Shown piece by piece: positions 1-64,000 of a stretch of DNA of 64,000 bases. The stretch is taken from assembly GCA_022453515.1 (NCBI GenBank), contig JAJNNY010000010.1:372001-436000 (forward strand), in the 5' to 3' direction. The translations under genes and the position numbers were made by a program. This DNA comes from Astrocystis sublimbata. Taxonomy: Eukaryota > Ascomycota > Sordariomycetes > Xylariales > Xylariaceae. The notes under the pieces were generated by a model. It saw nothing but the letters and a program-made list of their open reading frames with translations. It did not search any database and was not told where the DNA came from. Every line of letters begins with the position of its first letter. Position 1 is the stretch's first letter.

Positions 1-1312
1 TTGATCGTCGTCGTGTCCGCTTACAAGATTGCCAACGGCCAGCAAAGGGTCTCTGACTTTGTTAGTCTAATCACCTATTTCGCTCAGTTGCAGGCCCCCC
101 TCAACTTCTTCGGAACATTCTATACGATGCTCCAGAACAACCTTATTGAAGCAGAGCGTATGCTGGAGCTGGTAAGTTGTATCAAACCCTCAAAATAGCT
201 ACCATGAGCCTGACATCGTACAGTTCAACGAGACTTCTGGCGTTGTTGAGAAGCCAGATGCAAAGGACCTGCCTTCAGCTCGAGGCGAAATCAAGTTTAA
301 TAACGTCGCATTCTCTTATCAAGGAAAAGAGCCTGTCCTGCACGGGATTAGCTTCACAGTTCCGCCAGGAACCAAAACAGCCCTCGTAGGCGAATCGGGA
401 AGCGGCAAATCTACATGCCTTAAGCTCTTGTTCCGATTCTATGATGTGGCTGATGGGTCTGTGACGGTCGACGGCCACGATGTGCGTGATTTGAAAATCG
501 ATGGGCTGCGCAAACACATTGGTGTAGTGCCGCAAGACACTGTCTTGTTCAACGCTACGATTATGTACAACTTACTATACGCCGACTCCAAGGCGACCGA
601 GGCGGATGTTTATGAGGCCTGCAAGGCTGCAAATATCCACGAGCGCATCATGGCTTTTCCGGATCAATACAATACTAAAGTGGGCGAGAGAGGATTGAAG
701 CTATCCGGTGGCGAACGCCAACGTGTAAATCGCCATTGTCGATCACCTTTAAGTTACATTTCGCTAATAACTGACCATAGATTGCTATTGCGCGTGCCAT
801 TCTCAAGAATGCACGCATGCTGTTGCTGGATGAAGCCACCGCATCCCTTGTAAGGAGCCCCCCGTCCTCCCTTTCTCAAGTTCCAGATACATAGGCTCAT
901 TTTAAGCTCATTGATTCGTCAATGAGCCTAAAAAGCCTGAATAACCTATGCATCGATATATCATAACTAACCTGTGTTTATAGGATTCCCATACCGAAAG
1001 ACAAATCCAAGAGGCCCTAGAACGCGTTACTGCTGGCCGCAGCACAGTCACAATTGCGTATGTATCCAAACCTCAATCAAAACAAGATAACGGAGTGGCA
1101 TCTTGGATGCTAACACAGTTTCTTCTAGCCATCGTCTTTCTACAATCGTAGACTCCGATCAAATTATCGTCCTTCATAAGGGTAAGATAGTTGAGAGAGG
1201 CACACACAACGAGCTCCTCAAGCTGAAAGGAAGCTACCATGCCATGTGGGAGAAGCAAACAGCAACTGACAAGAAACGATCGGAAAAGGCAGACGAGAGC
1301 CCCGAGGAATAG
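1..1312 (+). CDS. Half-size ABC transporter, HMT1/ATM1-type (3' part)
   Basis: C-terminal part of a half-size ABC exporter; the 5' end lies outside the window. Exons 1-171, 224-724, 781-849, 984-1057 and 1129-1312 join in phase to give 332 residues. The first 57 residues are the end of the transmembrane domain. The nucleotide-binding domain follows, with Walker [10 protein letters not shown] (window residues 113-121), signature LSGGERQR (217-224), Walker B MLLLDE (237-242) and H-loop AHRL (272-275). The motif [18 protein letters not shown] is typical of the vacuolar HMT1/ABCB6 subfamily, which moves metal- or thiol-conjugates into the vacuole, rather than of mitochondrial Atm1. That substrate and location are inferred from the family. 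All catalytic motifs are intact. The tail is short, charged and Glu/Lys-rich. Confidence 0.88.
907..926 (+). other. Perfect 8-bp hairpin with TTCG loop inside an ABC-transporter intron
   Basis: CTCATTGA (907-914) is the exact reverse complement of TCAATGAG (919-926), and the loop is TTCG. It lies inside intron 3 (850-983). A UUCG loop would make the RNA hairpin unusually stable. A longer, imperfect pairing (AGGCTCAT near 893 with ATGAGCCT near 922) competes with it. A function in splicing is speculation. Confidence 0.5.
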
Positions 1313-2192
1313 ATGCGTCATGAACCACTCACCTTCAGAGGAGTGGTAGATATGGGTACCTGTATTGGAGTGTGTCAAGAATTAGAGGGACCAAAAGCTT
1401 TGCTTCTAGGTAGATATAAAAAACATAAGTCAGTATTAGCGTTATTGCTAGGATACATTTGAAAAGTCGGTTTTAAAACACTGGTTAATATTTGGAATAT
1501 ATTGATCTGCTGAATTTGTTTTGAAGCTGGTCAAGGCAAAGTACCTAGGTAACAGGTAGTTAGACCTTGATGTGTGAAAATGCCGATTGGAATCGGCGCA
1601 AAAACTATATAAAGAGCTTGCTTGACAGTGTTCATCATCCATAGCTCAATAGTCGTATGGTTGGTTTGGGAATAGCAAATAAATGACATTCGGTTTCAAC
1701 AATAATAACAATAGAAACACTTCTCGGTTATGTTTAAAAAATCACCACACGTCAGACCATGGCCTTTTCTAATCCCAGAAGCTACGTTGACCATCTAAGA
1801 GAAAAGATATGCTGGAATCTACGCATTCACCCGATATTTTTATACGTCACGAACTTAGAGGTTGAGATACCGGGACTTATGTCACGGAGTAACAAAGTCC
1901 TTCATGAAACCACCGCATAGCATATCATACCAGGTACTGTAATTGTCTCCGATCTTCATGGTAAACGACCACATTCGATTCGCGGGACCGAACGCTGAGA
2001 GCTGGATAGCAATGATACTAGCATTATATTTGTGTAATTATTCAATTGTAGAAATTTGGTTGAAATTCGAGGGTGGGTGATTATGTACAGAGGATCCATG
2101 AAACAAAGGGCCCACGGAGAGTTTCTGTTCAGGTGGTAACTCCCAACATATGTGCAAGCCCATCGACCTTTGTGGGCAATTACCATGCTGCA
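1313..2192. other. Intergenic, convergent 3' ends
   Basis: Space between the stop codons of two convergent genes. It contains only short AT-rich frames without recognisable motifs. I see no gene, repeat or RNA here. Confidence 0.6.
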
Positions 2193-3863
2193 TTAGAGCT
2201 TGGCCCTGATGGTTGCATCTAATGAACACAAGCCATCCCTCATTTCAACAAGCTGTTTCCTCAAAATCTTGCCCGTGGGGTTCTTAGGCAGCTCTCTAAC
2301 CTGCCACACGCCACCCCTGAGTTTCTTATAACCACTTACCTCTTGATTGATATGCTCATGGATATCTTTGAGTGCTTGCTTTTGTTGATCTACAGTCTTG
2401 AGGTGGTCCCTAAGAATAACCCAGGCCGTGGGCAACTCCGTTAACTGACTCTCATCCCAGGTGGCGCCCACGCCGCCTTCGACGACGTGAGGGTGCGTGT
2501 TGAGATGTGCGTCCAGCTCGGTGGGCGAGATCTGGAAGCCCTTGTACTTGATCAGGTCCTTAGTCCTCCCCACGACGCTAACTGTGCCGTCTTTGTCAAT
2601 GGTGCAGACATCACCTGTGTTGTACCAACCCGGCATGGGGAACGCTTTGGCATTTGCCTCCTCGTTGAAGGCGTAGCCTCGAGTGATGTTCGGGCCGCGA
2701 AGCCAGAGCTCCCCGGGCCCACCTTCCGGGGCGTCTTCCGTGCTTCCTTCTTTCTTGAGGCAGGCCTCGATATTGGGGAGCAACTTGCCCGTGACCCCGT
2801 CGGGTAACGTCTCGTCTATGCTTTGGTAGGCTACGTACCCAGCGGCCTCCGTCATGCCGTACACTTGGTTCAGTTTCCAAGGGGCCTTGGGCAGGAAACG
2901 TTCTCGAAGCTCGCGCTTCAACAGGCCGCCGACGTTGATCACCTCGGCTTGCGAGAAATCATACCGCGATGTGGCGTCCGAGTCGGCGAGCTGGAGCACC
3001 ACGCTAGGGACGCCTTGGAAGATTGTCGACCTGTTCGAGCCTACCAACTTGATGTACTCCTCGAAGTTGTATGCCGGCATTGCATGATGCATCACGCCCG
3101 TCCAGGGACCCAGAAATAGGGGCATTGTCGTGTTCCCGATATGGGCCCATGGCGTGAAGGCTACACAGCGCGCTCTTGTGTTGAACACCTTGGGCTCCCG
3201 GGCAAAGAGTTGGTAGCAGTTTGTCACGAAGTTGTGATGCGTCAACTCAACGCCTTTCGGATTTCCTGTTGTCCCGGACGACAGATGGATGGTTGCTAAC
3301 CGAGAGCGGGTGTCCGGGTAATGTGGGACTGGTAAGCGCTTAGGCGCGTAAAAATCATCGGGTACATGCAAATGGCCGGCGACCCGCGAGATGATAGTGA
3401 TGATTTTTGGTTGCGTCCACCGTACACCTTGGGCGGCAAGTGTTTTGTTGGCAACCTCCAGCGCCTCTTGGACCACAGCTACCTTGGGGCCGTATGCGAC
3501 AACGAAGTCTGGTCGCGCCACGGAAAGGCCGTGTCCTATCTCGGAGGCCTTCAGCGCATGATTGATGGGACATACTACACCGCCAGTCCAGAGAATCGAG
3601 TGCACGAGCTCTAAGAAATCGACGCTATTGGGAAGAATGATAGCCCATCTTGCCTGATCCGAGGGGTCGAGTTTGAGCTGGAGTCCTTTTGCAATTCTCC
3701 CGGCGCGCTCCCGTAACCGCCCTATGGTGATGCTACGGTTAGTCAAGTTGTCCTTGGCGATTAAGTGAGACTCTGGGAGGTTCGGACGCGCCGAAGAGTG
3801 TAACAGCTCCGTGAGATTCACATCTGTAGGGATGGCGATCTGCCCAGACTGGTAGATACGCAT
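2193..3863 (-). CDS. Peroxisomal acyl-CoA ligase, 4-coumarate-CoA ligase-like
   Basis: Intronless ORF of 556 aa, the full length expected of an ANL-superfamily acid:CoA ligase. It would activate a carboxylic acid through an acyl-adenylate to its CoA thioester. Visible motifs are the P-loop SGTTGNPKG (196-204), YGMTEA (335-340), the TGD motif (416-418), the hinge GRTKDLIKYKG (432-442) and PTGKILR with the catalytic Lys532. The C-terminus is AKL, an accepted PTS1 tripeptide, so a peroxisomal location is likely. The substrate cannot be read from the sequence; 4-coumarate/cinnamate-type or medium-chain acids are the usual options for this branch. A peroxisomal enoyl-CoA hydratase lies 2.3 kb away, divergently transcribed, which suggests a shared CoA-dependent beta-oxidation route. 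The ATG at 3863 is the first in frame. Confidence 0.9.
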   Translation of the reverse strand: MRIYQSGQIAIPTDVNLTELLHSSARPNLPESHLIAKDNLTNRSITIGRLRERAGRIAKGLQLKLDPSDQARWAIILPNSVDFLELVHSILWTGGVVCPINHALKASEIGHGLSVARPDFVVAYGPKVAVVQEALEVANKTLAAQGVRWTQPKIITIISRVAGHLHVPDDFYAPKRLPVPHYPDTRSRLATIHLSSGTTGNPKGVELTHHNFVTNCYQLFAREPKVFNTRARCVAFTPWAHIGNTTMPLFLGPWTGVMHHAMPAYNFEEYIKLVGSNRSTIFQGVPSVVLQLADSDATSRYDFSQAEVINVGGLLKRELRERFLPKAPWKLNQVYGMTEAAGYVAYQSIDETLPDGVTGKLLPNIEACLKKEGSTEDAPEGGPGELWLRGPNITRGYAFNEEANAKAFPMPGWYNTGDVCTIDKDGTVSVVGRTKDLIKYKGFQISPTELDAHLNTHPHVVEGGVGATWDESQLTELPTAWVILRDHLKTVDQQKQALKDIHEHINQEVSGYKKLRGGVWQVRELPKNPTGKILRKQLVEMRDGLCSLDATIRAKL

Positions 3864-6177
3864 GGTGTTGCTTTACTCGAAACTCGTATTGATGTCCTAG
3901 TCACAACAGCCTCGGCGACGAGCAGATGAGACGAATTTGAGAGAGCTGAAGCTCTGAACTTAATTGCTTAGGCGGTAGTAACGTATGATTCGTCTGCAGA
4001 TTTTCGTACAGGTCCGTGAATAGCTTCGATCAGTAATGCATTCAACATGTTGGCTCAACAATCGTGATAATATGATAAGTTCACTTTATTTGCAACTCCG
4101 GGACGACCAAGCCGTCTTGGCGGTCCATAATATATGCAGCGGCCTTTCAGTACACTGCAGCAAGGGTGATCTACCACGTTGCACAAGTTATGGGAATACC
4201 TACGGAGTACAGTATCGGTGCCGAATAGACGTCAAGAGTCTAAGCCGGACCTCGCTCATCTCCTGCGTGTAGAAGGGGTATGCAAATCCCTTCCCGTTTT
4301 GGTGTATGCTGACTCAGGAGTCCAAAAGAACCCCTGCTAGGTCCGCTTCCACTCAACTCAAATCTTTGGGCCGGAAATTTACCTTCGAAGCTGGGGGATC
4401 TCGTAGCATTCCCATATTACCCAGCACATATAATAGGTACCGAGGGTACTGCCATCAACCAGGCTCACTATTTTTGACCTTGACATGGGGAAACTAACGG
4501 CACGGGATGCTGGGGGCAAAAGAGCATAGCGGCCGGTCGAGAAAGCCGTTTTAGGTCGCTGTGGTCCGTGAACGAACACTCGCAGCGATTATCATGAACT
4601 TATCGACTAGCCTGCTCCAGTCGATTCCGATCTCGACAATGGCCAGATAGTAGGTCCAATTATATGCACTGTATAGCGGCATAGCCTGTGTTACGCCAGA
4701 ACCATTGGGCAAGAAAATGCATTGCAAACAACGCCAAGTAACGCATGCGCTGGGCAATGCGAAACCAACGACATAGCCATTGCACACGAAAAGCATCCTC
4801 CTTATGTGGCACTGCCGCAGCTGGCTGCCGTCTAGCGACTATTGCACATTGGTGTAAAGTTTAGCGCTTTCATATTTGAGCTACCGTAGCGCCCGCCGAA
4901 GATTAATCCCGTATGTATGCAAGTATGAAATAGTGCGCGTTGCGCTTGTCAATAAGGTTAAATCAACGGCTACGGGCGGAGACGTCCATGCGACGAAGGT
5001 ACAGAAAACGGGGATATTCCTTTCAGAAACCTCGGCAGCTTCGGTAGAACTTGATCAGAAAGGGGAGATAAACAGGGGTTAACGCTCGGTCCAAATCGCC
5101 TCTCGAGCAGTTGTCTCGAGCTTTCCACTAACAACGACGGACGCACCCGCGGATCACGATTCCTGATTAGCTCTTAACATAACTGTGTTAAAGACAGGAC
5201 AAGTAGGCCGAGCTCGAGCTCTTCATCTGAAAGTCCCAGGGGCTAGGATTGGTCGATAGGTATAGTACTATCTACCTAATCTATCGAATTTGTGGGCTCG
5301 TAATTGACCAATAGAAAACCTTCGGTAGCTCCCATATTCAGTTCTGACATGCATAGGTAGGTAGGTGGCGCGCTCTGTTCGCCTTCAATCTCACCATTGT
5401 TGGATGGAATGTCGCGGCTAGAGAACGCCACTCTGCCCTGCGAGAGCAACCTTCGATAACCGAACAGCCCCCCAGCGCTAGCACGCCTACTAGCATAAAC
5501 TCCGCATCATCCGAAGTTCGCTACCGTCCGAATATCGTTCGAGTTTGAGATAAAAGCTAAGTAGCGGACCAAGTGGAGAGATTTACGACTTTCATGAATT
5601 TTCCGCAGTAGATACTGCGTAGTATTTGTGTTAAATGTGGAGCAGCAGAAACAGGCTACTGGTACCGAGATGAAGAAAAAACAAGCCGGTTTCTAAGTAC
5701 AGAGTGTTTCCATCATACCAAGTCGGATATCCATCGAAAGTAGCAGGTCTTTTATGAGTTAGCGTTGTTTTATTTTAAAAATGTTGGCGTCTTCAGAAAA
5801 TTGAATTTACCCACTCTGGTGTCATAGCGGCCTGGTCGATTCATCACATACCTTGCAAGGTACGGGTGCGGCGTTACGACAGAAAGCCACCCACATGGCA
5901 CCAGGGACATTCTCAACTCAAAGGGGTAATAGTCTAGATCGTGAGAGGGAAAAAAACGTGGGAAATCCGCCAGCATGCACTTTTTCTCTAACGACCTGCA
6001 TCTAGCTTGAGCCAACACGTGGGAGCTTTGGTCTACGCAGTGGCCTGTCCATCACCCGACTTTTCCGTCAGAAACTACTTACCCAGTAGCGCCTAGCCGC
6101 ACACATTACACGCTACCTACTCGTACGAGTACGAATATACGGTTGGATAGATACCACTGTGTCACTTATACGAAACC
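3864..6177. other. Long divergent intergenic region
   Basis: About 2.3 kb between the divergently transcribed ligase and hydratase genes, so it carries both promoters. It contains only short, unconvincing frames. A CCTCGG hexamer at 3910-3915, read CCGAGG on the ligase strand, matches the core bound by the fungal fatty-acid regulators FarA/FarB, but one hexamer this close to the start codon is weak evidence. Several TAGGTAGG-type short repeats occur, as is common in such spacers. Confidence 0.5.
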
Positions 6178-7014
6178 ATGGCGGCACCACCAACAGAGAC
6201 CCCTCCGCCGCCCACTCCTACTTTCCTGAAGCTGTCGTACCCAGCGCCGAGGGTGCTGCTGGTTCGAATGGACCGGCCTCGGGATCTCAATGCCATGTCA
6301 ACCACGGGCCAGTGGGAGATGGACTCGGTATGGAAGTGGTTTGATCTGGAGCCACGGCTGAGCGTGGCCATCATCACAGGCACCGGCCGGGCCTTTTCGG
6401 CTGGTGCCGATCTCAAAGAGTGGAACAACTCCATGTCCGATGACGCAGATCCCAAAAGCCGCATGGGCAACGCGCCGGCCTTCAAGCCCCTGAGCCGACG
6501 ACTCGGGAAGAAGCCGGTGATCGCGGCGGTCAACGGACTGGCGATGGGCGGGGGCTGCGAATTCGTCGTCAACTGCGACCTCGTCGTCGCCGCTGACGAT
6601 GCCTACTTCGGGCTCCCCGAGGTGAAGAGGGGCCTCGCCGCCATAGGAGGGGCGCTGCCGCGGCTCATACGCACGATAGGGCTTCAGAGGGCAAGCGAAT
6701 TCGCACTCACAGGCCGAAAGGTCACGGCCCAGGAGATGTATCAGTGGGGCATCGTGAACAAGGTGGTGCCCAAGGACGAGGTGGTTGCCGAGGCTGTCAA
6801 GTACGCTGGCATGATCGCAGAGAACAGCCCAGATGCCATTATCTGCACGCGTGCCGGGCTGCGACAAGGCTGGGAGACGGCCAGCGTGGAGCGGGCAGTC
6901 GAGTGGACTCTGGAGAAAGAGTTTGCCGAGCTACAGCGCGGCGACAACATTCGCGAGGGTCTTCTGGCCTTTGCGGAAAAGAGAGAGCCGCAATGGAAGG
7001 CGAGCAAGCTATGA
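6178..7014 (+). CDS. Peroxisomal enoyl-CoA hydratase/isomerase family protein
   Basis: Intronless ORF of 278 aa with the crotonase fold. The oxyanion-hole segment AFSAGADLKEW lies at 72-82. Both glutamates used for hydration in classical enoyl-CoA hydratases are present: Glu128 in GLAMGGGCE and Glu148 in FGLPEVKRG. A full hydratase (or a hydratase-lyase) is therefore more likely than an isomerase with one acid residue. The C-terminus is SKL, the canonical PTS1 signal. It is probably the second step of a peroxisomal beta-oxidation-like pathway started by the neighbouring ligase, for example side-chain shortening of a phenylpropanoid or fatty acid; that link is inferred from location and targeting. 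The N-terminus begins with a Pro/Thr-rich stretch before the fold. Codon use is GC-rich, as in neighbouring intact genes. Confidence 0.9.
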   Translation: MAAPPTETPPPPTPTFLKLSYPAPRVLLVRMDRPRDLNAMSTTGQWEMDSVWKWFDLEPRLSVAIITGTGRAFSAGADLKEWNNSMSDDADPKSRMGNAPAFKPLSRRLGKKPVIAAVNGLAMGGGCEFVVNCDLVVAADDAYFGLPEVKRGLAAIGGALPRLIRTIGLQRASEFALTGRKVTAQEMYQWGIVNKVVPKDEVVAEAVKYAGMIAENSPDAIICTRAGLRQGWETASVERAVEWTLEKEFAELQRGDNIREGLLAFAEKREPQWKASKL

Positions 7015-9144
7015 GTACTGAGTAGGTAGCAAGCTTGACCCAGTAACTACCATCGTTATACATTTCTAATACCTACCTACCGTTGGTGAAGGTGATGATA
7101 CCTCCTTAACGGTGCGCACCTTAAGACGCTCGCTATATCCACGCACCAAGCCTGGGGTGAGTCCGTGATGCTGTCGGCGACATGATGTTTGGGGGTCGAG
7201 GGGGTCCAGCTGGGCTGGGCAGGTTCCATGCATATCGGGGTGGGCATTCTCGCGTGGGACTTAGATTGCATGCGTCTCCTGATAACACAACACTCACAAG
7301 ATATTGGTTGCCTGGCCACAGCAGGCATGCACATCGGGATTGCCACGTTCTGGGTTGGTTCTGGGCACCTATGATAACACGAAGTGCTATTCGCGATGTG
7401 TAGGGCTTATTTTGGTGTGGTAATGAAGATTGAATTTGGGTCGCAATCTCGCTGGCCAATGCTCGCTAGCGGCAGCGGGATGAACAAGCTCGCGGCCGAT
7501 CATCCCCCAGATTAGGCCGTAGGTTTATACCGTAGCGTCCAGCTAAGCCAGCCGAACCAGCCTGCGCGGGCCTGCGCTAGCCCTAGGACACAGCTAGCGT
7601 CGACCTCCAGGCCTTGGCTAACCCCTTTAGCTGCCCACCCCCACCCCGCTCATCAAGCCCAAGTATCTAAGTACCTACCTAAAGTAAGTCCCGAGGTTGG
7701 TTGGAAGACCCCGCTTTCAGATACAGGTACCTAAGTACCATGTGCGTGCCTGGAGCTTTGGTGTCGAGGTCGTCGAGGTCGTCGAGGTTGTCGTGTATTC
7801 TCTTTCCTGCGGTTTCGTCCCGACTCCGAGCCAGCACCAAGAGCACCGCAATGTTTCGAGTCCGGCGCATACCTTGCGTCAATCTATGGGTCACGGTGTT
7901 TCGAGAATAAATAAATGTTGCATTGCACAATTTGCGCATAGTCCAATGATCCTTTGTTACCTGTTACTGCCGGGTCTGGTCTCATCGTGCCCAGTTGTTT
8001 GTTATTCGTACGTGCTATTACAGGACGCACACAAGGCTCGCTCGGTTCACTTCTCCGCCTTTTCAGTGCTCGGTCACACTCGGTTAGTATGACCATTCCC
8101 CATCCCGTCTGAGATATCTCTGCTGCTTGGCCACCCGTCTGGCTGTATTCATGCAGCTACATGGATAGCGTCATGATACTACTGATGGGCCTTGTCGTCC
8201 AAGGCCGTCTACATACATAGGATGATTACTGATACATATGGTATAGGTATAGTGTGCGAGCTGCGCTTTCCGGCTACCAAGACCGCTCATCTTATGTCGC
8301 GAGAGACAGTTTCCCCTTATGGTGAAGGCTTGCTTAAATCATTACTAAGGCCATCTCGCGAACTCGATAAGTGAACGTTGCCAATGTCCATGCCAGTCAG
8401 AAGAACCCTAGTGTGGCATGCCTACTGGGCGAGCTAGGCAGTCGGTTCGCCTTCGGGATATCCACATCGCTTGGTTACGCTTCTGCACGGTTCCTAACAT
8501 TGGCTCGCATTGGCAAACCTGCCGAGCCTGCAGCGTTCCAGGGTTTTGCGTCCGCCGACCTTGAACCGGGATCTGAAATACTGGGGGCAAGCCACCGGAA
8601 GAGGGGCTTCAGAGGGGCTTCCGTCTTCACGTCCCGTTACGAACTGGATCATCGGGCCCATCTCTCGCTCGCTCTTGCACCTCCCGCTCGCCAGGAGGAA
8701 ATGCTATCATACCTCGCATACCAAGCTGCTTAGTAACGAGGATCTCCTAGAAGCATCCCAGAAACATCCCCATGTTCCTGCTCATGTCAGTCTAGTCTCT
8801 CCGCTCAGTGGACCTCATCTCCTGCGCTACTGCTATCCATGATCCGAGTCCACAAGGACAGTGACACTCCCCTCGACTCCCCAATCAACTCCATGCAAGA
8901 TGTGTAGTCGTAAAAGTCTAAATGCACGAAAGCTGTCGTGCAGCACTAACGAGGAGAAATCTCTTTAATAAGCCGATCACTGCCCTGGTTGTCGTCCCCC
9001 ACGTGTAGTAGTAATGGTCGAAGAAGCAAGCCACTCCTCCTCGCTCTCTTTTACATCATACGCTACTCTGTCCTTTCCGTCCTATTTGGTCATAAAGCGA
9101 GGGTCGTTTCTGGTATTGACTACCACGAGCCATCGCAAGCCAAT
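7015..9144. other. Intergenic region
   Basis: About 2.1 kb with no convincing gene. It holds a three-unit 9-bp tandem repeat at 7763-7789. The open frames near 8371-8842 lack domain-like composition and overlap each other in two frames. Its right end carries the MFS promoter. Confidence 0.5.
7763..7789. repeat. 9-bp minisatellite, three units
   Basis: The unit GTCGAGGTC is repeated three times head to tail, the last copy with one change. It lies in non-coding DNA and no function is evident. Confidence 0.7.
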
Positions 9145-11210
9145 ATGGTAGGCAGCCTAGCAGACGAGAAGGTCATCATGGCGACCGAAACGAACATGGA
9201 CTTCGACAAGAGGTCGGCAGATCAACACACCATCACCGAACGCGATGACAGCGATACTCTCTCTGTCCGCGAGGAAGCCCTTGGTGACGACCTTCCCGAT
9301 GGCTACTTCTACTCCGTCAATTTCCTGGGAGCCCTGGCTGTGAGTGAGCGCGCATTGCATGTTCTCAGTCTCAGTTACTGATGAGAAATCTTAGGGCTTC
9401 TGTCTCGCGTCAATATCCGCATACATTTTCTTACTGTTCCCAACTAATATTTTAACGTACATCAATGCGGATATTGGTAAGCTACCTTGCCCCCGTTCAT
9501 GAGAGCCTCATAGTTGACTGTCGTGTTACTCTAGGTCCTAGCCCCTTCATTTCATGGGTGAACATTGGCCGAACGCTGGCCTTGTCATTCACCTATACGA
9601 TTCTCGGACGTCTTTCTGATCTCTTCGGACGAAGATGGTTCTTCATTATCGGCAACATTGTAGCTTTAATTGGCATCGTTGTTTGCTCGACTGCTCAGAG
9701 CGTGAACGCACTGATCGTAGGCAGCACGGTCTACGGTATTGGTGAGACGGTACAATTAAGCTTCAACGTGGCCGTCGGCGAGTTGGTCCCTAACAAATAT
9801 CGCCCCGCGGTTTTGTCCTTCATCTTTGCCACCAGCGCGCCCATCGCTGGTATTGGTTCGGTCATCTGTGAGTCATTATCACCAACTCCCCTTTTGGACT
9901 TTGCTGACGCCAATCGGAAGCTCGCGCGATATACGAGAACCCCAACCTCGGATGGCGATGGACGTACCACCTCAACACGATCGTCGTTGCTGTCGCAACT
10001 GTCTTGCTATTCTTCTTTTACCACCCTCCCACATTCGATCTGCTCCACGAGCGAAAGACAAAGCGTGAAATCCTAAAGCAGCTAGATTGTAAGCGTGAAG
10101 ACCATTTGATTTCCCGTACTCACATGGACTAATCGAGAAATTTACAGATGTTGGCTCTTTCTTGTGGATTGCCGGTCTCACTCTTTTCCTTATCGGCATC
10201 AGCGTTGGTGGTTCAGTGTATCCATGGACCTCTCCCACGACTCTTTCGACCATCATCATTGGCGGTGTTCTCCTCATCATTCTGTTCGTCTACGAAAGCT
10301 ACGTTGATCTCAAATACCCTGCTATTCCGGTCAAGTTCTTCCGCAATCGTGGTTTCATCAGCTTGGTTGCGTGTGCTACTGTGGCGACTGTAAGTTTAAC
10401 AGAATATTCATATTTCACAAGCAGCAGCTAGCTCACAAGTCACAGATGTTCTACTACTCCGCCGTTCTCCTTTGGCCGCAACAAGTCAAGGCGCTATTCA
10501 CTTCCGACATCTACTACGGTGGATGGCTTTCGGCTACCGTCCCTAGTGCCGTGGCTATCGGACAAGTTGCTGGTGGTTTCCTGATCAAGGGCAAGCTTAA
10601 CATCCGGTATTACATGATCTTCTCGACATTCGCCATGGTTGGATTTGTTGGATCGTTGGCCGCTCTCACTCCCTCGAGCAAGGCCACCGGTATTGCTTTG
10701 ACCCTTGTTGGGCCATTCTTCGTCGGCGTCATCGAGTTGACGGCACTGGCTATTGCACCGTTGTTCTGTAAGCCAGAGGACATTGGTCTAGCGTCCGGTC
10801 TGTTGGCCTCAATCCGCTCTGCTGGTGGTTCCATCGCCGTCACGGTCTACAGCACCATCCTTTCCAACCGATTGCAATTTACTGTCCCAAACAACATCGG
10901 CCCTGTCGCCATCGCAGCTGGTCTGCCCGAGGAACAGGTCCCAGCCCTCGCTAAAGCGGCCATTGGTGGTACGCTAGCCAAATTCCCCGGGTTGACCGAC
11001 CCCGTTGCGAAGGCCGTCAGCTCTGTCTTGCCGACTGCATACTCGCAAGCCTTCCAGACAGTCTACCTGGCTAGTTTTGGTTTTGGTGCCATCGCCATCC
11101 TAGGTTGTCTATTCGCGAAAGACGCCCGTGACCTATTGACAGACAAGGTCGAGCGTAAAATGAACGTGGCGACCGCTGGGAAGAAGAGCGAAACGAGCGA
11201 AAAAGTTTGA
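9145..11210 (+). CDS. MFS efflux pump, TRI12/DHA2-type (14 TM)
   Basis: Six exons: 9145-9339, 9395-9476, 9535-9867, 9921-10088, 10148-10389 and 10446-11210. All join in phase and give 594 aa, the usual length of fungal trichothecene-efflux-pump-like (TRI12) transporters. A start at 9178 (583 aa) is also possible. Family signs are the N-terminal LPDGYFYSVNFLG, then DIGPSPFISWVNIGRTLA, the MFS loop LGRLSDLFGRRWF, ENPNLGWRWTYHLN in the middle, and a long run of hydrophobic helices to the C-terminus. The role is proton-driven export of toxic or self-made small molecules at the plasma membrane; the substrate is unknown. No polyketide or peptide synthase lies in the window, so a cluster role is not supported. 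The many short introns explain why no single long frame is present. Confidence 0.9.
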
Positions 11211-12437
11211 TCAGAAAAATAAAACGAAATAGATTAGGCGAGTATCACGGCAGATTCATGGCGATTCCATAGTTGCTAGCTACGCGAAGCTGCTATCCAA
11301 CACGGCCATGATGTCCCTGGTGAAGGTTCACAATTTAAAAGTTGGACCTTGCATATAAACTGCAATTACTCACTGTAAATAGAAGTCGATATACTTTCCT
11401 TAAGAGATACCCCATTGTCGAAAATATCAAACCTTGTTCACATCTGGTCTCGTCGGTGCTTTCGTCCAAAAGAGATCATACATACATACATCCTATCCTA
11501 CCCTATATGCCGCTTCATTCACCCACTTACACTCTTTCACCTGTGTTATCGCCATCTCCCTGACCATGGAGAAGACGTACTAGTTATTTTACTTAATGCC
11601 ATAATAATTAATCGCCGAGTATAGCCCGTGAAAAATCTCTTACTAGTCGTTCATTTTTCTATACTGAGCAGCCCCATGGTCATGGATCTTTTTTTCTCGA
11701 GACAGCTTCAAAGCTGTCGACGACCAGCACGACAAGCCTTGAAACCGTGAGACGCGTCTGGTACTCCGCCGGCTACGAAACCTAAGCTCACTCACCTACG
11801 GTTGAATGAGGTCAGCGTGCGGTAGCATTGCAAAGAATTGCAAAGAATTGTCTTAGTGTTGAGTTAGGCTCGATTCATCTGAGACAGCCTAACCTGACCG
11901 GCGCTGCAGACATCGACGGCTTCAAAAATGAGACCGGATTGCCTCGGTACACATTTTCCGCAGATGCAGGTCTTGGAGCCACCTGCCTAATGCATTGCCC
12001 TTTGTTCTTAGCTCTATATCATAAACGCAGTGTGACGATGGAAAGCATCATCTTGCAGTTCGGACCCTTCTTAGCCCCGCCTACTTGACTCTTACCGAGT
12101 GAAGTGTTTAAAAGCCACTCCGAGTCCCTTGTACTGCGGAGATCCTTGTAGCGCAACATACCATACGGCGGGGTACACTTCCAATGAGTTACCGGTAAGT
12201 ATGAACGCACAGAGTATAACCTTTTCATTTCTTTTGATTTTGAGAATGATGCGATCTATTTGTCTCATATTGTCTGCATATCTACAAGCATTGCTCCATT
12301 GTATCAAAGCTGATGGCATTTCATGATAGCGATAGTCTATAACGCAAGCTCGATTCTCATATCCTAGACCCCCGCAGGTCGCAGTGCTTCAAAACGGGGA
12401 CGCAGAGTCTATTTCCACGCATCTAAATCCAGGCATC
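11211..12437. other. Intergenic region
   Basis: About 1.2 kb between the MFS stop and the GH43 start. Only short frames without recognisable content are present; the right end is the GH43 promoter. Confidence 0.5.
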
Positions 12438-14079
12438 ATGAAGGGGTTCTTGCATGCCTGCAGGGCTGCTCTGGCATTGTGCATAAGTTTCGCTATCACC
12501 AATGCGCAGGTCTTCGACCCCAACAAAGGCACTGGGGACAGCTGGGATCCCGCTGTCGTCGGTACGAATAAGTCAACCAATGCGACCTTTTCGAACCCCG
12601 TCATGACGATCAACGTCGGGGACCCGTTCATGACGAAGTACAGTGATTCAAACGGCGACAGCTGGTATTTATTTACTTATTCGACAAATGATAACGTAAC
12701 CCTCAAGCGATCGAGATATCTCACCGATAATTGGGACCATGCCGAGTCCCGCGTCATCTTCAAGCCTGATCCCAAGTCCGGTGACCCTTGGTCGACCGAT
12801 CTATGGGCCCCCGAGATTCACAATATCTCGGGATCTGTATGTATCCACCGGGGTCATTTTTTCCCCATTTTTAGAAATGACAAGCCCAAGCTGCCCTGGC
12901 CGGCGTTTCTTCTCCTAAGACACTTACCGGAGTAGTCTCTTTTTTGAGATGATAATTTACTGACCAAAGCTGTTGAAGTGGTATGCAATCTTTAGTGCCA
13001 CGTCGGACGGCGACAACCCTTTGCCGTTATTGGATGCTATGTGCCCGATGAATTGCCCTGTAAGTTGTTCCGTCCGACAGACTTGTGAGACCACAATAAA
13101 CAGCAAACACAACTACAACTATGCTTGGAAACCCAACTAATGCATCCGCACAGGCCATAAACCACCGCATGTTCGTTTTGGCCGCTGATGGCCCGGATCC
13201 TTGGACCGCAAGCTTTTCGTTGAAGCCTACGCTGGACACATATGACCAATTTGCCATTGACGGAACCTATTTCCAGTACGAGAAGCAGCTGTATCATATC
13301 TATTCATGCTGGGAGGATAAATACTCGGCATGGCCCGCCAACCTGTGTATCACCAAGCTGTCAGACCCTTGGACGGTCAACTCGACGCTTCTGGAGAGGC
13401 GCATTATCAGTGTGCCAGACCAGCCTTGGGAACAAGTGCCCGTAAGCCTATCCACAACTTGTTGATAGCCCACATTGAACAAGAAACTATATTGACAATG
13501 CTTAGTACGGAAGGCCGATCAGATTAGCCACGAATGAGGGACCACAGCAACTCACAAACCCCAAGACGGGGCAGAATTTCGTGATCTATTCTGCGGCACG
13601 GGTCAATACGCCGTTCTACTGTCTCGGCATGTTAGAACTGGTTGGAAATGACCCCATGCAGTATCAATCTTGGAAAAAGCACACAGATGGCGTAAGTGAC
13701 TATCCATGTCTATTCGCCCTTATTCTTCACCCGTGCTCGAGCATTGCGATTCAAAGAGAGAGAGAGCTAGACAACTCGGCATCCTGCTCGATTTGCAAGA
13801 GCAATCCACTGACCTGAAAATTTGTAGTGCGTCTTCCACCAGAACACGGTAGCCGGGGTTTACGCCACCGGCCATGCCTCTTTTACGACGTCACCTGACG
13901 GGAAAGAGGATTATATCGTCTATCATGCCCAGACGACTGCGAACCCGCCCGCGGATATATACCGGACCGCGCGCATTCAGAAGTTCACGTGGAATGAAGA
14001 TGGCACTCCCAAATTTCCTTTAGCTGAGAATGGTCCGTTTGACGTGCCATCTGGACAGAAGAATCTAGCAGTAAAATGA
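12438..14079 (+). CDS. Secreted glycoside hydrolase family 43 (arabinofuranosidase-like)
   Basis: Five exons: 12438-12836, 12979-13059, 13154-13441, 13506-13691 and 13828-14079, giving 401 aa. A signal peptide ends near TNAQ (about residue 24). GH43 five-bladed-propeller features are visible: VGDPFMTKY with the conserved blade-1 Asp, STDLWAPEIHNI, INHRMFVL, and RLATNEGPQ carrying the Glu expected as general acid. The blade motif GHASFTTSPDGKEDYIVYH follows near the end. The family releases arabinose or xylose from plant hemicellulose and pectin; this subgroup resembles exo-acting arabinofuranosidases. The protein is secreted and probably N-glycosylated (NKS, NAT, NVT sites). The acceptor of intron 1 could also lie at 12969, adding three residues. 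The other junctions are constrained by phase and conservation. Confidence 0.86.
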
Positions 14080-14456
14080 GGAGGGAAGGATGAGTAGTGG
14101 CTGATTGACTCGATAGACCCGATTGTTCATATTTGCTTTCTCATATCGTGCCGTTGTCTGAAATACCAGGACATCTCATCGTATAATTGTATACAAGTTT
14201 ATATATATATATGGGGGCCTGGATGCATACAAGCAGATATACCACTAATCCATAAACAAATCAGGACAAGTGGTCAAAGTCCGTGTTCTCACAAACCTTT
14301 TGCCCTCATCGTTGTATGCATTCCTGCTGAACGCTAATCCTCCATCCTATTTCGGCAAAATAATAATAATAGTAGCCCTGTCCATGCGTATCGGTCATCC
14401 AGAATCGTGATAACCATCAATAAAAAGGAGACCGTGCATCCTATTCTCCAACCCAA
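14080..14456. other. Intergenic, convergent 3' ends
   Basis: A short spacer between the stop codons of GH43 and the CAP gene. A TA dinucleotide run lies near 14200; nothing else is seen. Confidence 0.6.
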
Positions 14457-15125
14457 TCATAAGATCGACCAGACCAATGCGCCTATCGTGAAAATAAGCC
14501 CAAGCGATCCGGGGCCCACCTGCGTCGCATCGTTTTCCTTGTCGACCTCATCCTTAAAGGCCCCGATGACATTCCCAGGAGGCCAGTACTCGCAGGCCAG
14601 ATACCACCCGCGCTGACCGCACAGCCTGCGCCCGCATCCGACGTCACTGGTGCTCTTCCAGACCAGCTGCGTGAAGTGTCCTGTCTTCTCGGTGAAGCCG
14701 GGCTTGCCGAAGTTGTACTCGTCCCTCTCGTTGCCCCAAGCCTCGATCGACGCCGTCGCGTTGGGGTAGCCAATGGCGAGGTTCTCGCCATAGGGCCCGC
14801 CCGAGTGCGCGAACTCGCAGTCCGCGCCCACCTTCTTGCTGTGCAGGTAATCGGTCGCGAACGCCTCTAGGGTCTCATTCCATACTAGGGAGGTGGCGTT
14901 GTGCTCGTCCCGGTAGAGATTCGTGCTGTTGAGAATGGCGGACGTGAATGTTTTGTCGTCGACGAATTGGGGCACCGAGCTGGGGATGCTGGGGGCGACT
15001 GTGATGATTCTTGTTGTCGCCTCAGCATATGCCGGCGTAGCTAGTGTGAGGGCTGAGAAAAGAAGGGAAATTTGCTGTAGGGTTCTTGCGCGTCTGGCTT
15101 CGCGCATTTTGGGGGTTTGTGCCAT
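14457..15125 (-). CDS. CAP/PR-1 (SCP/TAPS) secreted protein, probably GPI-anchored
   Basis: Intronless, 222 aa. An N-terminal hydrophobic segment (about 17-35) acts as signal sequence. A CAP domain spans about 60-193 with the family signatures GHFTQLVWKST (149-159) and YLACEYWPPGN (175-185). The cavity residues His75, Glu114 and His150 are present, and paired cysteines are consistent with disulfides. The last 18 residues are a Gly/hydrophobic stretch without a basic tail, resembling a GPI-attachment signal, so the product may be tethered to the membrane or wall. Fungal CAP proteins (yeast Pry, plant PR-1 relatives) bind and export sterols or fatty acids and some act in host interaction; which applies here is unknown. 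Confidence 0.88.
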   Translation of the reverse strand: MAQTPKMREARRARTLQQISLLFSALTLATPAYAEATTRIITVAPSIPSSVPQFVDDKTFTSAILNSTNLYRDEHNATSLVWNETLEAFATDYLHSKKVGADCEFAHSGGPYGENLAIGYPNATASIEAWGNERDEYNFGKPGFTEKTGHFTQLVWKSTSDVGCGRRLCGQRGWYLACEYWPPGNVIGAFKDEVDKENDATQVGPGSLGLIFTIGALVWSIL

Positions 15126-15881
15126 GGCTTGCTTGGATGAGGATGGCAGGCGGTGGGCTCGCCGTCTACGCTTTTCAATGTCGCGATCTTGTCAACCAAA
15201 AAAACATTATAATCAACGGGACTCGCTATTTATATATGTGGACAATTGAGGATATGCAGCTATGCATCGGATTGGAAAATGCAGAGTGACCACCCTCAAC
15301 ACGCGGGATGAGGTCTTGTGTTATAAATGATCCAACGGCCAAGGATGGCGTTCTTTGTCCTTGGAAATACCGGTAATTCAAGATGCAAGTTCCACATCGT
15401 CTTCTTAGAAGGAATGATTTTCCTTGCGTCCTTGGCGCAGCCGCGACCAGGTCTTGAAGCCATTCGTTTCGCATAACCAGAAGTCGCGATGAGATCTTGC
15501 TTCTGAATGGTCAAGTGTAGTACAAGTGGACGGATGACGCAGGGTTCGAGATCTAGCCTGGCGTCTATCGAAGAACGATTGAGTTCGGACGCGGCCGGGT
15601 CCATCGTCTGCCAAGATACGGGGAGCTTGGCGCCAAATGGCGATGCGTGGTACGTCGCGCCTATCGTCATTGGCAACGATGCAGCGATTCGTGATGCTCT
15701 TCTCTACGGCCGGTCACGGAGCGTTGCTCTTTGTGTGCGAGCAGGGAAATAACCATATGACCCCTATTCCCACCAACGACTCCTCGTTTGTCCATTCTCT
15801 ATTCCTAAATGCAGTATCCAGAACTCCACGCTGATCTCTAAATACATTACAATTTACACAACCTTACAAATCAAAATGCCT
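15126..15881. other. Intergenic region
   Basis: It contains the promoter of the CAP gene and the 3' flank of the GT25 gene. A 126-codon minus-strand frame at 15296-15676 has no recognisable content. Confidence 0.5.
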
Positions 15882-17232
15882 TCAAAACTGGCTCTCCATC
15901 TCCTTTCCGAGCAACAGGTTCTTCAGGTTATTCCTTGCGCTCCACGCGATGTTCTCCGTGGATCCCTTCTGCCTCGTCTCGGTGTTGGCGCCCGACTGGA
16001 TATCGCTGTCGCTACTCGCGCCCTTCGCGCGATGATGGAAGAAGACAGGTGGCGTGACACTGAGGCACTTCGCACCGAGACCATCCACGTTACCTGAAGC
16101 CCCGTCTCGACAGAATCCGGCCAGCGAATTGTCGAACGGACCCCCCAAGTGGTCAACAGAAAGATCGAACAGTATCTTTCGGGCGCCGGCTTGTGAGAGG
16201 GCATACGCAAAACTGCAGATCGGTCCTCCGCTGACGTGGACCCATCGAGTGTGCTCTGGATATTTGTGGAAGTCCACAAGACCTGTGAGCTTGTCGACCG
16301 GTGGCACTGTTTCATCTTTGGATATGGTGTACTTGGGATGCACCAGCTTCCCTTCGTTTTCAGGTAGTACCTCGGGGAAGATCTCTCCACAGCTGCCACC
16401 AATATCAGCTCATAGGTTCGTCATGGTCTCGCAGCCTAGCGTCCGGCAAAGTCAAGCCTCGACCCTGCGCTAGCTTACGGGACAGCGATAAGAGAGAGGG
16501 GGAAACTCAAAGGCTACTTACTGGCCGAGCCACAGCACATCCCAACCATCGCCATAGGGAGAGGATGACAGTTGAGAAGGCGGCATCAAGTGGTGCACAC
16601 CCTCGGCGATCTGCTCGAGCTGCGACTTCAAGCGAACATCCCTATACCACGGTTTAACAGCCGTCAGCCTCCCGTGCACCGCATCGTCTTTGAACATTCA
16701 TAGCTTACCAGTCCATGTCATCTTCTATGATAAGGGCAGATTCCAAGTCCTCCTCGACTATCCTGCAGTCTTTGTGTTAGCTGATGTTACATGAAGAACC
16801 TATGGCCTTAGCACCCTACCTTCGTATCGCGTTCATGTGGCCTCTCCAGCTTCCCAGATTCGTTTCCATCAACGACTGCCTGTCTACCCCCGGAGGCACA
16901 GCTCGGTCGGGGATGGACTCGCCTTTGACCCCATCGAGAAATTCTATGCGAAAGCCGGTGAGGGCGCTGGCCAAGGCAAGGGCATCGCGTTTATCGGTGC
17001 GCTCCGGGAGACCAACGGCGAAGATCTTGGAGAATCCTAGTGTTTGATTCATGAGAGCAGCGTTTTCAACAGGCTTATCGTTTGCGTGATGCGTATTTGC
17101 TTGTGGCAGTATGAGCGAAGGCCTGGATACAGCCAGAAAACCCAGCACGACGAGGAAAGCCAGGAAGCTAACAAATACTCGGCGTGACGAGTGTCGCGTG
17201 GCTAAGAGACCGGCCATTTCTGATTTCGACAT
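15882..17232 (-). CDS. Glycosyltransferase family 25, type II membrane protein
   Basis: Four exons on the minus strand: 17232-16820, 16762-16709, 16641-16522 and 16392-15882, giving 365 aa. A single transmembrane anchor lies at about 19-35 after a short basic cytosolic tail, the layout of a Golgi type II glycosyltransferase. The GT25 fold starts with KIFAVGLPERTDKRDAL, continues with a hydrophobic stretch ending in EDDMDWD (acidic metal/sugar-nucleotide motif, Glu151-Asp153), and has LWLGHCGEIFPE and VSGGPICSFAYALSQAGA downstream. GT25 members transfer galactose or glucose; fungal copies are annotated as LPS-type glycosyltransferases and their real acceptors are mostly unknown. The small middle exons (54 and 120 bp) are fixed by phase and by the EDD and LWLGHC motifs they encode. 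Confidence 0.85.
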
Positions 17233-17945
17233 GGTGTTGACTCGATCAAACGAACCAAATGAAGGGAGATGAGAAGGGGAGAAATGTATTTATGAAAAGA
17301 CACCTTGTTTGCTCCCTATGACCACTTCCAAGCTGTGTCACTGTAACCATTGCTACCTAAATTAGTACCATAAAAACAACGGCTAATTTAGACGCCCATT
17401 GTCCTGTCGGGCGATAGACGCTAGGAGAGGATTGTTCATCTAGATTTGTAAAAGCCCCCATCTGTGGACCGTCGTTCTGCAACTTTGGCAGCCTGCAGCC
17501 AACATTGATCCCAAATGGGTCTCAATCCCACGCTATACAGCACCTCCACCAACAGTACCAACTATCAGAATAATCAAATCCAATCATCGTGGTTCTGCGC
17601 ACGAAACGGTAACCGCAATCTACACTGGAACCGCCGCAGACTGCATGGCATCCAATTTCACAGCTGCACTTGCCAACATGTCGGAAATTACCCCTGGCTT
17701 CTTCGGGGCTGCTGCACGGCGTAGTGGCTCTGCTGGGGCGTATTCAGAATATGCTTCATAGTGTGGGTATGTTGGTGAATTGAGTCCCAACACGATGGAT
17801 TGTAGATATAATTTCAGGTTTTAATATAGATGAACGCCCTCTGTGACAATCTCTTCTTGCTTTTGACCTTTCATTCCATTTGCTGGTGTATCGAACATGA
17901 AATTCAAATCAACGTACAAGTTCAACAGAGGGCTAGCTCAAAGAG
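17233..17945. other. Divergent intergenic region
   Basis: About 0.7 kb between divergent start codons. A 105-codon frame without an early ATG (17444-17761, +) ends in a Ser/Gly/Ala-rich tail. It could be a relic but is not supported as a gene. Confidence 0.45.
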
Positions 17946-18921
17946 ATGCGTTTCTCAATTGTTTTTCTACTTACATTGCCATCCTTAATACAAGGTCTGG
18001 GCTCAAGCAAATTCGTTTCTCCTACGTATCAGACAACAACAAGTACCGTCAAGTATTCGGCAAACAGTCGGTGGCCCTTGGGGTCAACGCAGATTGTGGC
18101 TTTCACGACATCATGGGAGGAATATAGGGTCGAACTGTGGCAGCAGAAGCAAGCCGGCGGTGCTACATTATCATCACAATTCAACTACGCTCGTAAGCTG
18201 AAACCCTCTTTGAAATTTCCCCTGACCATGTCGCTAACAATCAGTTCCAGAGAAGGACGGCGAGGAATTCCCTCAAAGTTTCCAGTGGACAGTCCAGACC
18301 TACGAGCTGCAGCTTTCCAGATTCCCAGTCTTCTTCTTCTGGTTGATCAATAACAACAACTCGAGCCAACAGCAGGCTTCGGCATACTTCAACATCACCA
18401 TTGAAGACTCTACACCATCGGCGTCAGCGAGCACTTCGAGCGAGCCAACTACTTCATCCAGCTTAATGCCGTCGAGGTTCTCTACAATCACAACTACCAC
18501 CTCTCATATCATATCAAGTTCTGTTTCCAAGTCGAGTACGCTTTCTACTTCAACGAGCACACCTGTATCAAACTTTACGGAATCAGCAGCTGCTTCCAGA
18601 GGGCTATCAGCAGGTGCAGTAGCCGGCATAGCGGTCGGTGTCTCACTTGGAGGATTATTGATTCTAGGTATAGCAGCCTTGGTGTGGTTCAAAAAGCGAA
18701 GACGGCGAACAGCCCTGCAAGCAACACCGCCAACTGCACTTCCAGCAGCACCTCCAACAGACCCATACCCGCACCCAGAGCTGCCAGGAACTCAAAAAAT
18801 CTACTACGCATACGAGCCACCCAGATATACCATGCCAACAAGCCATTATTACACCCCAAAACCTGCCGGAGCGCCCTATCACTATCAGTGCGATTCCTTG
18901 CCAGCTGAGCTAGGAAACTAG
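17946..18921 (+). CDS. S/T-rich single-pass cell-surface protein, Kre9/Mid2-like layout
   Basis: Two exons, 17946-18192 and 18245-18921, giving 307 aa. The order is: signal peptide (about 1-18); a compact extracellular region of about 115 residues with VELWQQKQAGGATL and WTVQTYELQLSRFPVFFFW, the pattern of fungal Ig-like Kre9/KNH1-type domains; a Ser/Thr-rich, probably O-mannosylated stalk (about 138-195); one transmembrane helix with small residues (about 203-230); a basic stop-transfer KKRRRR; and a Pro/Tyr-rich cytosolic tail. This resembles wall-stress sensors and mucin-like membrane proteins. The role is inferred from layout only. Confidence 0.78.
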
Positions 18922-19540
18922 TCGAGATCACAGCGGGACAGCATCACCGTTGGGTGGACCTTGACTAGATGATCATCAACAACTTCATCCATCATGCTTT
19001 TTCTATCGTTTTATTTTGTAAACCACATGTAGAAATGACGGAACAAGTAACGGGCTTCATAGACTGTCATACCATATTTGTTTGAGATATACCTTGGCGT
19101 TGCAGCTCTTTCCAAGATGGACAGAAAGAATTTATACGAAGCAATTCCGACATAAACCTGTAATTACGGTTTAATGAAAACAAGTTGCCTATACTTCTTG
19201 TACGTAACAGATGAAACTTTGAGCACAAGTTTCAATTTAGTTAAAATTCAAGCGATTTTATTGGGTAAAAGCTGCCTTTGTGCGGTTCAAGCTTAGACCA
19301 AGGTATTATCAAATTAAACACAAGGTTGTTGGGTGTTTCGATCACCTTGGAAGATTACTATTCGGCACTCGTCAAAAACACATTGAAAGGCAACTCCTTC
19401 CGACTATCTGATGCGATGATTTTCCTCTGCCATTTGCATTTTACATATTCAAACCCCGTCAGTGTGATACGTGAGGCGGGGAAGTCCTCTCTGTCGTGCG
19501 GTTGGAGCCAGCTTATGGATGACCCATCTCGCACCACCCC
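18922..19540. other. Intergenic, convergent 3' ends
   Basis: AT-leaning spacer with no recognisable feature. Confidence 0.55.
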
Positions 19541-20110
19541 TCAGTCACCGCCAAGTCTCTTTCGTGGAGCCGGCTCTCCTTTCTTTGGAGTTTCCGTAGA
19601 CCTGCCGTACACGCCACCCTGAGAGTCCGCGATGCTCACGATCTCCTGAAAGCCTATGGCAGCTACGACAAGCGAGGCCAGGACAATCTGTACGGATTTG
19701 AATGTGGCTCGAGCGGTTTCTAGCGAGCCATCATCCTGGCGCTGTACCAGAACGGCGGTGTCATCAGCCGTAGATTGCCGGTCGAGCACTGCAAAGTATG
19801 TAGCCCCGCCGATAGCTTTGACCGCCTCTTCGAGAGAACCTGCTATGAACGGTTTGAAGCTTTCGTTCAGTGGCGGCACAGTGACTTCGCTGGGGAGTTT
19901 GCTAGAGCCATCGCTTTCTGTACCAACGATTGAGAGTTCGTGGTCACTGTTTGGAACGAGTTCTTCGCTTCCAGCATGTGCTTGATTGAGTAACTTGTTC
20001 AAAGTCTGGAAAAGAGAAACGTCAGATAAAGGAGGACTTCATCTATGAACATGGGTTGACTAACGGTAACGGGCATCTCAGCGATGCAGCACACAGGATA
20101 GGTCACCATG
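19541..20110 (-). CDS. Hypothetical small membrane protein
   Basis: I do not recognise the family. Two exons, 20110-20066 and 20005-19541, joined over a 60-bp intron with clean GT-AG ends, give 169 aa. Most of the protein is acidic and hydrophilic. One hydrophobic segment (about residues 120-134, SVQIVLASLVVAAIGFQ) could be a transmembrane helix, followed by a basic, proline-containing tail. The ATG at 20110 starts a 15-codon first exon; earlier exons cannot be excluded. Confidence 0.5.
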
Positions 20111-21451
20111 TTTCGTTCGATTCGCGCGATAGATCCAATCGACTGTAATTCCGTAGAGTATAAAAGTTTGAAGGTTTGCGTTCTTCTGTCAGAGCTTATG
20201 GCAGGCAGCTTGTTGCCTACCTAATCCAGGCATGCATCGTACCAAGCGAAACAAATACTGGAAATGACGTCATTCTTAAGCTGGCTTATTCTGTTTTATT
20301 TATTATTATAGACATAGTTGATTGCGAGAAAATGATTGATGACTGAATTTGACATGCTGAAATGCTCGTAACTATGCAGAGCTATGCTAAGCCATACGCA
20401 TGCATCTCTGAAGTCCTCCCAGTGGTCGGATCGTCGGGTTTAATTTGCTACCCACCATAAGTTTTCCATTTCCTCAGCTAGTTTAATTGATTTATGTATT
20501 ATTTCCTAAAACTTCAGACAACGTCCTGAAACGGTTGATTTAATGAGTGAACTACCACTCGGAGACTATAATGAAAGCATTAGTGGTTATTGCGGTAGTT
20601 GATAATGCCGCAATGTTCCTCATAATTGCAACAAGCAATATCTCTACAAAGCAACGCACAAGCTATTTTTTTGCCAATATAGAAATGAGCTCGAAGATGG
20701 TCTAAGAAAGTATGAAGGCTTGCTGAACTCATCTCTAAGTGACAGCCGACTGCCATCACATAAAATGAACTCTGTTACTCGGAGAATCGGCCGTGAAACT
20801 CCTGGCAAGAAAACATGCAAGACGCAAAGTTAGTTCTATTATGTAGATAATTGAAACCCAGATAGTTTTCTACACATATTGTGTATTTGGAGATATTAGG
20901 GCTTTCGGGAAGACATTTGCAGCAGCAATCTGACAGTGATTAGAAGATTGTCGGCCGCTCAATCCTATAGCGTTAGCAGCCAACATCTAGTTGATTTGTA
21001 TACCTGTTTCCATCAAACTCTCCTGTTGGGGGAAACGGTATATATTCAGACTTGAGCTATATGAAAAGACAGCAATGATGGGATATGTCTGGTAAGGATG
21101 AGAACCTTTGGACATAGAAACCCCAAGAAGCTATACGCTCCTCAAGACGATCGTCGAGTGGTTGTGTAAAGCACATATCCGCTTCGGCCACGAACAAGTG
21201 ATCAAACATCTCTGCAGCTCGGCTCATGACATTGATGTGGCAACATTGTCAAGAGGATAAGAGCAGAGTTTATAACGATGAGGACGGATTTGTCAATCCA
21301 AGCATAATCACTCTGGGGGGGGATCAAGATGTAAGTATTAATGTAAAAGTAGGCGTCGTCCACGGACACAATTCAATCTAGAACTTGTGGGCGCATATTC
21401 TAGAGGACTCATCGACACATGTGATATATGCACTCAAGGTATCACACCTGC
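20111..21451. other. Intergenic region
   Basis: About 1.3 kb, AT-leaning, with stop codons frequent in all frames. No gene, RNA or repeat was recognised. A CHCC or poly-G tract near 21315 is unremarkable. Confidence 0.5.
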
Positions 21452-22714
21452 TTACGTAGTAATCACAGCCCTGAATCTCACTTTCCCAGAGTTGCAGTGT
21501 TCCATAGCCTCTACCGCCTGCTCCAGCGGGAATTTCTCGATCATACACTTTACACCACTGCGATCACTCAAGTTAGCAATGGCCATTTCTGTCATCAATT
21601 CATAGACTCCTAGAGACAAGATCTCAGGTTCAAGTGAAGCTTTCAAAGCCAAGATTTGGGAGATAAGAAAGATAGACAGGGAGACTCTTACTGTACTTGG
21701 GCGAATAGAATGGCCTCTTCCGAATCCAGGGCATGGCCACTGTTCCACCCAATAACCGAAAGTCCCTTGGCAAGCATGGGGAAGGTTTCGAGCTCAAGAG
21801 TGCCCACGGGAGCCACAAACACGAGCTTACCGCCAGCTTGCAGACCGCCAAGCAAAGAGGCAATGGACTTCGAATCCGGAGCAGTGGCGATGATCATGGC
21901 GGCGCCGCCCATGGACTGCAGAGTCGCGACCGGGTCGTCCTTGCTCGTGTCGATGTACTCGTGCGCCCCCAGCTCGCGCGCAAAGTCGCGCTTCGAGCCG
22001 CCCGAGCTGATGGCCACGGTCTGGTAGCCCATCTTGCTGGCAAACTGCACCGCCAGGTGGCCGAGCCCGCCGAGGCCCTGGACGGCCACGATATTACCCT
22101 GCTCGACCTGCTGCTTGCGGATCGCATTGAAGGTGGTGACGCCGGCGCAAAGCAGCGGCGCCACCTGCGCCGCGTCCATGCCTTTCGGCACGCGCACGAC
22201 GGCCTCCTCGCGCAGCAGCACGTACTCGGCGTACCCACCATCCAAGCTGACGCCGTTGATGGCCCCATTGTCGCATAGGTTGTATTGCCCGCGATTGCAA
22301 GGGCGGCACGTTCCGTCGTGACCTGTCGACTGCAGTGTCAGCCTCTTGCTCTCTTTATCTCTCTCACACTCCTTCCCCATGCGGGGTCAGGGTCACATTA
22401 TAGCAAGATTGATACTCACCTCCGTGCCATGCTCCGCCCACCCTGTCGCCATTGGAGAATCTGGTTACATTCTCGCCAACGCTGGCCACATCGCCGACAA
22501 TCTCGTGACCCGGAATGCGAGGGTAAACATCACCAAAGCCACCCTTGGCCACGCCGATATCTGTGTGGCACACACCACATGCTATGACCTTGACTAGAAT
22601 TTGCCCGGGACCGGGCTGCTTCAACGGCAGCTCCTTGATGACGAGGGGATCATTTGCCTTGGTCATCACGACGGCCTTAAAGGTCTTTGGTAGCGGAGAA
22701 GCTGTTGAAGGCAT
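21452..22714 (-). CDS. Zinc-dependent medium-chain alcohol dehydrogenase
   Basis: Three exons: 22714-22420, 22322-21692 and 21557-21452, giving 343 aa. The MDR fold is clear: catalytic-zinc ligands Cys49 (ACGVCHTD), His70 (IPGHE) and Cys157 (LLCAGVTTF), with the spacing of yeast Adh1. The Rossmann motif is GLGGLG (181-186), followed by IEKFPLEQA near the end. The structural-zinc lobe is altered: in HDGTCRPCNRGQYNLC the first cysteine of the usual four is replaced by a His region. That variant occurs in a fungal subgroup and may still bind zinc. The product would interconvert a primary alcohol and aldehyde with NAD(P); substrate unknown. Exon 3 was placed at 21557 because only that acceptor keeps the frame and the conserved GVKCMIEKF. 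Confidence 0.88.
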
Positions 22715-24435
22715 TGTTGGTGGTCGTCAAGTTGTCGATGTATTTTCAAAAGCGACAAGCTAATTGCGAGGAGGTTGTGAGGATGGGATATGGGTTTCGG
22801 AATGGTGAGGCAAGGCCTTATACTATATATGCTCTCAAGGCAGAGCGTCACGGTGTAGGACGGAACACAGGTATATATATATGCAGTCTTCCCCATGCCT
22901 GGAACATTACCAAGCATGCCTCATACGTGAGGGTTGGCTCAGCATGGGTGTTGTAGGCTCCCATTCGCCATCTCCTTCCTTATTCATTTCAGGACAATCC
23001 CTCAGTGCGCGCGCCATTGCAGATTGTCAAACATCCCGACAGATCTGGCTGAGGATCGGACCATAATCAAAGTTTGCGCGGTCTCGACTCTCACTCACAT
23101 TGGTGACCTGTACTCGCAAGGAAGAGCTGTGGCCGACTGTGGCCTTCGGGCTTTCAATTTGCTCTGTCTGGGTATCCGAGGAATACCGCGCGTGTTCCTT
23201 GAGGACATGATTGATCACCTCAGAGTTGCAGCGCGTCTCACGATGACTTAGCATCATGGTTGCATATCGCTACTGGCTATACGGTACAGCAGCAGTTTGC
23301 TGTGCCGCCTGGGCCCCGATACCACTGCAGCTAAACGCGGACAGAGACGAATGGGATTGCGCTGTAATCTATCAACCTCAGTTATGATGCACCCAGTCTT
23401 TGATGTTACCCTTTGCATACCAAGCCAGGATCTGGATGCCGTCTGGGGTTCGCAGGCTATCTCTTGGTTGGCGTGCTTGAATCTGGATGACATGGTAGTG
23501 CGAAGGGTATCTACAGCCTACCACTGAGTGCTTTACTACCACTCATGCACGAGCCCTGTAGATAGGCTCGATAGGCTACCCGGGTATCATTGTGATGATG
23601 AGAATTTGGAGGATTACAGGTGCGTCGATAGCTCTTTCGGGATACCTGAATTAGCTGAATGGCGCTTTTAGTGATAAAGCTCTCAGGATAATACGTCATT
23701 GGTGCTTAGAGCCTTAGTGCATGTGGATCGGGAGCTGAAGCTTGCTTGAGCTGTCAGTTGGAATTGTTTCAGACGAGACATCGGCGCTAGCAATGGCGCC
23801 ATACTGTGCCAAGTACCTAAACGCCTAGCGCTACCTACCTAAGGTACCTAGGTAGATTTGGCCTATCAGAAGCTCGGATGACGCCGCGCTGTGGGACGTC
23901 GGCTTTGGGAGCTCAGGTTGATCCAAATCCGAGAGCGTACCTAGGTAGAGCCGGATTTGTCGCCTTCTTCTCTGCCATCTAACGCCGGTCAGGTCGACTG
24001 CAAAGACGCTTTCTCCATTTCCGACCCGGGACCCCCAGCCCACGGCTTTTGACCGCACACCCAAAACAGAGAAAACAAAGCGGTGGCTCGCCTCCGGAGA
24101 TATAGCTGGGTTCTCTCCGAGTGAGAGCGAGCTGTCATGTTTTGTTCGTTGGCTTTGTAGTAGTCTGCCTGCCGTGGCGTTGGACAAACGCGACTCGTAG
24201 GATTTTGACAGCTTCGGGCAGCTTCAGCTTCAGCTTGAGCTCTAGCTTGTCAGGTCATAATGAGGTAGGTATAAGTATAAGGTGATGCTCTTTCCTTCAA
24301 ACGTAAACCAAGTGAACAACCTCACCTCCCTATCAACCATCAACAACAAACGCAGTAATCTATCTCTACATTCTCATACAGACGACTTTTACTTTCACTC
24401 ACAACTAACTACAACTACCCCTGAACCCCCCAAAA
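22715..24435. other. Divergent intergenic region
   Basis: About 1.7 kb between the divergent ADH and SDR genes, holding both promoters. A CT/AC-rich, A-rich leader directly precedes the SDR start. The short frames here (for example 23831-24187, -) have no recognisable content. Confidence 0.5.
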
Positions 24436-25203
24436 ATGTCTACTAGCACCACCAACCAAAACCTCCAAGGCAAGGTCGTCCTCATCACGGGCGGCACCAA
24501 GGGCATCGGCCTGGCCATCGCCCAGCGCGTGTCCCGCGCCGGCGCCAGCGTAGTCCTCAACTACGGGCGCGACAGCAGCGCCGCACAAGCCGCCGTCTCC
24601 TCTCTCGCTACCGCCGAGGACCGGACACTAGTAGTCCAAGCCGACGCCTCGAGCCCCTCGCAGATGCGCGACCTCGTCGCCCGCACCGTGTCCAAGTTCG
24701 GGCACATCGACGTCATCATCGCCAACGCCGGCATCATGCCCATGGCAGCCTTCGAGAACGTGACCGAGGAGTCGTTCGACTCCATCTTCGCGCTCAACGT
24801 CAAGGGTCCCTTCTTCCTCGCGCAGGCCGCGGCCCCCCACATGCCCTCGGGCGGCCGCGTCGTCTTCATCAGCACCGGCGTCGCGAGGGCCAGCGCCGTC
24901 GCGCCGCCGTATGCCCTGTATGCCTCGACCAAGGGCGCCGTCGAGCAGCTCACGCGCGTGCTGGCCAAGGATCTGGGACGCAAGGGCATCACGGTGAACG
25001 CTGTGGCGCCAGGGCCGACCGACACCGAGCTCTTCTCGCAAGGCAAGAGCGAGGCTATGATCAAGGGGATTGCGAGCGCTTCGCCGTTCAACCGGATCGG
25101 AACCCCCGCCGAGATCGCCGACGTCGTGGCTTTTGTTGCCGGCCCGGAGAGTAGCTGGGTTTCGGGGCAGATCATTGGCGCCAATGGAGCTTCGTTTGTG
25201 TAA
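24436..25203 (+). CDS. Short-chain dehydrogenase/reductase, FabG-like classical SDR
   Basis: Intronless, 255 aa, the standard classical-SDR length. The cofactor motif TGGTKGIG (18-25), the NAG motif (97-99), Asn121 in ALNVKG, a Ser near 146 in FIST, and the YxxxK pair Tyr162/Lys166 form a complete catalytic tetrad. The C-terminal part PGPTDTELF and SWVSGQIIGANGA match the 3-oxoacyl-ACP-reductase/versicolorin-reductase branch. Asn42-Tyr43 after the second strand, instead of an acidic residue, suggests NADPH. It would reduce a ketone or aldehyde; the substrate is not predictable. Codon use is strongly GC-biased. The preceding 100 bp is A/C-rich, typical of a well-expressed fungal gene leader. 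Confidence 0.88.
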   Translation: MSTSTTNQNLQGKVVLITGGTKGIGLAIAQRVSRAGASVVLNYGRDSSAAQAAVSSLATAEDRTLVVQADASSPSQMRDLVARTVSKFGHIDVIIANAGIMPMAAFENVTEESFDSIFALNVKGPFFLAQAAAPHMPSGGRVVFISTGVARASAVAPPYALYASTKGAVEQLTRVLAKDLGRKGITVNAVAPGPTDTELFSQGKSEAMIKGIASASPFNRIGTPAEIADVVAFVAGPESSWVSGQIIGANGASFV

Positions 25204-25551
25204 AAGTGTAAGGAGGGCGGGCAATGGTTTGATTTCAGATACATTTGGAGCTGGTAATGGAGTTGTGGACTCGGTTCTGGTAGCAATGATGCTTTTTCAT
25301 CCGCAGCATCATCACGCAAATTGGCTTTTACATCAATGCATTGCAACAATATATGACACACGACAATTGGTGGTTCGCTCTTAGTATATCCATTAACGCT
25401 GTTACTTGACTAATATGTACAATCCTCTCCTCTCCTAAACCGTGATAGATTAGTCTATTCTCATCAAGTATTTTGTATCATCGTTTCAAGAGCTTTGTGT
25501 TCACGACCTATGTCACGGGTAATGTAGTTCTTATATCTAGTATGTTCGACA
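25204..25551. other. Intergenic, convergent 3' ends
   Basis: Short spacer between the stop codons of the SDR and VTA1 genes; nothing is recognised. Confidence 0.6.
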
Positions 25552-27098
25552 CTAACGAGCCCCCAGTGTGACAAGCGCTTCCTGCAGCTCTTTCACAGCC
25601 GTGTCAACGTCCTCAAAATTGAGTGCAGAAATTGCCCATTTGGCATGCTTCTGCGCTTGCACTATAGCCATCTCGTCGCTATTATAGCCGCCTGTGCTAT
25701 TACTAGTGGTTGGCTGTGCAGGTGGTGGAGCGGGGACGGGCGCCGCCTTTGGGACTATTGGCTGAGTGTAAGGTGCTCGGTAGTTCTGAGGTGGTGGTAG
25801 CGGCGCTTGTGACGGTGTATGGTGTTGTGGTGGAGGGATATAGGGCGGCTGAGGTGCCGCTTGATGTTGGGGAGGCGGGTGATAGAAGTCCTGGGGCGAT
25901 GATGGGCCACTAGGAGCCGCATGTGGTACAGATGGGGGCGCCGATGGATCGTGTGAGCTAGGGCTTGGGATAATCGGCGGCGATCCGAGTACACTACGCC
26001 CAGCGGAACCCGGGGGTGGCATGCTCGTGGTAGAAGGCAAATCGAGGGGCGATTGGGCGGTTGCTGACGACGAGCTGGGAAAATAACTTCCCGGCTCCTG
26101 GGTTGGTACATCGGGTGGCGCCATAGGGGACACCTGATCCGGCATTGACGCTGTCGGAGGAAGAGGCGAGTTTGGGGCCGAGACCGGCGCTGGGGCGTGC
26201 AGAGAGTATCCCGATGCTGGCCCTCGAGGGGCCGTGCCGTCATCTGGCACGTCTTCGACGGATGCCGGTCGCGGCCGGGCAGCGTTGATGGATTGTACTT
26301 CGGGGTCGTTGGGGTCCAGGGGCGACACGGTCTCCTCTGCTGTGGGCTCCTCTTGCTTTGGATTCGACTCGTTCGGATCCTTGCCTTCTTTGATCGCCTT
26401 GAGTATGCGCGCGGCATTCCACTTGCCATATTTGATCTTCTCTTGCGTCTCTGGATCAGGCTGACCCCAGATGTTGACGAGCTGAAAGAAGGTGGAGGCT
26501 GCTTCAAACGTGATGGCAGTTTGTCTGGGCCTTGCGTGTTAGAGGACTCCCATGATAACATGGCCATGATCATGGGATGAAGACGAGAAGACAATAAAAG
26601 GAACTGACTGGGTGACTTTGTTGGCTTTTAATGTTCTGAGCGCGCGGTCAAACGTTTCTTGTGCGAATTGTTCGATGTACGCCTGACCGGCAACATCGTC
26701 GAGAACAGCATCGTTGCCTGCCTGGCCTGCCTTCATCTGTAAGAGTGACGAACATCAGCCACCTTTGTCGTATCGGACGTCCATAATGTTTGAGAGAGTC
26801 GCACCTCCTCCAACTTATCCATAATTGTGGTCGTGAACTCGAGACATTCGCCGTCGGTATTATGAAGCTGCTTGCCGAGGATCTGTTGCACTACCCAGTA
26901 ATAGCCTGAGCAGCCAAGCATGGTCAGCGAGAGATGGATATATCGGTAGATGGCGCGGGCGCATGCGGCCATCCTAGGAAGAGAGGCAATCTTACACCAG
27001 TAGGCGATGACGGGCTTCGCTTTCTCTAGCTGGGCGGCACGTATGATGAACGGCGCGATGCCCGCAGGCTTCAGCCCTGGGGGTATGTTGGCCGCCAT
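25552..27098 (-). CDS. VTA1: Vacuolar protein sorting-associated protein VTA1
   Basis: Four exons: 27098-26996, 26905-26805, 26736-26609 and 26524-25552, giving 434 aa. The N-terminal half matches Vta1/LIP5 (tandem MIT modules): PPGLKPAGIAPFIIRAAQLE, YWCYYWVVQQIL, then YIEQFAQETFDRALRTLKAN, and FQLVNIWGQPDPETQEKIKYGKWNAARI. A long Pro/Ser-rich linker of about 200 residues follows. The final 45 residues (EMAIVQAQKHAKWAISALNF onward) are the Vps4-binding SBP/VSL region. Vta1 stimulates the AAA ATPase Vps4, which recycles ESCRT-III during multivesicular-body formation at endosomes. The start at 27098 was chosen because the family begins there; the upstream in-frame residues are not conserved. 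Confidence 0.93.
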
Positions 27099-28260
27099 GC
27101 CGGATCGTATTCTGCAATTGTTGGCGAGTTCCGTACGTCGAGACACAAAGGAGTTGGCTGTTCTGGAGATGGGAAGCCCACTGTCAGAGAGCAGAGAGCT
27201 GGAGCTGTCGCAGTATGATTCGAGGGTCGTGTATCTGATGGATCGTACTCGACAACCTGGCGCTTTGTTGATTGTGGACGAGGGTGCGCTGGACTGGGTG
27301 TCAACAAGCTAGATGTACAATGTGGAAGGGAATGCGGTCGTAGATCTGGGTAGGTATCCTGCAAGTTGCACCCAACATTGAACCTAAGGCAACCGCCCTC
27401 GACCGCCAGGGCAATACGAGCGCAACCCCGCTGAAGTCACCGTCTTAGACCTCCTCGACCCCCGACAGCGCGTCCACTGGTGTGCCAAGAGGGAGATAGC
27501 TCGCGCCACAGCTGTAAGTAGCCCGCCGAGCCCGCTAGCCACAGCGACTTCAGATCGGCGGTGTGAAACCGAGGCTTTTCTGAGGCTTTTAAAAAAGTGT
27601 CAAGTCAAGGGAAAATACCTTGCATTCAAACCACGACATGTAAAGGGGAAAATCGAAAAGATCAGGAACATCGTAGGATGCCGTCAACAGTGGAACTGAT
27701 ATTGATAACGAAGACAGTCCAAGTCGTTGTCCAATGTTATTTAAGGAACTTAGACGAATCATGCGGCATTACTTACAGTAAACCCCAGCCACATGCATGG
27801 ACAGAGGTAGGTACGGAGGTACTTGTAGCTAAGCCATGGACGTTGGACCCCAGATTTAGTGCGAGTAGCTGCGACAGGGTTGGCAGCTCGGGTCAATGAG
27901 GTCCTCAGCTGTTTTATTCAGCTTTGGAGGGGCAAAGCTCACCAATTGCTACCTGTTCTTTTCCTCGGCCGTGAGCAAGGACCTACCTCCTAGGCCAAGG
28001 TCGCTGTTCGGCATTTCCACCGTGGCCTTTTCGCCAACAGCACATTATAAATAAATTATAACAGCCTTCGACCTGGGCATCTGGGGCTGATCATCGACAT
28101 CATCGACATCATCGGCATTTGCTAATTTCTGATTCAATTGCCATTGCTAGTCTACCAAATAACCACATATATCATCCATAGCCCTTTCGTAAACTCTCGA
28201 ACACATCGAAGCGCCCTCAACATTGCAGGCTGGACTCCACCTCAGGGATCCAAAGTCAAG
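27099..28260. other. Divergent intergenic region
   Basis: About 1.2 kb containing the VTA1 and PDI promoters. A three-unit 9-bp tandem repeat (CATCGACAT) lies at 28092-28118, directly upstream of the PDI leader. No gene is seen. Confidence 0.55.
28092..28118. repeat. 9-bp tandem repeat in the PDI promoter
   Basis: Three head-to-tail copies of CATCGACAT, the last with one change, about 150 bp upstream of the PDI start codon. Confidence 0.65.
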
Positions 28261-29773
28261 ATGCATTGCTTCAACCTGAGCCCTACTGTCGCTGTTGCTG
28301 CAGTGGCTTTGCTTTCTGCGCTCCCCGTCGCCCAAGCCGGCTTATACTCGAAGAGCTCCCCGGTTCTCCAAGTAAATGCAAAGAACTATGACAGACTAAT
28401 TTCCAAGTCAAATCATACCTCTGTACGTTAAATTCAGTTACCAGAGAAAGGTGTTGTGTTGTCGCTGATACAGATGCTAGATTGTTGAGTTCTATGCACC
28501 ATGGTGCGGACACTGCAAGAACCTGCAGCCCGCCTACGAGAAGGCCGCCAAGAACCTCGACGGGCTGGCCAAGGTCGCCGCCGTCGACTGCGACGACGAC
28601 GAGAACAAACAGTTCTGCAGCGCCATGGGCGTTAAGGGCTTTCCAACTCTCAAGATCGTTCGCCCCGGCAAGAAGAGCGGAAAGCCTGTCGTCGAGGACT
28701 ACCAGGGGGAGCGTTCCGCCAAGGGCATCGTCAACGCCGTTGTGGATAAGATCAACAACCACGTGAAGCGTGTCACTGACAAAGATATCAACACATTCCT
28801 CTCCACCAACAACGAGACCGCCAAGGCTATACTTTTCACCGAGAAGGCTACCACGAGCGCCCTTTTGCGCAGTCTGGCTATCGACTACCTCGGCGCCATC
28901 TCCTTTGCCCAGATCCGAGACAAGGAGTCCAAGGCAACAGAGCTGTTCGGCATTGAGTCCTACCCAACCCTGGTCGTACTACCCGGCGGAGACGAGGATG
29001 CCCTGGTGTACGAGGGCGAGATGAAGAAGCCCGCCATGCTCAAGTTCCTGTCACAAATAGGCGAGCCGAACCCGGACCCAGCACCGGCGAAGTCCAAGGG
29101 CGACAAGGGAAAAAATGGGAAGGACAAGGCCTCTAAATCTACTTCAACTACCACAGCCGAGTCATCTGAGGAGACCGAAGTTCCTCCTACTACCGAGTCA
29201 AAGCCTAAAGCCGCTCAAGTCGCTCCCCCAATCCCTGCGATAACATCTGCCCAGGCACTGATCAACGAGTGCTTGCACCCTAAGGCTCACATCTGCGTCC
29301 TAGCTTTTGCTCCTGCTTCTCACGGAGAGACAGCCGAGAAGGCGTTGACCAGCCTGTCCGAGATCGCCCTCAAGCACGCCCAGCGTCGCCTCTTTCCTTT
29401 CTTTGAGGTCCACACAGACAATGACGCCATCGCACCCACATTCAAGGGCCTTGAGCTGACCGGCGATGTCGAGGTCATCGCTGTCAACGCCAAGAGGGGA
29501 TGGTGGCGACACTACGAGGGCGATTTCAGCACCGCGAGCGTGGAGACCTGGATCGACGCCATCCGCATGAACGAGGGCCCCAAGAACAAGCTTCCCAAGG
29601 CGATCATTGGCGAGGTTGTTGAAGAGGCAGAGAAGCCCGTCGAGACGGTCGAAATCAAGCTGGAGGAAGATGTCAAGGTGGAAGTTCCAGTGGAGTCCAA
29701 GAGCACGTCATGGCAGGGCGCTGAACCGACGCCAGAAGCCACCGATGCGCCACCCAAGCACGGAGAACTGTAA
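28261..29773 (+). CDS. Protein disulfide isomerase, single-CGHC (MPD1/PDIA6-like)
   Basis: Two exons, 28261-28422 and 28481-29773, giving 484 aa. A signal peptide ends near AQA (about residue 26). One catalytic thioredoxin domain follows, with APWCGHCKN (active cysteines 63 and 66) and the cis-proline segment GFPTLKI. A second, redox-inactive thioredoxin-like domain has SYPTLVVLPGG but no CxxC. After a charged Lys/Ser/Thr/Glu-rich linker, a third region ends in an acidic tail. The C-terminus is HGEL, close to but not one of the common HDEL/KDEL-type ER-retrieval signals. The likely role is disulfide formation and isomerisation in the ER, and the single active site resembles yeast Mpd1 and PDIA6/ERp38. 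A short intron separates the signal-peptide exon from the catalytic exon. Confidence 0.88.
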
Positions 29774-29920
29774 AGAAAATGACGGTGTTAGTTTTCAGAT
29801 GTATAGTGTAGCAAAATGATGATTTGATGAGACAAACGAGCCACTTACTAGTACTTTCTTTTCCAATTGAAAGCTCGGCCAAATCATGAAAGTGTCTCAT
29901 AGCCAACCCAGTCCCCTAGA

Positions 29921-30920
29921 CTAGACATCGATGTCCATAGCCATCTTAGCCCCCTTCTCAATCGTCCCCTCGGTAACCATCTTGTGTCCCTTCTCACGCA
30001 CCACCTGATCCAGGAACTTGCGCACGCCCTTGCACGCGTCGGCCGCAGACGCCATCATGCCCTCCAGTCTACTCACTTGCACTCTCGTCTCGCATACCAA
30101 AACCGCGACCTTGTCCGTGGCGCCCAACGTGCCGAGTGTCAGAAAAGGCAGCTCCTGCTCCTCCTGGGTGTTGAGGTCGACCAGCGGGTCGGCGCCCTCG
30201 TCGCCGGCGGAATGCGTTGATGTGGACCCTGCGGTGCAGGCTACGAGGTAGTCGGTCATGGGTATGCCGGCGTCGACGAGGGCGAGGGTCGCGGCATTGA
30301 TGAGGGCCGCGAGCAGCGAGCCGTCTTGCGAGAGAACGTGTAGGGATATGCTGATTGTCGAGCGTGGGTACAGGTGGATGTGGAGGTTCGAGGCCAGAGC
30401 CTTGGCGATTGTTGCTTGGAGCTCTTGGGTGCGCCTGGATGGAGGAGAGGGCCGTTAGCTTGCGTAAGAAAGATCCTTCGGCGCAGAAGTTGTTGATCGT
30501 GAATCTGTAGATCATAGATCATGGGTCCTGAAATAGGCATCGCAACGCCAAGAACGTCGAATAAAAGCGGACGATATAATGAGGGACAAAAAAAAAAAAC
30601 ACATACTTATCTCCCCTGGCCCTCCTCCTCCGGTCCACGGAGCTGAAGCCTCCGACAACGATACTGACGACCACGTCGGCGGCGCCCGACCCGCCTGGCA
30701 CGGTCGACCCGGACGAGGAAGCGGTGCCTCCTCGCTTGCCGGCGTTCTCGTTCGGCCCCGCGATCACGCACATGACCTTGGTGTTGCCCATCTCCAAATA
30801 CGACGACCCGTCGGCCGCGGCCTGTGTGCGGATCTGGCCGTGCAGACGCCGCAGCTCGTTCCACCGGCGCCCGTCGACGCGCAGGAGCGCGAGATCGTAG
30901 GTTGACGTGTCGAGGGGCAT
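29921..30920 (-). CDS. SKI6: Exosome core subunit Rrp41/Ski6 (RNase PH-like)
   Basis: Two exons, 30920-30607 and 30434-29921, giving 275 aa. The N-terminus RVDGRRWNELRRLHGQI and DGSSYLEMGNTKVMCVIAGP are diagnostic of Rrp41/Ski6 (EXOSC4), one of six RNase PH-fold proteins of the ring of the RNA exosome. Exon 2 gives TQELQATIAKALASNLHIHL, SQDGSLLAALINAATLALVD and the C-terminal helix. Eukaryotic Rrp41 is structural and RNA-guiding, not catalytic. It acts in nucleus and cytoplasm in 3'-5' RNA decay and rRNA processing. The 172-bp intron is long for this window and holds an A12 tract just after the donor. A low-complexity Gly/Ser insertion (GTASSSGSTVPGGSGAA) interrupts a loop of the first half. 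Confidence 0.9.
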
Positions 30921-32075
30921 TGTCGGTCAATATCTAGGAATTTTGGTGTGGGTTGGGCTGGGTGGAGGGGTAGCTTTTGCGCGTTTGCTGGAAACCCGAG
31001 TTTTTTTTGGTAGAAGCGATCGCAAGGGGAAGCAAGAATCTTTCGACAAGCAAATTGCGAAATGGCTCGTTCGTAGAATATGGTGAAATCAAGAAGCTAC
31101 GGGACCAAGTTGCTCATGGAATTGCTGGTAAAAGACTACTACTAGTACTACTTATCATGTGCAATTGATAGTTTGATCAGGACCTGAAAGCTAGCTTTTG
31201 TACTAGGCCACTTTAAGCCTAGCAAGTTGAGCTTGGAGGGGTCGTTAGATACCTGATCCCCTGAGCTCAACTCTAGCCAAGCGCTTTTCTGTCCACAGTA
31301 AGCTAGAACTGTTAAACCAGATCGACATATTCTGAACATTACAACCTCAATCCGATTATTACTCAGAAATTTCCATGAGAAGCTTCCAAAGTCAACACAA
31401 ACATCAATTCCCATCGCGGTCTTAAAGAAGTAATTATGCAAGATCCTTCAGAGTGCCTCAATCCAGGTCCTCGAGACCGGTAATCACCATCGTCCGGAGA
31501 ATCTTGCTGATGTAAAAAACAACCAAAAAAAATCAACTCCAGTATACTGCTGTGCGAGAGACACACAGTTGGAACGAACTGCCATACCTTGAATATTAAA
31601 GTGTTGCTATATTACTATGTATTAGAGTGTTACGAATCGGTAGTTCCATCGCCTTATACCCGGCTGACATGGCTTGTCAATGTAAGCATGCCGTGTCAGT
31701 GAACTTATTTTCCTCGGTGAGTAGTTTAGCAGGCACAAGGCTGAGCGCCAAGCGGATGCGCACATCTACCCATGGGAAGTAGCTGCCCATTGGGGAAGCA
31801 GAACATAAGCATGGGCCGCATGGTGTTTGATAAGAGGTTCGACGACGTTGTAGTTGTAGCCCTCGCGTCAGTCTACGACTGCTGCCACTTTCGCATGCAT
31901 GGACCCTGATTTCCTTCAAGCATGACATCTCCCGATGGACGTGTCGTCAAGTGATACGATGAATAGGATGTGTTGTGGTTGCGCAGACGCAGGCAAACCT
32001 AAAAGGGAGATGCATGTAGCTTTTGCCCCCTGTTCATGCAGTCAGAGCAGCCCAAACTTTGGTCCGCGTTCAGCT
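30921..32075. other. Intergenic region
   Basis: About 1.15 kb; frames are short and unrecognised. It separates the Rrp41 start from the stop of the first PAQR gene. Confidence 0.5.
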
Positions 32076-33177
32076 TCAACTCGCTCCTTTCAGACCTTGA
32101 AGCTGACACACATCCAGGGTATGTGCATTTGTAAACCCTTGGAGCAGAGCAGTCAGATGTGTATACATTGCGCACAAGATAGCGACATGGAAGATTTGAT
32201 GTGAGCTTCCCCAGATATCAAATTTACCCGGCGCCAAACGCTCTGGAATGCGAAACTGCAGATGTTTATCAGAAGACTTATCTCTTAGATGATAGAACAC
32301 GGGGTGAGAGGGCAAACATACCGCGTAAAGGGCGACTCCTGTGCCATAGAAAGTCAGCTCGATGAGGTACCATCTCATTCCGGCGTAATTGAGCATGTAA
32401 TCGAGTCCGTATCTCTGAACCCCATGCAGCAGTGGTATGAATGATGAAGCGCCAAAAACAACGAATGCGCCTGCCTTCACATTTCGATAGCGCGGTGTCT
32501 TGAGACTGGGGTTCGAGATCAGAACACCGGTGATTGTGCCCGTAGTTAAGATCTACGATTTACGTTAGTATATGAGTGGGGTTGACACATTGCCAGGATG
32601 ATGGTATAAGTGGTGATGGATGGTTGGGGAGACTGACAATAGCCCAGTGCAACTTTTGCAAGATGGCCTCGCAGAAGAACACATAGTAGATGCCGGACGA
32701 GAACGTGCCCACAGTCACGATAACAATACCAAGCAAGTCCATTCCGTGCCAGAACTGCTCCACGTCGTGCGAATGGGGTTGCATGAGGTGGTAAAGAGCG
32801 CTCAAGACCAAGCAGATCTCCGCACACCAGAAGTAGGTTCCAAACATGGTATAATCCATAGATGACACATTGAGAAATTGAGGCTCGCCAAGATAACGCA
32901 AGAAGCTACCTGCGACAAGTGGCAGGATGAGAGCCCCGATCAGATGCGTATACACATTGCAGGTCTCATTGTGCAGGAAAGTCAGGCTCTTCAAGATCTC
33001 CAGGTAGTCTGGCTTCTCTGGCCGATAGCCACTGAGGATATACTTATTGTCGAACTGCCACTCCGAGATCTGCTGCCACGTTACGGTTCGCGCTTTGGCC
33101 CTCGGTCGATTCGTATTGTTTGTAGTGCTCATGTTTGCTTTCGGCACTTGCCGTTGCTTGAGCTCTGCTCTTGTCAT
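32076..33177 (-). CDS. PAQR/Izh family seven-TM protein (adiponectin-receptor-like)
   Basis: Three exons, 33177-32638, 32552-32322 and 32255-32076, giving 316 aa. The family motifs are present: LHNETCNVYTHLIGA (start of TM1), SALYH with Ser126/His130, GMDLLG with Asp147, and the terminal HQIFHV with His276/His280. These residues form the intramembrane zinc site of PAQR proteins, which have seven helices and ceramidase-like chemistry; yeast Izh relatives affect zinc and sterol homeostasis. The start at 33177 (MTRAELK) was preferred; an in-frame ATG at 33132 and one at 33330 are alternatives. A second, broken member lies at 60505-61603. Confidence 0.88.
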
Positions 33178-34236
33178 GGTCTCTTTGATGAGGATGTAAG
33201 CTGCGTCGATGGTGAAGCACAAGAGATGTTCTAGGATTATGGGATACCCGAGACTTGGGTTACTGAAGGAAGAGAAGAGGCGATACAATAGCAGGACATG
33301 CGTGGGGCTTGAGACAAAAGAAATTTCCAAGTCTTTCAGCGCCGAGTGAATGGCTTGAATTATTGATGCAAGCCAAAGATCGGGGGCGGGAAAATTTGAC
33401 AGCCCTGGGAGTGAGATGAAATTGCGATAGGGCCAATGACCGGTATACCCTCACAGGCGCACCCTTACTCCTTGGTTGGGTTGGATTGCGCTGCTCTCGG
33501 GCAGGGCTGCGACTCAATCTCACTGGCAGAGCTGGCAGGGAAGCCACGGCGGTAAGCATGGATGCGTGCATGCCCACCAACATGCTTCTTATTCTCAAGT
33601 AATAAGCTTAGAAGCAAACACATGACCCCGCTATTGACGCCTCAATTGTGAGTTGGACGGTCGCCTGCTCGCCTGTCCTCGCAGTTGCCCTCGTACTAAT
33701 GCAGTTGCCCTGTACCAACCCGTCGGAGGATCCGACAAAAGATCAGTTCAGACTCCAACATCCGCTGGCGAGAGTCTTCCGTGCTTCCAGGCGGGCCGAC
33801 CCCTGTTGTGATGCCTCCTGCCACAAGCTCCCCAACAGCCATATTCATTGCTAAGGCGAGCCTGTGCGAAAAATAGATGAGACTGGTCGTCAGTATCTCA
33901 GGTGCTGCCAGAAGTGCCCACTCCACTGTCGATCACTAAAGGTACTGAGCAATCGTCTCATCTATTTTTCGCACAGGCTCGCTAAGGCTGACGAGGCGCA
34001 AGTCGGTGTGACAAGGTTCCAGATCCCCCGATGTGACAAAAGTCCTAGATTGCGATGGAGCAGTGTGGCAGGAAATGGGGGGAAAAGTGCACTTCCATCC
34101 CACACACCGAAGGACGAGCAAGAGTCTTGGTACAAATAACTAAAAGGTATTAGTCGAGTCGAGTGTATAATGATATCTGGTGTCTTGAAGATGTGAAGGG
34201 AGAACCGAAGCCTCAAACAATCGAAATCTAGAAATC
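33178..34236. other. Divergent intergenic region containing a MITE-like insertion
   Basis: About 1.06 kb between the PAQR and gasdermin-like start codons. Apart from the inverted-repeat element at 33857-33981 it holds no recognised feature. Confidence 0.55.
33857..33981. mobile_element. MITE-like element, 125 bp, perfect terminal inverted repeats
   Basis: The first 27 bp (starting CGAGCCTGTGCG) are the exact reverse complement of the last 27 bp (ending CGCACAGGCTCG). They enclose about 71 bp of non-coding spacer. The hexamer CTAAGG lies directly outside both ends (33851-33856 and 33982-33987), as a target-site duplication would. There is no ORF inside. A non-autonomous DNA transposon is the simplest reading. 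A 28-bp pairing is also possible if one flanking base is counted, which would shorten the duplication to 4-5 bp. Confidence 0.7.
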
Positions 34237-35067
34237 ATGTCATTTGTAAAGACGTATTTTCTGTGTCCAACGTCTGATTTTATCCATCCTCCCCCAGCAG
34301 GGCCGCTATGTCTTGGGTCTATAATTCGCTCTACGTCGACACCCCAATACCCTCTAAATAGAGGGAACGAGGCGGCTGTGGCCGACACACTCCCTCCTGT
34401 CGTGGAAACCGATTGGAAGAAGACAGTTTCCACCAAGACAGGCTTCGGTTTGGGCGTCTATGCACAATTCCTACAGCTGGCTACTGGTGGATTGCCCCTC
34501 GGTCCTGAAGCAAACATCGATCATTCAAACGAGGCGGTGAATACGTTCGCATTTGATTCCGTGACAACTCTCGTGTTTGAGCCGACTCAGGAATATGTCG
34601 AAGAAGCCATCAAAGCACCCGCCGTGCAGATGTGGCTGAGGGAGCCTAAGCAACGATTCGCGCCCGTTGCCACGCTCTTCCTCGTCACGGGCATAAAACT
34701 CGTCAAAGGCGCAAGGATAAGATACTCGGCTTCTAAGAACACTGCTGTCACTGGGAACTTTGGTATCGACATGCATGCGCTAGGTACAACAATTGGGCCG
34801 AAGGGCCATTGGGTCAGCACGGATAACGATTGGACGGAACTCAATCGTGAGTCTGAATTTTTGTTTGCATTTCGCGTCAAAAAGCTCAAGTTTGGGCGGA
34901 GATTGAAGCTTGAAGAGTACAACAAAGGAGCCTTCTTGACCATTGGGGGAAAACGAGAAGATGACGATGCTGTTTTAGTTGAGGACGTAGATGGGTCTGG
35001 GATCGAAACTGCGAAAAAGGTTTCTGATGCGACCGAGAATAGCATCGTCTATTGCGTCCCCGCTTGA
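34237..35067 (+). CDS. Gasdermin-like pore-forming cell-death protein (HET-Q1/RCD-1-like)
   Basis: Intronless, 276 aa, the size of fungal gasdermin-like proteins (about 250-280). There is no signal peptide or TM helix. The N-terminal pattern YFLCPTSDFIHPPPAGPLCL then GSII, a mid region EYVEEAIKAPAVQMWL, and VATLFLVTGIKLVKGARI agree with what I recall of the fungal gasdermin family; no alignment was possible here. Fungal members such as Podospora HET-Q1 form plasma-membrane pores after a protease removes a short C-terminal inhibitory tail. Here the last ~40 residues follow a Lys/Arg-rich region (KKLKFGRRLKLEEY), contain an acidic stretch (REDDDAVLVEDVDG) and would be the candidate tail. The neighbour, 68 bp beyond the stop and convergent, encodes a subtilisin-like protease, as in the het-Q1/het-Q2 pair. 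The assignment rests on both the sequence pattern and this neighbourhood. Confidence 0.72.
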   Translation: MSFVKTYFLCPTSDFIHPPPAGPLCLGSIIRSTSTPQYPLNRGNEAAVADTLPPVVETDWKKTVSTKTGFGLGVYAQFLQLATGGLPLGPEANIDHSNEAVNTFAFDSVTTLVFEPTQEYVEEAIKAPAVQMWLREPKQRFAPVATLFLVTGIKLVKGARIRYSASKNTAVTGNFGIDMHALGTTIGPKGHWVSTDNDWTELNRESEFLFAFRVKKLKFGRRLKLEEYNKGAFLTIGGKREDDDAVLVEDVDGSGIETAKKVSDATENSIVYCVPA

Positions 35068-35135
35068 TTTCGGTAAATCATTATTAGGATGCAATCTATA
35101 CGTTGGTAGATGACTGGAATGTTACTGTACTTCTT

Positions 35136-38100
35136 CTAATCATACATGTGTCTCTTGATATCATTGATCTTTTCGTAAACACGCTCCCTTGTCGACCTCC
35201 TATCAAATAGTACATGAGGCGTGATATAGTCATACCCTGCCCCCCTCGTCTGTCTAACCATATGCTTCAGAACCGCATCCATTGAATGAACGTCCTTCAG
35301 CCATGGCCCGAGTAACTCGCTTTCAGGAGGCATGCTCGGCATGTGCTGTTCCTGTTGCCGCACAAAGGACAGGATTGACGCGGCAAGCCCAGCGGCGATC
35401 GGTGTTGCGACCGACGTCCCTGACATAGCATTGACAGGTTGGTTGCAGCCGTTCATTCCAACTGGCCAATGCGAAGTGACATGCTCCCCAAGGAGACTGA
35501 AATTGACATCTTTGTCGTCCGCTGTCGGGTTGAACGCCGAGGGGTTGCCATTCCCATCGGTTGAGTGTATGCAAAAGACGCTGGGGTATTTAGCTGGAAA
35601 TGCTCTGCCGAGGTTTGCGCCGTCGTTCGATGCTGCCGCAAACAACAATGTCTGACTATGTAATGCGTTGGATATCGCTGTTTTAATAGGCTCGTTGTAT
35701 TCACGAATGCCGAATGACATGGATATAATGTCCACTTTCCATTCGGAAACCGCGTGATTGATAGCCTATCCAAACCATTAGCTTCATCTCAGAAGTCAAT
35801 CTGCAATAGGGCCAGCCCTACCTTTGCAATGTCGTCGTAAGTATTACGGCCCAGAGTCTCTCGATTTGCAATTCTGGCGATGTAGATCTCAGCGCATGTG
35901 GCAACCTTGAGTAGGAGACCAAGAGCGTGAGTGCCGTGGCCGATATCGTCTCGAAACTCGTGCGGTTCTGATTGATGTACGAAACTTTGCGCACTTTTGA
36001 TTCGTGGATCTAGTCCTTGATCGGTCATCAGAAGTGCGTTCTCGGGGTCAAACCCGGAATCCAAAATCGCTATTCGCACCGGGTTGAACGTTCCGCATCC
36101 AGGTTCGACGGTGTCGAAGGAGTCGACATAGTGATGAATGGAGGACAGAAGATTGTCCATCCAGTCTTGCGAAAGTTGATTCCTTGTAGGCCCTTAGCAC
36201 GACGCAGTATTATTGTATTACCATGACTAAGAAAAACACCTTACTCTTGTTCACACCCCATCTGATGGCTTGCATCAAAGAAGTATAAGCTTTTAGTTGA
36301 AGCGTCGGGGAGATCTTTGCGAAATTGAGACCCCGAGGAAGGTTTCGCCGACATTCGCAGCACCATATCTGAGTTGAGGGATGGGTAGCTCACAGGCGCG
36401 CTGTCAGAAAGTGAACGATGAGGAGCGTGCCGTGTTTCTTTATGTGTATCAGAGGAATCGGTGTTGCTTGTTTGATGGCGAACAACCTCTCGACCGATGG
36501 AACCCCAGCAGAGTTCATTCGCTCGAGAATCGAATGAGCCCAAATCCTCCAACCGAAGGCGCCAAGACTTGAAGATCTCGGCCTCAAGTCGTTTGACAAC
36601 ATTCTGGTAGAAGAGCCGTTGTACGCTGATAGATTCGAAGTCAGCCTGTTGCCCAGGTGGGTAATACTCCCACTGCAGGCATGCTTTCGTCGCAAGATAG
36701 TAATCCACACCAGCGTCGACTTCTAGATTCTTAAGCATATCAAGACTGGTATAATAATCGGTATTGACGTTCTTGGCGGCATCCGGATCCTTTTGCATTA
36801 ACTCTACAGGTGTGCAATAGTGAAGCTCACATAAAAGTATACCTAGAGCCAGCACACTAGCATTGGGATGAACCCTGTGTTTAGAGCTGTCAGAGTCAAC
36901 CCCATTGTCACTTTTACCCACTGAGATGATCGGAATGTGCTCCATGGCTAAGAAGGGTTTCGTGATGTCGGGGAGTTCTCCATCCTCCAGTGGCTGAAAG
37001 AACTGTATCTTCGAGTGATTGAACGAGGGCTGCAGCCACGGTGTCTCCAAGAATGGAAGAAGCGCTGCAGCTAAGGTGACAGCTAAGATTCGCTTTCCCT
37101 TAAGTGGAAGTGCAGATGAACTACCACGCAATTCCTGTTGGTGTTTAAACAAAGCGGAGAGGGAAACTGCTCGAGACATTTGGTCGCCGCCAAAGGTCTT
37201 GGGTTGCGGACGAAGCCTCTGAAAAGACCCATCCTCGAGAGCCAAATGCAAGCAGTTTCGCTGACCGAGAGAGTCGGTAATACTCTGGCATATATGAGCA
37301 AAATTTGATACGTCACTAGCCAGAGGCTCAGATGATCTTCTCATTCTGTTGTTGTTTACATCTCTACCGCGAAAATGTTAGTCATGGTTCATAACTCCAT
37401 TACCCGAAGAGTGAAATACTTAACTTGACCGTTATTTTGGCTTCTTGCAATGTAGTTGCCAGTAGAGACCGCACACCGAAGAAGACTTCGAAGGAAGTCT
37501 CAATCTTTGAGTTCTTCTGCCGTGGCATCGGAAGTCTCACGCTCAGCCCTGAGCATTTCTGGCAAACACATATCCAGTGTCTCCTCAACGCGTTGTCTAA
37601 CGACACCAAGTGTTTCCTCGTCAGTATCGCGAAGTCGGCATCTGGGTCTTCAAGGTTCTCGCCGGCACTCGGCTCTTCACGAGGCAAAACGCGACGCTTC
37701 TTCGCCTCTCTGTCTAAATACGAGAGCTCCTCAATGAGAGCATCACTTTCCCGTCCCCGTTTACTAACGCGAATTGTGGAACCCTGATTAGGATGCGGAC
37801 CGTGGCTCGGACGCTCGATCATTTTGCGCACCGTCTGAAGTTTGGGATACGGTACATTGTGGTGTGAGTTCTGTTACGTAAGTAACCAAGCGTTAATTGA
37901 AAGCAGAACGTGAGCAATCGAAGAATTGGGGCTTGCCGTGTCTCAGGAGCACTTACAGAATCTGAGTCTTGGTCAGAATCGCAATCAATATAATCTTCAA
38001 ATGTGCGCAGCGTCCTCGCAAGGCGCTCAGGGTCAATATCGTCAAATCCATCGTTGTCATGTTGCAAATATGCATCCGTCCGCAGCCAAGCATCACGCTT

Positions 38101-38199
38101 CCTCGAATTCAGTGATGTGGGCGCTGACTTTTCCGGTCGTCTTCGAGCGAAGAACCCAAGCACAGTCTTCAATAGACCCTGAGATTCATCTTGATCCAT
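35136..38199 (-). CDS. DUF7580-like / subtilisin-like serine protease (HET-Q2-like)
   Basis: Five exons: 38199-37957, 37870-37425, 37345-36245, 36182-35822 and 35765-35136, all in phase, giving 926 aa. Residues 1-230 are charged and low in pattern. Residues about 230-590 resemble the fungal DUF7580 region (KRILAVTLAAALLPFLETPW; later HPNASVLALGILLCELHY). Residues about 625-870 are a peptidase S8 domain with all catalytic residues: Asp638 (AILDSGFD), His679 (GHGTH), oxyanion Asn764 (AASNDG) and Ser835 (MSGTSVATP). There is no signal peptide, so it is cytosolic, unlike secreted subtilases. This architecture occurs in fungal non-self-recognition proteins, and in Podospora such a protease (HET-Q2) cleaves the gasdermin HET-Q1. 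It lies tail-to-tail with the gasdermin-like gene, so the same activator role is inferred. The donor of intron 2 (37424) is the least certain junction. Confidence 0.82.
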
Positions 38200-38474
38200 G
38201 TCGTAGCCGTAATGGGTTGAAAAAAGTCCTCATTCGAGTGGGGATGAAAGGTGTGTCGTGGTAAGCGTTAATACAAACATGGCCTGGCACGACGGCCGCA
38301 CGCAGAAGACGAGCTGGAACTGTATAATGGCCACGTGACTTTGGTCGTTGGACCATCAAAAGCAAAGAAGAGTGAGGCAGTCCGCCACCGAAAAAGCGGA
38401 TTGATTAGTATTGATCATGAGATATTGCTGAGGACAAGTAGGTGAGCGAAAGCGATCCAATAGATAGCCACCAG

Positions 38475-38519
38475 TAACGTCGGTCCCCTATCAACCGGCC
38501 ACCCCGGTCACCCGGCCAC
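38475..38519 (+). repeat. Left terminal inverted repeat of Fot1-like transposon (with TA target)
   Basis: These 45 bp, starting with the TA target dinucleotide, are the exact reverse complement of 47340-47384. The repeat has internal near-repeats of CCGGCCACC. It has stayed GC-rich although the interior is AT-rich. Confidence 0.9.
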
Positions 38520-38627
38520 CCACTTTTACTCACACCGCTACTTACACTCCTTGTTTCTCACAATCGTCAAACATGCAATTATTTTTTGTTTTTTTTAAAA
38601 ATTTATATACTTATTTATAAACTTTCT

Positions 38628-39561
38628 ATGCCTCGGTATACCGAAGAAGATGTTGATTCTGCTATTGTAGTAGTTACAGCGGGCCGTAGCGTCCGTAAGG
38701 CCTCCCTCGAATAGGGGGTTCCAAGAGCTACGTTTTAAAACCGTATTAACGGTGTCCCGGCTAAGAAAGAAGCTTAAAATCACCGCTTAAAGGTTTCTTC
38801 AGAAACTGAGGAGCGATTAGCCTAATGGGTACTTCTCTAGTCCGATTTAGGGCTTCCTTTAACCTATATAGAACTGAGGGAATTTGCTAGCCGTGTTTTT
38901 AACGCCTAAGGGCTTAACGTATTACTCGGAAAGCACTGGGTCTCCCGTTTTCTAGTAAGAAACCTATCAATTTAAGTCTATAGAAGCAGGTCTATCGATT
39001 CTTGGCGTTTGAATGGGGCAACTATTGATATTATCCGAAGATAGTTCTAACGCCTAGCAATCCTAGCTATTAAAACTATTAAACCAGAAAATAGATATAA
39101 TATAAACGAAATCGGTATAATAGAAAAGATAGGGAAGAATAGTTTGGTCCTTAGGAGGGCCTAGAAAGCCCTTATTTAGCGAAAAACGCCTAGGGAGAGG
39201 ACCTGGTTATCTATTATTAAGTATATCTCTATTACTGGAACCTTTCTGCCTTTTTTAGTGATTTTTAAAAGCAGTTTATTATAATAATAATAGTATTTTT
39301 TAGATTTTAAGCTATTTAAAGGTTAGAGATAGGATTACTAGAAAAAAGGATAGATAGACGATTCTATTAGGCTAGAATGGGTCCAAAAGGTTTTTATCCC
39401 GTTAATCCAACCAGACGACCCTTCTAAAGCCAGGCTCCTAATTTCTAACAGCTATAGAAGCTATACAACGATATATTTAATATAGAAGTACTTCTAAAAT
39501 AATATTTAACTGTTATATTTGCCTCTTTATACCTCCTATATCTTTCAACCTTTTAATGTTG
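38628..39561 (+). pseudogene. Fot1/pogo transposase, N-terminal and catalytic part (decayed)
   Basis: It begins MPRYTEEDVDSAIVVVTAGR, the HTH_psq DNA-binding start of Fot1/pogo transposases, and continues with recognisable remnants of the CENP-B-like and DDE regions (for example EFASRVFNA and DDPSKARLLISN). Many in-frame stops interrupt it. The frame ends at the retrotransposon insertion, in the conserved segment that precedes the final DDE residues. Confidence 0.85.
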
Positions 39562-40060
39562 TGTAACGACTGCTCTATCTGTAACACTGAGTATAGGGTA
39601 GAGTAGGGGTCTTAGTAGGTATATGTTCCTAAGGATAAGGGCTAAGCTTATAACAAAGGATCGCTAAGCAATATAAGGTATCGTTCACTAAGTTGTCAGG
39701 AGGTTACTCCTATTCTAAGAACTGTTAGTATGCTTAGATTGAATAGTGAAGTAAGGAAAGACTAGATATATAGGAATGCCGTCGAGGCTATATAGTATTT
39801 CCTTCCTTTATATTTTGGTATGGATTATAGGATATTCCTCCTATCCTTTAGTCCTAGATAGCTAGATCGTATAGCTATCCTCTGATCCTAGATATCTGGA
39901 TCGTTCTTTAATCCTCCTATCTATTACGTAACCTTGTGGCGCCTTATTGTGGCGTGTGGCTTGTCTCCTGGTCTCGTTTTGCGTTACTAGCTTAGAACAT
40001 GGCTATCCCCTCTCGCGCTAGGTCTTTTTAATAGGTCGTGCGCCCTATTGGTTCGTAATA
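39562..40060 (-). repeat. 3' LTR (left)
   Basis: 499 bp. It aligns over its whole length with 46104-46602, and the differences I see are almost all C/T or G/A. On the element strand it starts TATTACGAACC (ancestral TG) and ends CA. Confidence 0.9.
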
Positions 40061-40849
40061 TTATCCTTCTCCTTTTAGGGTTATTGTCCTTAATAATAAA
40101 TAGTGTGCTTGCCGCTCTTTTTTTTGGTAGGTTCTTCCTTGTTTCTTATTGTTTTCCGCCATATCTGATCGAATTAAAAAGTGTTGTATTAGTTCTGTTT
40201 CTAACAGGAAAGCTGCTGAGTGTAAATCCCTTCTAGCCGCTATTCTTTCTGGTTCTCCTGTAGTGATAGCTCTATTGTGTTCCTACTACGAACGTTAGGG
40301 TTTTAAATATCTAGTCTCAGAGTCTAAGTCTTATTGCTATTTTATATATGTTCGCGATAATTAATCTTAGTATAATATAAAAAGCCTTACTCCTAAGCAG
40401 TTTAATTACGTTACTACTTAATATAAAAAGTTAAAAAACGAATTAGATATAGCTAAAAAAGCAGCTAAACTAGCCCTTGCTTAGGTACGTTGTTTTTATA
40501 AATAAAAGAAAATGTGGTATAACAAGATAATGCGAGCCGTTGCTTATGGTATTATGGATCTCGAAGAGTTCGAGGCTTTGGAAAAACGGGAGTGGGCGGA
40601 GGAAGAGCGCTTATCCTATAAAGCTCTATTAAGTCTTAATCCCACTACTACGTTTAACTAGGATGCCCTTAATTCTCCTTCGGCTTGGGAAGTCGATTCT
40701 GCTCTTTTGGCCTTGGTCGATCAGGATATTGCTAGTGAAACTGTTTCGCTGCCTGTACAGCGTTCTATAAGTACTTCTTAGGTTCCTACGTATTTTCCGC
40801 GTATAAGTACTCTTTCTATTTTACTAGGTATTCGAACGTGTTTTTGTTT

Positions 40850-43800
40850 TAACGTAAATCTAGTATTTCTTCGATTTCGAATTTTTCGTAATCGGGTTCT
40901 GTTTCGAGCTTGGTTTCGAGCTTGGCATCATCGGGTGCTTTCTTTAGCAAAGAGATATAGAATACCGGGTGTCTCCTTATTCCTTTGGGTAGTTTAAACA
41001 GGTAGTTTAATTTCGATCTGACTTCCTTAATCTCGAATAGTCTAATCCACTTAAAATCTAATTTTTCGTTTGGTTTTTTTGTTTTAATATTTCGTTTTAA
41101 AAGATAGACCTTATCTCTCTCTTTTAAGGTTGGCTTTAATAACCTGTTTTTATTATAATAAGCTTTTATTTGTTCCTAGATAAACGTGAGTTCTTATTAT
41201 AGTTTTTATTACAGGCCTAAGGCTGTCTTGGCTTGATTTTCTGCTTAAAGTGCCGTAATTCCCGGAATCGCAGTTCTTTCTTCTAGGTCAAACCTATAGT
41301 TCGCCTTGAAGGGTGACATTTTTATAGACTTATTAACTGAGCTATTATAGGCATATTCTACTGCTAGTAATAACTCAACCCAGTTATTTTGCTATTTGTT
41401 AAGGTAGCATCGGAGGTACTGTTCTAGCGTTTGATTTAGCCTTTCTGTCTGTCCGTCTGTCTAAAGGTAGTAAGCTATAGACATTCTGTGCTTAACCCCT
41501 AATGCTTTTATGAGTGATTGCTAGTATTTAAAAGCCATCGTGCTTCCTTGATTAGTAATAATCTCTTCTGGGAATCCGTGCTTGCTGAAGACATGCTTCA
41601 GAATAGCGTATCTAAGTTCTTCTGCGGTGCTTGCTTCTTTGTAGGGTACAAAAAGCCCGTATTTAGTAAGTCTTTCTGCTATAACTAAGATAGAGTCGAA
41701 CTCTACTCCTATTATTGGTTCTTTGGACTTGGGTAGCTTTATAATAAAGTCGAACGCGATTATTTTCTATGCCCTGTCTGGTAGCTTGATTGGGTTTAAT
41801 AGTCCGTATGGCTTATGTTGTAATATCTTTGCTTTTTGATATATATCGTATTTCTTAATAACTTGTCTGATATGGTCCTTTATGCTTAAGAATCTGTAGT
41901 ATTGTTTTAATCTTTGATGGGTTTTGAAGACTCCCTGGTGTCCTGCTAAGGGGTGCTTATGTATTTCTCGTACTAGTTTTGTACGGAATTCGTCTGGTAT
42001 GTATAGTTTCCCTTTATAGTCTTTGTGCATCTGATCATTGTGATCTGGGGATTGATTTTAATTCTGGAGGAATTCTCTGATTTATTGTATCCATTTGTTA
42101 TGGTTAATCCTTATGGCTACACTAATTTGTAATATGCGGTCGTTGTTTTTTTTAAACATTTGTGTAGCTCCTACCACTGTAAGTCCATCTTCCTTATTGC
42201 CCTGCAATAGGATCTGGCTTTTCTTTTCGCCCGTTTGTTTATAGTTATTTCTTTGACTCAGAATATCGGCTTAAACATTCTCTTTGCTTTTAATATAGAT
42301 AATTTTAAAATTAAACTATAATAGGAATTCTACCTATTATATTTATTGTTTGTTTAATATTTTAATGGTTATAAAGGTTGTAAGGTTTTTATAATCTGAG
42401 TAGACTTTTATTAGTTATTCCGAGCTATAGAAATAATGTTCCCATTTTTCGAATACTCGGACAATAGCTATAAATTTTTTGTCTAAGATTAGGTAGTTTA
42501 TTTATAGTCCTAAAAACTTTGTTAAAAAGAATACTATTAGATATAGTTTTCCATTCTCATTTTGTTAACCTAGTTATCTACCTATTACGTTATTGCATGC
42601 GTTAATTTCGACTTTAAATTCTTTATCTAGATCAAATAATCGTAATACTAGATCTAACAGTACTTTTTCCTTTAGTGTATCAAACGCCCGTTATTCTACC
42701 TCTGTTTATTAGAATTCGTTGTCTTTCTTCGTAAGGTTCGTAAGGGGTGTGGCGATTTTCCCAAATCTAGTAATAAGAGCTCGGACGTAGTTTGTAAATC
42801 CTACGAACGCCCGTACGTCTGTAATGCTTTTTAGTACTGGCTAATTCCTTACTACTTCGATCTTTATGTTTTAGATTCGTACTTCTCCTGGAGTAATCGT
42901 GAATCCCAGAAAGTCCACTTTCTACTTATGAAATTCGCTCTTTTCAGCGTTCACTTTCAATTTGGCGTCTTGTAGTGCCGTAAGCACTTGTTGGACATAT
43001 CCCTCGTATTTTTCTACGGTTTCTGAATAGATTAGGATATTATTAAGGTATACTATCACGAATTTATCGAGAAATTCGCGTAGTATATCCGTAATTATGG
43101 CTTAGAAGCTTGCTAGTGTATTAGTAAGCCCAAATAGCATTACTAGGTATTTGTATAACCCGTAAGGTGTTCCGAATACCGTTTTTTCTTTATTGCTTTT
43201 AGTAATTCGTAGTTCGTAATATAATTTTGGTAAGTCTAAAGTAGTGAACCATCTGGCCTTATATAATCTATCTCGTAGGTTGTCGATTCTTAGTAACGGT
43301 TCTACGAATTTCTTGGTTTTTGCATTTATATCTCTATAATCGATACACAGCCTCTATTTAGGCTTACTATCTTTGCCTGGTTTCTTGGGTACCTATAGAA
43401 TCGGTGATCTCGCTAATAATTCTGACTTTCATATATACCCCCTAGCTAGGTTCTTTTATAGATATTCGTCCAATTCCCGCAGTTATTCATAGTTTATGTG
43501 GTATAATGCTTAGTGTTTTAGGGTCTCGCCTTCCTTAATTGGAATATAGTAATCCTATCTACTATACTCTAGTAATCCTGTTTCCATTAGTTATATTTTA
43601 AATAAGTTGCCGAATTCTTAGTACTATTCCGGTAACTCATCCGTCAGTATCAGCTTAAGCTCCTTAATTAATAAACAAATGCTAAGTGCCTTTATAGATT
43701 TATATAAGTTCTTCCCAATAGACTCTTCAAAAGCTAAATCTCTTCTTGGTATATCCTATTAAAGCTAGCCGGTGCTCCAATTCACTTTGGGATTACTTAC

Positions 43801-44100
43801 CTATAACCAGGGTATCTCTAAAATAATATCGTGCCTGGATATTTCTGTAATATCGAGCTTAAGCTGTTCTTTGTAACCCTGGACATTAAAAGGAAGTTTT
43901 ACAGTTTCTTTTCTAATAATCCCTTGATTATACGCTATATAACTACTATTAATGGTTATAAGTGGGTAAGGGTTGTCCTTAAGCTTCTATTCTAGGTTAA
44001 GCTTGTTAATAATTCTTAGTAAAATAAAGTTTACTTGCGTGCCTATATTGATTATAGCTATTAACTTTTTTCTATTATATTGTAATTCTATTATGAGTTG
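40850..44100 (-). pseudogene. Decayed pol (RT-RNase H-integrase) of the gypsy element
   Basis: The coordinates are approximate. The reverse-transcriptase core is readable near 43.03-43.1 kb as YLNNILIYS, where gypsy elements have YLDD; Asp-to-Asn is the expected GAT-to-AAT change. The integrase zinc-binding domain at 41767-42030 is the longest surviving frame (HPLAGHQGVFKTHQRLKQYY, 87 codons). Near 40.9 kb HPVFYISLLKKA marks the end of integrase. Many stops make the gene non-functional. Confidence 0.8.
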
Positions 44101-45099
44101 TATAAACATCTCTATATCTATAGCGCATAACGACTTTTCGATATTTTAAGTTAGTTATTATTGCTTTATAACTGTTTTTCGTTGTTTTTTGATTGTTATG
44201 CTATATGTCGTCGGTTTTTGCCCTTTGTGGCCTAGACCTTTTCTGTATGGTTCCGTAGCTCTTCTTCGGACCATATTGGTTTTCCATCCAGTATTGCTAT
44301 AACTAGTGGTTCGGAGTCCTGACTCCCTTGTACAGGTGTCTTGTATGTAAGTTGTTTCTATCGAGCCTTTTTGTTGGCTTTGTTCTTCTTTTTCCAGTTT
44401 CTTGCTTTCTTATATGCATGGATTTTACAGTGGTTGCTAGTATACTCTTTTAACTTATCTCCCCCTAGAAAGCATTCTTTAGGCTATATGGGGTCTGATT
44501 TAAATAAACAAAATCCTCTAGGGTCGTAGTAAGTAACTACCAGTCGTCCTATTTCGTCTTCTCGGTATAATCTATCTATTAGTTTTCTATTAATCCGTTT
44601 TAGAAACTAGTTGTTTTAGATCTTTTTAACTATATATTTGTTATATTAATACACTATATAGGATACCCAGGAGATTTCTTTGTGTTTTAGATTCTTTAGT
44701 ACCAGTATCTTTTTTCCATTTATTATAGTTCTATTATATAAGTAGCTCTGTGATACATATCCTGCTATATATTGTAGCGTCTCGAGAGTATTGGTTCCCA
44801 TCCCTATAATTAATGGGTAGTTTCCCATTCGTTATACTTCCTAAAGTCGATCCTGCAATCTATACTCAGGTATTATTTCTAGAGTTATCAGTTTAATCTT
44901 TTTAACTTCTTATTCTTTTTGTCCTTAATTGGTTATAAGGGTGTCTCCTTGTTGTATAGATTTGGCTACTAAGTATTTAATTCTTTTAAACTTAGTCTAG
45001 TGTCTATACCAATCGTATGCGCAGCCTATGTCTTTAGGACATAACTCGCCTTCTGGCTAGTCCCTATTTTTAACTATTAGTATACTACTTATACGCATT

Positions 45100-46080
45100 A
45101 TCACGATCTATCGCGTACTGTTTTCGGCTACTAACGCTTGTCTTTCCTTGGGTACTCTTCTATTCTTTCGTTCCTTTTGGGGTTTAGGGCATTTTTATAT
45201 ATAATGTCCCATTTGTTAGTAATTATAACATTTGACTTGCTTAAGGTCTTTTTCTGCGGCGTCAACCTCCATTGGGCCTGGGTGTGTTCCTGTAGCCATG
45301 GATTGGTTCTTTTGTGCCTTCTTGGTATTAGCTATATATATGGCTCCTTTTTCTCGTTTTTATATATGTCTTTCGTACAAACGATTGTCGATTTTGATTA
45401 CCAATGTAATATAGTTATATAGTTCCTTTGGTTGTTTGATTCGGAATAACTCGTTTTGGATTTTGTTCTTTAGTCCCTTATAGAATACGGATATTAGGTT
45501 ATCGTTATTATTCCAAGTTATAAGTACGAGTATCTTTTTAAACTCGGTAGCGTACTTGCTAGCTAACCCAGTCTATTATAGGTCTAGCAGCCTTTGTTCT
45601 GCTCGTCTTTCGGCTTCTAGATCACTATATATATCTGTAAAGGCCTTTTCGAATCCCTTTATATCAGCGAATGCTTTTTTAGTATCTTCTAACCAATCTT
45701 TTTCCTTGTTTTTAATAAATTTTTTTATCTTTGGCTCGAACCATTCTAGTGTTTCTCTAGTAAGGAATCCTGCTACGCAAAGGATCTTTTCTCCTTCTAA
45801 GGGAAAGTCCTTTCCGAAGTGCCGTATGTAGGCCTTAGCCTAGGTTAGGAACCCTTTTAACTAGTCTTATTTCCTGTTAAATATGGTTAGTTGAGTTAGC
45901 TTATAACGCTTTAGCTTAAATATCGTAAATAGTTAGTTTTCGAACTATTTATTAGCTTCGTCCAACTAATTAATTCTTCTGTATAACTGGTTAATAATTT
46001 TCAGGACTTGTTCCTGAGTTATATTGGGTATCTAAGCTTACGTAGCCATTGCGTCCTATTGCTCAGCTTACTTTGTAGCT
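45100..46080 (-). pseudogene. Decayed gag of the gypsy element
   Basis: Minus-strand remnants read AYIRHFGKDFPLEGEKILC, FEPKIKKFIKNKEKDWLED and KYATEFKKILVLITWNN, the gypsy Gag core. A damaged zinc knuckle follows (CYNY...GHYI...KC, near 45.2 kb). In-frame stops are frequent. Open frames on the plus strand here are antisense to this gene. Confidence 0.75.
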
Positions 46081-46103
46081 TAACTAAACAAGACTATTCA
46101 AAA

Positions 46104-46602
46104 TATAACAACTGTTCTATCTGTAACACTAAGTATAAAGTAGAGTAGGGGTCTTAGTGGGTATATATTCCTAAAAATAAGGGCTAAGCTTATAATAAAG
46201 GATCGCTAAGCAATATAAAGTATTGTTCACTAAGTTATCAAAAGGTTACTCCTATTCTAAAAACTATTAGTATATTTAGATTAAATAGTAAAGTAAGGAA
46301 AGACTAGATATATAGGAATACTATCGAAGCTATATAATATTTCCTTCCTTTATATTTTGGTATAGATTATAGGATATTCCTCCTATCCTTTGGTCCTAGA
46401 TAGCTAGATTGTATAACTATCCTCTAATCCTAAATATCTAGATCGTTCTCCGATCCTCCTATCTATTACATGACCTTGTGGCGCCTTATCGTGGCGTGTG
46501 GCTTATCTCCTGGTCTCGTCTTGCGTTACTAGCTTGGAACATGGCTATCCCCTCTCGCGCTAGGTCTTTTTAACAGGTCGTGCGCCCTGTTGGTTCGTAA
46601 TA
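46104..46602 (-). repeat. 5' LTR (right)
   Basis: 499 bp, the partner of 39562-40060. It carries more A/T changes than the left copy, including at both terminal dinucleotides. Confidence 0.9.
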
Positions 46603-47317
46603 CGTTGTAGTATTTTCCCTTCTAAAAACCGCCTATCGTAAATATCTTAGGTATACTACCTATTTATATAATTTTTCTATTATCGGTAAGCGAAATTTCC
46701 TTAAATACTATCGTAAAGCCCGTTTAAATACTTTAATAACGTTAAATATTATAGCTAGTTAGAAAGCTACTAAATTATGGCCGGTTTTATTAAAGCATCT
46801 ATTACTAAGCTTTTTACTTTTAAAAAAGCATTTCTAAAAAGCCCTAATAACTCTAAAGAACATCTAAACCAATAGCTAGGTCAATAATCTATTAGAATCA
46901 ATAGATTTAAAGGCTTTAAAAGTTATATGGTTTACTCTTCGGCATTCCTAGGACCTCTGTTAGTAATTAGATATATATACTACTACTATAATAGGATCTA
47001 CTATCTAATAGCTGTTATTTTCAAAGGTTAAAAAGGCTTTTATTAAAAAAGACATTTAGTTAGCTTTTAAACGCCGCAAAAAAAAAGCTTAAAAAACTAA
47101 ATTTAAAGCTGTAATTCCTTAGAAACAAAAGAAAGTAGAATTAAACCTTTAATCTAAGTTTACTAATATTAAAAACATCCGGCGGGCGTAAATTACCGCT
47201 AGCGATATTAAGAGTGATCCTAGTGAATCTAGCAGGTCTGATTTACCTAGTAAAGCCAAAGAATATATTATAGTTGTTACAGATAACTCTGAAAGTGAGA
47301 ATGAAGATAGTGGGTGA
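46603..47317 (+). pseudogene. Fot1/pogo transposase, C-terminal part (decayed)
   Basis: It continues the split transposase directly after the target duplication: VVFSLLKTAYRKYLRYTTYL, GKRNFLKYYRKARLNTL and ATKLWPVLL match the end of the DDE domain of Fot1-type transposases. In-frame stops are present. The frame ends at a TGA at 47315-47317, shortly before the right inverted repeat. Confidence 0.82.
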
Positions 47318-47339
47318 TGGTAATAATAGGTGGGATTGA

Positions 47340-47384
47340 GTGGCCGGGTGACCGGGGTGGCCGGTTGATAGGGGACCGACGTTA
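47340..47384 (-). repeat. Right terminal inverted repeat of Fot1-like transposon (with TA target)
   Basis: Exact reverse complement of 38475-38519. Confidence 0.9.
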
Positions 47385-48115
47385 ACGAGAGAAGCCAGTG
47401 GATATTAGAAATCAGGTTACCAGGCTAGGTCACCAGACATTAATAATACTCATCAATTCGATCAGTCTAACAGGGAAGCATTCATCTTACGCAGTACGTA
47501 AGGCCTGCTACAACCACCCGAAGGTTGCAGGCGGTTCCTCAGCCCGACCCCAACTCTATTATTAGGTAAAGTCTTTCCTCGACAATCTGTTTCTGGTACC
47601 CCAGTCGCTTGGCTTTCCCCTCACATAAAATAAAAGCATTGGGGGCCAAATTTCGTTACTAGTTCAAAAGAGTAAGGAGCTGCTGTTATGTCAGTAACCA
47701 GCTCGCCAGCGTAAGAAATGCCTCCATCCTAGCAGCATATCAGAGACGCTGACAATGCCTACTAAGTGAATGATCGCATAAGTGTCGTCCTAGGATGTTG
47801 AAATTATTTATCCGATAGTTTGTAATACCACACAGTTGATAGTTGTTATCAGTCCAATCAAAAGCTTTACCCCGGATATACAGATGCAAGTGACATTCAG
47901 CCACCGCTGATCGATTGTGCTTAAGTATATGATATGAAGCCTGGTCGCGGCATTAGCTTGGGACGAGGGAGGCACGTATGACGAATTCTCCTTCATTTCA
48001 GCCGCTCCCTTGATCTCTTTGGTCGCGACCTACTTGTCCACTACTTTTTGATGTAAAAGTATGATCAGCTCCCTGGATCCTTGACCTGTCGATCAGCAAC
48101 CTACAGCTTTTCGCC
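47385..48115. other. Intergenic, promoter side of the ankyrin gene
   Basis: About 0.73 kb of normal base composition. A stretch near 48024-48046 (GCGACCTACTTGTCCACTAC) is nearly repeated near 57347-57366, upstream of the truncated paralog, so the duplication included promoter sequence. Confidence 0.6.
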
Positions 48116-51100
48116 ATGACTGGAAGTCTTGATCAGATGCAGGCTAATGATATGGAAGATGTCTTCCTTCAAGATGGACTTTGCCCGACAATTGCAGAAC
48201 ACGCAACACAATGCAACGCCCTTTTCAATAAATATATAACCCTGCCAGAAATCGTGCCAGACCCTACTATCATGGATGACCAGCTGGCACGCTTCACACT
48301 GTGGGCATCGAACATGGACGTTTACGGACCGCTCAATGTTTCGTTAGACTACAGACTCCGATTCAGTCCTACAGTCGTAGAGATCATCCACCAGCTTCTG
48401 GACGTCATTTGTGATACTTTGACATCTTGTGAGTACCTCTAGCGTCGGATTTGGATAGACTGGGCATCCAGGATTCTTTGCTAATGTGAATCACTATACC
48501 ACGACAGTGAAGCCAATCGACGACCCACCACAAACTCCAAGCAGGAAAAGACAACGTGTATCAAAGTATGGCGACTCGGAAGTTAAGCGGAGAGCCGACG
48601 ACGACGCAAGCGATTCCGACAGTAACATGGACCCGGCAGAAGATAATATTTTTAAAATCACCGATGCAATTGGAGGAACAGTAACACGGCTCTTTCGTCT
48701 ATCCAATGCCGTTCGAAAATCGGCGAAAGCAAACCGTGCGCGCAAGATTGAAGGGTATCGCGATGATGAAGAGGCGAACAACGCCATAGCCGAATTGCGC
48801 CTCTACACAGAATGCTACATTCGTTACCGATATCCGATGGCGCCGGATTCGCTTTGCTCAGCATTGGTCGAAGCCAATGCGCTGCGACTTCGACGACTGT
48901 ATTATCAGCGATCCCATCGCAGGCGCATCGAATTGAGTGTACAGAAACCACAAGCCACCCCGACTCTTTTTCAACTGCCCAAGATAAAGGAGAATACCCC
49001 GCTTGTACGTTTTGCTCCGAGCGCTTTACCAAAGCCAGCGACTATCGACAAAACACCGGGACCGACTGGCCCTCCTCCAGTGCCAGTAACGAATGCAACT
49101 ACTGCTCGACAGACTGCTGTCGGGGCTCTTTACGCCAAATCCACAACCGAGGTTCCTCGGGCCAAGTCTGTTCTCGTGAACAATAAATTGTCGTTCCCTC
49201 CGTTACCACCGACACACGAGTGTCCTTATTGCGGCGTCATTATTGAGTTCAAGACCACTGCGAGGTCAATGCTGTGGCAGTAAGTCGATCATCATTATCG
49301 TAGATGATGTTAACTAATTAACTTGTCCCTAGCAATCACGTCATCGGAGACCTGGAGCCTTTCATTTGCGTCTTTTCACACTGCTTGGAAGCTGGTCGAC
49401 ATGAGACTGGTCAGACTAGTCCGCTCACATTTGAAACGTCGAAAGCCTGGATCAGCCACATGCAGAATGCTCATGGGCATACATGGGAATGCAGAGCCCC
49501 TTCTCATAATCCAATCATCTTCAATCAGGAGTCTGAGTATCAAGAGCATTCTATCAAAGAGCATGGCGTGCCTGAAATGCATGCTGGGACTCTTAGCAGC
49601 GCAGCACGGAGACCAGTTCTCGAAAAGGTGCTCGAGTGTCCATTTGGCGATGACTTTCAACCTCCAGACAAAGTCGACGCCAGTGCCGTGTTTGCGAGCG
49701 AGGCTCTTCAGTTACACGTTGCCGCGCACATCAAGGAGATCGCTCTGCTCACGCTGCAAAAGTTACCCAGTGATGTTGACGAAACGACCATGAACGTCGA
49801 TAGCGACCAACCATTAGAAGATGAGGGGCCAGGGTTTGCAATGTTGCGGGGGTCCATGTACAGTGTGCTGGACGATGAGGATCTGGACTTCCAAGACGAC
49901 GTTGAGGCTCCAAATGACATTGCAGACCACGACGTAGAGTACATCAGCCCATCGGTAACAAGACTCGGCCTGGAGGACAAAGACGATTTGGGAATGACAC
50001 AGCTTCATCACGCGGCAAAAGACGGTGATTTGGACTTGACTGACTCTTTGATTCGCGGAGGCACGACTTTGGGCAGCAGAGACAATAACGGCAGGACGGC
50101 GTTACACTATGCTTCCACGGGACAGTCTCAACATAGTAAGAAGATGCTGGGCTTGCTGCTGAACGCCGCCTTTGAATCCTTTATCAATCTAGGCGATGAA
50201 AACGGCCAAACAGCACTGCATTACGCTGTGGAGGCGGGATGGGTTGACGGCATAGACATGTTGGCTAGCCACAGTGCTGACGTTCGTATCACTGACAATC
50301 ATGGGATTCCCCCGCTCATCTGGGCCATTCTCGCTAGGGAAAGCGGCTCTATCGAGAGACTGATATCAATCGGTGCCGACATCAACTCTACCTGTGCGTT
50401 GGCTTGGGCAGCTAGTATGGGCGACTCTGCAGTTGCTCATCTACTTGTTGAACATGGTGCTGTAGTACGGTTCGGGTCGCAAGAGAGCCCCATGATGCCG
50501 CTAACAGAGGCCGCCGCTTCTGGTCAATACGAATTGGTCCGATTCTTCCTTGACGAAGCTGCGGACCCAAATTGTACTGATCGCGATGGATGGTCCGCAA
50601 TACATTGGGCAGCAGAGGAGGGCCATCTGGAGACTGTTCGTTTGCTATTGGACGCAGGAGCCGATTTCGATGCCATCAGCTCTTACGGTACATCACCATT
50701 GCACTGTGCTGCAAATGGGGGCCATATATCTATCGTGAGCTTGCTTCTTCTAAGGCAAGCTGACCCGCTGAAGTCAACATGTCACGGTTGGACTGCACTG
50801 CATCATGCCGCCTTCATGGGGCATTCTCACGTTGTCCAGTGCCTTCTAGAAGACAGCCGCGTACGGTCCATTGCTTCTCAGCAAGATAATCATGGATGGT
50901 CTGTTCTGCATCTAGCCGTACATAGTCGGGACCTGGCAACTGTCGATGTCCTGCTGAGCAACTATGCTATTGCAGAGCCACAGGCCCTCATCGATGAGAG
51001 CGGCCTCACTGCGGAAGAATGGTTAGATCTCAGGTCATCTAGCCATTCCTATAAAGCTACCTGTAATCTAGCTTTCAGCAAGTCGCGCTGTTGCAGGGCC

Positions 51101-51661
51101 ACCACCAGCTTACGGCACGCTGTTATCACAGGCAATGTGCCTTGGATCAAACTCCTCTTAAAACATGACCAAGATGTGAACGAAGTGAACTCCGGAAGAA
51201 GGACTGCGCTATACCACGCTGCGAAGAAGCGCATGCTTTCCAGCATGGATTTGCTTCTTGATGCGGGTGCAGACCCTAATATCCTTCCAACCGGACGGAA
51301 AAATTGGGAAGAATTTATCTCGGACAAGGACGTTCTCCTACGTCTCGAGAAAGCTGGATACACGAAGCAAGGCATTGACCCTGGAGTTGAGGGCCAAATC
51401 AAATTTGCACTGGTGAACCAACGCCGATCTTATGCTCAGTCTCAACCAGTGGCATATGTACCGGACGAATCGAATCATCGAGGTGAGGTGGTGCTGACAG
51501 GGCCAGAGCAGGTGATTCCGACCCGTCCAGCACTTGTGAAGTCAACGTCAAGTACGTCAATACGCCAAGTGCTACCTGCCAGCCAAAAGAATGACCATAA
51601 ACGTAAAGCGGGCTCAGCTCGTTCGGGCGCAAAGAGCTTTTGGAAACGGCTGATAGGGTAG
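48116..51661 (+). CDS. Large ankyrin-repeat protein with Cys/His (C2H2-like) region
   Basis: Three exons, 48116-48428, 48508-49279 and 49333-51661, giving 1137 aa. The N-terminal ~360 residues hold a short helical segment, a basic nuclear-localisation-like PSRKRQR, an acidic stretch, and a conserved fungal module usually found before zinc fingers. Exon 2 ends with HECPYCGVIIEF and exon 3 begins with FICVFSHCLEAG, HMQNAHGHTWECR and EYQEHSIKEHGV, arranged as degenerate C2H2 fingers. Ankyrin repeats then fill about residues 565-1000 (for example GMTQLHHAAKDGDLDLTDSL, RTALHYAST, WSAIHWAAEEGHLETVRLLL). The C-terminus is disordered and basic. The role is probably a protein-protein scaffold or recognition protein. 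Its stop is 207 bp from that of the convergent NLR-like gene, which makes it a candidate partner. Confidence 0.83.
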
Positions 51662-51868
51662 AGAAAATACCTATTTAGCAGACACGAGAGCTGGCAGTGC
51701 TGAATTAATGCTAAATACAGTTCAAAATTACATTCGACGTCAATTACTTCATAGGGATTCGATCTGAAAATCTTTCTCTCAGTTGCCAAGAGTAACTCGA
51801 CAAGCAGCATGGGATACGTGATTAACTCTCGCCCTGTTACTCCTAACCCCGGGAAACTGCGTAGTACT

Positions 51869-54800
51869 TTATGAGCCGATGATCTGACTTAACATGTTAT
51901 CGATCCCTGGTAATGATTGTAGATGCTGTTTTACTCTTCGTCCAAGTGCCGCTGCAGGCAGTGATAGGCCATACTGTTTTCCAATGATCAGACACTCCAC
52001 AAGGGTTTTGCACGCGCGCTTTTGAAGCGGGCCCGAAAGTTGGTTTGATATCAAAGCACTCATTTCTTCTGGGAGGGCCTCGCCAATCAGCCATCGGTAG
52101 GCGATTGCGTTCTCGTGACACAGAATCAAAAGGGATGCGGGGACCATGTTGAGAAAGCGGTCTTGTCCCTTTTCTTGGGAGAGCTGAGCGAATTGGAGGA
52201 TACTGGTCAGGAAGTAACGCAATGCAAGGGAGTCGTGGGTTTCGCTAATGACGGTCAGCTCATTGGCGCAAGCCTCATTAGCGTCACTGAACAACTCGAT
52301 CTCGTGGCTGCCGCCGATGTAGCCTTCGTAGAATTCTGCAATGACTCGAGAGAAGTACTCGATTGGTTGCGGTTCCTTATTCTCGAGCATGGCGAAGTGC
52401 GACGTCAAAAGTACCACTGACCGAAATACGTTCTCTTCCCGGTTGCCACTCTGGACGCAGGAATCAAAGTCGTTGAGAAATTCGCGAACACCGTAATGCA
52501 GGAACTCAGCTGCGTCTCTGTTATAGGCGATAGCGGTCCAATGTGAGAATGCTCTGGCTGTGATGGTATCTCCTTCTCTCCATCCTTGTCGGACAGCTGC
52601 GAGTTTACATTCCGAGCCGACGAGGACGGCTATCACTAACAGTGCTTGGAGATCTCCAGGAGCGACCGCTCGGAGTACCTGCGTTGGCAGGTCGGTCATG
52701 GCTGTAAGCCTTCGAGGGTTTCGGGCTTCAATCAGCTGTACGAAGAACTCGCGATAGGATTCGGCCCATTCTCGCAATTCCTCCGTTTTGTTCTCTTCTA
52801 CAAGCTCTTGCAGTACAGACATATTCTCCCAGCGATCGAACGCTACATACTTCAGATACAGTGTCACTATTTGAAGAATGATGGGAAAACGGAAGGAGAG
52901 GCCCAGGGTCTTCATGACTAGATCGACCTTTCGTGATGCCTGCTTGTATCGTTCGAGAAAAATCTCTTCCTGAAGACCCAATAGCTCTTTCACCCGCTCT
53001 TCCATGGGGTCATTACGCCCTTTGAGGGAGGTAACTCCTGCGGGAGTCGGCAATTTGTCCACGCGCGCTCCGTGGTCAAGCAATATCTGGATGATCTCCT
53101 TCGAGTGCGCCTGAATGGCCCGAATCAATGCTGTGTCGCCATGCTCGGATTTGATCTCGAGCCGGGCACCATGATTGAGTAGCACAATCACAATGTCTTT
53201 GTGCTGGCCAGTGACCGCGACGTGGAGTGCCGTCAAATTGCTTCGATCCTTGGCATTAACACGAGCCCCGTGGTCAAGCAGCAATTCCACCATGTCTCGG
53301 TGGCCTCGATTGACGGCCCAGGAAAGTGGCGTCCGCCCGTAATTGTCCTTTCGGGAAATGAGACGAGCGTGCTCACGAATCAATATCTTGGCCCAGGCAA
53401 CATTGCCCAGGTACGCAGCGAGATGCAAAAGCGTAAACGAGGGTGGGTTTCCGCCGTTCTTCTCCTGCTCCCAATAATGCTTCCACCATTCGTCCCGTAC
53501 TGGCGAATTGACATCAAAGAAAACACGCGAGAACTCGGACGATGCGTTAATCACATCAATGGCGTGATGGAAATGTACGGGCCAATACTGACTGGAATAG
53601 GGCAGGAGAGGATCGTGACCAGATCCCTCACTAATACTTTCGCCAATACTTCCAGAAGATGCGTACCCACGTTCGACGTGTGCTAAGCAGGTCTGCATAA
53701 GAGTCTTGTGGGTGTTCTGATTCATGCGAAACATGTTGATCCCTTCCATGTTGACTTGATCACTCTGAAAGAACTCCTTCGCGGACTCGTGGACCAGATT
53801 AACCACATCCTCTTCAATCTTGACGAGTAACCCGCAGAATCTGAGTCGTTTCTTGATCACCTCCGTTGCCGGTGAGGTGCCAGCAGCCTCGATTCCTGTG
53901 GCTGCTGTCAATTCGCTTACCGTAAGGGGCCGGGCAGCGAGAACGATCCATTGTAGAATAGGCACCAGCGCTTCCTTATCATCAATTTGCTGAAGCAGCC
54001 GCTGATACACACCACCGAGGCCTTTAGGCACACGACGTAGAATTTCATTGATTTGGTCCCAGTTCCTGCCCTGAAGCTCGTTGGCAACGAACCCAACCCA
54101 CAAAAAGGTACCATTCGCGCCGGCCAACAAGGTCTGTCGGACATGTGCCACCTTTTCTTCCGAGAGATTTTGCTCAGATGCCAGTTCGGCGACTTTGGCG
54201 AAAATATACCTCTGAACATCATGCGATACCTCGGTTTCGGAATTGTCCAACCTGATCTGCTGATATTGGCCGAGTCTACTCTCCAAAACAGCCGGTTGCG
54301 GCCGCGAGAGAAGAATCAGTTTGAGTCGTGGACCTGAATTTTCACGAGAGCTTGACAAATAAGTCCCAACCACATCGAGGAGCTGTCTGAGCGATTCCTT
54401 TTCGCATTCATCTAAGCCGTCAAGCACACAGACTACCTGGGAAGATCCACTCTGTCGAATCAGTGATAGGAAAACCCTCCACAAGGAGATAAAGCTGGAC
54501 ACAGTATATTTGGTTGTTTCAGTTCCCTCGAAGGAGCTCTTGATATGCTGTGCCATGTGCGGATGGCGATCGACCCATTGATGCATAATTCCTCTCAATA
54601 TGGTCAATGCAGTATTGCGGTTCTTGTCACGGTTACTACAGAAGTAGTAAAGGAGAACATCATCGTTGGTATCAAATACTGGTTGTAGTACCTCAGTGAC
54701 GTAGATTGCCAGCATAGTTTTGCCTTTCCCAGGGCCACCGGAGATCCAGAGGAGTGGCAGATTGACGTCTGTCAGCCACGCTTGATAGCTGGGATGCTGT

Positions 54801-55879
54801 ATGAGCCATTCGCAGGTGCCGTCAACTCTGCGCCCTTTTAATGCAATGAGGGACTTCCGGTCAACTTCGGGTCTAGTCAAGAGCAGAGCGTTGAGAACTG
54901 GCGCGGCCTCGGCGTACGTGTTCAGTGCCAGAGGTCTAGGTTTGGGAGTCGTGGGAATGAACGCCAGGACCTCCGTCGCATATGCTGCTGCTGCTGCTGC
55001 AGCGTAGGCGTGCCAGAGCTTGGAACTGTGCGAATCCGCATAATCGCAGATTCCTCGAATGATCAGATATTGAGCGGCATCTCTTAAGCCAGCCGCCGCC
55101 GTCTCGAAACAGAGGACGCCTCGCTCATGCGCCAACTTGTCACGGGTTACTCCATGGGGTATCAAATGATGACCAGAAGCAATCCGGCCGTAGTGAACAG
55201 TAGGATCTGTTGTTTCTCGTGGCTGTCGAGGCCGGCTTTTATTCGGGTCGCAATCATCGCACCCGTCGTCTTCAGAGTGTATGGTTGTGTGTTCGTAACT
55301 GGACTCAAACAGGACGTCTTGCTCTGGACCTGGATGAGCAAAGGTGACGGGGTCATTCTGAACAATCTTGGCAATGTACTCAGAGATGTGGCTTTCATCA
55401 AAAATGGCCGCTGTCTCGGCCTTGCCTATAGCTGTGAGAAGTAGTTGTGCTGGTTGATCTAACGCTTTACCGCGATGAAGCTGGTCTTCTGCTCGATTTC
55501 CGTTGACATCATATTGGATAACACCCGGCCATCCAGCTGTTGATTTGCTTACAACAACATCGCCGAGACGAATATCCTCTTTCGTATCTGGCACACCCCC
55601 TGCGATGCCAACCATCAGATGGAACCGGACAGATTTGAAGCTCGCATGCAGTTGTGTGGCCACGCCCGCTACCGACGTCTTCCCATACATGCCGGACTTT
55701 GGATATGCGAGTACAACATTGTGACCTTGGAGACTTCCTAAAATGTAGTTCACATCGACATCGCTGTTCTGATCCAATGGTATGTTGTCATGAATGCGAT
55801 CAAACGTGGCTTTGGCTGCCGCCACCTCTATGGGCAGTGCGCAAATCCACCCGACAAAGTATTCGTCACTGGACGCCAT
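51869..55879 (-). CDS. NLR-like protein: PNP-NACHT-ankyrin, with a long C-terminal helical domain
   Basis: Intronless, 1336 aa. Residues about 8-305 form a purine/uridine phosphorylase (PNP_UDP) domain: VGWICALPIEVAAA, MVGIAGGVPD, RLGDVVVS and RGICDYADSHSSK. A NACHT NTPase follows with Walker A GGPGKGKT (381-388) and Walker B VVCVLDGLDEC (482-492), then a winged-helix region (WIVLAARPLTVSELTAATGI). Three to four ankyrin repeats lie at about 830-985. About 340 further residues, mostly helical and not recognised, end the protein. The PNP-NACHT-ANK layout is a common fungal NLR-like (nucleotide-binding, repeat-containing) design used in non-self recognition and cell death. NTP binding looks intact. 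An alanine run (AYAAAAAAAY, 291-300) lies at the end of the PNP domain. The gene is tail-to-tail with the ankyrin gene. Confidence 0.88.
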   Translation of the reverse strand: MASSDEYFVGWICALPIEVAAAKATFDRIHDNIPLDQNSDVDVNYILGSLQGHNVVLAYPKSGMYGKTSVAGVATQLHASFKSVRFHLMVGIAGGVPDTKEDIRLGDVVVSKSTAGWPGVIQYDVNGNRAEDQLHRGKALDQPAQLLLTAIGKAETAAIFDESHISEYIAKIVQNDPVTFAHPGPEQDVLFESSYEHTTIHSEDDGCDDCDPNKSRPRQPRETTDPTVHYGRIASGHHLIPHGVTRDKLAHERGVLCFETAAAGLRDAAQYLIIRGICDYADSHSSKLWHAYAAAAAAAYATEVLAFIPTTPKPRPLALNTYAEAAPVLNALLLTRPEVDRKSLIALKGRRVDGTCEWLIQHPSYQAWLTDVNLPLLWISGGPGKGKTMLAIYVTEVLQPVFDTNDDVLLYYFCSNRDKNRNTALTILRGIMHQWVDRHPHMAQHIKSSFEGTETTKYTVSSFISLWRVFLSLIRQSGSSQVVCVLDGLDECEKESLRQLLDVVGTYLSSSRENSGPRLKLILLSRPQPAVLESRLGQYQQIRLDNSETEVSHDVQRYIFAKVAELASEQNLSEEKVAHVRQTLLAGANGTFLWVGFVANELQGRNWDQINEILRRVPKGLGGVYQRLLQQIDDKEALVPILQWIVLAARPLTVSELTAATGIEAAGTSPATEVIKKRLRFCGLLVKIEEDVVNLVHESAKEFFQSDQVNMEGINMFRMNQNTHKTLMQTCLAHVERGYASSGSIGESISEGSGHDPLLPYSSQYWPVHFHHAIDVINASSEFSRVFFDVNSPVRDEWWKHYWEQEKNGGNPPSFTLLHLAAYLGNVAWAKILIREHARLISRKDNYGRTPLSWAVNRGHRDMVELLLDHGARVNAKDRSNLTALHVAVTGQHKDIVIVLLNHGARLEIKSEHGDTALIRAIQAHSKEIIQILLDHGARVDKLPTPAGVTSLKGRNDPMEERVKELLGLQEEIFLERYKQASRKVDLVMKTLGLSFRFPIILQIVTLYLKYVAFDRWENMSVLQELVEENKTEELREWAESYREFFVQLIEARNPRRLTAMTDLPTQVLRAVAPGDLQALLVIAVLVGSECKLAAVRQGWREGDTITARAFSHWTAIAYNRDAAEFLHYGVREFLNDFDSCVQSGNREENVFRSVVLLTSHFAMLENKEPQPIEYFSRVIAEFYEGYIGGSHEIELFSDANEACANELTVISETHDSLALRYFLTSILQFAQLSQEKGQDRFLNMVPASLLILCHENAIAYRWLIGEALPEEMSALISNQLSGPLQKRACKTLVECLIIGKQYGLSLPAAALGRRVKQHLQSLPGIDNMLSQIIGS

Positions 55880-57463
55880 CGGCAGGCGACGCAGAAACCA
55901 TCGATCGCTATTTCATGAAGTGTTAATAGTGACAATGTCTGACTTCGTCATTGTCTGGACTAATCATCGATGGAGGAGACGAGATCAAACTTCCGGGACA
56001 TCGCGTGGATTGCTGTGAGTAAGCAAAGCTGCGCGGGAGACAGACGGGCTTGTGCTTCGCTTCAAGCCTGGAACATTTGCTGAATCCTACGGATGCAGGC
56101 CCCCAATTGAAGCCCTATCAAACCTGCCAGGGTTCAATGTAACCCTCATTCCCTCCCCGCATCGACATGTAACACATGCCTAGATGGCGCGAGGCCAACT
56201 CTGACTTGACCCTCGCTGATATCCCTTATGATCTCCGGTCGTATTGGAAAATGAAAATGAAGTCATGTCTCGCTCCTCTGGTATTATAAGATCTCGATTC
56301 GATATTTGAGTGATATGACATACTGTGTAAGCATGACATCCTGGTGCCTGGGAGATGTGGCGTCTCTCGAAATTGGATGGGCAATCTTACAGTGCGTGGG
56401 CGACGATTTGTACTACAGGCAAATTGAAAGAGGCAGTTTGTCTTGGACAAGTGCGAAGCAGAGTAAAGCGGGCACAGGAAGAATAGAAGCCAATCCAAGG
56501 ATATGAAGGTCGTTAACAGTTATCTGACAGTGTAAATACACAACGAAGAGCAAATTTCATCCCATTGCCATGCAGTTGCCGATATGGACCCTGCCCCAAA
56601 GCAGATATTTCGAGCACAAACAAAACTCAAGCCCTTCTTCTGGCAACGAACGTCCCACGCTGATCTTTCCCGTCGTTTTTGAGGAGAGAAATTCAAGTAT
56701 TCGGAAATTTGTCCTACCCATAATCCAGTACCCAGGACATGTGGTTTCAGAGGTTCATTGAGACTCGACCCAACTCCTTTGAAGATACTACGTTTCAAAC
56801 ATGACTTGACATGACAGAAGGTCGGACGGATAAGCTAAGCTAGACAACCAATGGGATCATAAAGAGAATCGTTTGACTGCCACGTGATGGGGACTTGTTG
56901 GGTCATCAACACCAGTCAGTAGTCTATGTTTGAAGTGATGTTACTAGAGGCATGTAGATCCAGTAGAACTTCGTAATACCTACCTGCTTGGTACCTTGAA
57001 GGTTGACCTCCTCCCTTATCTCCGAAAGTCACAGATGTTACAGCTGTACCTTCACAAAGACAAAGACATGGGATTCAAATAATGATCATATTCGAAACAG
57101 CAAGAGCTGCTTTTATCTCGGCCACTTCAAACTCGTGCAAACGTCGATTCCAAAGGGATGTTCGTATCACGGACGGCCGGGTATATGGCTGTAGAGATGC
57201 TTTGCGCTTGATAGCGCCTTCAAAAGTTGCCCTAGTGTAGAATATAGTCTTTGTTTGTGCCATGAATCACGAAGGGCACATAGTGTTTTAGCTCCTCGAT
57301 TGCATCCCTCGAAGCTCGTGTATCCCTTCTTAAGTCGACCGCAATCGCGACCTGCTTGTCCACGACTCTTAACATTCGTCCCTCCACACCACAAAATCAT
57401 ACACCAACTTCCCCAATCTTGAGCACACTCACAACCCGAAAGATTTGCCAACCAGCTCTCACC
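55880..57463. other. Divergent intergenic region
   Basis: About 1.6 kb between the NLR start and the truncated ankyrin paralog. No gene is recognised. The last ~120 bp resemble the leader of the gene at 48116. Confidence 0.55.
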
Positions 57464-58197
57464 ATGGCAAGCGAAGATCGCAAATTAGACGAACCAATAT
57501 CCGATGACGAGGAATACTATCGCTCTCTGACCATTGCTGAACTTGCAACTCAGTGCATGCCTTTTTTCGATAGATACGTAAACATGCCTGGGGCGGTGTC
57601 AGACTCTACTATCAGTGAAGACATGCGGACGCGCTTTAGGCGTTGGGTCCAAGAGATGAATGTGTGTATGTAGTTCGCTGAAGTCATTTATCTCCGTTTC
57701 TGGCAAGTCTCAAGAACAAAAGTTACCCTAATCGGTAACTGTACTCCCGAGACACCTGCAAACCCCCGTTTCATGAGCAATTTCTTTACTCTAACAGGCA
57801 ATTACTAACTCCAGCGGTATAGGTGAAGCGCACGATGCTTCGTTGGAGCACAGACTCCGATCGAATCCCAATCTTGCGGACATTATCCATCAGCTCCTGG
57901 AAGTATTGTGTGAAGGTTTGGCATCTCGTCAGTACCTATTGCCCCGGATCGAGATTAACTAAATGACAATTCCCACTACGTATGCTAACGGGGATTTTCT
58001 ATATCACGGCAGGGGAGCCAATCGACAAGTCACCAAAGACTCCTAGTAGGAAGCGACAACGGATATCTGATCAGGGCGAATCAAAAGTCACGAAGGGGAC
58101 TGGCGGTGACGATGATGCAGGCGATTCCGATAGTGATGACGATAAACTAGAAGAAAACGATATTTTATTCGAAAATTGGATCGGCGGAACAATATGA
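57464..58197 (+). pseudogene. Truncated paralog of the ankyrin gene's 5' end
   Basis: Three exons, 57464-57665, 57823-57927 and 58013-58197, still read as 163 aa. They align collinearly with the N-terminus of the protein at 48116: TIAELATQCMPFFDRYVNMP vs TIAEHATQCNALFNKYITLP, HRLRSNPNLADIIHQLLEVL vs YRLRFSPTVVEIIHQLLDVI, and KTPSRKRQRISDQGESKV vs QTPSRKRQRVSKYGDSEV. A TGA appears where the full gene reads ACA just after the GGT codon pair, and DNA similarity continues for some tens of bases beyond it before being lost. The copy has one extra intron (57666-57822). The ankyrin part is missing, so this is a partial duplicate, either dead or a short residual protein. Confidence 0.75.
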
Positions 58198-58531
58198 CGG
58201 CTCTACTGTCTATGTAGACTTATTCGAGAATGCGAATAAAGGGCAAGGAACGCATAATGGTTCAATTGATATTTGTTATTCAATCATTTTCTAGTTTTTG
58301 CTGCATGTGAGCACGGTTGGAGCATCAAGCGCGAAGCGTAAATCTTCCCATAATTCAGCCCTTCCAAGCCTCTGGCTTTTAAGCTGCCTTGCAATCAAAG
58401 TAGTTTGATTTCGTGCCTAGTGGCAACTTGTGTGGTATCTATGCAATATGCTTCTCACACGGGAGTCCTACCACGCTGTTGGTATTCCCGAAGCAAACAA
58501 AATTCAAAGATTCATAATGTCTCATCCCTCG
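58198..58531. other. Intergenic, 3' remnant side
   Basis: The first part carries decayed similarity to exon 2 of the ankyrin gene; beyond about 58270 nothing is recognised. Confidence 0.5.
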
Positions 58532-59575
58532 TCATGCGAGTACCAATACATTGTTGTGGCCATCGATGAGGCTATCAAGGGGTGCCCAGTTGTGAATTAC
58601 AGGCGGCGGCTCCACCTCTTCGGCGTCCGTCCACCCCCTTTCCGCGCCCCAGATGATTCTGATGTCGCGCGAGGTCACGAGTTCGATCAAGCCCGTCATG
58701 AGGGCACCCGACTTTTTCACGCTCGGCCACGCATCAAACTCAACCCGTTGCACCCACGGCATCTGTTCCAAGACACCAGTGAGAAGCATCTTGGCGAAGG
58801 CCTCGAAGAAGCCGCCGGGCTGACGGAAGCCCCTGAATATATCGTTGCCCGGGTCGCATTCAACAAAGACGGATAGCTTCGTGACGTTGATGCACTGATC
58901 CAGGCCGAGCGCTGGGTTCACCTCCCAGCCGCGAGGGGGCTTGCTCCAACCAGGGCCGAGGCGGAGCTCGAGTGAGCTGATGCACGCGCGCTGACCGGGT
59001 TTCATACGGGCGAGAAGAGGCTTCTTGGTCTTGAAGAACCGCCCGGGATGCGTGGGAAAGACGCGGACGGGGTGGGAGCTGTAGAAGGCGTACGAAGCCT
59101 CCATATATATAGTGCGACAGGTGCGTAAAATGCCCAGCTTCTGATGAATTCGCTTGTAGTTGTCGGGGTCTAGATCGAGCACATGGCCTGTGTTGGCAAA
59201 GTGCTGCTCGTAAACTTTGAGACGCAATTCGGAAGGCAATTCGAGGAAGCGGAACGGTCGCTGCTTGACTCTCCTCGGTCTCGGTTTCTCGGGTGTGGTT
59301 GATGCAAGAGTGAGAGCGTCGAGGGGTAGTTTCTCGATCTCTTCGTTTATATCGATCTCAGCCTCGGAGGCATATGTGGAGGGATATGCTGAGCTGAGGG
59401 GAGTCGGTAGGGTGGATGAGACTGTCGATGCAATCGCAGGTGCGGCGGGTCGAGGACGAGCTGTAGTGCCGGCAGAGCGTGACGCTCTGCCAACGCCCGT
59501 CTTTCGGCCACGCATCCTGTCAGGTGTTCTTCTCCCGATTGACCCCCCTGCTGCTTTGGAATGGACCGGCACCAA
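58532..59575 (-). CDS. F-box-like / 2EXR-type fungal protein
   Basis: Intronless, 347 aa. A basic, Pro/Ser-rich N-terminus (1-105) precedes FRFLELPSELRLKVYEQHF (108-126), the degenerate F-box-like motif that opens many uncharacterised fungal 2EXR-type proteins. Next is ILRTCRTIYMEASYAFYS, the second typical element (RxxxREAxxxxY-like), and a region with CINVTKLSVFVECDPG. Such proteins are very numerous in moulds and often lie near variable loci. Substrate-adaptor function is suspected for some but not shown. There is no signal peptide or TM helix. Confidence 0.7.
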   Translation of the reverse strand: MVPVHSKAAGGSIGRRTPDRMRGRKTGVGRASRSAGTTARPRPAAPAIASTVSSTLPTPLSSAYPSTYASEAEIDINEEIEKLPLDALTLASTTPEKPRPRRVKQRPFRFLELPSELRLKVYEQHFANTGHVLDLDPDNYKRIHQKLGILRTCRTIYMEASYAFYSSHPVRVFPTHPGRFFKTKKPLLARMKPGQRACISSLELRLGPGWSKPPRGWEVNPALGLDQCINVTKLSVFVECDPGNDIFRGFRQPGGFFEAFAKMLLTGVLEQMPWVQRVEFDAWPSVKKSGALMTGLIELVTSRDIRIIWGAERGWTDAEEVEPPPVIHNWAPLDSLIDGHNNVLVLA

Positions 59576-60504
59576 ACGAGGGTTAGAGAAGAAGGAGGCG
59601 AAGGCGAAGGCGTTGACGTTAGTGGTTGGAGTCAGGGACGCAACGGTCGGCAGCGGTGTGCGGAGCAGTTGGGTTGTATTGGGAGTTGGAGTGTGGTATC
59701 CCCAAGTCCCGACTGCAGATGTCTAGCCGTCGTTTCGGCCGTTTCTATTTCTGAGAGCGAGTGCAAATGGTGTTGCAGGCACGCAGGGTATGTTCATGGC
59801 TCAAGGCTCAAGGCTCAAGGCAAGTTGGTCATTAGAGTGGCGACGGTTAGGGGGAAGCAGGACGTGCATCGCGAGGGTGGTGCCATCGTTAGTTGTTCAG
59901 TTGATTGGACAGCCACCCTCTCTACAATGCAGAACTCTTGAACGCCATATTGAACAAAATGAGAGGATGAAAAGTCGTAGGTGGTTGATTGTGGTAAGTA
60001 GGTTGGATGGATGGCAGGTTCTTGTAATCCCGATCTGGCCGGAGCAGTTCGGACATGCCCCCCATCGAGTCCCATCTGTAGGACCTACATAAGGTACCTC
60101 CTACAGGGGGTATATAGTACGAGGTACCCGGACCTATCGGACAAGGCCCTCGAGGGCATTTGATTGAGCCGCTTAGCGTGAGTCTATCCTAGCTGGTACC
60201 TATCGGGTGGCGGGGTTATCCCCTGTACCTCATGTACTGTATTGGGTCCAACAGTGTACCTTTAGGAGGTAGTACGAGTAGTCATAACCTCCATAACGCT
60301 TGAACAGATACAATCTCTATAATACTGGCTTCGCAGGCAAGCTATTTCTATCAGAGAGGTCCTTCGTAGAACTAAAACAAGAAGAGAACCTCAAGAATCA
60401 AGCAACTAGCACTTGGATATATTGACGTTTGTCAAACTAGCCAAACCCACGGCCTTCCAACCAGCAAATAATCGGATCGATTGCCTTGATTGCAGCGCTG
60501 ATAC
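59576..60504. other. Intergenic region
   Basis: About 0.93 kb; a three-unit GGCTCAA tandem repeat lies at 59798-59818. GGTACC-containing short palindromes occur near 60090-60130. No gene is seen. Confidence 0.5.
59798..59818. repeat. 7-bp tandem repeat, three units
   Basis: GGCTCAA repeated three times without change, in non-coding DNA upstream of the F-box-like gene. Confidence 0.7.
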
Positions 60505-61603
60505 TCAACGAGACGAGCAGGTTAGATTTACGTGAGCATAGTCGAAGGCATCGAGATACCCAATTAACTGGACCACAGCGGCACATACCACCAGGATGTG
60601 AAAGATCGAATGGGAGCCCCATAAGTCGAATTTGCCAGGATATCGACTTTCAGGAAACCTGGTCTTCAGCGCCGTCTGTGTTAGGCTCGGCTTCCCTCTC
60701 ATGTGCAATTGAGAGACTTACCGCATAAAACAAAGTCCCAGATAGAAGGCAGCCTGCTTTTGCCAGAGTATAGAGAAAAGCTTTTCTCACCATCTGCGAC
60801 ATGCCGAACACATGAAGTCAATGGACCAAAGGGGCAACACCGGCCAAGCCAGTCGCCACGAACATCAATGCTCGGAATAGGCGATACTTTCGGCCTTGGA
60901 ACTTAGGATGCAATGTCATGAAGATGGTCAATGTCCCGAAAACTCCAATCTACCAATCAGGGAAAGAAGAGTGTTAGACTCAAGCACCAGGTCTGAAATG
61001 AAGAAAATCCAAATGTGTACAACGACATGAACTAACCATGGACCAGTAGGTATTGCGTGGCCAAGGTTCGCACCAGAAGACCATGTATATCCCTAAAACA
61101 AGGTCACCCAAAATGAATATCACTACGCCCAGCATGTCCAGTTGCAAGCAGAAATGTTCCATATCTCGGGAGTGGTTCATCAAGGTGTGGTACGTCGCCG
61201 ACAACGACAGGCACGTGACGGCCGTCAACATGAAAATGGAGAAAGCAATGAAATCGGCGCCCGTGACCCCAGGGTATCTGCTGGCAAGGTACTGTTGTAA
61301 ATGCCACTGGCCAAGCAGGAATAAAACGGCCGGGATGAGGTGGGAATAGATGTTGACAGACTCGTTGTGCATGTACGACCAACTGCAGAACGAAGCGTGA
61401 GCCGAGCCTGAGATGGGCCGATAGCCATGGTGAATCCACTGGTTGGATTCACGCTGGAACCATTCCGGCATCTCATCGAACGAGAGGAGGCCTACTTGCT
61501 TGCCGGCCTTGGATGCGGTGTTGCTGTTAGATCCCATTCCTCGTCCTTCATGCGCCTCTGGCGGCTGAGCGGACGGGACCCGAATACGGGTAGCGGATGC
61601 CAT
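60505..61603 (-). pseudogene. PAQR/Izh family gene with an in-frame TGA
   Basis: Three exons, 61603-61037, 60949-60722 and 60675-60505, would encode 321 codons. The family motifs are kept: MHNESVNIYSHLIPA, SATYH (His139), QLDMLGVVIF in the first exon and GSHSIFHI in the last. At 60820-60818 a TGA interrupts exon 2 (codon 233), in a segment where conservation resumes immediately after it (VFGMSQMVRKAF). A product stopping there would lose the last helices and both C-terminal zinc histidines. The splice sites and the rest of the frame are intact, so the damage is recent, or the stop is read through, or the base is a sequencing error. The following bases CTT make a TGA-C context, which is comparatively leaky. 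Confidence 0.8.
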
Positions 61604-62302
61604 CTGCTGTCGTACCTAATAATGATGCTTTTGGCGAAGTCGGAATTTGAGAGTAAGTGGAGTTGCAAGTTGAAGAGGAAGAGGTTTCCCTCTTGCCTTG
61701 TTGTTTGCATTGTTGCCCTTTTATTCAGTCATTTGTGCTAAGGGATGGCCTTGCTGCTTTGATTGGTGCCGACCGCATCTTCTGCTTCTCATTGCTGTCA
61801 CAGTCCCAATAGCTAGCTCGTGTGCGTGTGTTACAAGGTAGAGAACTAGGCCGCATCACTATATAAAGGTCTACTGACTGTACGTATATTCAAGTGCTCC
61901 AGAAGCGTAGGCACGAGTTGGGTAATTTGTGTAGTTGTACTAGTAGACAATCTCACGGCGCATACATACTAGGTATGGTGGCACGGATTGAATCGACATT
62001 CCAAGTAATGGGTAGTCCAAGCTGGTCTAACCAAGTCGGGTAAGCTGCTAAACAGTGCTGTATCCCACATCCAGTGGCGAGCCAACTGTGGACGTTAATG
62101 TAACTCTACAGCTTCATACTTGGTCGTTCTATGGTGAGATTAAATGTTACGACCACACAATTCACTTTAGCCAAAGGCATTCTATATGTCAAAGGCACAT
62201 CATCAAATCGGCCGATGCCGTTCGTGCTTCTTCGAGAAATTTATCCTTTATTTTCTTCTGCTATCCTATCGAGCGCTTGAAGTTATTCCTTCGAAGCATC
62301 CC
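61604..62302. other. Intergenic region
   Basis: About 0.7 kb between the PAQR start and the stop of the Gal80-like gene; no recognised feature. Confidence 0.55.
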
Positions 62303-63575
62303 TCAAAGCGACTCCCACCCTGCAGCTTTGACAATACGGTCCAGAAGCACATGAGTCTTCAGGGCAGAATTGAAGTCGGCAAATGCATTGGGGTCACCCT
62401 TGGCCAATGCAGCATACTGGCGGGCTACATTGGCGGCAAGCATGGGGACATTGGACTCAAACTTGTCGTTGCCCATGAAATCAACATTTTCGGCATCGTT
62501 TGTCCCAACTTTGAGCCTCAGAGTGCGTTCTGGGTTGCCCATTTGCCAGGCAAACTTGGGAACAAGCACCTCAATCTCCCCCTCCGTTCCTGAGATGATC
62601 CAGCGGAAACTGACGTCGTCGACCTCGTTCTTTGACTTTCTAGCAGATATAGAGGCCAACGCACCGCTCTCAAGTATCCCTTGGATCAGAACATGCTCCG
62701 GAACGGATTTGTGATAGGCGGGATTGACAACTTCGCCCTTTCCATTGATGATAGGGATCTCAGTGACCGCTGACTTCATGATTGCTTGAACTTCAGCGAA
62801 ATCGCCAAGAGTGTGGATGAAGCTGTCGAGGACTATTGGAGATGTTAGAGAACGGTAATAAACCATTACGTCGACTCAAAAATACGTACAGTGTCCAATC
62901 CAGATGGTGAACTCATTTCCCCCTGACTTCCAGTCAAGGTAATATTCGCCGCCCTCCATCCATACCGAGTTGGGGAGAAGACTGGAGCCAATCAATACAG
63001 ACGAATTCAGCACCCGTCCAATCTGGCCCGACTCTATAATCGCCTTGACCTTGACGACCAAGGGATCTGCGCGGGCCTGAAGTCCCACAGAAGTTCGCAC
63101 ACCTGCACTTTGGGCCATGCGCGTCATCTCCTCGGCTTCGGCGAGAGTTGCGCCTAATGGCCACTCGACGAAGACGTCCTTCTTCTTCAGAAGGGCAGGT
63201 TTTGCTAGCTGGAAGTGCTTTCCAACATTAACGGCGATGACGACAAGGTCTACGTTAGGGTCGTTTGCCAGGTCATCTGGATTCGCGTATGCGTTGACAG
63301 ACTTGCCCAAGCCCCACGTTTCGACTTTGCCAGCCTGAGTCAGTCGATACTTTGTTGCAGACACTTGGGGCAAGTGACATTAACCTACTGGCATTATTGG
63401 CTGACTCGATGTTGGAGTTGCAAACTGCTACCACTTCGTACTCCTGAGGCATATAGCGCAGAGCAGGTAGATGGGAGTTGCCGGCCCAAAACCCAGGTAT
63501 CTGTGATGACTCGGCGTCGGACAAGCCAGCAGGTCTGGATTTCAACCCTATGATACCGACACGAGTAGGAGGCAT
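62303..63575 (-). CDS. Gal80-like Gfo/Idh/MocA family protein
   Basis: Three exons, 63575-63389, 63324-62890 and 62832-62303, giving 383 aa. The N-terminus VGIIGLKSRPAG is a degenerate dinucleotide-binding loop. VVAVCNSNIESANNA, AYANPDDLANDPNVDLVVIAV, FVEWPLGATLAEAEEM and FTIWIGHFLDSFIHTLGDF match Gal80-type proteins. The catalytic Lys of the usual EKP motif is Trp here (EWP), as in Gal80 regulators, so a regulatory or non-catalytic role is more likely than sugar oxidation. In yeasts Gal80 represses Gal4; in filamentous fungi the role of these proteins is mostly unknown. The first intron acceptor at 63325 was chosen because it gives a 64-bp intron and restores the conserved SANNAIETWG; the upstream AG would leave only 25 bp. 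Confidence 0.83.
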
Positions 63576-64000
63576 TTTAAGGAATCAAATAAATGAACTT
63601 GAATCCGTCAATTGGCGAGGAATGTCGTGGGTATGCTTATATGGCACGATACTTGTATGGAAACGGTTGCAGCAGAAGAACGGCAATGGTATCTGGGTAT
63701 CCCTTGGTTTAAATATGCCGACACTTTGCAGTCAAGGTCAAGCAATTGTTACGCTGAAACTGGCGGGATTAATCAGCTAGCATGTTATTTTCGCTCGATG
63801 CCGCCTTATGCCACACTCCATTCGTAATCAGACCCGGCAGCCAATTCACACGTGTGCCTTGATGTTCCGCCTTCCGCAACATCCTCCCCGACGAAAACGG
63901 CCCCGCCGGGACTCCGACGTAAGTACTTTCCATGACTCTGCCCCAGATCCCCTTCTTCCTTGGCCTCGTATCATCATTGCCATATTGACTCTACTGATGA
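63576..64000. other. Window end, promoter side of the Gal80-like gene
   Basis: No gene can be supported. A GC-rich stretch at about 63880-63920 followed by GTAAGT (near 63919) could be an exon end of a gene running off the window, but nothing recognisable is encoded. Confidence 0.35.

Follow-up and report, generated by a model that had tools for sequence, protein, structure and literature searches.

The tail-to-tail gene pair at positions 34237 to 38199 of the window (the whole 64,000-nucleotide stretch of Astrocystis sublimbata DNA analysed here) probably belongs to a cell-death module in which a protease switches a gasdermin, and the module probably consists of three genes. In the scheme that we infer, a short C-terminal tail would keep the gasdermin inactive, and a cytosolic DUF7580-S8 protease would be silenced by its own N-terminal helices and its DUF7580 domain, a putative degenerate kinase. 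A stimulus would free the subtilisin to cut the gasdermin after Phe233, and the released 233-residue part would then form pores in the plasma membrane and cause cell death. The third protein, with C2H2 zinc-finger and ankyrin sequences, would most likely sense the trigger or restrain the protease, a role read from linkage alone. The gasdermin/S8 pair is of a known, published kind; the linked C2H2/ankyrin gene adds a third member in many fungi. According to a 2025 review, the stimuli that activate putative fungal sensors are a major open question (PMC12881547), and the linked third gene offers one specific protein that may be such a sensor or a regulator.

The gasdermin gene (34237..35067, forward strand) is an intronless open reading frame of 276 aa, as originally predicted, with an RCD-1-like region at about residues 19-220 and a 43-residue C-terminal tail. 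Judged by its sequence, it encodes a fungal gasdermin of the RCD-1/HET-Q1 family. The profile searches that had been proposed as a check do find RCD-1: phmmer matches the gasdermin to RCD-1-2 (8jyz_B) at 2.1e-9 and to RCD-1-1 at 4e-6, and RCD-1 (8jyz) matches a gasdermin profile at 4.1e-12. The matching region stops near residue 217-220, and a conserved tail lies beyond it. Among the best 120 gasdermins listed (window included), the 119 others are 67-88% identical to the window protein over 94-100% of its length, and relatives of the protease reach 88% identity over 100% of its length, so that chance resemblance is excluded at the level of sequence.

The structural comparison, also proposed as a check, agrees with this assignment on a weak model. 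The best Foldseek match of the AlphaFold model is again 8jyz_B (1.4e-5, probability 1.00), and gasdermins occupy the first 24 of the 50 rows shown, only two rows reaching E 0.001; the best TM-scores are 0.36 by query and 0.45 by target. The model has low confidence (mean pLDDT 49.7), perhaps because all 66 relatives are at least 67% identical, and the fold assignment therefore leans on the sequence match. In a Pfam search, neither the gasdermin nor five of its relatives was recognised. A precomputed table flags PF26164 for some gasdermin relatives, including three of those five, and the local Pfam library gave no match.

Phe233, located 43 residues before the C-terminus, is the likely cut site of the gasdermin, to judge from its conservation and position. 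It sits in the motif E-E-Y-N-K-G-A-F and is F in 118 of the 120 alignment rows; Gly231 is G in every one of the 120, and downstream of Phe233 the alignment has a variable, mostly acidic linker and then the conserved tail. For HET-Q1 (278 aa), the proposed cut follows the P1 residue Phe238 and removes 40 residues (PMC10989679); Phe238 is matched to Phe233 by position only. The sharp conservation of Phe233 makes the cleavage model directly testable. It is very improbable that the protein is instead a gasdermin of the RCD-1 kind, acting independently of cleavage, with the adjoining protease serving another task. Among solved proteins, Neurospora crassa RCD-1 is nearest in sequence (homologous within residues 19-220) and gives the best fold-search matches; it acts by the pairing of two variants without cleavage (PMC12881547). 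However, the RCD-1 variants (257 and 244 aa) are 20-30 residues shorter than the window protein, which has a HET-Q1-like length (276 versus 278 aa) and a conserved tail past the RCD-1-matching region, and a protease is linked to the gasdermin in other fungi (see below).

The protease gene lies convergent to the gasdermin gene on the reverse strand (38199-35136), and the two stop codons are separated by 68 bp (35068-35135), in agreement with the original prediction of a five-exon S8 gene at this distance. Exon 1 (37957..38199) encodes the N-terminus, which by eye lacks a secretion-signal-like start. Exon 2 (37425..37870, from the splice model) encodes a helical N-terminal region and the start of DUF7580, a domain that begins at residue 165 in the relative P0121, and exon 3 (36245..37363) encodes most of DUF7580 and a linker. 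The N-terminal half of the subtilisin domain, with Asp644 and His685, is in exon 4 (35822..36182), and the C-terminal half, with Ser841, is in exon 5 (35136..35765). The Pfam matches lie on separate exon ORFs: DUF7580 in exon 3 (8.2e-27), S8 in exon 4 (0.0052, as an isolated exon ORF) and Peptidase_S8 in exon 5 (1.5e-14). The assembled model encodes 932 aa; its introns measure 86, 61, 62 and 56 bp and have the donors GTAAGT, GTTAAG, GTAAGG and GTAGGG.

The predicted full catalytic triad is intact in this model (Asp644/His685/Ser841, plus Asn770). The numbering given for it originally, 638/679/835, fits another open splice choice, which yields a protein six residues shorter (926 aa); the longer exon edge is only partly backed by relatives, with Asp231 in 84% of 92 lettered rows and variable residues following it. 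When the window protein and 120 relatives are aligned, the triad is kept in 115 of 118 (D), 114 of 115 (H) and 103 of 104 (S) of the rows with a letter at the position. The best solved relatives, 7xr8 and 7y6m, carry the name intracellular serine protease, and 7xr8 matches a profile of the protease relatives at 1e-35. Homology supports a non-secreted, cytosolic-type subtilisin, with the N-terminus judged by eye. The assignment of DUF7580 held in the Pfam profile search, and homology supports the suggested sensing part as a likely regulatory part.

S8 proteases located beside gasdermins and activating them have published precedent (PMC10197012, PMC10989679), and the nearest known system is the Q2L cluster, rather than het-Q. 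Q2L clusters (Clave et al. 2022, as described in the reviews PMC10197012, PMC10989679 and PMC12881547) likewise contain a gasdermin beside a multidomain S8 protease, the proposed sensor and activator, and one review speaks of protease fusions with "predicted kinase-like domains" and of gene clusters that have two or three members. The defining distance of up to 10 kb between the two genes compares with 68 bp in the window, and the S8 domain has the intact triad and lacks a secretion signal, as judged by eye from the N-terminus only. The window differs in having a separate C2H2/ankyrin gene, linked in many species, so that the ankyrin repeats are on a protein of their own.

Podospora anserina het-Q1/het-Q2 resembles the window in its gasdermin of nearly equal size, its subtilisin-type protease and a Phe about 40 residues before the gasdermin C-terminus. 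HET-Q2, in contrast, has only 388 aa versus 932 aa here, and the window has both genes together. The original prediction described the two Podospora genes as linked; this was mistaken, according to a review in which het-Q1 and het-Q2 are idiomorphs, that is, different genes that are alternatives at the same locus (PMC12881547). A plain het-Q system was rejected for the window because it has the gasdermin gene and the protease gene next to each other.

The third gene (48116..51661, forward strand; exons 48116-48428, 48508-49279 and 49333-51661) encodes a C2H2 zinc-finger/ankyrin protein of 1137 aa in our model and 1124 aa, 13 residues fewer, in the public A. sublimbata model P0241. The ankyrin repeats match at 6.7e-67, and the C2H2 region was called by eye and from its resemblance to other members of the gene family. 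The gene lies 9.9 kb from the protease gene, with a nested, AT-rich transposon of 8.9 kb between them (38475..47384, strand unassigned). The outer ends of the transposon are 48-nt terminal inverted repeats (98%) with TA at beginning and end, and the inner element has direct terminal repeats of at least 300 nt (39564-39863 and 46106-46405, 91%).

Linkage of all three genes is found in other fungi. With contigs of equal size taken as one contig, and relatives on short contigs (unable to show linkage) kept in the denominators, 29 of the 120 listed gasdermins (window included) share a contig with a listed DUF7580-S8 relative. For a listed C2H2/ankyrin relative the figure is 28 of 120, and all three occur together on 11 contigs. 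Conversely, 54 of the 120 ankyrin relatives (the best 120 of 224, window included) have a listed gasdermin or protease on their contig. The ankyrin relatives linked in this way to the gasdermin, the protease or both come from Aspergillus, Trichoderma, Pestalotiopsis, Ophiocordyceps and other genera, often with near-consecutive locus tags. The order protease-gasdermin-ankyrin has consecutive tags in Aspergillus alliaceus (457/458/459), Pestalotiopsis fici (10858/10859/10860) and Ophiocordyceps australis (3358/3357/3356). Gasdermin and ankyrin tags (n=13) differ by 1 in seven cases, 2 in two, 4 in two, 7 in one and 60 in one. In pairs with only protease and ankyrin tags, the difference is exactly 2 in 8 of 11, leaving room for one gene between; JGI-style "DRAFT" tags were excluded as evidence of order. 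Among the 15 protease-ankyrin pairs whose numbered tags are of another style, two do not fit, in Fusarium oxysporum LZL87 (70 apart) and F. verticillioides FVEG (far apart), and in Fusarium graminum the two relatives are on separate contigs. The window itself has the order gasdermin-protease-ankyrin, versus the usual protease-gasdermin-ankyrin.

The "complete two-component" switch of the original prediction is supported by homology as to the gasdermin and the S8 protease, and may be too narrow as to their number because the C2H2/ankyrin gene is linked in many fungi. It is possible, though rather doubtful, that the locus is a plain two-gene Q2L cluster and that the ankyrin gene, though linked, serves immunity independently in a region rich in defence genes. 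The pair is the published unit (PMC10197012), to which about 80% of fungal gasdermins belong. A second match to the third-gene family lies near the locus, as does an NLR-like gene (51869..55879, reverse strand; 1336 aa with a phosphorylase domain, a NACHT-type NTPase and ankyrin repeats), which is counted here as a neighbour. Further, none of the best 120 of 224 ankyrin relatives lies on 18 of the 29 gasdermin-protease contigs, one of these being that of Xylaria sp. FL1777, the closest listed relative with both genes; the Xylaria longipes, X. flabelliformis and X. cubensis contigs also lack one. The three-gene reading is favoured over this alternative by the consecutive tags in distant fungi, the shared contigs of ankyrin relatives, the head-to-head third-gene relatives at DUF7580 loci of the same genome (see below) and the parallel divergence of gasdermin and ankyrin proteins, whose identities correlate with rho 0.74 in 11 triples (0 of 5000 shuffles).

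Gasdermin and protease identities also diverge in parallel (rho 0.61, 0 of 2000 shuffles), in a set of pairs in which some annotated proteases are incomplete (596-745 aa). The gasdermin and protease trees have one split in common, which disregards taxonomic class (class labels assigned from genus names), and identity is equal within and between classes, which may partly reflect the listing of the best 120 matches. The Kalmusia protease has a long branch. Of the three segments of the protease that were compared, DUF7580 shows the highest conservation, with a mean identity in linked pairs of 0.77 versus 0.75 for S8. This conservation across species argues against an allorecognition (het) locus, at which the pair would kill upon fusion of unlike strains as does Podospora het-Q. 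Two gasdermin systems characterised in fungi, rcd-1 and het-Q, do act as incompatibility determinants, but the same review states that fungal genes of the NLR, gasdermin and HET-domain kinds are overwhelmingly not allorecognition genes (PMC12881547), and here both genes coexist in one genome, unlike the idiomorphic het-Q1 and het-Q2. Allorecognition is accordingly improbable and not supported: the results, from one strain, contain no pointer to it, and DUF7580 is conserved rather than variable.

There is moderate evidence that DUF7580 may be a degenerate kinase; the domain was not met by name in our literature search. In hhalign comparisons with nine kinases of the same genome, DUF7580 aligns over 23 columns at 7% probability; the global mode gives 0.2% in another register. 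HRD and DFG motifs were not seen by eye at the places suggested by the model, where the residue mapping is unsure because the profile-profile alignment is only 7% probable. All six DUF7580 loci above the Pfam cut-off found in this genome have a third-gene relative head-to-head; a weaker DUF7580 place below the cut-off (C117) has no third-gene domain within its 10 kb. No protease was found at two of the six (C135 and C104), where the gene encodes a hydrophobic N-terminal segment followed by DUF7580. This segment matches no Pfam family and presumably resembles HeLo-like domains. The arrangement recalls MLKL/HELL-kinase necroptosis-like proteins, whereas the executioner in the window would be a protease plus a gasdermin.

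In a tentative generalisation, which we hold to be less than probable, DUF7580 would serve as a degenerate-kinase chassis for sensing, would act together with a C2H2(-ankyrin) partner encoded head-to-head and could be fitted with either of two executioners: a membrane-active N-terminal segment of the same protein (necroptosis-like; C135, C104), or a subtilisin at the C-terminus by which a separate gasdermin is fired (pyroptosis-like; the window). The gasdermin-protease-ankyrin cluster would, in addition, move between fungal classes as a unit. If true, a degenerate-kinase domain common to protease/gasdermin and protease-free genes would tie pyroptosis-like and necroptosis-like fungal death to one input device. 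A search for a Starship captain (DUF3435) as transfer vehicle gave four matches on three contigs, none of them on C2. Five gasdermin loci were found in the A. sublimbata genome. At C164, where the gasdermin gene is at the contig start, no S8 gene was found within the 10 kb examined or on the contig. Three of the five are beside a DUF7580-S8 gene, and a fourth (C46) has as neighbours an S8 protease gene without DUF7580 and a HET-domain gene.

The 276-aa open reading frame at 34237-35067 (+), on contig C2 of a 42.6 Mb genome, was originally predicted to be gasdermin-like, and database searches bear this out: it is matched by structures of RCD-1, the Neurospora gasdermin, at 2.1e-9 and 4e-6 in a single-sequence search and at 4.1e-12 in a profile search. 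Structure prediction upholds the claim in part. The first 24 structural neighbors of the model are all gasdermins, with RCD-1 at the top (1.4e-5) and bacterial and animal gasdermins next, but confidence in the model is low (mean pLDDT 49.7) and only two neighbors reach an E of 0.001. Related proteins number 310, and among the best 120 of these the 119 others are 67-88% identical to the window gasdermin.

The similarity to RCD-1 ends near residue 220, and a tail lies beyond. Across the 120 aligned gasdermins Gly231 is invariant, position 232 is Ala in 119 and position 233 is Phe in 118; beyond these come a linker of variable, largely acidic sequence and a conserved tail. For the Podospora gasdermin HET-Q1 (278 aa), PMC10989679 gives a proposed cut after Phe238, with the loss of 40 residues. 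By analogy of position with Phe238, Phe233 would be the natural candidate cut site of the window gasdermin. A hydrophobic residue stands at the matching place or adjoining it, as judged by eye, in the four other gasdermin loci of the genome.

The convergent protease gene (35136-38199, minus strand) has five exons encoding 932 aa, in a model that uses the best-looking sites where several splice choices are open. The protein consists of an N-terminal region, a DUF7580 domain and a subtilisin (S8) domain with Asp644, His685 and Ser841. The solved structures most closely related to it bear the name intracellular serine protease, which fits a cytosolic enzyme. A search of 7,996 scored candidates found 135 relatives, and no protein 100% identical to the window protease is among the best 120 of these. 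The third gene of the same contig (see below) is present in the public protein set, unlike the protease among the listed matches; the protease may be absent from public annotation.

Linkage of the two genes in other fungi was read from contigs of equal size and from locus tags in the match tables. With the window included, 29 of the best 120 of 310 gasdermins lie on the same contig as a DUF7580-S8 relative from the protease list. Gasdermin and protease carry consecutive tag numbers in Aspergillus alliaceus, Pestalotiopsis fici, Ophiocordyceps australis, Penicillium cataractarum, Pyrenula, A. melleus and Kalmusia; in Capronia the numbers differ by two. The annotated protease of Aspergillus avenaceus (P0181) closes with a stretch that is antisense to the opening codons of the gasdermin (82.5% over 40 aa), which suggests that the tail-to-tail orientation is found there also; the simplest account of this stretch is a misannotation that the convergent neighbor allowed. 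The window pair is a cluster of the already known Q2L (HET-Q2-like) type, with which it shares the gasdermin/protease pairing. In our reading, what goes beyond the known kind is the linked third gene, the view of DUF7580 as a degenerate kinase, and the reuse of DUF7580 with and without the protease.

Trees of the 29 gasdermins and of the 29 proteases contain the same 14-versus-15 species split (support 100/100 for the protease and 98/94 for the gasdermin, whose bootstrap had not settled), and Aspergillus, Sordariomycetes and Dothideomycetes are mixed on both sides of it. Pairwise identity in one protein tracks that in the other (rho 0.61; 0/2000 shuffles), and identity hardly depends on taxonomic class for either one (gasdermin 0.765 within class and 0.763 between; protease 0.707 and 0.692), a comparison in which the use of best matches only flattens class differences. 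Periconia and Pyrenula are 91% and 92% identical in the two proteins despite their different classes, where the class placement is our own and Pyrenula is a metagenome-assembled genome with possible contamination. These patterns would fit either transfer between classes as a unit or ancient duplicate lineages held under strong constraint. By segment, mean protease identity in the 29 linked pairs is 0.77 for DUF7580 (residues 161-500), 0.75 for S8 (630-932) and 0.59 for the N-terminal 160 residues.

The third gene (48116-51661, plus strand) points away from the protease and encodes a small N-terminal domain, C2H2-type fingers and ankyrin repeats. The two are separated by a nested transposon of 8.9 kb, whose inverted ends of 48 nt enclose an element that has direct terminal repeats. 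Without the transposon, some 1.0 kb would lie between the two start codons (about 275 + 731 bp). The best 120 of 224 relatives of the third-gene protein include 54 (counting the window) whose contig also carries a listed gasdermin or protease; for 12 of the 54 that contig is under 120 kb. All three families occur on 11 contigs among the matches listed, and in these triples identity is correlated in every pairing: gasdermin-ankyrin (rho 0.74; 0/5000 shuffles), gasdermin-protease (0.60; 9/5000) and protease-ankyrin (0.61; 58/5000). Counting against three-gene linkage, no ankyrin relative among the best 120 of 224 lies on 18 of the 29 contigs with both gasdermin and protease; these 18 include the contigs of Aspergillus multicolor and of Xylaria sp. 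FL1777, the closest listed relative with both genes. On such contigs the ankyrin gene may be truly absent, may lack annotation or may fall beyond the best 120. No description of the third gene came up in literature searches or in passages of the reviews PMC12881547, PMC10197012 and PMC10989679; the original Q2L paper (Clave et al. 2022) may mention it.

Protease, gasdermin and ankyrin tags are consecutive in three species. For numbered non-JGI tags on one contig, the protease-ankyrin gap is exactly 2 in 11 of 15 pairs (these species included), 3 in one and 4 in one, and two misfit; the gasdermin-ankyrin gap (n=13) is 1 in seven, 2 in two, 4 in two, 7 in one and 60 in one. These gaps suggest that protease-gasdermin-ankyrin is the usual order. 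In the window the genes run gasdermin-protease-ankyrin, which would fit an inversion of the convergent pair.

The genome contains at least five gasdermin loci. A DUF7580-S8 gene adjoins the gasdermin at three (contigs C2, C165 and C132), and no S8 was found at the C164 gasdermin locus. At the C46 locus a different three-gene combination spans positions 2510-9427 of the stretch analyzed: the gasdermin, an S8 gene that lacks DUF7580, and a large gene with a HET domain. DUF7580 exceeds the Pfam cut-off at six loci (C165, C2, C135, C141, C132 and C104), and at each of the six the DUF7580 gene stands head-to-head with a relative of the N-terminal domain of the third gene, the weakest match being on C132 (2e-4, from a small set). 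At five loci a gap of about 0.3 to 0.8 kb separates the open frames; in the window the gap is 9.9 kb, transposon included. C117 has a weak DUF7580 match below the cut-off, with no third-gene domain in the 10 kb analyzed there. A profile search of selected stretches placed the N-terminal domain at nine loci: these six, C164 (adjoining the gasdermin), C166 and another site in the window. Searches of the whole genome turned up four and five other places.

An S8 domain was sought on C135 and C104 without a match. At both, an open frame without a Pfam match stands ahead of the DUF7580 gene; it starts with a hydrophobic segment and may resemble HeLo-like death domains. We infer that the two frames form one gene. 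At the C141 locus, a DUF7580-S8 gene lies head-to-head with a C2H2-type gene (about 2.9-5.5 kb and 6.3-8.0 kb of the 10 kb analyzed), and that stretch has no gasdermin match. The six-frame match there runs through stop codons, and the gene may be decayed or have introns at those points.

Directly past the third gene lies an intact-looking NLR-like gene of 1336 aa (51869-55879, minus strand) with a phosphorylase domain, a NACHT-type NTPase and ankyrin repeats, which makes the region rich in immunity-type genes. The second match to the third gene's N-terminal domain (57284-57959, plus strand) falls on two open stretches and may be a further member of the family or a decayed copy. A short element (33856-33982) immediately upstream of the gasdermin has 43-nt inverted arms (86% complementary), recurs at 98-99% identity on C132 and C99, and resembles a small non-autonomous transposon. 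Two genes for haemolysin-III-related membrane proteins flank the region on both sides, at 32560-33330 (-) and 60980-61603 (-) (Pfam HlyIII, 8.9e-19 and 1.5e-22).
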